Source: a virus
Strand: one strand, 5' to 3'
Length of the DNA: 35,687 bases
IMG/VR virus record: IMGVR_UViG_3300015242_000033
Span: 1-35,687 of that record
Numbering within the stretch: the stretch's first letter is position 1; the number at the start of each line of letters is the position of its first letter. The position numbers were made by a program, and so were the translations under genes. The notes under the pieces were generated by a model. It was given only the letters and a program-made list of their open reading frames with translations, did not search any database and was not told where the DNA came from. Shown here one piece after another: positions 1 through 35,687 of this stretch.

Positions 1-404
1 ATTGAACTGGTCCAGCCAACGCACGCACCACTTTTGGGAGCAGACGGGGTTGTGATGGTAAATCCGCACGAACCTGCTGCTGCCGGTGCCGTGCAGTTTC
101 CAATCAGTTTGGTGTGGGAGTTCACCGTGAAGCCATTTACCGTAACAACGTCGCTGCCGTTAACGGTGACGGTCTTGTAATTGCCAACCGTCCCCGCTGG
201 GATAGACGGAGATTCATTGTACGTGCCTGCAAAGACTGTGCAAGTATCTCCCGCTACCATTGCGGTAGCACAGGCTTGGATTGTTGTATAGCCGCCACCA
301 CCTGCAGCCTTAACCGTACAGTTTGGCGACCCAATACAAGCAAAAGCCGAAATGGGCAATAGAAAAAGTATTAGGCTTCTAAGCATTAGAAGTGTTCTCT
401 TCAT
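1..404 (-). CDS. Secreted right-handed beta-helix-like protein, C-terminus cut by window edge
   Basis: The minus strand is open from an ATG at 404 to the window edge. The first residues form a typical Sec signal peptide: basic MKRT, a Leu/Ile-rich core, and an AFA cleavage site followed by Cys. The Cys is not in a strict lipobox, so lipoprotein status is doubtful. After it come GGGGYTTIQACATAMVAGDT and VFAGTYNE, the pattern that opens many right-handed parallel beta-helix proteins, then short Thr/Val/Asn beta repeats. It overlaps the upstream fibre-like gene by ATGA, so it is translationally coupled and probably belongs to the tail-fibre/spike module. Enzymatic activity (for example polysaccharide depolymerase) is possible, but no catalytic residue can be named from this part. 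Confidence 0.75.
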   Translation of the reverse strand, partial: MKRTLLMLRSLILFLLPISAFACIGSPNCTVKAAGGGGYTTIQACATAMVAGDTCTVFAGTYNESPSIPAGTVGNYKTVTVNGSDVVTVNGFTVNSHTKLIGNCTAPAAAGSCGFTITTPSAPKSGACVGWTSS

Positions 405-2515
405 AGAATACACTCCGTAAGAGAGATTTTCCCTGAGGCATCCGCAGTGTACCCTCCCCAATAAAAATCAAATCCTGTCGTGGTTGGCCCTTCCCCAGAC
501 ACGCCTGGCTGTAAAAGTGAAGGTTGCTGTGCGGTTGTGTCGGAGAGCGCAAATAGCGTGCCCACAAGATTGAGAACCAGCGGATTGGAGTTGACTACCC
601 GGCATACCGTCAGGAGATTGTACTGGGTAGATGTGTGTGTGCCACTCCCAGCGCTGCCAGCTACGATTGGTGTGCCGCCCTGTGCCGACGCTAACTCAAA
701 TTGACTCCCACTCAGTCCGGTAGAACTGACAAACAGAGGCGCGGTTGCTAGCACCGTAGCCACAACTACTGTACCGCTACATGTGGCCGTACCGCTGCTC
801 ATTGTTGCAGATGTAGGCGCGCTGGTATATCCAGAGCCTAAATTGGTAAATGAGAGATTAAATCCTCCAGGAAGAATGCCGGATGAATTTAGATAGACTA
901 CCGCCGTAGCCCCGCTACCTCCACCATTGAACGAACTGAGTACGCAGGTCTGCCCGACTGTTCCGCTTACGGTTGCGCCGCTGGTATAGGTACCGGAGGA
1001 CAACTGCACGTTGAAATTGGTAGGCAGGGTTCCTGTCGTCGTGAGTTCGACCGCTTGATTCGCCTTAAGCGAATTCGTAGCGGAGATAATAGGAGAGCCA
1101 TTCGTAAAGGTTACCGTCAGCGCTGCGTGGCCAATGTTCTCCTGAGCGTTGACCCGATAAGTCGCCCCGTTTATATAAGGCAGACACCCAATGGAGTTTC
1201 CCCCGTGACCCTCCAAATACAATCCGTTCTGGGCGCACGCTGTTCCGGCGTTGACGTGCATGTTTACATAATCTGTTCCGCCAGTGATTGCTCCTATCGC
1301 CCCACAGTCTTGAGTGCCGCCACTATTGCAGTTTGGAGTGGTATACCAGAAGCCGACTGATACAGACGGTCCAGCGCTTGGGATAGTCACGTTGGCGCTC
1401 CCGCAGGAAGTGGCTGTGCCAGCCCCATTCACCGTTGACGCACAGTGGAGCGTCAGGGCACCGGGATTTATGTAAGCCACATTTGCAGCTAAGACGGGTT
1501 CGGGCAAAGATGGAAACGCAGTAGTGTTTGAGCCAGTCATGGCAGCGGCAAGGCCAGTGGCGGTCCATACCCATCCCGCCGTACCGAAGGTGCTATTGCC
1601 AAGAGTAGTGCCGGTTGGTGTCACTCCATTAGATAAGCCGCTCATGTTGACGAACAGCGTTACGGGAAGCGCGGTAGAGGGAGTAGCTGCGCCGTTAATG
1701 GAGCCGATGAATCCCGTAGATGGGTTGAGATATTGACCGTTGACTTGATTCATTCCTCCGGCGTTTCCAGCAGGCACAATCCCATTCCATGTGCTAATAG
1801 CGTTGCTGGCTGGAGGAGGCGTACTTGAAGACTCCAGCGCAACAGTAGCAACCGCAAACGTTGAACTTTGCGAATAACTGAATTGCGGCGTGATTGCTCC
1901 GGCAGTCGTTTGAACTTTGGCCTCTTGTGATGCGGATTGACCACCTAAAGTAATAGCGAATCCCGTACCCGCCGTGTAGGTACCGGAGTTATTTCCACTA
2001 TCCACCATCATGCAAAGGATTAAGTCGCCGTTTACCGTTGTCGTCACTGCTGGACAACTTCTGGTACCTGAACCCGTTGTCGAAGTAGCAGCGCCCGATA
2101 CATCTACCGCCCCATTCCATCCCTGCCAATCTTGGACTGAAGATGTTAGTGAGATGGCGGAACCGCCCCAGTTCATCGTTATGGTACACGTCCCAGTGCT
2201 TGTAGCTTTTGTAATCCCAGAGATGGCCACCGAAGCGGCCATTGCGACCGAGCCACCAAAGGTATTGATGCTCCCGGTACACGCCCCTGAATCGGTAAGG
2301 GTGAGTGTTGACCCGGTGGACAAAGCCTGCCCGATGAAAGTAACCGCATCCCCGGATGTGACGCTGATCGTCTGATTCCTGATTGTGCTGCTACTGAAAC
2401 CAGACGCTTGACTGACGCAGGTATAGCCGGTGTACGCGGTGGAGGTGCAACCTTGCCCGAAGGCCGTCCCTGCGGCTCCCAGAAGCACCAATAGAGTTAG
2501 AAGTAGGCGTCTCAT
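401..2515 (-). CDS. Secreted beta-rich tail fibre/adhesin-like protein (704 aa)
   Basis: A 704-residue protein with a clear Sec signal peptide (MRRLLLTLLVLLGAAGTAFG, then Gln). The body is Ser/Thr/Gly/Ala-rich and low in charge. Residues about 45-230 look like one beta-sandwich domain ending in FAVATVALES. A Pro linker (about 232-236) leads to a fibre-like middle. Residues 465-628 carry a widespread phage-virion beta module (ALTVTFTNGS, TTTGTLPTNF, AGSAGSGTHT) that is split by an inserted Gly-rich domain containing GSGYTSAP. The likely role is host attachment or surface binding. The signal peptide is unusual for a virion protein, so a cell-surface product remains possible. It lies 3 bases after the 1583-residue fibre gene and overlaps the next gene by ATGA. 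Confidence 0.75.
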   Translation of the reverse strand: MRRLLLTLLVLLGAAGTAFGQGCTSTAYTGYTCVSQASGFSSSTIRNQTISVTSGDAVTFIGQALSTGSTLTLTDSGACTGSINTFGGSVAMAASVAISGITKATSTGTCTITMNWGGSAISLTSSVQDWQGWNGAVDVSGAATSTTGSGTRSCPAVTTTVNGDLILCMMVDSGNNSGTYTAGTGFAITLGGQSASQEAKVQTTAGAITPQFSYSQSSTFAVATVALESSSTPPPASNAISTWNGIVPAGNAGGMNQVNGQYLNPSTGFIGSINGAATPSTALPVTLFVNMSGLSNGVTPTGTTLGNSTFGTAGWVWTATGLAAAMTGSNTTAFPSLPEPVLAANVAYINPGALTLHCASTVNGAGTATSCGSANVTIPSAGPSVSVGFWYTTPNCNSGGTQDCGAIGAITGGTDYVNMHVNAGTACAQNGLYLEGHGGNSIGCLPYINGATYRVNAQENIGHAALTVTFTNGSPIISATNSLKANQAVELTTTGTLPTNFNVQLSSGTYTSGATVSGTVGQTCVLSSFNGGGSGATAVVYLNSSGILPGGFNLSFTNLGSGYTSAPTSATMSSGTATCSGTVVVATVLATAPLFVSSTGLSGSQFELASAQGGTPIVAGSAGSGTHTSTQYNLLTVCRVVNSNPLVLNLVGTLFALSDTTAQQPSLLQPGVSGEGPTTTGFDFYWGGYTADASGKISLTECIL

Positions 2516-2518
2516 GGA

Positions 2519-5500
2519 CTATTGCACCGTCGCCACATCAGGCGAGATTGTGACTAAGATGGCCGTGGTGGATGTCGCCACTCCGATACGCTGCACAAAA
2601 TGTCCACTGGAACCAGCGCCAGAAGCAGGATTGGTCTGTGTCAACGCACCGCTAGTAGCGTCCGAAACATAAATAGCTTGGCCAGCCGTGAATCCGCTCA
2701 ATCCGGTCACTGGGCCACTGAACACGCACACTGTTGCTGAGGACGCCACGCAATAAGCCGGGTTCGTCACTAGTGTTGGGACGATGGTTAGCGTTTGTGT
2801 ACCGCTGCCGGCCGAACCCGCCGAAACCGCAGACCCTCCGTAGGTCGCGCTAACGGTGAAAGGGCTGCCGGTTGTTATGACGTAGTAGGTTGTGGCAGTA
2901 GAGAAGTTCGTCGGCAGACTCCCGGTAGTCTGGAACTGCACCGCAGCGCCAACAATCAGTGTGTTGCCTACCGAGGCGATGTTAGCGCTTCCATTTGTAA
3001 ACGTCACCGTAAGCGCTGAAGGGATTCCGTAAGCATTTGCCGGAGTGAGTGTGCCGCCAATGTTATAATAAGCGTTTCCAGTTGTCAGGCCACTTCCACT
3101 AAGGGCACCTCCACTGCCCGCATTTGCCAACACAAAGGCATCTGTAGCAATCTTAGTCGTGTTGTCGCCTGCGGTTTGCGTGGTGGCTGTTGTTCCATTA
3201 GGAATCGCTGTGGTTCCCGTGCAGAGCACGTTGCTAGATACTACGGAAGTCAAAACCAAATTGTTGGTAGAGGGAGTGGCTGCGAACGGGCAGCCAATGG
3301 AGTCTGCGTTGTTGGCGTAAAAGTGGATGTTCTTGTTCGTAGTATCAATGCCGAAGTGCGATGTCGCGCTAGCCGTGAATCCGGCTGCTGTGGGAATCTT
3401 CCAAGTACCTGCTGAGAAGTCCTGTAGAAACGCGCCGTATGTATTGGCTTGGTCGGTGGAAACTGTCGTTGCTGGCAAATCAGCCTTACCGATGGACACG
3501 AAACTGGCCGTTCCTGTTGAGCCTGTATTATTCCCCCAAAACTTATGCGCCAATGTGGTAGCGCAAGGAGTTAATGTAACGGAACCAGTTGAGCCGATAT
3601 TGCAGAACAATCCTGCATCTCCCGTCACACCAGATACTGTACCAGCACCTCCGCAACTGAATACTCCAGCCACGATAGTGAGGGCTGTCGTGCAACTAGC
3701 GGGGAATGCCTCATAGGTAGGCACGCGATAGATGAAATAATCAACACCGTTCGAGTAATGCGGCGCGGCCCAATTCGATGGAATTAGAAGCGAAGTTCCC
3801 CCGTTAAGATTAAACCCGCTGGAATTCTCCGTCACCGCCCCCGCACCACGATTCCAGATGATGTACGGCATGTTGAAACCAAATCCAGTTGTGGATGGAT
3901 TGACTGCCGTATAGGTCTGCGCTCCAGCGTTCGTCGCGGTAATTACCGTTCCACGGTCATTCCAGTAGTTCGCCGCGCCGATAGTATAGGTTGTACCTAC
4001 TTGTGGATTCACTGGCACGCCTGGAAGTGGGCATGTCGGAGAAACAGCGGCGCTAGTAGGTGTTAGATACCCGCAAACATAATTACCGGGAGAAGTTGGC
4101 GCATTGAAGCCAGCAAGTGTCGCTGGAATACCGCCGCCATTATACTGAAGGGCATTGGTCGTGCCTCCAGGACTCGCCGCACCACCACCTCCAATCCCAT
4201 AAGCATAAGCGTTTCCATTTTTAAGAAATACGTGCATCCCTTGATTGTTAGGAATGATAATGTCGCCAGTTGCCCCATTCCCGTGCAACGTTCCAGCGCT
4301 TGGATGCAGTGTGGTAGTTCCCGTTTCGCTATATGCGTCCCATCCCTGCCCATCGCCGAGCGTGGTATCCACCGTGAAGGTGAGCGTGGCCTGCGCGTTC
4401 ACGATGCCTTCGTTGGCAGCTAACGTATGATTCGCAATGTAATTTATTGCCGTTTGCCTGATGCTAGGAACCCGAACCGTCACAACATTTCCACTCTTGC
4501 CGATCACGGTCAGATTCATGTTCTGCCCGATTTGCGTTCCGGGACTCAAGCCACTTAGGAATACCGAACCGAGAAATGGGCTGCCGCTGATTAGCGGTTG
4601 ATTCGCACTCGGAAGATTCCCGCCTTCGATTATGATGTCAGCATTCGTGGTGGCGTTCAAAGGCCCGAGATTCACCAATAGTGGAGCGGGACCAGTATCG
4701 TTTACAGCTTGGCTAATTTTGAATGCACCGCCCGTGTTTCCAACCGTAGCCGGAGTGACCATAACAATCGGCATGATGTTGCCCTGGCACTCTTCTCCCA
4801 TGTGGAAGTTGCCGAACAATCCAGAGGCAAAGGGAACGAAGGAATATCCTCTAGCGTAGCAACTTACGTAATCGAAATCCCATTCAAGACTGAATTTCGT
4901 AGCAAAAATGGGAGTCGCCGTGCGCCCAACGGTTACATTGTCAGGTCCACCTGCCCACGAAGTCTTCCGCATACTGCCGCCGAATCCACCGGCCACACTC
5001 GATTGGTAGTCATAGAAGGCGATGCTCATGTAATCGTTAGTGATGTTCGTGAAAAAGTTATCGTCTTCAAAAACCTGGGCCGCGTTCATTTGAGCGTTGA
5101 AGACACCGACGCCACCGTTGGTAGTCAGGTTAACGGATACTTTGTTCAAACCACCCGCGCTCTTAACCCAGATGCCGGGGTTTGCACCTTGAATCATAAT
5201 TGGGATGTGGACGCGGGTTGCGTTTGGAGGTTGGTTCATTCTCGCGGCGGAATTATCCGTTCCATACCAATTTCCGGTCAGTTGGAGCGTATCTCCCAAA
5301 CACACTTCCCCATCCTGAATAACCGCGTTAACCGAAGCCACGATGTAGCTGCTGGTCACAAAACAATAGTTCCCCGTACCAGAATTTTCTACCACCGCTG
5401 GAAACCGAATCGTGCCACCGGCTCCCGTGATGCTTGTTGAGTTTATAGCAGCCAAAGTTGCCAAAATTGCGGGTGCATTGTCGAATCTTGATGCTGCCGA

Positions 5501-7270
5501 TGCTACGCTCGTAGAAGCGTTATTTGCTAGAGTTAATGCAGTACCAACAATGTTTGTGATGGTCGTTACGAGCGTGTCATTCGTTGGCGTTCCAGAAGGT
5601 GTCGTTGGCACGAACCACGGACGAGGACCACTATCCATCATCGGAGAACCATAATCGTCAAAGGTATTGTAGGTTGGGTCGGTGTAGCCTAAGTTGGCTA
5701 GAAGGCTCATCTGCAAGAAGGCCATTGAGCCTGCCGTGCGCCCGTAAATGGCGTATTGGGTTCCGCCCGCTCCCGGCGCTGGCAGCACAACGTGATTACA
5801 CAGCCAGTAGGAAACCGTGCCGCCTGTAACTGTCGTTGTTGAGATACTACGCGAAGCATCAACTCCGCTCGTGTAAGTAAAATGTGTCCCGTCAACAACA
5901 GATGTGACAATCTTCCATCCACCGAATTCAGCATCATCCGTACTTCCTTTTAGAACGACCATGCAACCAGCAGCCAGATTCGCCGTAGAACCAACTGTTG
6001 CCGTGAAAACATTGGTTGTTCCACTCGCGCTGCTTGTCCATGCGGTGCTATTTGCGCCGAGCGTGGCATTCCCGGTAGATGTGGTTCCGTTAGGAGATGC
6101 TGCTGTTAAACCTTGTCCCTGATCGCGTAAGGCTGCTGAATAAGCATAAGGCGTGCTGCCTGCACCAGCAGGCACCGTAAAACCCAACCCGGTAGGTCCC
6201 GCCGCGCAACTAGGTGTCACGGTCGGAGCGGTTGGCGTGGTCATTGTTTGGGCAGCACCAGCACCGGGGATAGCGAACCCATCTCCAATCTGTAGTCCTG
6301 TATTGGCACTTATAACGGCGGCGCTCGTACCCGAAGTGATGGTCGTCGTCGGTGAAGGAATTGCCGAAGGATTAATCGCCCGAGCGCCGAATCTACGAAT
6401 GTCTACGCCACCTGGATTTGGGCCACGGGCCACTAAATCCGCTACTGGTAAATTACCATTGGCGGCAGTGAATTGATTGCTGGTATCCACTGTCAGGCAA
6501 ACATCCCCTGTATTTGCAGCATTTCTCCAGCAGTCGCCCGATTCATTGTTTGCCATTCTCACTGTTCCGCTGGTAGCGGATGGACTAGCAGCGCTAATGA
6601 ATGGAGCTGTAGCGGAACCAGTTGTCACAGTACAAGTGGAACCCAAAGCACACGCCTGTCCATTCACAGTCGTTGACGCGGGGACGGAAGAAGTGACCGT
6701 ATTCGATGTCGCTGCCAACGGAACTTGTCCCGCTGTCATACCAGAAATATTGTTACCGCCTCCACCGCTGATTAAAACCCATATTGTACCGTTCCATTGG
6801 CATAATTCGCGGATTGCACCACCACCGCCATTACAATTAAGCCCCGTTCCATCCGTGACGATGGCCAAAGCATTCGTGACTGGCGAAACAGGCAAACCAG
6901 CGAAAGTGGATGTCGTACCGGAACAGGAGCTATTCAAATTGCAAGGCACGCTGATGATGAAAGGTCCGCTAGATACAACGCCCGTTCCTGTAACTGTGTA
7001 AACATAGTTGTTCGGCAAAGCCCAAAAGCCCCAGTTGCCCAATGAATCGGACTTCGTGGGATTGGTCATTGGGATGGAAAGTCCAGGGTCAGAAAATAGA
7101 TTGATGGGCGATTGGCAAGGAATTCCTGTAGAACCATACGCGCAAACGGTAATTTGGGCACCCGCCAATGGGCGGCCTGTTGAGCCAAGCAAGATATTCT
7201 GATATTGGCTGCCTTGAGCAAAAAGTACGCTCGGGAACAGGATTGCCAGAAAGAGTAGTAGTTTCTTCAT
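2519..7270 (-). CDS. Giant tail fibre/spike protein with signal peptide and beta-helix (1583 aa)
   Basis: The largest gene in the window. Residues 1-19 are a Sec signal peptide (MKKLLLFLAILFPSVLFAQG). Residues 25-110 resemble the carboxypeptidase-regulatory-like or fibre N-terminal fold (GRPLAGAQITVCAYG, LFSDPGLSIPMTNP, DSLGNWGFWALP). PGGVDIRRFGAR at 287-298 and DNAPAILATLAA with GAGGTIRFP at 597-624 are the two halves of a pectate-lyase-superfamily beta-helix entry, separated by about 300 inserted residues. The C-terminal third has common fibre modules: AHKFWGNNTGSTGTASFV, TATTQTAGDNTTKIATDAFV, the LPTNF module, and a last TGLSGFTAGQAIYVSDAT domain. The probable role is receptor binding or polysaccharide recognition. 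It is coupled by ATGA to the upstream 341-residue gene. Confidence 0.8.
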   Translation of the reverse strand: MKKLLLFLAILFPSVLFAQGSQYQNILLGSTGRPLAGAQITVCAYGSTGIPCQSPINLFSDPGLSIPMTNPTKSDSLGNWGFWALPNNYVYTVTGTGVVSSGPFIISVPCNLNSSCSGTTSTFAGLPVSPVTNALAIVTDGTGLNCNGGGGAIRELCQWNGTIWVLISGGGGNNISGMTAGQVPLAATSNTVTSSVPASTTVNGQACALGSTCTVTTGSATAPFISAASPSATSGTVRMANNESGDCWRNAANTGDVCLTVDTSNQFTAANGNLPVADLVARGPNPGGVDIRRFGARAINPSAIPSPTTTITSGTSAAVISANTGLQIGDGFAIPGAGAAQTMTTPTAPTVTPSCAAGPTGLGFTVPAGAGSTPYAYSAALRDQGQGLTAASPNGTTSTGNATLGANSTAWTSSASGTTNVFTATVGSTANLAAGCMVVLKGSTDDAEFGGWKIVTSVVDGTHFTYTSGVDASRSISTTTVTGGTVSYWLCNHVVLPAPGAGGTQYAIYGRTAGSMAFLQMSLLANLGYTDPTYNTFDDYGSPMMDSGPRPWFVPTTPSGTPTNDTLVTTITNIVGTALTLANNASTSVASAASRFDNAPAILATLAAINSTSITGAGGTIRFPAVVENSGTGNYCFVTSSYIVASVNAVIQDGEVCLGDTLQLTGNWYGTDNSAARMNQPPNATRVHIPIMIQGANPGIWVKSAGGLNKVSVNLTTNGGVGVFNAQMNAAQVFEDDNFFTNITNDYMSIAFYDYQSSVAGGFGGSMRKTSWAGGPDNVTVGRTATPIFATKFSLEWDFDYVSCYARGYSFVPFASGLFGNFHMGEECQGNIMPIVMVTPATVGNTGGAFKISQAVNDTGPAPLLVNLGPLNATTNADIIIEGGNLPSANQPLISGSPFLGSVFLSGLSPGTQIGQNMNLTVIGKSGNVVTVRVPSIRQTAINYIANHTLAANEGIVNAQATLTFTVDTTLGDGQGWDAYSETGTTTLHPSAGTLHGNGATGDIIIPNNQGMHVFLKNGNAYAYGIGGGGAASPGGTTNALQYNGGGIPATLAGFNAPTSPGNYVCGYLTPTSAAVSPTCPLPGVPVNPQVGTTYTIGAANYWNDRGTVITATNAGAQTYTAVNPSTTGFGFNMPYIIWNRGAGAVTENSSGFNLNGGTSLLIPSNWAAPHYSNGVDYFIYRVPTYEAFPASCTTALTIVAGVFSCGGAGTVSGVTGDAGLFCNIGSTGSVTLTPCATTLAHKFWGNNTGSTGTASFVSIGKADLPATTVSTDQANTYGAFLQDFSAGTWKIPTAAGFTASATSHFGIDTTNKNIHFYANNADSIGCPFAATPSTNNLVLTSVVSSNVLCTGTTAIPNGTTATTQTAGDNTTKIATDAFVLANAGSGGALSGSGLTTGNAYYNIGGTLTPANAYGIPSALTVTFTNGSANIASVGNTLIVGAAVQFQTTGSLPTNFSTATTYYVITTGSPFTVSATYGGSAVSAGSAGSGTQTLTIVPTLVTNPAYCVASSATVCVFSGPVTGLSGFTAGQAIYVSDATSGALTQTNPASGAGSSGHFVQRIGVATSTTAILVTISPDVATVQ

Positions 7271-8292
7271 TGGTTAAATTTCTTTCCCATTCTTTCTTGC
7301 AAAGTTAGTTTCTTGCTGGTTGCTCCACGGGCAGCATGGTACGTGCCTGCATCGCTGGCTTCTGGCCGCAAAATATCCATCTGTCGTTCGTAAGTCGCCC
7401 AATCTTCAGGAGTGCCGATAAGCGGCCTGAGCGGTTGCGGGAAGGTAGTAGATTCCGAGCGTGAACGAGCAGTGTCGCTGTAAGGTTTTGTACCGCGATT
7501 AAAGATAGCATTCTGTTCAGCGCCAGAACGAGAATAGAAATCCTCGGTGGATGGGAAAGGCGCTCCCGATTCTATTGGTGTGCGTTTTGGCAAGAAAGCA
7601 TCGGCTAGCGTAGGCCCTAGAGCACCACCAACTAATCCAGCTTCCCACTTAGCCGCAGGAGATAAGGCCATCCCTCCAATGAATCCGCCAACTCTAGCGA
7701 CATTCCTCGTTCCCGGAGTTAAAGCATTTGATGGAGTCCGTACACGTTCTGCAATCGCCGGAGTGATTGCGTCTCTAGCGGCTGCCACTTTACTTGGTGC
7801 TTCTGCCCCTCCAAGAATTGTGGATGTTGCTCCCAATACTTGTCCCGGACTTTTTTCCTTTATACCCTGCTCAAGATTAGAGGTCATGCCATGAATCGGA
7901 TTTACCGCATTGAATGGGTCCTTGAGCACACTTCCTGCAAAATTCACAACCCCAGAAAGCATTTGCCCACCTGTTTCTAACGCTCCCGATAGTTGTCCTC
8001 CATTATCTTCCGCCGCCGCTATTTTGTTGGCATCTAGTCCCATTCCTTTAGCGACTTGCATCCCGAAAGCTCTACCGGGAAGATATTTTGATTTTACTGA
8101 TGGTTGTAATGCTCCGGGCAAAGGTGCTCGTGGAACGGATGGACGATTAGCTACCTGTTGCGCCTCAGTTTGCTTGAAAGCATCAGGAAAATCTTTCGAA
8201 ATGGCTGCCTGAATATCCTCATCCTTCGCGTTTGCAGCGAACTTGCCGTAACTCCCATCTGGCAGCTTTATGTACTGAACATCATCAGCCAT
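7267..8292 (-). CDS. Candidate internal virion/ejection protein (341 aa)
   Basis: The N-terminus (VQYIKLPDGSYGKFAANA, then DEDIQAAISKDFP) matches a small domain that I recall on several phage virion-associated proteins. The rest is Ala/Gly/Pro-rich with amphipathic stretches (about 95-230) that could insert into a membrane, and a basic, polar C-terminus. No enzymatic motif is visible. Its place between Gln-rich internal-virion-like genes and the fibre genes is where short-tailed phages keep ejection proteins, so that role is inferred. It overlaps the upstream gene by TAATG and the downstream fibre gene by ATGA. Confidence 0.6.
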   Translation of the reverse strand: MADDVQYIKLPDGSYGKFAANAKDEDIQAAISKDFPDAFKQTEAQQVANRPSVPRAPLPGALQPSVKSKYLPGRAFGMQVAKGMGLDANKIAAAEDNGGQLSGALETGGQMLSGVVNFAGSVLKDPFNAVNPIHGMTSNLEQGIKEKSPGQVLGATSTILGGAEAPSKVAAARDAITPAIAERVRTPSNALTPGTRNVARVGGFIGGMALSPAAKWEAGLVGGALGPTLADAFLPKRTPIESGAPFPSTEDFYSRSGAEQNAIFNRGTKPYSDTARSRSESTTFPQPLRPLIGTPEDWATYERQMDILRPEASDAGTYHAARGATSKKLTLQERMGKKFNQ

Positions 8293-9563
8293 TATTGCTT
8301 TCCTAGATTCGTGTAGTCTCTAACTTTTGCTCCCGGTGGTGGTGCGTTACTTCCGCCCTGTGATGGAACTGCCCCACTCTTTTTCCCGTAGGTATAAGCC
8401 GCATCCTCGATTTGCTGTAAGGCATCATCCAGATTGGAAAGTTTGTCGTGGATGAGCTTGTCGCTATCCACCCATACGTTAGGCAAATGCTTCATAGCTA
8501 GATTCAATGCCTGTACCGCTCGGCTCGAACCTTTCAGGACGCGTGCAGCACCTTGTACGCGGGTCAATTCCAACTTGGCTATAGTATCGGCGGCATCCCC
8601 AGCCTGAGTGCTGATGCCGATTGCATACTTAGCTCTATCTCCAGCATGTTTGAATGGCGTATTGTCGCCCTTCGTAGCATCAAATTGCTGCATCAATTCC
8701 TGAATCTGGTCGTGGACTGGCGCCGTCTCCATCAAAGTCTTTTGGGCTGTTGGGCCGAGAGCCTCTCCATCCTGAGCTAATTTCTGCGTTCTTAGGCCAA
8801 TGCCTTGCTTCCGCAAAGCGAGGGATTTGGCAGCTAAATCTCCCCTTTGGGCTAGTGTCTGTTTGGCAAGGTTTAGTTTCTGCTGGTTATTGAGAACGGC
8901 TGCCTGAGATGCCGCTGTCTTTTGGTTGGTGTTGGCTACACCTGCGCTTTGCTGGGCAGACATTTCTTCCTGTGTAAGTGGCCGCGTCCCGCTTAGATTC
9001 CCATTCTCATCCCAGTCACCAGCAAGCCCTTTGGCTCTGAGCGTAGATTCAATCTGATTTTGTTTTTGCTGCTGGGCAGTGTCTAATTTATTCTGTGCCA
9101 TTGCTTGGCGGCCACCACCGTACCAATCTGCCTGATTGTTACGTAAGCGATTTAGCGTATTTTGATTCTCCATCTGACGGCCCATGTTCAACTGATTGCC
9201 AAGTAGTTCCTCTTGTTGCATCAATGGCTGAATCGCCCGTTGCCGCTGATAATCACCCGTGATTACGGAACCTAGTTGCGGATTCCGGCGAGATACAAGA
9301 GCACCAAGTAATGCCCGTGGAGTGCTGACTGGATTAGGCTGTAGAGCTGCTCTTAGTTTTGCCCCTGTATCCAGATAATCCTGATACTCGTTCGTTCCTT
9401 GCAGGCTTGGCTGGACACGCGGTGATGTTGGCGCGATAGCCCCTGAATAGTCCGTCCTGCCACCAATGTCCGGCGCTGGTCCCATGTCCGAAGCATCATC
9501 TATCGGATAGCTGAAGTTTTGCTTCCGTGCGCCGCTAAAGAAGTTTGCAGGTAGTATCGGCAT
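8292..9563 (-). CDS. Gln-rich coiled-coil internal virion-like protein (423 aa)
   Basis: The first 60 residues are irregular and Pro/Gly-rich. Residues about 95-290 are dominated by Gln, Asn, Ala, Leu and Lys with long helical or coiled-coil character (for example QQKQNQIESTLRAKG and NNQQKLNLAKQTLAQR). The end is Gly/Pro-rich. The composition resembles internal core or ejection proteins of short-tailed phages more than a soluble enzyme. It sits in a run of three similar genes downstream of the nozzle-like gene. No homologue can be named with certainty. It is separated by 6 bases from the upstream 78-residue gene. Confidence 0.6.
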   Translation of the reverse strand: MPILPANFFSGARKQNFSYPIDDASDMGPAPDIGGRTDYSGAIAPTSPRVQPSLQGTNEYQDYLDTGAKLRAALQPNPVSTPRALLGALVSRRNPQLGSVITGDYQRQRAIQPLMQQEELLGNQLNMGRQMENQNTLNRLRNNQADWYGGGRQAMAQNKLDTAQQQKQNQIESTLRAKGLAGDWDENGNLSGTRPLTQEEMSAQQSAGVANTNQKTAASQAAVLNNQQKLNLAKQTLAQRGDLAAKSLALRKQGIGLRTQKLAQDGEALGPTAQKTLMETAPVHDQIQELMQQFDATKGDNTPFKHAGDRAKYAIGISTQAGDAADTIAKLELTRVQGAARVLKGSSRAVQALNLAMKHLPNVWVDSDKLIHDKLSNLDDALQQIEDAAYTYGKKSGAVPSQGGSNAPPPGAKVRDYTNLGKQ

Positions 9564-9569
9564 AAATTC

Positions 9570-9806
9570 TCACAGGAGAAACTTAGCTACATTCCCAACC
9601 CCTCCAAGAAATCCTCCACCACCTGCCATGCCAGATAAGCCCGAAAGCAATGGACTCTGCCCCGATTTACGCTGTTGCACGCCTGCTTGGAATGAATTCA
9701 GGAAGCTAGGGCGTTGCGGGCCTTGCTGCTGATACTGAACACCAGAGCCATAATCGGGCAGTGAGGAACCTAAATCGAGCATCCCGCCATAATCATCATA
9801 GCCCAT
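9570..9806 (-). CDS. Small Gly-rich virion-module protein (78 aa)
   Basis: A 78-residue protein with a Tyr/Gly/Gln-rich first half (MGYDDYGGMLDLGSSLPDYG) and a Gly-rich tail (GLSGMAGGGGFLGGVG) ending in a short hydrophobic segment. No enzymatic motif. It overlaps the stop of the 203-residue gene by TGATG and is followed 6 bases later by the Gln-rich gene. Length, composition and position suggest a minor structural or internal-virion component, but I do not recognise a family. Confidence 0.55.
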   Translation of the reverse strand: MGYDDYGGMLDLGSSLPDYGSGVQYQQQGPQRPSFLNSFQAGVQQRKSGQSPLLSGLSGMAGGGGFLGGVGNVAKFLL

Positions 9807-10417
9807 CAGAATAAGCCTCCTGCCGCCTGCCCAAACGAACTAGCGAAGGAATTGCCTAGCGTGTCAAAGAATCCTGGATGGCCCTTTGCGATTCCGTAGG
9901 TCTGAATACCGCTGTTGATGAGTCCTTGCTGTCCCTGATTCAGACTGTTCAGGAAACTAGTATCCACGCCGTAGAGTTGCTGAAGTCCCTGCAAGCCCAT
10001 CATCTTCCGCCGCAAGGTCTCATCGGCGAAGTTTTTCTGGTTCTGGAGGTTTTGGCTGGCAAGGTCGCTGGCTTTTCCTCTAGCATTCGCTCCTAGAAAC
10101 GAACTGAATCCCGCTGAGTTACCAGTCCGCGCCATCCTGCGACTTGCCGCATCTTGCGCCCCGCCATAGGCCTGATTGATTCCGCCGAGCGTGCTCTGAT
10201 TGATGGCTGACTTTTCTTGGTCGGAATACCCGCTATTGAGAAGGCTCTGATAGCCGGGAATGAGCGAACTAGACTCCGTGGCGCGTTGCCCGAGCGTTCC
10301 TGTGGTTTGGTTGCCAAGATTCGTGGATTGGCGCTGTAAGGTCCCCTGAATGCCCTTGCCGCTCGTGGCGTTGGGCACCACGGGGTTGTAGCCGCCAAAT
10401 AGTGGTGATGTGCCCAT
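9806..10417 (-). CDS. Internal virion-like protein, Gln/Ser/Gly-rich helical (203 aa)
   Basis: A 203-residue protein rich in Gln, Ser, Gly, Asn and Ala. The first 60 residues are low complexity. A helical middle (QSTLGGINQAYGGAQDAASR, then LASQNLQNQKNF) is followed by a Gly/Phe-rich C-terminus with a hydrophobic end. Short-tailed phages carry one small internal core protein of this size and composition at this place in the gene order, so that role is inferred. It is coupled by TGATG on both sides. Confidence 0.55.
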   Translation of the reverse strand: MGTSPLFGGYNPVVPNATSGKGIQGTLQRQSTNLGNQTTGTLGQRATESSSLIPGYQSLLNSGYSDQEKSAINQSTLGGINQAYGGAQDAASRRMARTGNSAGFSSFLGANARGKASDLASQNLQNQKNFADETLRRKMMGLQGLQQLYGVDTSFLNSLNQGQQGLINSGIQTYGIAKGHPGFFDTLGNSFASSFGQAAGGLF

Positions 10418-10860
10418 CAGTCCCTCACGTCGAACTGGAACCCATATTTAGTCCCACCAGTAACAGTACCAATGAGCGTTATAATCAACGCTTGTCCGGT
10501 CTGCGTGTAGCTGAACCCGAGTGCGCCATTCCCGCCATTGCGGACAACAATAGCAAAAGGTGTGGCAAAAATACCACTAGGAAAGTTCAAAGTGACACTG
10601 GGATTAGCAACAAAAGCCCCTGTACCGACCGAAACTACGAACGAACCACGCTTGAAAGTGCCACTCAATGCCGAAATTGACGCGCCAGTGCCAAAACCGC
10701 TGCCTACGGAGAAGTTCTGTGGTTTTATTGCATCACCTGGCCCTAAATGCTGGATGATGTCGTTTACCGCTGAAATCGTGCGCTTGTGGCTTTCATAGTT
10801 ATGTTGGTTGTCTCTCAGGCCAGCAATGGTCTGTACCGCAATGGGACGAGGTACGCTCAT
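10417..10860 (-). CDS. Small virion protein with C-terminal beta-sandwich (147 aa)
   Basis: The first 45 residues look helical (NYESHKRTISAVNDIIQHLG). From about residue 65 the chain alternates beta strands and glycines, ending in SVTLNFPSGIFATPFAIVVR, GFSYTQTGQALIIT and KYGFQFDVRD, which resembles the small beta-sandwich seen at the ends of phage fibre or knob proteins. It overlaps the nozzle-like gene upstream by ATGA and the internal-virion gene downstream by TGATG. A tail accessory or knob role is plausible. The exact family is not recognised. Confidence 0.55.
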   Translation of the reverse strand: MSVPRPIAVQTIAGLRDNQHNYESHKRTISAVNDIIQHLGPGDAIKPQNFSVGSGFGTGASISALSGTFKRGSFVVSVGTGAFVANPSVTLNFPSGIFATPFAIVVRNGGNGALGFSYTQTGQALIITLIGTVTGGTKYGFQFDVRD

Positions 10861-13787
10861 GCGTTAATCCCACGGACAGGCGCGAATATAGCTTCTCTAA
10901 GGAACATCGAAAAGCCTTGAATCATAAAATCATCCGTCAAGCCAGTAACCTCGAACTTAATGGCCATACGGTAGTGCTGCTTCTGAATCTGGCGTTCCAT
11001 GTTCTTCAGGCCTCTAGGGTCAAGTTGCCAGCCTCGAATCGGGTAAAATGAGCCTTGATCGCCAATCCTCAGAACCATCTGAAGCGTGCCGGAACCAACA
11101 GCATTCGCTACTACATAGGAGTAATTCAAGCGCGTCGGATTCTTGAAATAGCCGGATTGCCAGTAGGAGTCTATGGGTGTCAATCCATTCCCGTAATCGT
11201 TTAGAAGCGCTGGGTCCAGCTTAAAGATCGCTCCGAAGTTGAAGTTATTCCCAACGTAGAGAACTTGTGAGTTGTCGTTTTGCAGGCAAAGATTGATGGC
11301 GTTGGCTTGCAAGGTCCACGGACACCATTTCCTGCCTATTCCATTGTTTTGTGCTGGGTCGCCCCAGCCTTCCGTGTAATCCACGACTAGAACAGTGTTG
11401 TTCTGCGTTGCGCTCGCTCCGAGAGGCACATTCACGTAAACGCGCTTCTTCGTGGTATCTACTTTCACATCAACTAGATGGCCCAGCTTCCAGTTGATGG
11501 AATCCCACGTTGGCTGAATCTCATTGGAAAGCAGGTTGTTTTGCTGCCAAATCTGGCCACCTGTGAACATCCACAATCCACTCTGTGCGGCAATCACCGC
11601 CCACTCGTCGCCTAATCCCACACCTCGGGGAGACGGCGTGCCAATCTTGGAACTTACTTCGTCAATCTCCCATGCGTTCGGCTCGTTCTGGCCATCGTCG
11701 CGGGTCACAAAAATGCTGCGTTCCTTTACGATGTAGAAGAAATCCCTGAGGATGAAACAATTACGGACTGCTTGCCCATTCTCTTCCGCTGGTTGCTGGA
11801 AGCCTGTCAGCCCATCGAAGGATTCCGGGTCCTCCACGTTCGAGAAGCGGATTACGCTCGTCTCGACTGGATTCAGCGTCGGATAGAATTCAATCTCGTC
11901 CACATACACGGAATCGCCATTGGAAAGGTTTGTGGCAAAGACGCTGATAATTATGTCGTTTGGGATGCTGGCTGGCAGAACGGAAAATGCAGCTGTGAAT
12001 TTCCCAAAAGTCCCTATGTTGACTTGCGTCTGAAGATTGACGGTCAACGATTGCGAATAACCCGTGGAAGCAGCGGAAAGCCGGATGATGACCTGCGCCC
12101 CGAAAAGGATATTGGTTTTACTGAACCTAGCGGAAACGGTGTAGGCCGTGCTGGGCGAAAGAATCGCATCGCCAAGATAATCCTCGAAGGCAGATTGCGT
12201 AATCAGGCCTTGCGTGACGTGAACTCCATCGCCCGTGATGGCGTAGGCATCGCCGGTAACGGATGAAGCTGCCTTACCTCCTCCAAGATAATTGGTTGGG
12301 TCGGGCGTCCAGCCAAGCGGACAGATATTCGCATCCTGCGAGAAACCGCCATCGAAAGTCATATTGACGAAGTTCTGAATCTTGTTAGTTTGGCCCCAGG
12401 TAACAAGCCTGGAATTGTATTCAGCGAATCCCGTTACTTCGCCTAGCGTCAGTAACTCAAATGCTGCATTGACGTTTATCCCATCCAGCAAGTCGGAATC
12501 GCCGAAATTGAAAATGGCGGTAGTTGTCGTGTTGTCGTTGATGATGGTCGAAAAGACAGTTCCAACACCTGAAGGGATATAAAAGAATTGCCCGCTGGAG
12601 ATAGGCGTTATCGAAACGTACCTAGCTATGATGTTCGCTGGGCCAATGGGTATTTGGCTGGCGAAAAGCATCCTATTCCCGTTTGCCGTGAAGGAAACAG
12701 GCCGCGATGGAGGAGTCAAAGTACCTTCGATTGTAAGAAATTGCACGCTGACCTGATGTACGCCACCCACGATATTGCCCAAAAGTGTTAGCGTGCCACC
12801 GGAGCCATTCGCCGTTCCCACAACTCCTATATTCAGGATAATTCCAAGAAAAGTGACACTGCTTTGCACGTAGGCGAAAAATCCTACTATGGGCAGAGCC
12901 GCTCCATTGTATGCCGTGGGGGTAAAACCTGCGGAAAGGAAAGTCTCTCCTGTTTTCAAGACATTCTGCCAATTATTGAAAAAAGGAGACTTTGTAAAGT
13001 AGGCGGCTGCTTGGGATTGCGCTGTACCGCCAGAACCGGCCACCAATCCATTCGTTCCAAGCGAATAGGTGAATTTGCTCGTTCCGGGGATGGGAATTAC
13101 GGGGAATGTTCCATTGTAGTCGCTAGGCGTCACCCCAGCAATCACAACCATTTCTCCATCTAAGATGGTTGCTCCGGCAATGTTCGTTACAAGCGGAGAA
13201 GTAGCTGTCCCTACCGTCACTAGGTTCCCTGATTGGGAAATGGAGGTAATCGCTCTAACTGGATTTTGCGAGGCTTGCGCTGCGACTCCCGTATTCATCG
13301 CGAAAATCTGATTGTAATCGGTGACTACTGGCCCGACTCCAGGGCCATCTTGGCTTACCCGGTAGACATTTGTTCCGTTGTATTGCCGGGGAACATCCTG
13401 CCCTTGCTTGCCGTCGCCCAATGCCAGCCACTCCCTACCAAATAGCGTGACAGAGTTAGGAGTTAAGTTTTGCAGCAAGGAACCTGTAACAAGGAAAGTG
13501 CTTCCGAATGTTACATTTTCATAAAACAAGTTCCCGAGACTATCTATAGCTAGATTCTGGACATTGCCATTCGGTTGCTGATAGGACTTCGTGTAGTTGA
13601 TATTCCCTGTGCTGATTCCATTCGTGAAGGCTGTGGAAGTGCCGGAACGCTTCTGCACACGCCCCGGCACGAATTCCACATTCTTACAATCCGGCGACAT
13701 GAAATGAGGAATATCGGTTGCATTCGAGAGGGTGTTCAACCCTCCGAAGTTATCAACCGCTATTGACTCAAGTCCGTCGTAGGACAT
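10857..13787 (-). CDS. Tail nozzle/stabilisation-type protein (976 aa)
   Basis: The N-terminus (VDNFGGLNTL, SPDCKNVEFVPGRVQKRSG) matches the opening of large tail proteins of short-tailed phages that form the nozzle or stabilise packaged DNA (T7 gp12 and P22 gp10-type in function). The fold is predicted mostly beta (propeller-like repeats such as NGNVQNLAIDSLGNLFYE and GDEWAVIAAQSGLWMFTGG). Residues about 178-258 hold an extra Ig-like module (GVTPSDYNGTFPV, TSKFTYSLG) also found in the adaptor. The C-terminus (NYSYVVANAVGSGTLQMVLR) is a typical end domain of this family. It follows the adaptor and small beta protein, as expected. The family assignment rests on pattern only. Confidence 0.7.
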   Translation of the reverse strand: MSYDGLESIAVDNFGGLNTLSNATDIPHFMSPDCKNVEFVPGRVQKRSGTSTAFTNGISTGNINYTKSYQQPNGNVQNLAIDSLGNLFYENVTFGSTFLVTGSLLQNLTPNSVTLFGREWLALGDGKQGQDVPRQYNGTNVYRVSQDGPGVGPVVTDYNQIFAMNTGVAAQASQNPVRAITSISQSGNLVTVGTATSPLVTNIAGATILDGEMVVIAGVTPSDYNGTFPVIPIPGTSKFTYSLGTNGLVAGSGGTAQSQAAAYFTKSPFFNNWQNVLKTGETFLSAGFTPTAYNGAALPIVGFFAYVQSSVTFLGIILNIGVVGTANGSGGTLTLLGNIVGGVHQVSVQFLTIEGTLTPPSRPVSFTANGNRMLFASQIPIGPANIIARYVSITPISSGQFFYIPSGVGTVFSTIINDNTTTTAIFNFGDSDLLDGINVNAAFELLTLGEVTGFAEYNSRLVTWGQTNKIQNFVNMTFDGGFSQDANICPLGWTPDPTNYLGGGKAASSVTGDAYAITGDGVHVTQGLITQSAFEDYLGDAILSPSTAYTVSARFSKTNILFGAQVIIRLSAASTGYSQSLTVNLQTQVNIGTFGKFTAAFSVLPASIPNDIIISVFATNLSNGDSVYVDEIEFYPTLNPVETSVIRFSNVEDPESFDGLTGFQQPAEENGQAVRNCFILRDFFYIVKERSIFVTRDDGQNEPNAWEIDEVSSKIGTPSPRGVGLGDEWAVIAAQSGLWMFTGGQIWQQNNLLSNEIQPTWDSINWKLGHLVDVKVDTTKKRVYVNVPLGASATQNNTVLVVDYTEGWGDPAQNNGIGRKWCPWTLQANAINLCLQNDNSQVLYVGNNFNFGAIFKLDPALLNDYGNGLTPIDSYWQSGYFKNPTRLNYSYVVANAVGSGTLQMVLRIGDQGSFYPIRGWQLDPRGLKNMERQIQKQHYRMAIKFEVTGLTDDFMIQGFSMFLREAIFAPVRGINA

Positions 13788-14134
13788 CAGCGAATCTCAA
13801 ATGCAAACGTAGCAATGATGGTGTCGCCTGTAGCCGCAGCCGGATAAGCACCAGTCGCAAGCTCTGCCGATGCACCAATGAAGCAGCGAATCTTTCCGTT
13901 TGCTTGAGTAGTTCCTGGAACCCAGTTATAGGAATTGGCTGCCTGTGCAGCCGTACCCGCAGAACTGGAGGGGTCTGTATAGAAGAAAGGAATCTGGGAT
14001 GATTTAATGCCCAATCCAGCAAGCGTAACCGTGTCTCCGCCCTGAGTATAAGAGCCAGAGAGTGTGATTGTGCCAACTACCCATACTTTCTTACCGTCGT
14101 ACCACTGCTTTGTTACCGTAAGTGCGGCTGCCAT
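13787..14134 (-). CDS. Small beta-rich virion protein (115 aa)
   Basis: The reading frame extends upstream to 14257, but the ATG at 14134 is preceded by AAAGGAAA at good spacing, and the 41 extra residues would overlap the adaptor gene, so the shorter form is preferred. The product begins MAAALTVTKQWYDGKKVWVV and has evenly spaced beta strands (GSYTQGGDTVTLAGLG, then a hydrophobic FAFEIR end). Similar 110-130-residue proteins next to capsid and adaptor genes often act as head decoration or minor structural proteins. That role is inferred. It is coupled by TGATG to the nozzle-like gene. Confidence 0.6.
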   Translation of the reverse strand: MAAALTVTKQWYDGKKVWVVGTITLSGSYTQGGDTVTLAGLGIKSSQIPFFYTDPSSSAGTAAQAANSYNWVPGTTQANGKIRCFIGASAELATGAYPAAATGDTIIATFAFEIR

Positions 14135-14177
14135 TGTGTTTCCTTTTCCGGGGCGAGATACCCCTAGTGATTTGACT

Positions 14178-15128
14178 CTAACTCCAACCGAAACCTGTCC
14201 AGTTATTGCGTCTCCTGTTGTTTGCCCTGCGCCGCGAAGGTTGAAACTGCCTTGCATGCGCCTGCAAATTCAGAAGTTCTTGCATGTCCTGCTCGAACAT
14301 ATTCGTGAAGATTGCGGTAGCCTGTGAATTTCTGCTTGCCGCCGCCATCTCCGCCGTCTTGCTGGCAATGGCGTCTTCACAGCCGCGAATCGTGAATACT
14401 CCATCGGCTCCTGATACATCAGGGAAAGCCACCGAATAGCGCATCCTAATGTCCGTGGCGTTCAAAGCCCCGAGAAAGTAGATTCCATCCTCATACCATG
14501 CAAAGACGCGGTTAGTTGCTCCCTGAGCGGCATTGGGAATGAAATCCACAGGAGACATCGGCTGGGAATTGAAATAGGTCGTGCCTGCAATCCTGTCCCA
14601 TAAATCGCGTGGAGCCAGAAAATCCACAGGCAACTGTGGAGATGTGGAATCGGTCAGCGAAAGTGTTCCTTGTGGAACATTGAAATAGGTGGTTTCTGTT
14701 ATCTGGGAACGGCTGCCGGATTGCATCAGCCTTGCCTGAACCTTGCGATATGCCTTGTTTGCGAAGTTCAGGAGCACCTGGTCCGTGAACACGTCTCCTT
14801 GAATGATTATAGAAACCACTCCATTTCCAGATGAAGCATTTGGAAGGGATGGCTGAACGTAAGTGAATGTATTGGCAGTAGGTACAGCAAGAACTGTCTG
14901 CGTTCCGTTGAAACTTGAGGTTGACACAGACTGCACCTGCACGATATTTCCGATTTGGAGGCCATGCGCCACCGTTGTTGTGATGGTCGTAATGGTGCCA
15001 GCGCGTACTGCCCCTGTAGGCCCGATGGGGATATTGCTCGGCACATCAGCATCAAGGAGCAATGAGCGTACAAGGCTGAAGACCTCCGCTCCTGAAGGAT
15101 ACGCCGATGTTGCGAGAACTGGGGACAT
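14178..15128 (-). CDS. Head-to-tail adaptor (gp11/gp4-like, 316 aa)
   Basis: Residues about 112-140 (DQVLLNFANKAYRKVQARL) are the amphipathic helix that marks the helical-bundle adaptor joining portal and tail in short-tailed phages (T7 gp11 or P22 gp4-type). DFLAPRDLWDRIAG, GIYFLGALNATDIRMRYSV and GCEDAIASKTAEMAAA follow in the family order. Residues 38-107 are an inserted Ig-like module (AHGLQIGNIVQVQSVS, FNGTQTVLAVPTANTFTY). The C-terminus is Arg/Asn-rich (RRRANNRRRNN). The start overlaps the upstream stop by TAATG. The next gene begins 43 bases beyond the stop of this one. Confidence 0.75.
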   Translation of the reverse strand: MSPVLATSAYPSGAEVFSLVRSLLLDADVPSNIPIGPTGAVRAGTITTITTTVAHGLQIGNIVQVQSVSTSSFNGTQTVLAVPTANTFTYVQPSLPNASSGNGVVSIIIQGDVFTDQVLLNFANKAYRKVQARLMQSGSRSQITETTYFNVPQGTLSLTDSTSPQLPVDFLAPRDLWDRIAGTTYFNSQPMSPVDFIPNAAQGATNRVFAWYEDGIYFLGALNATDIRMRYSVAFPDVSGADGVFTIRGCEDAIASKTAEMAAASRNSQATAIFTNMFEQDMQELLNLQAHARQFQPSRRRANNRRRNNWTGFGWS

Positions 15129-15739
15129 TAGATTGTTCTAACTGGCTTCTCAACTTTCTCTGGTTTCGGAACCAATCCGAATGCTTCCGCTTTTTCCTTA
15201 TCCAGAATTGCGCCACAATGCATACACACCGCAACTCCATACTTAATCTGGCCGGAACAAGCTGGGCAATCAACGGTTTCCTTCGCTGCAAAGGCCCATT
15301 CGCGCTCAACCTTCAATTCCGCCACATACCGCTTGAACTCCTGCGGGATATCGTCAATCCGGCCTGAACGCGCATATTCGGTGTCGCCAGCGCGGATACA
15401 TGCCTCCATGTAAGCTCTGCGAACGGAACGCGCAGCCCTGAGTTCTTCCTGTGTCGGTGTATCAGACTTGGGAATGAAGCATCCCCGTTGCGTCATGCCT
15501 TCCGTGGCCATGATGTCTTTCACAACGGTTTCTACGGGCACAGGCACGGGAATCCGTTCGGCGTGCTCAATCCAGTAGTCCTTGAGCACAATCTTCTCGT
15601 CCATCTGGTCGTCGTACCATTTGCTGATGTATGGCTTATCCGCTGGGCAGGGCGGCATATCTAGCGCCCACGAATAGCTTCTCCTGATGTTCGGGAAGCC
15701 AATCGGGTCAATCGAGCAAATCTGTATTCTGTTTCCCAC
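15128..15739 (-). CDS. Unknown protein with C-terminal zinc ribbon (203 aa)
   Basis: The start is a GTG at 15739 with AAGGAG six bases upstream. The first 150 residues hold no family I recognise (WALDMPPCPADKPYISKWYD near the start, a helical middle with VRREYAE-like spacing). Residues about 168-188 hold CPACSGQIKYGVAVCMHCGA, two CxxC pairs that make a zinc ribbon. It sits between capsid and adaptor, where T7-like phages have no gene, so it may be a phage-specific assembly or accessory protein. Zinc-binding is well supported by sequence; the role is unknown. Confidence 0.6.
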   Translation of the reverse strand: MGNRIQICSIDPIGFPNIRRSYSWALDMPPCPADKPYISKWYDDQMDEKIVLKDYWIEHAERIPVPVPVETVVKDIMATEGMTQRGCFIPKSDTPTQEELRAARSVRRAYMEACIRAGDTEYARSGRIDDIPQEFKRYVAELKVEREWAFAAKETVDCPACSGQIKYGVAVCMHCGAILDKEKAEAFGLVPKPEKVEKPVRTI

Positions 15740-15749
15740 TGTTTTCTCC

Positions 15750-16307
15750 TTAACTGAACTTCGTTATTTCACTCATATCCGGCACCACTATATGGGGCTG
15801 TCGCATGACTTGCGAAACCGACATGTCGTTAATCCTGTCTACTAGCCTTTGCTGGCGAGCCGCCTCTTCCTTCTCGCGGCGCTGCTGTGCCGCTTCACGT
15901 TTGATTCGTTCCGGCAATTCCCGGTTTAATTTGGCCGTCGCTACAAGCGCATCACAAATCGTTTCGGTCAGCGGAACAAATGCCTTTGTGGTAGGAGTTT
16001 CGATTACCCGCACTAATTCGTATTCACCTTCTCGCGGGAATGGCCCTAAAAGCTCTATGCGCTTACCATTGAGATAGATAGTGAAATTCTGTTCCCATAT
16101 TTCAGGACTGTCATAGTTTTCTGGTGGGCAAAGCATCTCAAAGACGTAGCGTTCCTTCGCCTCTGGATATTTGAGACGTTCTTCGCCGCCTATCCAAGTC
16201 ATGCGGTCGCATCCGCGCATAACCCGGAAGAGGGGCTTGCCATTGGGTGCAAGCCCCCCTATTTCCCTAATGCGCTTTTGCAAGCGGAATGGAATGGGTC
16301 TAATCAT
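15750..16307 (-). CDS. Unknown protein with charged C-terminal helix (185 aa)
   Basis: An ATG at 16307 forming TGATG with the capsid stop is preferred to the TTG one codon earlier. The N-terminal half is mixed alpha/beta with aromatic residues (FRVMRGCDRMTWIGGEERLK, FEMLCPPENYDSPEIWEQNF). Residues about 128-160 are a strongly charged helix (ELPERIKREAAQQRREKEEA). No known motif. Its place just after the capsid gene suggests a head-associated or regulatory role, but nothing in the sequence fixes it. Confidence 0.55.
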   Translation of the reverse strand: MIRPIPFRLQKRIREIGGLAPNGKPLFRVMRGCDRMTWIGGEERLKYPEAKERYVFEMLCPPENYDSPEIWEQNFTIYLNGKRIELLGPFPREGEYELVRVIETPTTKAFVPLTETICDALVATAKLNRELPERIKREAAQQRREKEEAARQQRLVDRINDMSVSQVMRQPHIVVPDMSEITKFS

Positions 16308-17590
16308 CAATAGATACTAGTACTTCCAGTAAGTGGTAGGGCTAATGCCTTGATATAGCTACCACTTAGTGGATTTCTGTTGTATACCTGTAGCCCGGCT
16401 TTAAGGTAGAACATTGCCGTACTTACAAGCTGTGTACCACCCGAATACTGCGGCCAGATAATCTGGTCGCCAAACTTCACAAACCCCGTATCCGTGGCCA
16501 CGATGCGGCCCCAGAAATCAAGATTCAGGAAGTCAATGCGGGTCCGGTCCTGGTGGATAGATTGGCGCACAGGGACGTTGCTCATCTTCAAGCCGCCCTG
16601 GTTGTTGAACATCAAATCCACTTCCTGGTTGCCGGATGGGTCCTTCCAGATTGCGGATTGGGTGATGGCCAGCGCTTCATACGCATCGGCTTGGGATGGG
16701 TGCATGTAAGCTACGAGTTTCGATGCTCCCGATTCAAAATACTTGTCTCCCAAATTGATGCGGATACGGTTGAGCGCTGCGCGGACAAATGCCGTGGTAA
16801 GCGCCGAAGAGTTGGCGTTTACCGATGGCGTAACGATGTTCGAGATGTTTGCCCGGTTCAAGCCCATCCATGTTCCGCTCGTGGCATCCGACTGATGGTA
16901 CTGGATACCGAAGAGAGACGATTGAATGGTGAGTGTGCCAGTCAAGCCGCCGATAACGAGCAAGTCTGTGGCAATTGTTCCGCCCGGTGCCGCGTCAACC
17001 GTGATGGTATGCCCTACACGGTCAATGGCGGTTACGTTTGCGGAGCCTCGATTGGTGGTCAGAGCTGCGTTATATACCTGCACGTTCTGGCCAATCAAAA
17101 CGAGTTCTTCCTTGAACCCATCCGTGGTCATTGTGAAGGTATTGGTGGATACGCTGGTAATGGTGCCAATGACGCCGTTGCCAGCCGTATTGAGCAGCAT
17201 ATCCTGCTGGGCGCGGAAGGCTTCGATGGACAAGCGCATAATCTCGCCAGTCACCGTCTTAACGCCGCGTTCCGCTCCCGTGGTGGCATACTGGGCCAAA
17301 AGCGTCCAGCTATAGCCGCCAGTGAAATAGATAGGCGTAAGAGTAGCCACGTTCCAGATAGGACCTGCTGTGGTGCCGAGGGCCACGCCATCCATGCTCA
17401 CTTGCTGGAAAGTCCCTGAAATCTGGGTCAGCAAGGGTACACGGGTAGCGCGGTTGGAGGCGGGGTCGGCTTCCTGCTTTTCCAAAAACTGGAGCAGGGG
17501 CGTATCCACTTCCAGAAGTTCCGGGATGCCCTTTTCATAAACGATAAGCTCACGCTCAAGTGGTTGGGCGTTGGCTTCAACTGTTGCCAT
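16307..17590 (-). CDS. Major capsid protein, HK97 fold (427 aa)
   Basis: The protein has the layout of HK97-fold capsid proteins of short-tailed soil phages. An N-terminal helix (about 8-40) is followed by an E-loop-like stretch (VPLLTQISGTFQQVSMDGVA). The spine helix follows (ERGVKTVTGEIMRLSIEAFR, 107-126). An inserted beta domain spans about 141-214 (GTITSVSTNTFTMTTDGF, NVTAIDRVGHTITVDAAPGG). The P and A domains include LVAYMHPSQADAYEAL, VDLMFNNQGGLKMSNVPVR, and a final beta strand. Position (portal, scaffold, capsid) supports it. AAAGGA lies upstream of the ATG at 17590. It is expected to be the most abundant virion protein. Confidence 0.85.
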   Translation of the reverse strand: MATVEANAQPLERELIVYEKGIPELLEVDTPLLQFLEKQEADPASNRATRVPLLTQISGTFQQVSMDGVALGTTAGPIWNVATLTPIYFTGGYSWTLLAQYATTGAERGVKTVTGEIMRLSIEAFRAQQDMLLNTAGNGVIGTITSVSTNTFTMTTDGFKEELVLIGQNVQVYNAALTTNRGSANVTAIDRVGHTITVDAAPGGTIATDLLVIGGLTGTLTIQSSLFGIQYHQSDATSGTWMGLNRANISNIVTPSVNANSSALTTAFVRAALNRIRINLGDKYFESGASKLVAYMHPSQADAYEALAITQSAIWKDPSGNQEVDLMFNNQGGLKMSNVPVRQSIHQDRTRIDFLNLDFWGRIVATDTGFVKFGDQIIWPQYSGGTQLVSTAMFYLKAGLQVYNRNPLSGSYIKALALPLTGSTSIY

Positions 17591-17627
17591 TTCGTTTTTC
17601 CTTTTCTAACAGGGCATCCGCTAAAAA

Positions 17628-18878
17628 CTATCGAGCACCTAGAATCTTGTTCTCAAGGTCCTTGAAAACATCTTTCAGGTGACGAGGCCCGGTTGTGGCC
17701 GGAGTCGTGGATACAGCGGAGGTGCCTTGCGGCCCCGTCCCTGCATCCTTAGTAGTTTTTGCAATGGCCTGTTTCTTCTCGATTTCCGATTTGCCGTTCT
17801 GAATGATTCCGCTGTTCCACTCGGTAATGATGTCCTTCGCTGCCTTCGGTATGACGAGTTTGGCTCGCCGCAGAGAAAAGTCCACGATTGCCTTGTGATC
17901 AGCGATACCCATGCGGCCCTTCTCAGCATTTGAACGGTAAGTCTGAATCTGAGAAGTGAATTGCGGCTGGGCACCCAATGTTTCGATTGTCTTGGAATAG
18001 ACTTCCCCCACCATGCGTTTCAACTGCTGTGGAGTAGCCTGCGGCACCGCTGTCTTCAGGGTTTTCTCGATTTCGCCCACCGTCGATTCGATGATGGCAT
18101 TGTCGGTCTGTCCCCAGAAGGAATCAAATGCCGCTGTTTTGTCTGCCGTTTGTCTCTCTGCCGCTTCCCGGCGCAAGCGTTCTAATTCAGGATTGGCTTC
18201 CTGGCGTGGTGCTGGTGCCCCCAATGGCATCTGCAACGCCTGACTGACCATCTGAACGGCTTTGGCAAGTTCTGCATCTTGCTGGTTTTGGGCAATCATA
18301 AATGCATTGCTCAAAACCGGCGCAATGTAAGCTCTTGCCTGTTCCTGCCATAAACGCAGGTCGGTTTCGGCCAATATCTCAGGAAGTTTAGAAGCCAACT
18401 GCTGAAACGCCAGCGGGTCCGATTCTTTCAGGCTACTGATGAAGGTAGACTGGTCCTCTCGGAAACTACGCGAAAATTCCCGCTTGGTGTCGGCATCGTT
18501 TACCAGAGTTTCGGCATCTTCCACGGTCGGAAAGCGGGTCATCACTTCGCGCACGACCGAGAATTCGCCTAGTTCTGAAAACGCTTTCTCCCTGCCCAGA
18601 ATGTTCCTCAGTTCGGGATGTTCCTTGAACAGAGGCTTGTAACGGGCAAAATCGCCGCTTGTTTCAGGTTGCTCCTCCAGATTAGGTTCTACTTCTTCTC
18701 CCGGTTCTTCCGCTGGTACCTCAGTAGGCGTTCCCTCGGGTGTATCCACCTTTGGCGGAGCCTCAGCCGGAATTACAGGCACCTTCGGTTCTTCGGTGAC
18801 GACTGGCGTAGTCGCCGGGGCCGCAGCAGCCGCACTCGCTGCCGTCGAGAGTTTCTCGATTACTTCAGTGACGCTCAT
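17628..18878 (-). CDS. Scaffolding protein (416 aa)
   Basis: Sits directly between portal and capsid. Residues about 18-75 are disordered, Pro/Glu/Ala-rich and acidic. The rest is almost entirely charged helix (RLRREAAERQTADKTAAFDS, IVDFSLRRAKLVIPKAAKDI), and the last 25 residues are basic and helical (HLKDVFKDLENKILGAR), which is the usual capsid-binding end of scaffolding proteins. No protease motif. GGAG lies 5 bases before the ATG, which follows the portal TAA with no spacing. Assignment rests on position, composition and length. Confidence 0.7.
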   Translation of the reverse strand: MSVTEVIEKLSTAASAAAAAPATTPVVTEEPKVPVIPAEAPPKVDTPEGTPTEVPAEEPGEEVEPNLEEQPETSGDFARYKPLFKEHPELRNILGREKAFSELGEFSVVREVMTRFPTVEDAETLVNDADTKREFSRSFREDQSTFISSLKESDPLAFQQLASKLPEILAETDLRLWQEQARAYIAPVLSNAFMIAQNQQDAELAKAVQMVSQALQMPLGAPAPRQEANPELERLRREAAERQTADKTAAFDSFWGQTDNAIIESTVGEIEKTLKTAVPQATPQQLKRMVGEVYSKTIETLGAQPQFTSQIQTYRSNAEKGRMGIADHKAIVDFSLRRAKLVIPKAAKDIITEWNSGIIQNGKSEIEKKQAIAKTTKDAGTGPQGTSAVSTTPATTGPRHLKDVFKDLENKILGAR

Positions 18879-21272
18879 TTACTCTCCCTTTCCACCACTT
18901 GCGCCCGATGAAGGGGGCGAGCCTGGTTGTGGTGGTTCTTGGTGGGGTGGAGGCTCCATAGCTTCCGCTCCCGCCAAATCCGCTCCGGCACCCTGACCGG
19001 CTAATCCTTGTGCAGCAATGGCCTGCTGGAATTGCTGGGCCTTCTGTAGCTGCGAGCAAGCCTTCAAATAGGCTCGAACATTCTCGAATCCGGCTGGATT
19101 GGATGTTTGTGCCGTTGAACCTTCATCGCTAAGCATCCACGACTTTGCCGTATCAGCCGCCACGCCCAGATTGTATGATTCCGGGTCAGGCTGCACGCTG
19201 GGAATCAGTTGTGGCTGTGGTGGAGGCGGTGGCGGCATCCCCGGCTGCTGTGGTGGTTGTGGTGGAGGTTGAACTTCAGTTGGCTGTCCTTGCAAAAGTT
19301 GCTGAATGTCCCTATAAGTTTTCTTTCGCTGGTCCTCACCGGGAACTTCAATGTCCGTAACGCCCATCCTGCGGAAAATACTTTCAAGATTTACAGGTGT
19401 ACCCGCCACTTGCATGAACAGTTCGTTGCCACTGTTGAAAAGAGTGGTCAAAAGCTGCCTGACATCCGATTCAAGCGTTGGATATTGGCTATCAAGCTCA
19501 GGATAGGCGATAACCTGCCCTTGCAAATCCTTGATGGAGATGAAATCGCTGTCGTAATCTCCTGCATCGTTCGTCTTCGGTATTTCTAGGTCATCTGTCC
19601 TGTTTTGAGCCACACAATGCACAATCTTGCCGTCCAGATTGGCTAGGAATAGTTGCAAGCGTCTCCAAGCCCGTCCTATGCGTCCCAAAGCCTGATTCCT
19701 TACGATGGTGATGCCAGTCGCTGTATCGTTTGAGCCTGTATTGCCGCCGAACAGGGCAGGAAAAGCCCCAGTGATGAATTGCGGAATCTGCGAGAAAAGC
19801 AGATTGATATAGCTCATCATCGCCTGCGAAGGTTCAACGGCGGGTGTGAACATGATTTTGTCGCGGATGCTGACTGAGCCTAACGATTTGGTGGGAGTGA
19901 TGTTGCCCGCAGAAGCACCTTGTGAGTTCCGGGCCTCAAAATCGAGTGCATCCATATCTGCAAAACCTTCAGGTACGCCATACATGCAAATCTCAAAGAG
20001 CAGGTTAATGCAGTCATTCAGTTGCTCCTGAATCGGCAGGATGGCGCTGATTAAAGTCTCTCGTAGCTGTCCTTCTCCCGGCATCGTGTGCATGGTTTCC
20101 CACTTCTCGTCCATACACTCCGGCAAAGATTCGCAATACACATCGTTGAAGAAAACAACTTTGACGCCCTTCGGGAACATCGCCTTTAGCTGGCAACGTT
20201 TGCAGGGGGTCTGCTCAGTCTGACTATGCCCCGCTATTGAATTGAATGCCGCTGGCCGAATCCAAGCGCGGCGAAATGTCCCTACATCTTTCAGGACCGC
20301 GCCTGTATGACGCCCCGTCCCGAGGTATAGAACCCGCCGCGCAATCCGTTCATACGCCGATGCCGAGCCGCCGTCCGCATCGCCGCCTGCGGAACCATTG
20401 ATGGCATCTTCTTTGTCGGGATAGGCCTGAATCACTTTGGCTTTGTGCAGGTCAGTAACCCAATCGAGGTATAAGAACTCATCCTGATTGTCGGCCCAAC
20501 TTGTACGCTTCAGTTGCAAGCCCGGAACCACTGTAACTACTTCGCGGCCCCGAGGGATGTTTATCGTATCCGTTTTAACTGCTGCCGTAGCCGTTTCCGG
20601 TGGAATATCCTGCATTGGCTGGCCGCAATCAGCGCACGTTGGCTGAGTCTCCGTTGTGCCTTCCGCTTGCTGGCCGCATCCTGGGCATACCACCTGTGGC
20701 GGCCCAAGTGGAATCTCTTGCGCCTCGTAAACGTCTTTCTGGTCCTCGCCAAATCGCTCTCCATCGGTTACATACCGCACGTATCCGCCAAGAAAGCCGT
20801 CAGTGCACATGTAATAGGTGGCTTCATCTATGCGGTTTTGCCAGTCGTTATCCCGGTGAACTTTATCCACTACTTTGTCGCCGTTCTTGGCTGTGGATAC
20901 ATCGTTCTCGTTCGAGGGTTTGACCGGGAAGAAACGGGCCGCTGTGTTGTTCTGGCTGATGACGCTGCAAAGACTTAAAGCGTAGGGCTGCACAATATTG
21001 GTGACATGCTGGAAGTCAGGGTGGTCGAAGTCAGGACTTCCAACGGGAATTTGGCCTGGAGACATCCATTGGAATGTGTCGTTGTTGTACCACCAGTATT
21101 GCTCGCCACGGAAGAATAGCCGCCTCTTCAAAATCTCCTTCACTTCATAGCGGCGCGGTATCTCATCTTGCAACTCCATATCCATTAGGAGTTCCCACAG
21201 CGGATACCAAAGCTCACGCGGCAGATTCGTTGGGTCAATCTGCGGCGGCATCGTTGTGGGATTCGTGGCCAT
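18879..21272 (-). CDS. Portal protein (797 aa)
   Basis: The frame extends to 21335, but the ATG at 21272 overlaps the upstream TAA (TAATG) and is the likely start. The large size and order (before scaffold and capsid) plus LIQPILPIQEQLNDC-like helices, the stem-loop region MMSYINLLFSQIPQFITGAF, and SNDTATGITIVRNQALGRIG fit the portal of short-tailed phages. Unusual features are a zinc-ribbon-type insertion (CPGCG at 196-200 and CADCG at 213-217), another CKRC at 357-360, and a Pro/Gln-rich tail (QPPPQPPQQPGMPPPPPPQP-like) near the C-terminus. The portal forms the dodecameric DNA-packaging channel at one capsid vertex. Confidence 0.85.
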   Translation of the reverse strand: MATNPTTMPPQIDPTNLPRELWYPLWELLMDMELQDEIPRRYEVKEILKRRLFFRGEQYWWYNNDTFQWMSPGQIPVGSPDFDHPDFQHVTNIVQPYALSLCSVISQNNTAARFFPVKPSNENDVSTAKNGDKVVDKVHRDNDWQNRIDEATYYMCTDGFLGGYVRYVTDGERFGEDQKDVYEAQEIPLGPPQVVCPGCGQQAEGTTETQPTCADCGQPMQDIPPETATAAVKTDTINIPRGREVVTVVPGLQLKRTSWADNQDEFLYLDWVTDLHKAKVIQAYPDKEDAINGSAGGDADGGSASAYERIARRVLYLGTGRHTGAVLKDVGTFRRAWIRPAAFNSIAGHSQTEQTPCKRCQLKAMFPKGVKVVFFNDVYCESLPECMDEKWETMHTMPGEGQLRETLISAILPIQEQLNDCINLLFEICMYGVPEGFADMDALDFEARNSQGASAGNITPTKSLGSVSIRDKIMFTPAVEPSQAMMSYINLLFSQIPQFITGAFPALFGGNTGSNDTATGITIVRNQALGRIGRAWRRLQLFLANLDGKIVHCVAQNRTDDLEIPKTNDAGDYDSDFISIKDLQGQVIAYPELDSQYPTLESDVRQLLTTLFNSGNELFMQVAGTPVNLESIFRRMGVTDIEVPGEDQRKKTYRDIQQLLQGQPTEVQPPPQPPQQPGMPPPPPPQPQLIPSVQPDPESYNLGVAADTAKSWMLSDEGSTAQTSNPAGFENVRAYLKACSQLQKAQQFQQAIAAQGLAGQGAGADLAGAEAMEPPPHQEPPQPGSPPSSGASGGKGE

Positions 21273-21613
21273 TAGTTGGAAACTACCGTCAATACATAAG
21301 GCCCTGCTCCAGCCGTTGCGTTCAAGCGATACCATGCATTCGCAATCGCTGGTGTCAATGTTTTCGCGGGCGCGGCGGCAGTCAGAAACGCCACGCTAAG
21401 TTTGGTCCAAGTAACTCCCTTATCGAGACTGACTTCCACATCACCGCTCAAACTTGTGATGGTTCCAGTGGCCAGAAATAATACGCTGAAATCTCCGCCA
21501 GTAGCGTCGGGCTGAAAGGTAAAGGCGTTCCCCGGAGTTCCAGTTGCTCCCGCCGCATCCACGATGAATGGAACATTGTTGGGAATGACATAAGGTGTAT
21601 TGATTTGCGCCAT
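21272..21613 (-). CDS. Small beta-sandwich structural-like protein (113 aa)
   Basis: The frame runs to 21655, but the ATG at 21613 overlaps the upstream TGA (ATGA), so that start is chosen. The product (MAQINTPYVIPNNVPFIVDA, then SGDVEVSLDKGVTWTKLSVA) is made of regularly spaced beta strands with no charged helix, like small fibre or decoration domains. It precedes portal by TAATG. A minor structural or receptor-related role is inferred. I do not recognise the family. Confidence 0.55.
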   Translation of the reverse strand: MAQINTPYVIPNNVPFIVDAAGATGTPGNAFTFQPDATGGDFSVLFLATGTITSLSGDVEVSLDKGVTWTKLSVAFLTAAAPAKTLTPAIANAWYRLNATAGAGPYVLTVVSN

Positions 21614-21813
21614 CAGATTTTGAAACCTTTGCCTTTCTTGCCGCTGTGGTTCCAATGCTTTGCGTTTTCAGCGAAGGTAGCTCTCTTACGTACTGCGGGG
21701 TCGCTGGAGTTCTTGGCGGAAGCCAGTTTCTTTGCCGGAATCTTACTGCCTTGCTTTACGCCCAAATTTTTATGGAGCAACCCCTTGTGCGATGGCTTTA
21801 TGTTGATTGCCAT
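21613..21813 (-). CDS. Small basic phage protein of the KPSHKGLLH type (66 aa)
   Basis: Start at the ATG at 21813, with AGGAG just upstream; the frame reaches 21837 but that would overlap the preceding gene. The product is Lys/Ala/His-rich (MAINIKPSHKGLLHKNLGVK, then KKLASAKNSSDPAVRKRATF). I recall similar tiny basic proteins near portal genes in many phages, with unknown function. The composition would suit nucleic-acid or virion binding. It is coupled by ATGA to the next gene. Confidence 0.6.
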   Translation of the reverse strand: MAINIKPSHKGLLHKNLGVKQGSKIPAKKLASAKNSSDPAVRKRATFAENAKHWNHSGKKGKGFKI

Positions 21814-21821
21814 TTCCTCTC

Positions 21822-24278
21822 CTACTGAATCCTGCAAAAACTGCCTGCCTGAATTTGTAGCTGTACTGCCGCAGTGCTTTTTGCCAGTAAATTCACCGTT
21901 CCTGCGTTGGCCCCATTGATTAATGAAAAAGAGACTAAGGCATCAAAATTCGTTGCTGCCGTTCCGACAACTTGACCAAGAGATGTGCCATAGGCTGTCG
22001 CTACCGCGCTGTTGAATGCCGTGGCCGAACTTGGGTCATCCAGCCCATAGATAACCGTCGTTGGAGATGCCGGTCCAGTGAATTCTATATTCAGACCGCC
22101 TGTGGCCGCCGACTGGTAGTAAAGATGGCATTCTGCGGTATAGGTGGTATTGGCGAGAACTGGAAACTGGATGGTATTGCCTCCAGCTACGTTCGTGAAT
22201 CCAGTTGTAGAATTTGTGTACTGACTAGTTAGAATTGTTGTTCCGGGGTAGTTCTGAGTTGACGGCCCATTCGCGCCAAAGTCCCAAAGGTTAACAGTGC
22301 GAGCCGCTGCCGTAGTTGCAGGCTGAAATTTGAAGTTATTCGTCGCCGCTGTGCCTAGCCAGAGATTAGGAAACGGCAAAGCTGTAGAACCAATGTCACC
22401 CACACCAGCAGCATTGGGAGTGAGCGCATTCAGGCCGACAAGCGGATTATTGTTGAAATTCAAATTACCAGTAAGGATGGACGGCCCACGAATGACATTT
22501 GTTGTCGTATCGGGGAAATTGCCAAGAACCCATGAATTTCCTGTATTGCTGTTCAACAGTCCGCCAGTTACGTTTCCCCCTAAATCATTGCCGACAACCT
22601 GCAACTGGTCCGCATTCACCGCCGTAACTTTGACTCCATAAACTTGATTTCCGCCCACCTCTACCGCATTCGATATGCGTGTCCCTGTAATCTGGATATG
22701 CGGTGCCGCTGCCGTGATATAGACTCCATGCGCGTCGGCGTTGTTCGATTGATTGTTGCCTAAGATTTTTGTGCCAGGTTCCACTGCAACTTCCGCAACA
22801 TTGGCATTGTCTATCAGGATTCCGTTTAGGGCATTGTGCTTTACGTAGCCTTGAAATGAGATGGCCGTACCACCTGAAATATGAACACCGTTTGCCCCTG
22901 CCGTGATTATGGTAAGCGCGTTGTTTAACCCTGCCGCTGCTGCCCAACAATTTTTGAATTGAGCAAATATGGCATTGGCTCCCAACGTTGAATCGAATAA
23001 GATGCCATCACCACCACTTGTTGTATCAGCCAGAAAGGAATTACTGAAGAAGAGAAAGGATGGTAAAGTTCCGTAACTTCCTCCTTGATTGGTATTGCGG
23101 ATAGTCAAACCATGCAAACCCCATGCAGAATCCCACTGGTCTACCTGAACGCCCTTTGCCCCCGTGTCGAGTATAAGATTCTGCACCGTCGTATTGTTAG
23201 CGGAAGAATAGGCGGAGTTTGCCGTCAGATAGGAACCGAACGTGTGATCGATGTTCACTGCTGACCCGATGTAATTCTCAAAACGATTATTATTGATAAA
23301 AACCGTGCTGCTATACAGGGAAACTCCATCGCCGGTAAGCTGGATGTCGGTGCCGAATCCCGTTGTGGAGCCAGACCCGCCAAAGTAATTATTCTCGATG
23401 ATGGTGTGGACGCTGGCCGCGATCTTCACGGCAACCGAAGTTCCGCCAACCGCAGTCGTGAACCCGCACCCGCTAAGTCTGAAGCCACCTATTCCCGCTG
23501 CATTGATTGCCGCTCCCGAAGATGAGCCAGTCCAGTTTATCGTCGTTCCTCGCGAGCCGTCACATTCAAACCACTGCGATGTAAGCGGCGTGATTGTGGT
23601 AGAAACCGTATAATTGCCGGATGGAATCTTAATGTGCGTTCCAGCGCCACACCCGGCACTAGCAGCGGCAATCGTCGTGTATTGGACTCCATCCACAGTA
23701 CATGTTTTATTAAAAGTTCCAGCAGTGTCGGTGCCCGTGAACGTTACATTGCCGGTTTCCGTATGCGTCCCGCTGAAAGTTCCTGTGATTGTTCCTGGCC
23801 CAACAAGATTCGTGGCATTCGTAGCCGCTCCCGCTGGCCGCAACTGAGAAACTCCCGCCGCGTTGAGCGTTGCGCCAATATCCTGTGAAGAACCTGAAAT
23901 AGTGATTGTGGCCGTGAATTGCTGCGGCCCAAATCCCACGGGAGCTACAGGACCAGGAATAACCACCGTGAAAAGCCATTGCGTGGCGGCACAAGCCGGG
24001 CTGCAAGTGATAAGCGCATTTCCCCAAAGACTCATTAGGAAAGAACCATTCGAAGCCGTCGAGACAGGGCCAAAGCAATAGTTGGTTCCCGGATTATTGT
24101 TAACCTGCTGGCCAGCCACCATCGGATAGAGTGTTGCCGGAGTAAGGCAGGCTGAAACTGTCGCTGGATAATAAGGAATTCCGCTAGGGTCCGTGATGGT
24201 ACCAGTTACGATAGTCTGATTTTGCGCGAAAGCCAGCGGAGCGAATAGAAGCAATAGCGCTGGCAGGAATCTCCTCAT
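21822..24278 (-). CDS. Secreted right-handed beta-helix protein, spike-like (818 aa)
   Basis: Begins with a strong Sec signal peptide (MRRFLPALLLLFAPLAFA, then QN). Residues 22-40 hold TIVTGTITDPSGIPYYPATV, a carboxypeptidase-regulatory-like motif common on secreted bacterial proteins. Residues about 195-560 form repeats typical of a right-handed beta-helix (FINNNRFENYIGSAVNIDH, NGILIDNANVAEVAVEPGTK, GVHISGGTAISF), the fold of phage tailspikes and depolymerases. The C-terminal part has DIGSTALPFPNLWLGTAATN, a common fibre linker, then a beta-sandwich. It lies between terL and portal, an odd place for a spike. It may act on the host envelope. No catalytic residue is identified. Confidence 0.75.
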   Translation of the reverse strand: MRRFLPALLLLFAPLAFAQNQTIVTGTITDPSGIPYYPATVSACLTPATLYPMVAGQQVNNNPGTNYCFGPVSTASNGSFLMSLWGNALITCSPACAATQWLFTVVIPGPVAPVGFGPQQFTATITISGSSQDIGATLNAAGVSQLRPAGAATNATNLVGPGTITGTFSGTHTETGNVTFTGTDTAGTFNKTCTVDGVQYTTIAAASAGCGAGTHIKIPSGNYTVSTTITPLTSQWFECDGSRGTTINWTGSSSGAAINAAGIGGFRLSGCGFTTAVGGTSVAVKIAASVHTIIENNYFGGSGSTTGFGTDIQLTGDGVSLYSSTVFINNNRFENYIGSAVNIDHTFGSYLTANSAYSSANNTTVQNLILDTGAKGVQVDQWDSAWGLHGLTIRNTNQGGSYGTLPSFLFFSNSFLADTTSGGDGILFDSTLGANAIFAQFKNCWAAAAGLNNALTIITAGANGVHISGGTAISFQGYVKHNALNGILIDNANVAEVAVEPGTKILGNNQSNNADAHGVYITAAAPHIQITGTRISNAVEVGGNQVYGVKVTAVNADQLQVVGNDLGGNVTGGLLNSNTGNSWVLGNFPDTTTNVIRGPSILTGNLNFNNNPLVGLNALTPNAAGVGDIGSTALPFPNLWLGTAATNNFKFQPATTAAARTVNLWDFGANGPSTQNYPGTTILTSQYTNSTTGFTNVAGGNTIQFPVLANTTYTAECHLYYQSAATGGLNIEFTGPASPTTVIYGLDDPSSATAFNSAVATAYGTSLGQVVGTAATNFDALVSFSLINGANAGTVNLLAKSTAAVQLQIQAGSFCRIQ

Positions 24279-24445
24279 ATTTTAAAACCTTTGGGCTTGT
24301 ACTCGGAATCTACGGCGTTGGCCTTTTTCTTTTCGCTCATATAAATCGCAACGGCTTGCTTGTGGCTCTTAACTACTGGCCCTTTCTTGCTGCCGGAGTG
24401 CAGGTTCCCAGCGCCGAACTTCTTGAAAACCTTATCGTAGGGCAT
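24275..24445 (-). CDS. Small basic protein, MPYDKV family-like (56 aa)
   Basis: A 56-residue gene read from the ATG at 24445 to TGA at 24275, overlapping the beta-helix gene start by ATGA. The product begins MPYDKVFKKFGAGNLHSGSK and continues with QAVAIYMSEKKKA, a pattern I recall in a family of very short phage proteins near structural genes. It is rich in Lys. Function is unknown; nucleic-acid or virion association is possible. Confidence 0.7.
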   Translation of the reverse strand: MPYDKVFKKFGAGNLHSGSKKGPVVKSHKQAVAIYMSEKKKANAVDSEYKPKGFKI

Positions 24446-24448
24446 TGC

Positions 24449-24682
24449 TTATCCATCCACGCTTGCCGAGCCACCTGGGTCCATCAATACCGTCTGTTCG
24501 ACTATCGGGCTGGCCGGTACCAAAGTAACGAGGATGTCCAGCTCCGATGGGAAAGGATTGGTGATCTGGACGGTTGGTGTAGCTCCAACAAACGTAGGAC
24601 CCACGGTAGGATTCAAGTCATATTCCTTCAGGCTGATTGTCATCGAGCCGTCCAAGTTGATTTTGACGTTATCCAGGTGCAT
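24449..24682 (-). CDS. Small beta-rich protein (77 aa)
   Basis: The start is the ATG at 24682, with AAGG about seven bases upstream; a GTG one codon earlier is also possible. The product (MHLDNVKINLDGSMTISLKE, then ITNPFPSELDILVTLVPASP) is made of beta strands and acidic loops with a Gly/Ser end. It sits in the run of small genes between terL and portal. A minor structural role is plausible, but no family is recognised. Confidence 0.5.
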   Translation of the reverse strand: MHLDNVKINLDGSMTISLKEYDLNPTVGPTFVGATPTVQITNPFPSELDILVTLVPASPIVEQTVLMDPGGSASVDG

Positions 24683-24693
24683 CACGGGGCCTT

Positions 24694-24837
24694 TTATCCT
24701 TTCAGGTTGTTAACGAGCTTCTTCATCTGTTTCTTGCTCGGCAATTCCTTTTTGTCCCAGGTGCTCTTTTTCTTGTTCTTGTCTGCTTTCAAGAGTTCCC
24801 GCATCAAGGCAACCGTAGCGTTAGCGTTTGTGCTCAC
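24694..24837 (-). CDS. Tiny Lys-rich protein with GTG start (47 aa)
   Basis: A GTG at 24837 forms GTGA with the upstream stop and has AGGAG seven bases before it. The product starts MSTNANATVALMRELLKADK and is then very Lys-rich (KNKKKSTWDKKELPSKKQMK), ending at TAA at 24694. It is basic and probably helical, so it may bind nucleic acid or the packaging machinery. No family is recognised. The strong ribosome-binding site and tight coupling are the main evidence that it is real. Confidence 0.55.
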   Translation of the reverse strand: MSTNANATVALMRELLKADKNKKKSTWDKKELPSKKQMKKLVNNLKG

Positions 24838-25085
24838 GAGGCATCTCCTTCGTGCTTCTTAGCCGTGAATCTCTCAAGTTGAGACTTGTACTGGGAAGGG
24901 AGGATGCGAGGCCTCATAGAGGGTAAGGGCTTTGAAGCCTCGCGGGAGGGTAGCATCGGAAGGCCATTAGCCGATAAAAGGGCGTTATGAAGGTCGTAAA
25001 CTTCTTTTATGAGGCGGATTCGTTCTTCTTCGAGAAAACGCTCGTGCTTTGACGTGGTTAACCAGCGCCAAATTGTGGCAATCAT
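24834..25085 (-). CDS. Small protein near terL, helix plus basic tail (83 aa)
   Basis: An 83-residue protein whose first 45 residues (WRWLTTSKHERFLEEERIRL, EVYDLHNALLSANGLPML) are a charged helix after a short hydrophobic start. The rest is basic and Pro-rich (MRPRILPSQYKSQLERF). Similar 60-90-residue proteins with an LxxENxxLxNxL helix followed by GLP-type endings occur beside phage terminases, but the function is not established. It lies 38 bases after terL and overlaps the next gene by GTGA. Confidence 0.5.
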   Translation of the reverse strand: MIATIWRWLTTSKHERFLEEERIRLIKEVYDLHNALLSANGLPMLPSREASKPLPSMRPRILPSQYKSQLERFTAKKHEGDAS

Positions 25086-25123
25086 GCTGGCATAGTGTGG
25101 TTAACACGCAACAAAAGTCAAGC

Positions 25124-26608
25124 CTAAACTGAAACTCGGCGTCCTTTGAAGCGTTTAATGGGTGCTGGGAGTAGTGCGGGAGATTGCTTCTTTTGCAGTT
25201 CGAGCATGTACCGGATGCGGTGCGTCATGTCTGGCAAGCTTCCCCCTTGAACCATGAGTTGACGTTCTTCAGGCGTAAAAACTTGCCGGTTGATGCGTTC
25301 AGCCAGAGGAACCACGCTCGTCTTAATGTGAGATTTTAGGCTGTACCGGGCTGCGTCAATCGAGTCGTCAGACTCGAACTTTAGTACGTCTTCGAGATAA
25401 TCAGGGTCGCGGACAGCCAGCGGCAACGTCTCAATCAGGTTCTCGCATTGCTCGGAAATCACCCATTGGTCGGTGTCGAGAAGGTCGTACATAAGGGACC
25501 ACCCCGAAACCCGGTCGTTGTCAGCTCGCTGGCACATGGGGAAGCCTGAAAGCCGGAAAACGTCGGAAATCTGGTCGGCGATGGTGATGTAGTTTTCGCG
25601 CTTGGCGTAGGCATCTGGCGAGAGATAAACTGCCGCGAGGTCGTCATTCTGATTGTGCTGGACGATGAACTCTCCAAGCTGTTTGGGAGATAGATTGTTG
25701 CAAATAAGCTCCCTAAAGGTGAAGACACGCTTATCCTCCAGCCGGGCGTTCCAGTAAATAGCCGAGTTGTGCCCAAAGCCCCAGTCTATGCCAATCCAGC
25801 GCTGAATCCACTTATCGAACTGAGCGAAATTCCGTGGAACCACATGCCTTGACCGCTCGAAGTTAGTGAAGTACTGGCCAGCAAAGATGTCCCAATCACC
25901 ATTGAGGAAGGCTCTCCGCATGTTGGCGGGGAGCGCCTGAAGGCTGGTTTTGTAAGCGACATCGTTGGCGTAGATGGGGTTGTCGGCTAAGGTAGCTCGG
26001 ATGAAGTCGTAGTCGTTTGGCTCGTAGGGCTGGACGGCGATGTCCCATCCAGGAGGGACGGTATGGTCAATGAAGAGAGCTTTGACCCAAGCATGGCCAA
26101 TGTTTCCGGGGTTAGTTGCCCCCGCCATACCAGGAGGACGGTTAGTCTTGACCGGACAACGATTTCTACTCGTAAGGAACTGCCATTGTTTAAGAGTGAA
26201 GTGAGTAAGCTCATCCACACCAATAAAGAAGAACTCACCCCCTTGATACTGGTACACGTCATTCTCATTCCGGCAGTATCCGAAATAGACATTTGAGCCA
26301 TTAGGGAGGCGTAGGATTCGAGTGGATTCATTGTATTTCGCTCCTTGCGCGGCATAGAATGGCAAAACAAACTTCCGCATTGGCTCGATAATCGAAGATT
26401 CCAGCTCCCCATAGGTACGGCGCAAGAGCAGGCAGTTTACGCCGGGATTCTCAGCGGCTAGCTGGATAGCTTCTTCCATCAGAGCGCGTGACTTGCCGGG
26501 GCCAGCCGCCCCGCCAAACAGGCGATACTTGGCAGGGGAGATGTGGAACTCGATTTGACGTGGAAATGGCCTATAGGGAGGCTGTTCTAGCTGGAACTTT
26601 TTAGCCAT
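25124..26608 (-). CDS. terL: Terminase large subunit
   Basis: A 494-residue ATPase-nuclease that powers DNA packaging at the portal vertex. The Walker A motif is GGAAGPGKS (32-40). The Walker B is FFFIGVDELTHF (126-137) with D132 and E133. The coupling motif is ATNPGN (164-169). The C-terminal RNase H-like nuclease opens with WIGIDWGFGH (271-280), where D275 is the first metal ligand; further acidic residues follow around DLAAVYLSPDAY and near DDSIDAARY. The length is typical for the family. It overlaps the upstream 95-residue gene by 8 bases. The most certain assignment in the window. Confidence 0.95.
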   Translation of the reverse strand: MAKKFQLEQPPYRPFPRQIEFHISPAKYRLFGGAAGPGKSRALMEEAIQLAAENPGVNCLLLRRTYGELESSIIEPMRKFVLPFYAAQGAKYNESTRILRLPNGSNVYFGYCRNENDVYQYQGGEFFFIGVDELTHFTLKQWQFLTSRNRCPVKTNRPPGMAGATNPGNIGHAWVKALFIDHTVPPGWDIAVQPYEPNDYDFIRATLADNPIYANDVAYKTSLQALPANMRRAFLNGDWDIFAGQYFTNFERSRHVVPRNFAQFDKWIQRWIGIDWGFGHNSAIYWNARLEDKRVFTFRELICNNLSPKQLGEFIVQHNQNDDLAAVYLSPDAYAKRENYITIADQISDVFRLSGFPMCQRADNDRVSGWSLMYDLLDTDQWVISEQCENLIETLPLAVRDPDYLEDVLKFESDDSIDAARYSLKSHIKTSVVPLAERINRQVFTPEERQLMVQGGSLPDMTHRIRYMLELQKKQSPALLPAPIKRFKGRRVSV

Positions 26609-26888
26609 GCAAGGCTAATTCTTTCTGGAATACCTCAATCTCACGAGCAATCAATGATTCCCAATCGACACCATCCAAACTGTCTACTTTGAAGCCATGA
26701 CTGAAGAATTTCTCTTGCTTCTTGGCCTTTAGATAGAAATAGAATCCATCGGCTGGCACGTTGTCCGCCTCGAAAACCGGCCAAATTGCTTGGTCCTCCA
26801 ATAGTATCAGCTCCATACCTTCGGGGAAAGAATGCGTTAGAAGGATGGCAGTAATTTCCACAAACTTTTTGTTCAGTTCCTTTGTCAC
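26601..26888 (-). CDS. Unknown protein upstream of terL (95 aa)
   Basis: A GTG at 26888 overlaps the upstream stop as GTGA. The product (MTKELNKKFVEITAILLTHS, then FYFYLKAKKQEKFFSHGFKV) is mixed alpha/beta and acidic at the end, with no recognised motif. It overlaps the terL start by 8 bases, so it is translated together with the packaging gene. It could be a packaging accessory, but there is no direct evidence. Confidence 0.6.
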   Translation of the reverse strand: MTKELNKKFVEITAILLTHSFPEGMELILLEDQAIWPVFEADNVPADGFYFYLKAKKQEKFFSHGFKVDSLDGVDWESLIAREIEVFQKELALHG

Positions 26889-26989
26889 TTGAAGATGCCC
26901 TTCACGAGTTCCTTCAGGAAGCCAAGAACGGCCACGGCAACGCCAAGCAGGAAGATGAACGCAGCAACGCTAAGAGCCAGCATTATCAT
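26885..26989 (-). CDS. Single-pass membrane peptide (34 aa)
   Basis: A very short gene from an ATG at 26989, with GGAG 7 bases upstream, to TGA at 26885. The product (MIMLALSVAAFIFLLGVAVA, then VLGFLKELVKGIFK) is one transmembrane helix followed by a short amphipathic basic tail. It overlaps the next gene by GTGA and starts inside the end of the preceding gene. It could be a holin-like or other envelope peptide. The strong ribosome-binding site and coupling support it despite its size. Confidence 0.6.
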   Translation of the reverse strand: MIMLALSVAAFIFLLGVAVAVLGFLKELVKGIFK

Positions 26990-27143
26990 AATTTAGCTCC
27001 ACTTTGGCTAACTCGGATTCATCGTAAAGAGCAGGGAACGCCCCGCAAAGAAAGGCTGGAAGGGCCGCCCATATATCTTCCATCATCTTCTTTGCGTGAA
27101 ATTCCAAATACCCATCTATGTTCAAAATTCGCCATCTAATCAT
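26970..27143 (-). CDS. Small unknown protein (57 aa)
   Basis: Read from an ATG at 27143, which forms ATGA with the stop of the upstream gene and has GGAG upstream, to TAG at 26970. The product (MIRWRILNIDGYLEFHAKKM, then MEDIWAALPAFLCGAFPALY) is mixed, with a hydrophobic middle. It overlaps the membrane-peptide gene by 20 bases. No family is recognised. The coupling is the main support. Confidence 0.5.
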   Translation of the reverse strand: MIRWRILNIDGYLEFHAKKMMEDIWAALPAFLCGAFPALYDESELAKVELNYDNAGS

Positions 27144-27688
27144 TGCGGTTGCTCCCAGTAGGACTTCGCGCTAGTCCCTTCCACTCGTTCTTCTTCGATT
27201 GGTAATACGTCATCCCGTACAGGCTGATTTCTGATTCTGGCATGTAAGTCTCCGAGGGAGGGACGAGTGCGCCGTTTCGGAGGGTGTACGTTACGTACCC
27301 CTGGCACGTTTTCCGCATAATATGCTTCTCCATACTCAGCTAAAATCCTCTTCCGCTCCGCTTCCATCGCCGCCAGTTCTACCTTTGTGCGTCTCCCCGG
27401 CCTCTTCCTCTGCCCATCCTTCCAGTAAGGGACTGGCGGAAACAACGCATCCGGCGATTCCAAATCTATGTGCAATCTCTTTGCCAACGCCCGCCGCACC
27501 ACCCCTTGCACCGTTCCCCAGCCTCGTACCTGCCTTTGCCGCTTACGCCCCTCGTATGGGTCTGACCCTTTTATCGCCAACTCAGCTTCCGCCATTTCCC
27601 GCAACGCTTTGAGCCATGCCACCGGCAAACGCAAAATAAACTGCTTCGTCTTGTCGTAGCCCCTATGCTGGCACAGCCTTTGCGTCAT
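27140..27688 (-). CDS. Basic protein, possible ribbon-helix-helix-like N-terminus (182 aa)
   Basis: The first 75 residues (TKQFILRLPVAWLKALREMA, then WGTVQGVVRRALAKRL) follow the strand-helix-helix order of ribbon-helix-helix DNA-binding proteins, although the loop is longer than usual. The rest is rich in Arg, Lys and Pro. The protein is strongly basic, so it probably binds nucleic acid. It is coupled by TGATG to the upstream Cys-motif gene and by ATGA downstream. A regulator or packaging-related DNA binder is possible. Confidence 0.55.
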   Translation of the reverse strand: MTQRLCQHRGYDKTKQFILRLPVAWLKALREMAEAELAIKGSDPYEGRKRQRQVRGWGTVQGVVRRALAKRLHIDLESPDALFPPVPYWKDGQRKRPGRRTKVELAAMEAERKRILAEYGEAYYAENVPGVRNVHPPKRRTRPSLGDLHARIRNQPVRDDVLPIEEERVEGTSAKSYWEQPQ

Positions 27689-27873
27689 CAGTACCGCTCA
27701 TCCTTCAGCCGAAACGTCCCATAATCTATCTTCGGCCCAGGCATCGAATCCAGCTTGAACCGCTTCTCCTGGCAACTCTGACAGTTGCAAAACTGCCAGC
27801 GGCTCTCCGCTATATGAATCTCCAGCGGCCTGTACTCCAGGCACTTCACTCTAGGATTCTGGTATACATTCAT
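27688..27873 (-). CDS. Small CxCxxC protein (61 aa)
   Basis: The ATG at 27873 overlaps the upstream TGA as ATGA; the frame reaches 27918 but that would overlap the ribbon-helix-helix gene. The product (MNVYQNPRVKCLEYRPLEIH) carries FCNCQSC (C29, C31, C34), a likely metal-binding cluster, and ends PGPKIDYGTFRLKDERY. The upstream protein ends in the same CxCxxC pattern, so the two may share a metal or interact. No known family. Confidence 0.55.
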   Translation of the reverse strand: MNVYQNPRVKCLEYRPLEIHIAESRWQFCNCQSCQEKRFKLDSMPGPKIDYGTFRLKDERY

Positions 27874-28142
27874 TTCAATCCCGCCTCTCTCGCAAAAGCG
27901 CATACTCCACACTGACAACTCCTAGAATGTTCCTGATACGCTGGCCTACCCCAAAAATTAGCAGGTTCTGGTGCTACCTTCCCAATCTTATCGGTAATCG
28001 GCGTTGCATCTACAACCGTTGGTTCTTCAAATAGCATCCGCCTAGCCGTCTCCGATACCGCTTCCCCTGCCTCATCCGCCTTCTTCTTCATTAATTCGTA
28101 CTGCTCGTCCGTAAGACGAATTTGTAATACATGGGGCTTCAT
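27870..28142 (-). CDS. Ribbon-helix-helix DNA-binding protein with C-terminal Cys motif (90 aa)
   Basis: The frame runs to 28202, but the start is taken at ATG 28142, where the ribbon-helix-helix begins (HVLQIRLTDEQYELMKKKAD, residues 4-23, then EAVSETARRMLF at 27-38). This is the Arc/MetJ/CopG-type DNA-binding fold of small repressors. The C-terminus adds SCQCGVC (C76, C78, C81), possibly metal-binding. Palindromic sites lie at 28121-28133 and 28162-28174, at and just before the start, so autoregulation is likely. It overlaps the next gene by ATGA. Confidence 0.65.
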   Translation of the reverse strand: MKPHVLQIRLTDEQYELMKKKADEAGEAVSETARRMLFEEPTVVDATPITDKIGKVAPEPANFWGRPAYQEHSRSCQCGVCAFAREAGLK

Positions 28143-28174
28143 ACCACCACTTCTACCTCGTTTTGTATTACAAA
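28121..28174. promoter_or_regulatory. Paired palindromic sites at the ribbon-helix-helix gene start (candidate operator)
   Basis: TTTGTATTACAAA at 28162-28174 is a perfect 13-base palindrome (6-1-6) about 20 bases upstream of the ATG. A second near-copy, TTTGTAATACATG at 28121-28133, lies just inside the gene about 41 bases away. Ribbon-helix-helix repressors often bind pairs of such sites near their own promoter. The sequence symmetry is seen; binding is inferred. Confidence 0.45.
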
Positions 28175-28248
28175 GCAAGCGGGAAAAATAAAAAATCAGC
28201 AAGTGACATGAGTGGTTTAACAGCCCTCCGCGCCAGATGGAACCAGCT

Positions 28249-28386
28249 TCAATTCTCCCTTACCCCCGGCACCCTACGCCCCTCATTTATATAGCGTTTA
28301 AACGCGCTGGCAGGCAATATGAGCGTACATCGGCGCTGTCTGGTAGGGAAATAGCCTAGGGCTTGGCTGCGTCCTATAAGGTCCAT
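28249..28386 (-). CDS. Possible small gene in the 28.2-28.4 kb gap (45 aa)
   Basis: The minus strand is open from an ATG at 28407 to TGA at 28249. The internal ATG at 28386 is preferred because AGGT lies seven bases upstream. The product (MDLIGRSQALGYFPTRQRRC, then LILPASAFKRYINEGRRVPG) is basic and looks protein-like, with a helix resembling DNA-binding small proteins. It would fill most of a 312-base gap in an otherwise packed block. Evidence is codon-level only, so this is tentative. Confidence 0.4.
   Translation of the reverse strand: MDLIGRSQALGYFPTRQRRCTLILPASAFKRYINEGRRVPGVREN
28294..28305. repeat. 12-base perfect palindrome GCGTTTAAACGC
   Basis: GCGTTTAAACGC is a perfect palindrome lying in the gap between the HTH gene and the ribbon-helix-helix gene (inside the tentative 45-residue gene). 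It may be a second operator or may be chance. No other copy was noticed. Confidence 0.35.
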
Positions 28387-28454
28387 TATGACTACCTGCT
28401 TACTCATGGAATCAACGACTTACAAGTTAACGCTTGGATTTTGCTGCTGAACCG

Positions 28455-28958
28455 CTATTTAGTTGTGGTGTTGACGGGCAGAACTTCGGCTGTTTCTGGC
28501 AGGGCTTTTGCCTCTATAGGCATATTGTTAACTAGCACTTTTGCTCTGGGAATCGCCACGTTTACTTGCACATTTTGCGTGAAATTCCGGCTTCCTGATT
28601 CTTCGACAAACACAGTTTTATCAAGCACATACATCGCTGCCTTGAGGTTCTTCTTGCCTACATGATGTGCTACTGTTTCCACTGACTCGAAGGCGAGAGA
28701 ATTCACGCCAAACTTCGCGCCGTCGGAAACAAACTTCTCGAACTCACATTCCTTGAGGATTGCAGCAACGGTGTTGTTTGTGATTGAGAGTTCGCGTGCG
28801 ATTCGAGCTTTTGATTGGCCTTTAGAATAGCGGAGTACACATTCCATCTTTAAGCTGATTGGCTTGATGGACCTAGAGATTTTACGCTGGATAAAGCTTT
28901 CTTGGATGATTTGCTCGGGGATAGCGCTGGGATCGAGTTCTAGGCTATTGCTGGCCAT
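28455..28958 (-). CDS. Helix-turn-helix protein, candidate small terminase or regulator (167 aa)
   Basis: The frame has ATGs at 28979 and 28958; neither has a strong ribosome-binding site. The later one (MASNSLELDPSAIPEQIIQE) is chosen because it overlaps the upstream gene less. Residues about 37-75 (RYSKGQSKARIARELSITNN, then TVAAILKECEFEKF) are a helix-turn-helix. The C-terminal part (NFTQNVQVNVAIPRAKVLV) is strand-rich. Position at the head of the block that leads to terL, and this HTH-plus-tail layout, suit a small terminase, but a transcription factor is equally possible. Confidence 0.55.
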   Translation of the reverse strand: MASNSLELDPSAIPEQIIQESFIQRKISRSIKPISLKMECVLRYSKGQSKARIARELSITNNTVAAILKECEFEKFVSDGAKFGVNSLAFESVETVAHHVGKKNLKAAMYVLDKTVFVEESGSRNFTQNVQVNVAIPRAKVLVNNMPIEAKALPETAEVLPVNTTTK

Positions 28959-29184
28959 GTTTTGCTCGCTCGTAAACATCGATGGCTTCGCTTAAAGACT
29001 GCCCTTTTATGCGTCTAATTGGGATTATCGTTGCTCCGACAAGTGCTGATGGGCCTTGTACTTGCGCCAAGTTAACTATATCGACTTGCTCTGCGTCTGC
29101 GAAAATAATGTATTGCTTGGCAGGGTCCAGCTCCACCAACATCAGCGATTCGACATCACAAAGCGTTGTTTTAGCTCTGGCCAT
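28945..29184 (-). CDS. Small unknown protein (79 aa)
   Basis: A 79-residue protein (MARAKTTLCDVESLMLVELD, then KQYIIFADAEQVDIVNLAQV) with alternating strands and a helical, basic C-terminus. No recognised family. It overlaps the gene upstream by 14 bases and the HTH gene downstream by 14 bases, so it belongs to the same transcript. Confidence 0.5.
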   Translation of the reverse strand: MARAKTTLCDVESLMLVELDPAKQYIIFADAEQVDIVNLAQVQGPSALVGATIIPIRRIKGQSLSEAIDVYERAKHGQQ

Positions 29185-29377
29185 GCTGCCTCGCGTACCA
29201 ATTTGCTTCTGCTCGCGCTATGTTCGGGTTTTGCTGCCAGTAGGCTTGGCCAGGATAATCCTGGAATGGCAACGTATAGCTGTGCTGGCCGCTATGTCCT
29301 TTGGTATCATTGCAAAACAAGGATTGCTCGTCAGGAACGCTGTCGGCCATCATTTTGACGTTGCAAAGCTCGCCCAT
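29171..29377 (-). CDS. Small polar protein (68 aa)
   Basis: The ATG at 29377 has GGTGGAG upstream with good spacing, so it is preferred to the GTG at 29389. The product (MGELCNVKMMADSVPDEQSL, then YTLPFQDYPGQAYWQQNPNI) is polar and Gln/Tyr-rich. No family is recognised. It starts 3 bases after the stop of the upstream gene and overlaps the next gene by 14 bases. Confidence 0.5.
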   Translation of the reverse strand: MGELCNVKMMADSVPDEQSLFCNDTKGHSGQHSYTLPFQDYPGQAYWQQNPNIARAEANWYARQHGQS

Positions 29378-29379
29378 GC

Positions 29380-29562
29380 TCAACTCCACCTGTGAGCGTG
29401 ATAATAGGCAATTGCCTTGCTAAGTGATTCAATTGCTTGCTCGAAGGAGCTGTGACGCTCGTAAGTCGTGCCTGGCAATACTTGCAGCGGATTCCAGCTT
29501 GGCCGTATTAACAACCAATCGCCTGTTTGCTGGTTTTTGCAGATTCTGGCCATGCTCCGCAT
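29380..29562 (-). CDS. First gene of the leftward block, small unknown protein (60 aa)
   Basis: The product (MRSMARICKNQQTGDWLLIR, then TYERHSSFEQAIESLSKAIA) has a strand-turn-strand start and a C-terminal helix ending in AYYHAHRWS, which is protein-like. A start three codons later is possible. A rival frame at 29429-29617 overlaps it heavily and looks less like protein, so it was left out. It lies next to the divergent intergenic region. Confidence 0.5.
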   Translation of the reverse strand: MRSMARICKNQQTGDWLLIRPSWNPLQVLPGTTYERHSSFEQAIESLSKAIAYYHAHRWS

Positions 29563-29670
29563 CGTAACACTCTTGCTGGCCAGTTACAAGGGTTATTTGC
29601 TGCTGGTGGCCACACAATCGCTCCTCGCTCGACGATTTCCACAGGGTCTAGTACGAAGTATTTTGCTATG

Positions 29671-29698
29671 CAACGTATTATTCGCTTGACAACGTATT
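29671..29698 (+). repeat. Direct repeat CAACGTATT x2 overlapping the promoter
   Basis: CAACGTATT occurs at 29671-29679 and again at 29690-29698, with starts 19 bases apart (about two helical turns). The second copy overlaps the -35 hexamer. This is a plausible operator for a regulator of the rightward operon. Confidence 0.4.
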
Positions 29699-29714
29699 TG
29701 CCGTTTGCTATTGT
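29686..29714 (+). promoter_or_regulatory. Sigma70-like promoter of the rightward operon
   Basis: A -35 hexamer TTGACA (29686-29691), a 17-base spacer, and -10 TATTGT (29709-29714) preceded by TGC (extended -10) lie in the divergent gap. The first gene's AAGGAG (29724-29729) and ATG (29737) follow at ordinary distance. The remaining intergenic bases (29563-29670) show no other clear gene; a weaker leftward promoter may overlap here. Confidence 0.6.
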
Positions 29715-29736
29715 GCTCTGTGTAAGGAGAAACCAA

Positions 29737-29922
29737 ATGGAAAACCCAAAGGTAATTCTAGCTCACGCCACTGCCTACTGTGATGAACAATGGGGTATTG
29801 CTGAGAACGACCCCGAAAATCGGTTGACGCCAGAGCAACGTAAACAGGAAAGCCAAATCTGGCAGACTGCTGCTAGCATACTTGATTCTCTTGCGCAGGC
29901 CAGTGAGTTGCCACAGCCATGA
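29737..29922 (+). CDS. First gene of the rightward operon, small helical protein (61 aa)
   Basis: The ATG at 29737 has AAGGAG seven bases upstream and lies 23 bases after the -10. The product (MENPKVILAHATAYCDEQWG, then RLTPEQRKQESQIWQTAASI) is helical and acidic and ends in LAQASELPQP, a loose relative of the C-terminal tails seen on later genes. No family is recognised. It is coupled by ATGA to the next gene. Confidence 0.6.
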   Translation: MENPKVILAHATAYCDEQWGIAENDPENRLTPEQRKQESQIWQTAASILDSLAQASELPQP

Positions 29923-30245
29923 AACACGATACAAAAGGTGCTGACAGATTCAGGGTTTGCTACCTGGATAATCACGAGGAGCGGAAAGAAATGTTCGTGT
30001 ACGCTACAACGCTCAAGCAGGCCTTCATTAATGCCAAAGAATTGCTCAACTCCAAATTCGGCCAGAATTACCTCATAACAGATTGCCGCTTAGCTCCTGA
30101 TTTACCGATGCCCAGCCAAGAACAGGAAAATAATTATGTTGCATGGTGTCGGTTTTCTGCCCAATCTATCCAAACCTGCGATTCTGATGCTCCTGGGGCA
30201 TTTAAGGTCTACCGCTGGCCATTAGCCCCTAAGGAGCCAAAGTAA
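29919..30245 (+). CDS. Unknown protein (108 aa)
   Basis: A 108-residue protein starting MKHDTKGADRFRVCYLDNHE with strand-helix spacing (KEMFVYATTLKQAFINAKEL) and a Trp/Tyr-containing C-terminus (VAWCRFSAQSIQ). Its fold may be a small alpha-beta domain, but I do not recognise a family. Coupled by ATGA to the first gene and TAATG to the next. Confidence 0.55.
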   Translation: MKHDTKGADRFRVCYLDNHEERKEMFVYATTLKQAFINAKELLNSKFGQNYLITDCRLAPDLPMPSQEQENNYVAWCRFSAQSIQTCDSDAPGAFKVYRWPLAPKEPK

Positions 30246-30400
30246 TGGGCGCTCTTAAGTCTCCGGTTTGCTCGCAAGGCCATAAACTCAGCCCAACTAC
30301 CACATTCAAAAGGGCTAATGGCCAGCGGGAATGTAAGATTTGCTCGATGGCTCGCTCGAAAGCTTGGCGAGAGTCCCGCAAAGAACCAGCCAAAGCCTAG
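30245..30400 (+). CDS. Small zinc-finger protein like the HNH-associated finger (51 aa)
   Basis: Start ATG 30245 (TAATG with the upstream stop), stop 30398-30400. The product carries CSQGHKLSPTTTFKRANGQR then ECKICSMARSKAW (C9, G11-H12, C30, C33), the CxxGH...CxxC finger that many phage HNH endonucleases carry at an end. Here it stands alone, without an HNH motif. It ends in SRKEPAKA, shared with the gene at 31210-31347, and is followed by junction repeat B1. A nucleic-acid-binding accessory or an HNH remnant is likely. Confidence 0.6.
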   Translation: MGALKSPVCSQGHKLSPTTTFKRANGQRECKICSMARSKAWRESRKEPAKA

Positions 30401-30426
30401 CCCTTATAAGGAGGGATTTGCCCATG
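30377..30426 (+). repeat. Junction repeat B, copy 1
   Basis: About 50 bases spanning the end of the zinc-finger gene (encoding RKEPAKA and stop), a CTTATAAGGAGG ribosome-binding site, and the ATG of the next gene. It matches copy 2 at 31324-31372 with one single-base gap and one mismatch. Confidence 0.75.
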
Positions 30427-30903
30427 CTCGATAAGCTGCAACTCATTGATTGGTCAGAACGTTATCCAGAAGAATCTGCGCTAGAAATAGCTATCCGCCA
30501 ATCAACCGTTTGTCCTTGCGGTAAGCCAAAACAGATTGGTGAGCCAACTTGCGGCCATGTTATTGGCCTTCGCTCGCATGATGAGACGCCACAATGCTGT
30601 TGCAATGCCTCATGGTTGGATTTGAATATTGATGATTGCCCAATTCATGGGCTAAATGGAAAGAGAGAAAAGTTAGTGACCAAAAAGCAGAGATTGAATG
30701 TAGCTCAAAAGACTCTAGCGTTTGCTGCTGAACATTGGCCTATCGGGGAACTGGGGCAATTTACAAATTTCCGTTGCTCTTGTGGAGCTGTTTTGCAGGG
30801 CGTTACGCAATATACCAGAATCATTTCGTGGAAAGAACATATCCGCAATCTAAATATACAGCAGGCCAGCGAATCCACCACAGGCCAAAAAGGTGAAAAA
30901 TGA
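30424..30903 (+). CDS. Cys/His-rich protein, two candidate metal sites (159 aa)
   Basis: The frame opens further upstream (30340), but the start is ATG 30424 with TAAGGAGG just before it (junction repeat B1). The product (MLDKLQLIDWSERYPEESAL) has CPCGKP (30-35), CGH (43-45), CCC (58-60) and DCPIH (71-75). A second module has EHWP and CSCG (118-121) followed by ISWKEHI, a small HxxxxxxCxCGxxxxxWxxH pattern common in phage proteins. It ends with the tail QQASESTTGQKGEK. Zinc-binding is likely; the role is unknown. Confidence 0.6.
   Translation: MLDKLQLIDWSERYPEESALEIAIRQSTVCPCGKPKQIGEPTCGHVIGLRSHDETPQCCCNASWLDLNIDDCPIHGLNGKREKLVTKKQRLNVAQKTLAFAAEHWPIGELGQFTNFRCSCGAVLQGVTQYTRIISWKEHIRNLNIQQASESTTGQKGEK
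30859..30903 (+). repeat. Junction repeat A, copy 1
   Basis: Forty-five bases encoding the tail QQASESTTGQKGEK and ending in AAAAAGGTGAAAAATGA, which carries a ribosome-binding site and the ATGA start of the next gene. The first 32 bases are identical to copy 2 (31169-31200); copy 3 matches at 39 of 45 positions. Confidence 0.75.
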
Positions 30904-30989
30904 CTAATAGATTCAATGAGTTAATGAAAATTTTGCTGGTGCTAGCAGCTTTGGTTATTTGCTTTCTAATCGAAAGAAGTCTGCCATGA
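30900..30989 (+). CDS. Tiny membrane peptide (29 aa)
   Basis: ATG at 30900 overlaps the upstream TGA (ATGA) and is preceded by AAGGTG. The product (MTNRFNELMKILLVLAALVI, then CFLIERSLP) has a short basic start, one transmembrane helix and a charged end. It ends at TGA 30989, overlapping the next ATG. A holin-like or regulatory membrane peptide is possible. Supported by coupling and clear topology. Confidence 0.55.
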   Translation: MTNRFNELMKILLVLAALVICFLIERSLP

Positions 30990-31213
30990 CGAACATCCAC
31001 GATAGGCCGCTCGCCGTTGACGGTCTTACTTCATACAGATACAAGGGGCGTTATGGCTGGATTATGATTGGCGCAAAAAATGAGGCTGATGCGCTCCGCG
31101 AAGCTGCACGAAATACGACCGAGCCTATCCACATCTTGAATCTACAGGTTTGGAATGGTCGAAACTACCAGCAGGCCAGCGAATCCACCACAGGCCAAAA
31201 GGCTGTGAAATGA
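30986..31213 (+). CDS. Small unknown protein with repeated C-terminal tail (75 aa)
   Basis: The start is ATG 30986, overlapping the upstream stop by ATGA. The product (MTNIHDRPLAVDGLTSYRYK, then GWIMIGAKNEADALREAAR) looks like a small beta-alpha domain and ends in the shared tail QQASESTTGQKAVK. No family is recognised. It is coupled by ATGA to the next gene. Confidence 0.55.
   Translation: MTNIHDRPLAVDGLTSYRYKGRYGWIMIGAKNEADALREAARNTTEPIHILNLQVWNGRNYQQASESTTGQKAVK
31169..31213 (+). repeat. Junction repeat A, copy 2
   Basis: Encodes the tail QQASESTTGQKAVK and the ATGA overlap. The first 32 bases are identical to copy 1; the last 13 differ but keep an AAAGG-like ribosome-binding site. Confidence 0.75.
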
Positions 31214-31347
31214 GTGATTGGATTGCATATATTGAACCTCTCGGCTATGTAGAATCTATTTGCAGCTTTGACTGGCGAAGCTCTCACCGATCAAGATTTA
31301 GAACGAATTGTGGACTAGCCACGCGCAAAGAACCAGCCAAAGCCTAG
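31210..31347 (+). CDS. Possibly chimeric short protein ending in repeat B (45 aa)
   Basis: Starts MSDWIAYIEPLGYVESICSF at the ATGA overlap and ends in GLATRKEPAKA. In the +1 frame the same bases read AALTGEALTDQDLERIVD then a stop, which looks like the tail of a real protein. The gene may therefore have suffered a frameshift or been fused to the repeat-B end by recombination. If so, the present 45-residue product may not be functional. Confidence 0.45.
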   Translation: MSDWIAYIEPLGYVESICSFDWRSSHRSRFRTNCGLATRKEPAKA

Positions 31348-31372
31348 CTCTTATAAGGAGGATTTGCCCATG
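31324..31372 (+). repeat. Junction repeat B, copy 2
   Basis: Near-identical to 30377-30426: it encodes RKEPAKA and stop, then CTTATAAGGAGG and the next ATG, with one G fewer and one C/T difference. Confidence 0.75.
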
Positions 31373-31615
31373 AAAATGACGATTGGCAATATCAAGCGGG
31401 AACTCAGGACGGTAGCGCCGATGATTGCCCCGCAATCCGCTGGCCTTTGGGGAGATATGGTGTGCACGACCCTTCAAAACATTGAACTCGGCTGGAATGG
31501 CGGGCACCGCATGAGCGAGGGCGTTTTCAATCAAATGCATGAATATGGCATGGACAAAGTTGCACACGCCGCAGACCGCAGAGAAGCATTGCGTCAACGA
31601 CAGGCCAGCAAATGA
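31370..31615 (+). CDS. Small basic protein (81 aa)
   Basis: ATG at 31370 with AAGGAGG (part of repeat B2) about eight bases upstream. The product (MKMTIGNIKRELRTVAPMIA, then LQNIELGWNGGHRMSEGVF) is helical and ends in RQRQASK, a short relative of the repeat-A tail. No family is recognised. ATGA overlap with the next gene. Confidence 0.55.
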   Translation: MKMTIGNIKRELRTVAPMIAPQSAGLWGDMVCTTLQNIELGWNGGHRMSEGVFNQMHEYGMDKVAHAADRREALRQRQASK

Positions 31616-31845
31616 CGCGCTATCCACGAACAGATTTGCCGGCAGTAAAAGGCGACCCGTATATCTCTGTGAAAATATCGGTGAGTGATGACAGTTTTGA
31701 GTCTACATTCTCGATTCCAGTGACCGCCACGCCAGAGCAAATCAATTCCTTCACGAAGTCTTGGCTAGGTACGTTAGCAGAAGTCATTAAGTTCCCTAGC
31801 CAGCTGGCTAGGGAATCCCCCACAGGCCAAAAAGGTGCGAAATGA
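31612..31845 (+). CDS. Small unknown protein with repeat-A tail (77 aa)
   Basis: Starts MTRYPRTDLPAVKGDPYISV with ATGA coupling. The middle (VSDDSFESTFSIPVTATPEQ) is strand-rich, and the end is SQLARESPTGQKGAK, the third member of the shared tail family. No known family. Coupled by ATGA to the next gene. Confidence 0.55.
   Translation: MTRYPRTDLPAVKGDPYISVKISVSDDSFESTFSIPVTATPEQINSFTKSWLGTLAEVIKFPSQLARESPTGQKGAK
31801..31845 (+). repeat. Junction repeat A, copy 3
   Basis: Matches copy 1 at 39 of 45 positions, encodes the tail QLARESPTGQKGAK and the ATGA overlap with the next gene. The positions that differ keep the reading frame and ribosome-binding site. Confidence 0.7.
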
Positions 31846-32087
31846 GCCATGAAGATAGATTAGGTCATATCGTGACGCAGGCGGATATTGAAGCGGCGCT
31901 GGAAATTAAAGATGGCCTTAGGTATTTGCTGAATCGTATCGCGGCACTGGACGACAAATGGAAGCAGAGAGCGAAGAAGTTCCGGCGAGTTGGTTCACCT
32001 CATGCGGCGGCAGTAGTTGATGATTGCGTGCGAGATTTGCGGCGAGCGTTTCTAGAAGCGTTCCCAGCCAAGGAGGACTTTACCTGA
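31842..32087 (+). CDS. Small charged helical protein (81 aa)
   Basis: Starts MSHEDRLGHIVTQADIEAAL and continues with RYLLNRIAALDDKWKQRAKK, helical and rich in Arg, Lys, Glu and Asp, ending AFLEAFPAKEDFT. It may be a coiled-coil or nucleic-acid-binding protein. No family is recognised. ATGA with the upstream gene, TGATG with a possible 15-residue peptide downstream. Confidence 0.55.
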   Translation: MSHEDRLGHIVTQADIEAALEIKDGLRYLLNRIAALDDKWKQRAKKFRRVGSPHAAAVVDDCVRDLRRAFLEAFPAKEDFT

Positions 32088-32134
32088 TGAGCAGGCATGT
32101 TGCTGGCTGGCTGTTCGATAGAAAGGAAAATTAG
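32087..32134 (+). CDS. Possible 15-residue peptide
   Basis: ATG at 32087 (TGATG overlap) with AAGGAGG about ten bases upstream encodes MSRHVAGWLFDRKEN and then stops. It could be a real micropeptide, a leader, or the start of a degraded gene. Evidence is the ribosome-binding site and coupling only. Confidence 0.25.
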   Translation: MSRHVAGWLFDRKEN

Positions 32135-32167
32135 TTATGACTGAATACGAACAATATTGTCTCGGCT

Positions 32168-32638
32168 GTGCTGGGCATCTTAGCGCTTCTCGGGATGGAC
32201 TGGAAACTTGTACAAGGCAGGATTCCCGTGATTAGCCACCCTCGCGAACTGTGCGTACTAGCGCTCATACTTGGAAGTCTCACAATGTCAGGCATCGGCT
32301 GGTACAAGTTGCATCACTATGACGCGCTACACTTCCAATCCCTTAAGAAGGAAATTGTTTACGGAAAGACGTTCCGAAACGAAAAGGTGGAACTTGATGG
32401 GAAGTCATTTCAAAAATGTACGTTTACAAACGTGACATTTGTGTTTCACGGCCTAGCTCCATTTGACTGTGAAAATTGCCTAATTAATGGCTCCCGCTGG
32501 GTAGAAAGCGATAGTGATTCGGTTGCTGGCGCGTGGCTGCTGATGAAGTATATGGATTTTGTAAAACCAGATGCCCCCTTATACAAAAATGATTCTGGCG
32601 GAAATCCCGCACCTGTTCCTGATACGCCGCATGATTAG
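32168..32638 (+). CDS. Two-helix membrane protein with pentapeptide-like C-domain (156 aa)
   Basis: The chosen GTG start is uncertain. The frame is open from 32141 (reading NTNNIVSAVLGILALLGMDW), but the nearest ATG at 32137 is out of frame by one. Two hydrophobic segments (near the start and ELCVLALILGSLTMSGIGW) predict membrane insertion. The C-terminal part (KVELDGKSFQKCTFTNVTF, then LAPFDCENCLINGSRW) resembles a bacterial domain with an LDGxxFxxCxFxNVxxxxxG pattern. Function is unknown. Confidence 0.55.
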   Translation: MLGILALLGMDWKLVQGRIPVISHPRELCVLALILGSLTMSGIGWYKLHHYDALHFQSLKKEIVYGKTFRNEKVELDGKSFQKCTFTNVTFVFHGLAPFDCENCLINGSRWVESDSDSVAGAWLLMKYMDFVKPDAPLYKNDSGGNPAPVPDTPHD

Positions 32639-32901
32639 GCAGCATCTTGCACTTTGGCTGTTAGGTGTTTGTATTCAAGGTTTGGAGACAGAATTAGCTT
32701 GATGAGCGTATCGCGGAAAAGGAACTGATTCTTGCGGTTATTGAAGCGGAAACACATTTCGTCAAGGTAGGCAGGGAGATGCTTCGCAGAAACTTTATGC
32801 CATGTCCCCACAATGCCGCGCTTGAGCAGGGAACTAAAAAAGAACCAAGATTTCGTCTGCGTCAGCAAGGATGCTTTCATAAAGGCACATTTGGTAGGCA
32901 T
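32635..32901 (-). pseudogene. Degraded IS1595/ISXO2-type transposase C-terminus
   Basis: The minus strand reads SSLLKRGIVGTWHKVSAKHL and PAYLDEMCFRFNNRKNQFLF, then DTLIKLILSPNLEYKHLT, matching the end of ISXO2-like (IS1595-family) DDE transposases (GIESFWSLLKRG, GTYHxxSxKHLxRYxxEFxxRxN). Around 32845-32854 an extra A breaks the frame upstream of this block (DADE on one side, SWFFFSSLLKRG on the other), and no conserved catalytic domain precedes it. It lies antisense within the rightward operon between two phage genes, so it is a remnant of a transposon or captured host DNA. Confidence 0.75.
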
Positions 32902-32966
32902 TGAAATGCTGAGCGAAGGCTCGGATGTTAGGGCAAAAATAGTTAAAGGCTACAAGGAGAATCCCA

Positions 32967-33248
32967 ATGACTGACCCAACCGAACGCCTCGAACACTTCG
33001 CTACCAACGACACGGCCCACGGGGGTGATTGCGAAACACCCCGTGATGCTCTTTGGCAAGGCGATGAACTGGATGAAATGGCTGAAGATGTGGAGCAATA
33101 CTTAGATAGTTTGCCATACGATGAGCCAACGCCCGACCAAGCTATGCGTGATGTGCTGGCCCACCTCTCCGCTGTTAAACGCTTTGGACTGGCCCTGCAG
33201 CAGCTAGGCCGTCCGTGTGATGCGAAAGGCGATTCCAATGAGAGATAG
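32967..33248 (+). CDS. Acidic unknown protein (93 aa)
   Basis: ATG at 32967 with AAGGAG seven bases upstream. The product (MTDPTERLEHFATNDTAHGG, then DELDEMAEDVEQYLDSLPYD) is strongly acidic and helical, with a basic C-terminal third (VKRFGLALQQLGRPCDAKGD). Acidic small phage proteins sometimes act as DNA mimics or inhibitors, but nothing here proves that. It is the first gene after the transposase remnant. Confidence 0.55.
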   Translation: MTDPTERLEHFATNDTAHGGDCETPRDALWQGDELDEMAEDVEQYLDSLPYDEPTPDQAMRDVLAHLSAVKRFGLALQQLGRPCDAKGDSNER

Positions 33249-33369
33249 TTACGATTTGCTACATTCGTGGGGCTGGAGACATATGCTACGCGATTGGGAG
33301 TGGTCCTACATGTGGGATGATACTTTCGCTTGCAGGATTCGCCGCTACATTACGCAGAGGCAGCCATGA
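33238..33369 (+). CDS. Small Trp-rich protein (43 aa)
   Basis: ATG at 33238 overlaps the end of the acidic gene by 11 bases, and the TGA at 33369 overlaps the next ATG (ATGA). The product (MRDSYDLLHSWGWRHMLRDW, then SYMWDDTFACRIRRYITQR) is Trp/Arg/Tyr-rich. No family is recognised. Confidence 0.4.
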   Translation: MRDSYDLLHSWGWRHMLRDWEWSYMWDDTFACRIRRYITQRQP

Positions 33370-33545
33370 GTGAACTAGCTATGTTCCTTGCTGGCCTCTC
33401 GCTAGGCTTTGGGCTTTGCTACTGGCGCTTGAGCTATTGGCGCGACAGGGCGATATGGGCTGAAACGCTTGAAGATATGCGTGTCTGGGCTGACCAGCAA
33501 CGCCAAACCGACTGGCTTGAGCATCTCTATAAGGGTGATAAATGA
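33366..33545 (+). CDS. Small membrane protein (59 aa)
   Basis: The ATG at 33366 (ATGA coupling) is preferred to the upstream start at 33330. The product (MSELAMFLAGLSLGFGLCYW) has one hydrophobic segment at the N-terminus followed by a charged helix (RDRAIWAETLEDMRVWADQQ). An Rz/holin-like or envelope-associated role is possible, but no family is recognised. Confidence 0.5.
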   Translation: MSELAMFLAGLSLGFGLCYWRLSYWRDRAIWAETLEDMRVWADQQRQTDWLEHLYKGDK

Positions 33546-33844
33546 AGCATTTTTATTGGCTTTCATGGATTCAGCCTACCGAGGATTACCGCCCACTCAC
33601 AGACCCTCCAAATGTTGCCGTATTGGGTTGGTGGTGCTCTGGATATGACAGCGAGGATCACGCAACGCTTTGTGCTGGTGTATGGGCGAAATCTGAACCT
33701 GCCGCCAAAAAACATATCCAAGAGGATTGGCCCGAAGCGAAAGAATGGCGTTTCTGTGAGCAACAAGAGAGCAATTTCATTCCAAGCGACAGATTCCCAT
33801 TGGAAGGATGGGCAAAAGAAAGATGGGAATACCATCGGAGTTAG
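33542..33844 (+). CDS. Trp-rich unknown protein (100 aa)
   Basis: Starts MKHFYWLSWIQPTEDYRPLT with ATGA coupling and a GGGTG-type ribosome-binding site. It has many Trp residues (VLGWWCSGYDSEDHATLCAG, KERWEYHRS). No known motif. Its end overlaps the earliest possible start of the next gene. Confidence 0.5.
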   Translation: MKHFYWLSWIQPTEDYRPLTDPPNVAVLGWWCSGYDSEDHATLCAGVWAKSEPAAKKHIQEDWPEAKEWRFCEQQESNFIPSDRFPLEGWAKERWEYHRS

Positions 33845-33894
33845 CTATTGCCGTCCCAGCACGGCTACCAAATGGGCCTGAAAGTTGGTCCCCT

Positions 33895-34086
33895 ATGTCC
33901 ATCAAAGTCACCAAACATACTATCCTTCTGTGCAACTTCTGCGGTACCGGCCAAGAACTCGAAATCGATGGCAAAGACTGGCTGGAACTCCGCTCCATGA
34001 CCAAACGCAAGGGAAAGCACTCCATAGACCATGCTTGTCCGCTTTGCTCAAAACGAATAGCCGAATTAAAGCCAAAATCTACTTGA
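33895..34086 (+). CDS. Small zinc-ribbon protein (63 aa)
   Basis: The start is uncertain: the frame opens at 33808, but the ATG at 33895 gives a clean small protein. The product (MSIKVTKHTILLCNFCGTGQ, then DHACPLCSKRIAEL) has two CxxC pairs (CNFC and CPLC), a classic zinc ribbon. Possible roles are nucleic-acid binding or regulation. No family is recognised. Confidence 0.5.
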   Translation: MSIKVTKHTILLCNFCGTGQELEIDGKDWLELRSMTKRKGKHSIDHACPLCSKRIAELKPKST

Positions 34087-34122
34087 TATTTTAGTTAATC
34101 CTGTTACGCTCTGCCTTACGAG

Positions 34123-34202
34123 CCGCCGAGCGGTTTCTGAACTCGGGCGGAATTGGGGAAGTGGGTGCCCATACACTCACTTCTCCTGCTCTTATGGGAG
34201 GG
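34123..34202 (+). promoter_or_regulatory. Structured leader upstream of the winged-helix gene
   Basis: CCGCCGAG (34123-34130) pairs with CTCGGGCGG (34142-34150) with one bulge, then AAGTGGGTG (34159-34167) pairs with CACTCACTT (34174-34182) with one G-U pair. CTCC (34183-34186) could pair with GGAG inside the ribosome-binding site (34196-34202). Together they could hide or expose the start of the next gene. The rest of 34087-34206 shows no gene. Confidence 0.4.
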
Positions 34203-34206
34203 CGCA

Positions 34207-34722
34207 TTGTCCTGGCACGCTTCAGGCTATATAAAGAAACTCACACAACATAAAGATGGAACAAGACTCAGTGCTCGCGAAAAACTGATTCTTTTTGTGC
34301 TGGCCGATAGCCATAATGAGGACCGAGGAAATTGCGCGTGGATTGGAATTGAGAAAGCTGCTCGGGATTCGCTTACATCCCGGAGCCGTTTCATTGAACT
34401 ACTCGGACGGCTAGAATCGAAGGGTACTATTCGCATCCAACGCCGAGAAGGACAATCCAACCTTTACTTCTTCCCAGACCTACCCGTCCGAGAATCGGAC
34501 CCCCCACCAATACGGAAATCGGACCCCACCCGTCCGATAGCTACAGGACCCCACCCGTCCGATAGCTGTCGGACCCAAGCCTTTAGTGAGCCTTTAGGAA
34601 CCATTATTCAGCCGCTGAATGAGCGGCCTCATGTAAATCTAGTTATTCAGGCCATAGAAGAAAGCCGAAGAACGCACGAACCAGCAGATGAGATTATTAA
34701 ACGATTACGAGCACAAGGTTGA
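34207..34722 (+). CDS. Winged-helix replication-type protein (171 aa)
   Basis: The start is a TTG at 34207 with GGGAGGG upstream; an earlier TTG (34153) would put the hairpins in the coding sequence. Residues about 25-95 (LSAREKLILFVLADSHNEDR, then SLTSRSRFIELLGRLESKG) form the HTH_36-type winged helix of phage replication initiators. A Pro/Ser/Asp-rich linker with repeats follows (RESDPPPIRKSDPTRP), encoded by the iteron-like cluster. The end (NLVIQAIEESRRTHEPADEI) is helical. Likely a replication initiation protein; the assignment is from pattern and context. Confidence 0.65.
   Translation: MSWHASGYIKKLTQHKDGTRLSAREKLILFVLADSHNEDRGNCAWIGIEKAARDSLTSRSRFIELLGRLESKGTIRIQRREGQSNLYFFPDLPVRESDPPPIRKSDPTRPIATGPHPSDSCRTQAFSEPLGTIIQPLNERPHVNLVIQAIEESRRTHEPADEIIKRLRAQG
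34486..34574. repeat. Iteron-like cluster in the replication-type gene (candidate origin)
   Basis: The hexamer GTCCGA or its complement TCGGAC occurs six times here (starts at 34486, 34495, 34519, 34532, 34557 and 34569). The first pair is the inverted repeat GTCCGA-GAA-TCGGAC, and the last is GTCCGA-TAGCTG-TCGGAC. Two 22-base copies of GGACCCCACCCGTCCGATAG with CT (34521-34542 and 34546-34567) have a 25-base period. Lambdoid initiator genes carry their origin iterons inside the coding region in this way. Confidence 0.5.
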
Positions 34723-34752
34723 GGGAAGTTGGGGCTATGTCTGGAGGATGGC

Positions 34753-35115
34753 GTGACTCAAAAGATAGACGAATATGAAGTCGTAGACCCGAAGCAGCTA
34801 GTATCTTGCTGCGAGTTCACCGTTGATTCACAGTCCTTTGACCCTTCATTTGCTGGGCCAATCAGCATACGCTTAGAGCCAAAACGCATGGGTGTTCGCT
34901 GGCTCGGGCAAAAAGAGTGGGTTTACATCGAATGGCACGAACTCATGGTGTTTGCTGACAATCCAAGCCAAATATTCCGCCAGATTATCTCTGATATGAA
35001 AGAAGAGGCCCGCGAAAAGGGATTCAATGAAGGTTTGCAGGAATCAGCTAAGCCAGCGCAAGAGCAAGAAAAACCTAAAGTCACGAGGTTTATCTATGAG
35101 CCAAAACGCGCATGA
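34753..35115 (+). CDS. Unknown protein (120 aa)
   Basis: GTG at 34753 has GGAGG five bases upstream and is preferred to a TTG at 34729. The product (MTQKIDEYEVVDPKQLVSCC) has a beta-rich middle (SIRLEPKRMGVRWLGQKEWV) and an acidic or Lys-rich helical tail (DMKEEAREKGFNEGLQESAK). No recognised family. It overlaps the next gene by about 20 bases. Confidence 0.5.
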   Translation: MTQKIDEYEVVDPKQLVSCCEFTVDSQSFDPSFAGPISIRLEPKRMGVRWLGQKEWVYIEWHELMVFADNPSQIFRQIISDMKEEAREKGFNEGLQESAKPAQEQEKPKVTRFIYEPKRA

Positions 35116-35302
35116 ATGTAAAGTGATTTACGACCCAACAGTAGCCGCTAGGCCGTGGACGCCATACTGCCTGACCTGCCAAAAGCTAATCGGCGCTTGC
35201 CAATCCCAAGCCGATGCCGAATCGGTAATGAACAATCATTTACGTTGGATGGAGTTGCGAGATAACTATGAGAACGCCAGAACAAAAGAAACGCCACGCT
35301 GA
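35096..35302 (+). CDS. Small Cys-containing protein (68 aa)
   Basis: The ATG at 35096 has CGAGG upstream; the frame is open to 35027. The product (MSQNAHECKVIYDPTVAARP, then YCLTCQKLIGACQSQADAES) has CLTC plus further Cys and His residues, a possible zinc site, and a helical end. No family is recognised. It overlaps the HNH gene start by about 35 bases. Confidence 0.5.
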   Translation: MSQNAHECKVIYDPTVAARPWTPYCLTCQKLIGACQSQADAESVMNNHLRWMELRDNYENARTKETPR

Positions 35303-35687
35303 AATGGAACAGAACGCTCGCGATTTTGGGAGAGTAAAGCAGCGCCCATCCGCACATTTTAGGCACTGGCTGCGTTTCTGGAGCCATGTGGACAAGACTC
35401 CTACGTGCTGGAACTGGATAGGTTGTGCAGATAAAATTAGGGGATATGGCCAATTTAGTATTTGCTGCGTTACTCAAGATGCCCACAGGTTCTCCTATTC
35501 AATGTGCAAGGGACCAATTCCTCTTGGCTTAACCATCGACCATCTCTGCCGTAATCGAATTTGCGTCAATCCAAGTCACCTAGAGGCAGTCACGATGCGG
35601 GAAAATATATTGCGCGGTACAAGTCCTTGCGCCAACCATGCGAAAGCTACTCATTGTGCGAAAGGACATCCATTTAGCGGAGACAAT
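35268..35687 (+). CDS. HNH homing-type endonuclease, cut by window edge
   Basis: A 140-residue partial reading frame from ATG 35268 to the right edge. After a charged start it shows TCWNWIGCADKIRGYGQF and AHRFSY (72-77), then DHLCRNRICVNPSHLE (91-106), the HNH signature with the N/H pair and zinc-ligand Cys residues, and finally a CAKGHPFSGDN finger (130-140). This is the phage HNH endonuclease layout that cleaves near cognate sites and spreads by homing. The downstream part is missing from the window. Confidence 0.85.
   Translation, partial: MRTPEQKKRHAEMEQNARDFGRVKQRPSAHFRHWLRFWSHVDKTPTCWNWIGCADKIRGYGQFSICCVTQDAHRFSYSMCKGPIPLGLTIDHLCRNRICVNPSHLEAVTMRENILRGTSPCANHAKATHCAKGHPFSGDN

Follow-up and report, generated by a model that had tools for sequence, protein, structure and literature searches.

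Export signals are not expected on tail fibres. Assembly of phage tails is normally a cytoplasmic process, so export would part the fibres from the virions until lysis. Virion proteins made with signal peptides are known from the filamentous phages, whose coat proteins carry them. In phage lambda, the outer-membrane protein Lom bears a signal peptide and is encoded between the tail spike and tail fibre genes (PMC12309495). Phage Milano carries virion disulphides on its receptor-binding proteins and sheath (PMC10811340). These disulphides presumably form without any export. Phage DGR proteins, for their part, are described as lacking signal peptides (PMC6199706), and a literature search listed no title or abstract opening on signal peptides of tailed-phage fibres.

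The locus described here lies in a 35,687-nucleotide stretch of DNA from a soil virus of bacteria (the window, a fragment), which encodes large fibre-like proteins with predicted Sec signal peptides. The best explanation would be a cassette of fibre or spike genes, exchanged horizontally among soil tailed phages and placed in their late structural operon, the products of which would carry Sec signal peptides matching the cleavage style of the host.

Signal-bearing genes in the late structural block

The first-pass annotation had reported Sec signals on three consecutive genes; coordinates and N-termini were correct, and all three proteins, encoded on the minus strand, pass the scorer used here. 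The inventory needed completing, as a fourth gene (P0004), situated between the terminase and portal genes, had been missed and the gene at the window's edge is partial (Table 1). The signal-bearing genes are co-directional within the late structural block, where they overlap neighbouring genes by 4 bases. The window fragment showed no further large fibre-like gene, and none of the window proteins scanned matched an integrase family.

Table 1. Signal-bearing genes, their domains and structural genes of the window
Feature	Position	Strand	Details
Third cassette gene, N-terminal 134 aa only	3..404	-	remainder beyond window end; signal peptide ~339-404 (22 aa), score 4.92
P0001, fibre-like, 704 aa	401..2515	-	signal peptide ~2456-2515 (20 aa), score 4.59; 16 Cys in mature part
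P0002, fibre-like, 1583 aa	2519..7270	-	signal peptide ~7217-7270 (18 aa), score 4.76
P0002 N-terminal domain, CarboxypepD_reg-like	6899..7213	-	alignment A3, PF13620; invariant Cys pair
Virion-block protein upstream of P0002	7267..8292	-	no Cys, no signal; 4-base overlap with P0002 start
Virion-block protein	8292..9563	-	no Cys, no signal
Virion structural protein	10857..13787	-	phrog_3287, E 6.7e-14
Major head protein	16307..17590	-	phrog_14242, E 1e-6
Portal protein	18879..21335	-	phrog_156, E 1e-4
P0004, fibre-like, 818 aa, fourth signal-bearing gene	21822..24278	-	signal peptide ~24225-24278 (18 aa), score 4.51
P0004 C-terminal domain	21825..22397	-	low-confidence model suggests a TNF/C1q-like jelly roll; invariant Cys pair (A4/A5)
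Terminase large subunit	25124..26608	-	phrog_979, E 1.3e-44

With the predicted cleavage marked by a slash, the N-termini read MKRTLLMLRSLILFLLPISAFA/CIGS (3-404 product), MRRLLLTLLVLLGAAGTAFG/QGCT (P0001), MKKLLLFLAILFPSVLFA/QGSQ (P0002) and MRRFLPALLLLFAPLAFA/QNQT (P0004). All four combine the traits of Sec and signal peptidase I substrates: a positive n-region, a hydrophobic h-region and an A-x-A-type site. No lipobox ([LVI]xxC) is found at the cleavage site of the window proteins; a cysteine at +1 occurs only in the 3-404 product (AFAC), and its homologue in the soil contig L162 has none there. The scorer is home-made and rule-based, and was calibrated against a set of 97 genes from E. coli K-12 labelled by localisation; at the cut-off of at least 4.0, it passes 12 of 16 signal-peptide proteins, none of 61 cytosolic proteins, 6 of 19 multi-pass membrane proteins and the single lipoprotein. 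Four of the 23 minus-strand ORFs of the window pass (scores 4.51-4.92), all of them fibre-like, and the other 19 include no candidate. When residues 2-60 are shuffled, the cut-off is reached in 32 to 155 of 2000 cases (1.6-7.8%) per N-terminus, because the N-terminal composition is itself hydrophobic.

The pattern [AVSTGLICF]x[AG]Q within residues 11-45, chosen after the window had been inspected, is present in 24 of 29 signal-bearing proteins (including the protein at 3859-5454 of contig G400, which passes the scorer and is probably false) versus 4 of the 75 remaining proteins of those contigs. In the complete chromosome sampled from the Acidobacteriota phylum, it occurs in 22 of 34 predicted-signal proteins versus 20 of 163 others. 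The A-x-A/G-Q junction, with cleavage before Q, is conserved directly ahead of conserved mature starts, and in most of the proteins the mature part is free of any additional strongly hydrophobic stretch.

The products had been called fibre/beta-helix proteins. "Fibre-like" stands, on the basis of position, of domains present in relatives and of beta-type sequence of low complexity, whereas beta-helix finds no Pfam or PHROGs support: neither database gave a significant match to fibre or beta-helix families for the three consecutive proteins. PHROGs returned no match for P0001, P0003 and P0004 and one family of unknown function for P0002, and Pfam gave nothing significant for the signal-bearing fibre-like proteins. 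Such families are too diverse for a missing profile match alone to exclude a fibre or spike, so the proteins are simply not filed under any named fibre family. Within the P0002 family, the N-terminal domain is matched by PF13620 in 7 of 8 members. Cysteine pairs are invariant in 8 of 8 N-domains (A3) and 7 of 7 C-domains (A4/A5). The median cysteine content is 1.79% in mature signal-bearing proteins (n=30) versus 0.88% in others (n=168; p 1.2e-6), a richness that is not specific to them, as the window's portal protein reaches 1.8% and two of six listed signal-less collagen-type fibres 1.8-2.1%. Considered as a candidate trimeric receptor-binding head, the P0004 C-domain in its low-confidence model (pLDDT ~60 over residues 73-191) resembles TNF-like and C1q-like folds with Z 7-9 (VIA-align; best Z 9.1, rmsd 2.6 over 112 residues) among tied rows that include TNF-like lectins and CBM folds. 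A sequence search of solved structures gave nothing useful.

Soil relatives and cultured isolates

Each of the 16 homology-picked soil contigs encodes one or more signal-bearing proteins with a length of 450 aa or more. Fifteen were found by script and G404, whose called start lies too far upstream for the script to pass it, was added by eye via an in-frame ATG; G398 ends before the fibre locus. Relatives of P0002 are L002, L012 and seven contigs related to the window through TerL. Among 14 contigs with the N-domain (8 of them rows of the search alignment), 12 score at least 4.0 and 13 at least 3.8, and the fragment G274 (L154) has the domain without a signal. By contrast, ten TerL relatives with collagen-type fibres encode 48 proteins that reach 450 aa, and none of these is signal-bearing. 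Gene-order comparison places the window's signal-bearing genes at the locus of these ordinary fibres: in the TerL relatives G405-G414 the fibres likewise come last in the virion block, and differ in their collagen-like starts and lack of a signal peptide. In the window and G397 the block closes with two Cys-free proteins followed by a signal-bearing fibre; in G405 and G414 a Cys-poor protein precedes signal-less collagen-type fibres.

The three consecutive genes recur in the same order, all signal-bearing and within a run of five, in IMGVR_UViG_3300027908_000029 (L162/G422), whose terminase, portal and head proteins show no similarity to those of the window at E 1e-3. There, the full-length homologue of the 3-404 product has 1053 aa (63% identity), and the P0001 orthologue (67% identity) has its own signal peptide. 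The two P0001 signals share 7 of 20 residues and the first 100 mature residues 66 of 99, and both still score as signals; the signals thus drift faster than the mature parts and yet persist. The L002 signal lies inside a fused protein of 1739 aa, where a domain of ~105 aa precedes it, and the small domain is a separate gene in a relative, L006. The model of this L002/L006 domain was too poor (pLDDT 43) and was set aside. Among 50,697 phage records, no relatives were found of P0002, P0004, the L002 fibre, the small L006 protein or the window's 10857-13787 product, and the A3-type N-domain had one partial match, in a Nocardia phage.

Cultured podoviruses infecting Acidobacteriota, Tunturi 1 (PP887698) and Tunturi 2 (PP885685), encode five signal-bearing proteins each. 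In Tunturi 1, gp12, gp14, gp16 and gp17 score 4.28-5.22 and gp13 3.67, below the cut-off; the genes sit in the structural block, flanked by the head genes on one side and the endolysin on the other, and this block has no large signal-less protein with a fibre annotation. Tunturi 2 gives the same scoring picture. The five genes of the two isolates are annotated as hypothetical, hypothetical/tail fiber, tail spike (gp14 of Tunturi 1)/pectin lyase (gp14 of Tunturi 2), hypothetical and virion structural protein (gp17 in Tunturi 1). Tunturi 3 and 4, which infect the same host genus, have no signal on the tail proteins scored in their first 50 kb, so the host does not require signals. The fibre proteins of Tunturi 1, 3 and 4 show no similarity to window proteins at E 0.01 (first 50 kb each). 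In its main text, the paper on these isolates (PMC11924767) never uses the phrase "signal peptide".

Phages carrying the cassette probably infect Acidobacteriota. Genomes of that phylum were matched in 1 of 396 cases with A2 and 2 of 396 with A3, including one chromosomal copy in a genomic island; with so few prophage matches the host is not provable in this way, and binning is weak host evidence, since L014 derives from an Acidobacteria MAG contig that itself resembles a phage contig.

Proposed export and virion assembly, and alternatives

The signals, their persistence despite drift, the operon position and the conserved cysteine pairs are read directly from the sequences. The signals look genuine and export, as the first-pass annotation had proposed, is likely, although unusual for tail fibres: the cassette products very probably leave the cytoplasm in vivo and lose their signals to signal peptidase I. 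That they then fold and form disulphides outside the cytoplasm is rather probable. They may also be receptor-binding fibres that dock onto virions as the envelope breaks at lysis, for which the odds appear slightly short of even. The fibres of these soil phages and of Tunturi 1 and 2 may thus mature outside the cell interior.

All the evidence for export is shared by a possible but less likely reading, in which the products never join virions. Secreted late, they would serve as adhesins, or as spikes active on polysaccharide, with the clearing of exopolysaccharide, the masking of receptors on debris or a block to superinfection as their task. A role in modifying the capsule, another first-pass suggestion, or exopolysaccharide is likewise possible. 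Runs of five consecutive genes in G422 and Tunturi 1 exceed what tails usually need, and the pectin lyase annotation in Tunturi 2 and the lectin and CBM folds among the tied rows of the C-domain model would fit such a role. The genes nevertheless occupy the ordinary-fibre locus of relatives, and with no other large fibre-like gene seen in the window or in the Tunturi 1 structural block, the virion would be left without a receptor-binding protein, bearing in mind that the window and most relatives are fragments. An uncleaved anchor, inside the virion or in a membrane, would account for the hydrophobic segment retained within the L002 fusion and for the multi-pass membrane proteins that the scorer passes; it is improbable given the positive n-region, the short h-region, the conserved junction ahead of conserved mature starts and the scarcity of further hydrophobic stretches.

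Lysogenic conversion, with secreted host proteins acquired as cargo and expressed from a prophage, has a precedent in the signal-bearing lambda Lom (PMC12309495), and would suit the CarboxypepD_reg-like N-domain and the chromosomal island copy. Acquisition from host secreted proteins, suggested at first pass, is indeed partly supported by that domain and by the cleavage style shared with the Acidobacteriota-phylum chromosome. As a main role, however, neither conversion nor superinfection exclusion, both put forward at first pass, agrees with co-directional genes at the ordinary-fibre locus of a late block. Three to five large consecutive genes coupled by short overlaps are not the separate cargo gene outside the late operon typical of Lom, few phylum genomes match, and the isolates for which PMC11924767 reports a recombinase or integrase do not include the cassette-bearing Tunturi 1 and 2, all of which makes conversion quite unlikely. 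Least probable is an artefact, through wrongly called starts or N-termini that are hydrophobic by chance: a home-made scorer was used, its cut-off is reached by some shuffles of equal composition and the G400 protein passes, but all four fibre-like genes of the window pass against none of the 19 others, and the signals recur in all 16 contigs and two isolates with a contrast set devoid of them.

Should the exported proteins prove to be fibres of the virion, assembly of tailed phages would extend beyond the cytoplasm, and disulphides and periplasmic chaperones would become usable by fibres. If they are secreted but stay off virions, phages of a phylum that is among the most abundant in soil would put out adhesins or spikes ahead of lysis. 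In both cases, annotating signal-bearing genes as "tail fibre" would mislead, and expressing their products in a reducing cytoplasm might fail. The published isolates Tunturi 1 and 2 make the question of export and virion presence testable now.

Relation to known systems

Tentatively, tailed phages of Acidobacteriota could follow a two-compartment route, in which receptor-binding fibres are exported by Sec and folded oxidatively in the periplasm, and the virion is completed only when lysis mixes cytoplasmic particles with the pool of exported fibres. The fusion of a signal-bearing fibre to an L006-type small domain in the L002 lineage could tie the two compartments together. Lambda Lom resembles the cassette in that a signal-bearing product is encoded among tail genes, and differs in being an outer-membrane barrel expressed in lysogeny from a single cargo gene rather than a fibre cassette. 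The filamentous phages, in turn, differ in that they are not tailed and are assembled and extruded through membranes.

Signal-bearing genes of the virion block

The left part of the window, a virus record of 35,687 bases and not a piece of a bacterial contig, is a virion block on the minus strand. After its structural protein gene come the genes of four proteins of small to medium size, and the block closes with three genes whose N-termini the first-pass annotation had given correctly; a fourth gene shares this kind of N-terminus. Four-base overlaps between adjacent genes (7267/7270, 401/404 and 24275/24278) would fit one late operon, lateness being judged from gene content and not from transcripts. 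Between head and tail genes lies a 203-aa Cys-rich protein (8 Cys, CMHCG-type motif).

Coordinates of features in the window and compared loci
Contig	Feature	Coordinates	Strand	Basis or position
Window	Terminase	25124-26608	-	PHROGs
Window	Fourth signal-bearing gene (P0004)	21822-24278	-	Between terminase and portal
Window	Portal	18879-21335	-	PHROGs
Window	Major head protein	16307-17590	-	PHROGs
Window	203-aa protein	15128-15739	-	Zinc-ribbon-like, by eye
Window	Virion structural protein	10857-13787	-	PHROGs
Window	P0002	2519-7270	-	
Window	P0001	401-2515	-	
L002	Domain in frame before fibre signal	8780-9190		
L006	Separate counterpart of this domain	3767-4258		
L002	ATP-grasp-like ORF	5213-6487		By eye
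L012	ATP-grasp-like ORF	1663-3006		By eye
L006	ATP-grasp-like ORF	18-1229		By eye
L187	Tunturi 1 gp17	19474-23028		
G001:C17	Tape-measure-like	108714-111023		By eye, not profile
G001:C17	Ku-like	76510-77355		By eye, not profile
G226:C1	Signal-bearing fibre-like gene (L153, L156)	713890-717255		
G226:C1	Integrase-like ORF	721711-722874		By eye

Signals were scored by rules (a positively charged n-region, a hydrophobic core free of charges and a site of the A-x-A type) calibrated on 97 E. coli K-12 genes with localisation labels. At the cut-off of 4.0, 12 of 16 signal-peptide proteins and 0 of 61 cytosolic proteins pass, but so do 6 of 19 multi-pass membrane proteins. Four of the 23 minus-strand ORFs of the window pass, and the other 19 contain no candidate. 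In most of the signal-bearing proteins from soil contigs, no later stretch reaches the hydrophobicity of a membrane helix; in P0001 (704 aa) a single stretch is borderline (19-residue mean 1.84).

The junction pattern [AVSTGLICF]x[AG]Q (residues 11-45), defined after the window had been seen, occurs in 24/29 signal-bearing proteins (450 aa or longer) versus 4/75 others in 16 soil contigs, in 22/34 predicted-signal versus 20/163 other proteins of a complete chromosome from the phylum of the MAG G001 (titled Acidobacteria), and in 5/16 E. coli signal proteins. By these counts, Gln right after the cut is the local style of secreted proteins; it would be expected for a cleaved signal, not for a structural helix.

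Mature signal-bearing proteins have a median Cys content of 1.79% (n=30) versus 0.88% in others (n=168; p 1.2e-6). Both Cys of the CarboxypepD_reg-like N-domain of P0002 are kept in 8/8 copies, as are two Cys of the C-domain of P0004, in its early and last predicted strands, in 7/7. Enrichment and kept pairs are compatible with oxidative folding, short of proof; as counterexamples to specificity, the window portal is likewise Cys-rich, 1.8-2.1% is reached by two of the six collagen-type fibres listed that lack a signal, and the tail and receptor-binding proteins of phage Milano are described as disulphide-linked (PMC10811340).

Recurrence among relatives

Relatives were chosen by homology to the terminase, a non-signal virion protein, or the signal-bearing fibre proteins or domains, never by signal score. 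In the closer clade of the terminase large subunit (TerL, at least 43% identity), the comparison covered eight contigs of 25 kb or more. Seven hold an open frame of 770-1343 aa with the N-domain, each with a signal-like N-terminus immediately ahead of it (5.08, 4.61, 4.61, 4.44, 4.17, 4.0 and 3.8); the eighth, G398, stops short of the fibre locus. Across all loci compared, the N-domain occurs in 14 contigs (eight being rows of the search alignment), with signals of at least 4.0 in 12 and at least 3.8 in 13. The C-domain of P0004 is found in another seven contigs, each of them signal-bearing; in L002 the signal is internal. By contrast, none of the 48 proteins with 450 aa or more from ten contigs of the more distant TerL clade (31-35%) passes the scorer.

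The L002 relative of P0002 carries a ~105-aa domain ahead of its signal; L006 encodes this domain on its own, in a gene that stops at the corresponding point. A TTG start within this domain would yield MRLFVVCFVLFLVASFANA, cut before QTTN (score 5.36), and would give a free signal-bearing form. The domain has a single weak match, to a PHROG of unknown function.

Read from the terminase onward as protein lengths, the window comes, after earlier genes, to 976, 147, 203, 423 and 341 (both without Cys), 1583 and 704 (both with signals) and a partial signal gene, and G397 runs 1065, 176, 159, 528 and 397 (both without Cys) and 762 (signal). The collagen-fibre relative G405 has 607, 216, 239, 2357 (0.1% Cys) and collagen-type 420 and 937, and G414 ends in 1759 (no Cys) and collagen-type 1326, all without signals. 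The signal-bearing genes take the fibre position of the virion block; in G399-G403 they lie instead between head genes and a phrog_3287-type protein. ATP-grasp-like ORFs, labelled by eye, lie in the virion block near the fibre genes of three records.

In L162, the P0001 orthologue (67% identity over 707 columns) stands between a protein sharing the C-terminus of P0002 (72%), which precedes it, and a complete relative of the cut-off third gene (63% over 123 comparable columns). All three carry signals and belong to a stretch of five consecutive signal-bearing genes. The L162 terminase, portal and head proteins have no match in the window at E 1e-3, and the fibre genes look like a moving cassette in an otherwise dissimilar phage. 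Signals of the P0001 pair are identical at 7/20 positions versus 66/99 in the first 100 mature residues; this faster drift suggests that selection preserves the signal property rather than its sequence.

Host and isolated phages

Five phages of Tunturiibacter (Acidobacteriota) have been published (PMC11924767), and the phrase 'signal peptide' is absent from the main text of that paper. In Tunturi 1, gp12 (4.59), gp13 (3.67, below the cut-off), gp14 (annotated tail spike, 5.22), gp16 (4.28) and gp17 (annotated virion structural protein, 5.05) lie between head genes and endolysin. Tunturi 2 is the same, being a close relative and hence not independent. The scored tail proteins of Tunturi 3 and 4 (first 50 kb each), a natural control pair from the same host genus, carry no signal. 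The predicted export trait is therefore present in infectious Acidobacteriota phages but not required by the host. CHB_HEX_C_1 and Fn3_assoc in gp17 exceed Pfam cut-offs, with a sub-threshold Beta_helix match, suggesting a carbohydrate-related role.

The window host is likely, if unproved, an Acidobacteriota, because of a 73% identical copy of the P0004 C-domain on a contig that looks like a phage and falls in the bin of an Acidobacteria MAG, a signal-bearing N-domain copy on a complete chromosome of that phylum, the signal style and the two isolates with the trait. The 123.7-kb contig G001:C17 (JABCZL010000017.1; L090-L096), from an Acidobacteria MAG bin, is phage-like by eye. On the complete chromosome G226:C1, an integrase-like ORF lies a few kb from the fibre-like gene, perhaps a prophage remnant.

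Proposed route

The fibre genes would be translated late in infection, together with the remaining structural operon. Their signals very probably direct the products through Sec; signal peptidase would cleave ahead of Gln, and the proteins probably fold with disulphides outside the cytoplasm. The main rival has the secreted proteins working unattached, either as adhesins or as polysaccharide-active spikes. A role in lysogenic conversion, of the kind played by lambda Lom (PMC12309495), agrees poorly with where the genes sit in the operon. Receptor-binding fibres, which would meet virions once lysis mixes the compartments, are tentatively preferred as the likeliest role, because no other large fibre-like genes were found in the window or the Tunturi 1 structural block. 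In P22, tail spikes are the last parts to join, and particles that are already complete can still receive them.

Follow-up and report, generated by a model that had tools for sequence, protein, structure and literature searches.

The DNA stretch analyzed here (the window) is a single viral record of 35,687 bases, IMGVR_UViG_3300015242_000033, and its source is an uncultivated tailed phage. Up to about 29.4 kb, the minus strand encodes the virion proteins and the terminase, with a clear match for the large terminase and a marginal one for a P22-like portal; from there to the end of the window, the plus strand is occupied by small, tightly packed genes (the early region). The relatives that share its capsid protein and possess end repeats are 44–45 kb long, in comparison to 35.7 kb for the window; therefore, part of the early region is probably missing and this region is probably incomplete. 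Two families of short repeats, designated cassettes A and B, lie in it exactly at the junctions between genes:

30245–30400, plus strand: small gene with similarity to the C-terminal portion of HNH endonucleases (PHROGs 826, E = 1.4e-7), ending inside B1
30377–30426, plus strand: cassette B, copy 1 (B1), with the tail RKEPAKA and a stop, an AAGGAGG ribosome-binding site, and its end at the ATG of gene 30424
30424–30903, plus strand: gene for a cysteine-rich protein of 159 aa, starting at B1 and ending in A1
30859–30903, plus strand: cassette A, copy 1 (A1), with the tail QQASESTTGQKGEK and the stop of gene 30424–30903, ending in the ATGA start of ORF 30900
30900–30989, plus strand: ORF for a hydrophobic peptide of 29 aa, started by A1
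30986–31213, plus strand: gene of a widespread small phage and plasmid protein family (75 aa, SYRYKGRYGWIMIGA), ending in A2
31169–31213, plus strand: cassette A, copy 2 (A2), with the tail QQASESTTGQKAVK and the stop of gene 30986–31213, ending in the ATGA start of ORF 31210
31210–31347, plus strand: ORF between A2 and B2, probably decayed (frameshifted), as judged by inspection
31324–31372, plus strand: cassette B, copy 2 (B2), with tail codons as in B1 and a ribosome-binding site, ending at the ATG of gene 31370
31370–31615, plus strand: gene for a protein of 81 aa, started by B2
31612–31845, plus strand: gene for a protein of 77 aa, ending in A3
31792–31815: perfect 24-bp palindrome TTCCCTAGCCAGCTGGCTAGGGAA, formed partly by A3 and partly by the DNA upstream of it
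31801–31845, plus strand: cassette A, copy 3 (A3), with the tail QLARESPTGQKGAK and the stop of gene 31612–31845, ending in the ATGA start of gene 31842
31842–32087, plus strand: gene for a protein of 81 aa, started by A3, with no family match

The order along the strand is thus B1, gene 30424, A1, ORF 30900 with gene 30986, A2, ORF 31210 and B2, followed by gene 31370, gene 31612, A3 and gene 31842. Cassette A is 45 nt long; it covers the final 14 codons of one gene and extends through the ATGA start of the next. Its three copies, each encoding a C-terminal tail and an overlapping ATGA start, were confirmed exactly where the preliminary description had placed them, with pairwise identities of 41, 39 and 38 of 45 nt (84–91%). 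The best ungapped self-match of the early region scored 38, whereas none of 60 dinucleotide-preserving shuffles exceeded 18. A profile built from the three copies recovered only those three; as to the weaker forms that had also been described, the site near 29922 (29895–29916) scored an insignificant E = 2.9 with this profile, and the gene end at 31615 was not matched at E ≤ 100. Cassette B, which had been overlooked, is a second junction cassette with 96% identity between B1 and B2. The two cassettes are unrelated in sequence and identical in geometry, each ending at a start codon. A GCCA motif found within 40 nt of 9 of 14 starts, against a background of 29%, proved to be largely produced by the A and B copies themselves.

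The identity stops sharply at the cassette edges. Outside cassette A, the flanks are at background level (8–16 of 40 positions upstream and 10–13 of 40 downstream), and a comparison of the protein bodies without their tails revealed no similarity at a convincing E-value. The A-tailed proteins are thus not detectably paralogous, in agreement with the earlier claim that they are unrelated. Given this lack of similarity in flanks and bodies, either copying was confined to the junction or the genes to its left and right have been swapped. Searches for relatives of genes 30424 and 31612, and of gene 31370 in the phage collection, returned none. On inspection, another frame of ORF 31210 reads NLFAALTGEALTDQDLERIVD / LTGEALTDQDLERIVD and reaches a stop at 31317–31319, ahead of B2, so that the B2 tail in this ORF seems to be translated only via a frameshift.

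Among the three A-tailed genes, only gene 30986–31213 allows a test of whether the tail is an addition, since genes 30424 and 31612 have no known relatives. Its relatives comprise 20 IMG/VR loci (53–66% identity), Pseudomonas phage ZRG1, in which the homologue is annotated as “KH domain-containing,” and seven plasmids. They align to the body of the protein, and the alignments end at query residues 57–66, with one at 71. In the 20 IMG/VR loci the protein ends a median of 4 residues past a conserved tyrosine (no more than 7 residues in 18 of the 20), whereas the protein of the window continues for 14 residues past it, the first of them encoded by the first codon of cassette A. The family thus ends soon after the tyrosine and the cassette begins at this very point, which indicates that A replaced the natural 3′ end of the gene. 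Judging from these alignments, the common tail is, in the one family that can be tested, an addition derived from junction DNA.

The sequences before the start codons differ between the cassettes. The predicted anti-SD pairing is strong for B (−12.2 to −12.7 kcal/mol) and weak for A (−3.9 to −4.3 kcal/mol), the latter being comparable to that of several other starts in the early region. The ribosome-binding site that had been assigned to cassette A therefore holds only in a loose sense; given its ATGA overlap, A is more likely to promote re-initiation once the upstream gene has been translated. A1 and A2 agree at each of the first 32 nt; their four differences are all confined to the final 13 nt, which surround the translation start (hypergeometric p of about 0.005, calculated by hand). 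This pattern would fit if the left and right parts had separate histories, or if the start had been tuned to each gene. In A3, all three differences from A1/A2 within the first 12 nt complete the 24-bp palindrome, a pattern suggestive of template switching that corrected an imperfect palindrome.

Exact and degenerate scans of the viral contig collection returned no copy of cassette A. Its 26-nt degenerate core was unmatched in the genome contig collection, and on this basis a host-derived repeat was rejected. Blast against phages gave only chance-level partial matches for A (E ≥ 3) and no match for B. Cassette A was absent from all relatives searched, and start-anchored repeats of the A/B kind were absent from eight near-complete relatives, except for the end repeat of one of them (G012). 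The expectation that the element would recur at gene ends in related phages was therefore not borne out, and in everything searched it occurs in this contig only. Likewise, no pair of phages with a common boundary and different adjoining genes was found in the viral contigs, genome contigs, phage records or relatives. This absence is no proof of uniqueness, as records very near the window may lie outside the searched set. The terminase relatives have about 50% identity. The capsid protein relatives (G011–G023, L105–L128) are 67–78% identical to the window in this protein and only 30–38% identical in their terminases, which implies that modules were exchanged between related phages, with replacement of the packaging module.

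Based on these results, we consider it probable that A and B are short cassettes of two families that are located at gene junctions and were multiplied by recombination within a variable early region. Signs of turnover in this region include an ISXO2 transposase remnant, an HNH endonuclease and the probably frameshifted ORF; in addition, the early plus-strand ORFs of the window were sought in the relatives with the 67–78% identical capsid protein and none were found there. Each cassette would comprise the final codons and stop of the gene to its left, a region for translation initiation, and the start codon of the gene to its right. We infer that the copies are recent and were made via ectopic recombination or gene conversion of just 45–50 nt; an equivalent route would be crossovers inside the cassette, bringing different genes to either side. 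For the downstream gene, this would provide a ready-made translation start that overlaps the stop of the preceding gene or lies near it (an ATGA overlap in the case of A). The upstream gene would have its 3′ end replaced, leaving a presumably neutral tail of 14 residues (A) or 7 residues (B). Several points speak against this reading: neither a target-site duplication nor a dedicated recombinase was identified; the addition of the tail could be demonstrated for only one of the three A-tailed genes; the predicted ribosome-binding site of A is weak, so that a translational benefit is not evident for this cassette; and the searches found no copy of A outside the contig, and hence no before/after pair showing the swap.

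Several described systems resemble the cassettes. Conserved boundary sequences have been put forward as sites to which homologous recombination between modules of phage genes is directed (PMC3233612, PMC3029335). A and B are likewise short conserved DNA lying precisely at the junctions of unrelated genes in a mosaic genome; however, their copies are found within one genome only, whereas boundary sequences imply mosaic exchange between phages, and they extend into the coding sequence and add a tail. The earlier interpretation as a boundary element thus stands as far as the anatomy is concerned (gene-junction position, unrelated genes, added tail) and falls short with respect to exchange between genomes. 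The SAS/ESAS repeats of cluster K mycobacteriophages are located at gene starts and their role is unexplained (PMC3203893); SAS are 13 bp long (GGGATAGGAGCCC), lie a few nucleotides before the start codon, occur in 11–19 copies and are conserved between phages (PMC3203893). They share with A and B a position upstream of unrelated non-structural starts in one orientation, and SAS sometimes contain the upstream stop codon. However, A and B are 45–50 nt long, are present in three and two copies, include upstream codons and are not conserved in relatives, and by inspection the 13-bp SAS is absent from both. Promoter early stem-loops (PeSLs) are described as mediators of gene shuffling in T4-type phages (PMC4503421) and are also short repeated cassettes between small variable genes, with shuffling proposed to proceed by homologous recombination. 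They differ in combining an early promoter with a stem-loop, whereas A and B span the stop and start codons of adjoining genes and contain no evident promoter or terminator. A and B lie on overlapping or near-adjacent genes, and their predicted folds are weak, save for the A3 palindrome. Overall, the cassettes resemble these three systems in place, and not in sequence, size or composition.

The preliminary description had also raised the possibility of a peptide tag for protein sorting or degradation, a suggestion that gains no support from our analysis. A 14-residue tag under protein-level selection for sorting, binding or degradation is favored by the fact that the three A copies share both their reading frame and the position of the stop. 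However, seven of the 14 tail codons differ between the copies in DNA and five of them also in the residue (Q/L, S/R, T/P, G/A, E/V/A), so that silent changes account for just two of the seven; in small numbers such as these, this is close to the 77% of amino-acid-changing codons expected for random substitutions. The differences are thus mostly non-synonymous, as by chance, with no sign of constraint at the protein level, and no conservation of amino acids beyond what recency of the DNA would give was found among the three copies. The terminal residues vary as well (GEK, AVK and GAK), the relatives of gene 30986 have no such tail, cassette B supplies a different one to other genes, and that of B2 sits in the probably frameshifted ORF. 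We therefore regard a selected tag as highly improbable.

Alternatively, the cassette might be a regulatory site under selection, similar to SAS, at which a factor of host or phage origin would bind, on either the DNA or the mRNA, and co-regulate early genes. A and B share with SAS the start-codon location, the non-structural half of the genome, the single orientation and the unrelated downstream genes, and A1 and A2 preserve the SD itself less well than the core that precedes it. This alternative is nevertheless unlikely, though worth keeping in mind: three and two copies in an incomplete contig contrast with 11–19 SAS per genome, no relative conserves the cassettes, and recency alone accounts for the identity of A1 and A2. 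An origin as the remains of a tandem or segmental duplication, in which a larger unit was duplicated and everything but the junction decayed or was replaced, would agree with copies lying less than 1 kb apart in one orientation; furthermore, the relative G014 contains a gene (41120–41420 / 41812–42081) that is a patchwork near-duplicate of its neighbor, with unrelated DNA between the matching blocks. Yet the flanks are at background identity against 84–96% in the sharply bounded cassettes, and the order B-A-A-B-A with its unequal spacings requires several events, which leads us to consider such an origin improbable. Finally, A and B could be self-spreading start-of-gene cassettes, with a phage process such as cutting by an HNH endonuclease plus recombination inserting or swapping early genes. 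We find this very unlikely; if it were true, the seams would constitute a modular landing-pad array for gene capture.

A long-standing question is whether the mosaicism of phage genes results from random joining or from the guidance of short homologous boundary sequences, and to our knowledge most mosaic joints carry no boundary DNA. Read as junction cassettes, A and B would offer two unrelated boundary elements young enough to be read, with their effect on protein ends visible. They give the impression of seams in the DNA, caught at one moment, at which phage genes are exchanged, and not of a working protein tag; a common C-terminal tail on unrelated phage proteins should not necessarily be taken for a functional tag. 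Further genomes containing the cassettes, if found, would make the model of guided mosaicism directly testable.

Some further observations concern mobile elements and repeats in the window and its relatives. An HNH_3 endonuclease gene, truncated at the contig end, is located at 35268–35687 (plus strand), and gene 30245–30400 resembles the C-terminal part of such enzymes. Amid the early genes, the remnant of an ISXO2/IS1595 transposase lies at 32635–32901 (minus strand) and corresponds to the C-terminal part of the enzyme (Pfam DDE_Tnp_IS1595, E = 2e-8); the relative G001 has a full-length-looking ORF at 31548–32465. Numerous palindromic repeats, for example GGGATCCCTCGACTCCGGTCTGCAAAATGCGCAGACCTCCGCTCGGGATGACAAT and CCTCACCCCTGAAGGGGTGAGCTACA, are interspersed in the terminase relatives L006–L046 (e.g., L009 and L014), and several of these repeats lie within long structural ORFs and are apparently translated; they were rejected as equivalents of A and B owing to this location inside structural ORFs and the lack of any evident sequence in common. 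G014 (L113–L115) carries 47-bp near-identical in-frame repeats within two different genes (771–817 and 1797–1843, as oriented), which were rejected as a counterpart because they lie mid-gene and not at starts. In another phage, L143 (1000–1057 and 2033–2092; also in L145), a weak repeat (74%) of the ribosome-binding-site region ends just past two start codons, near a relative of gene 30986.
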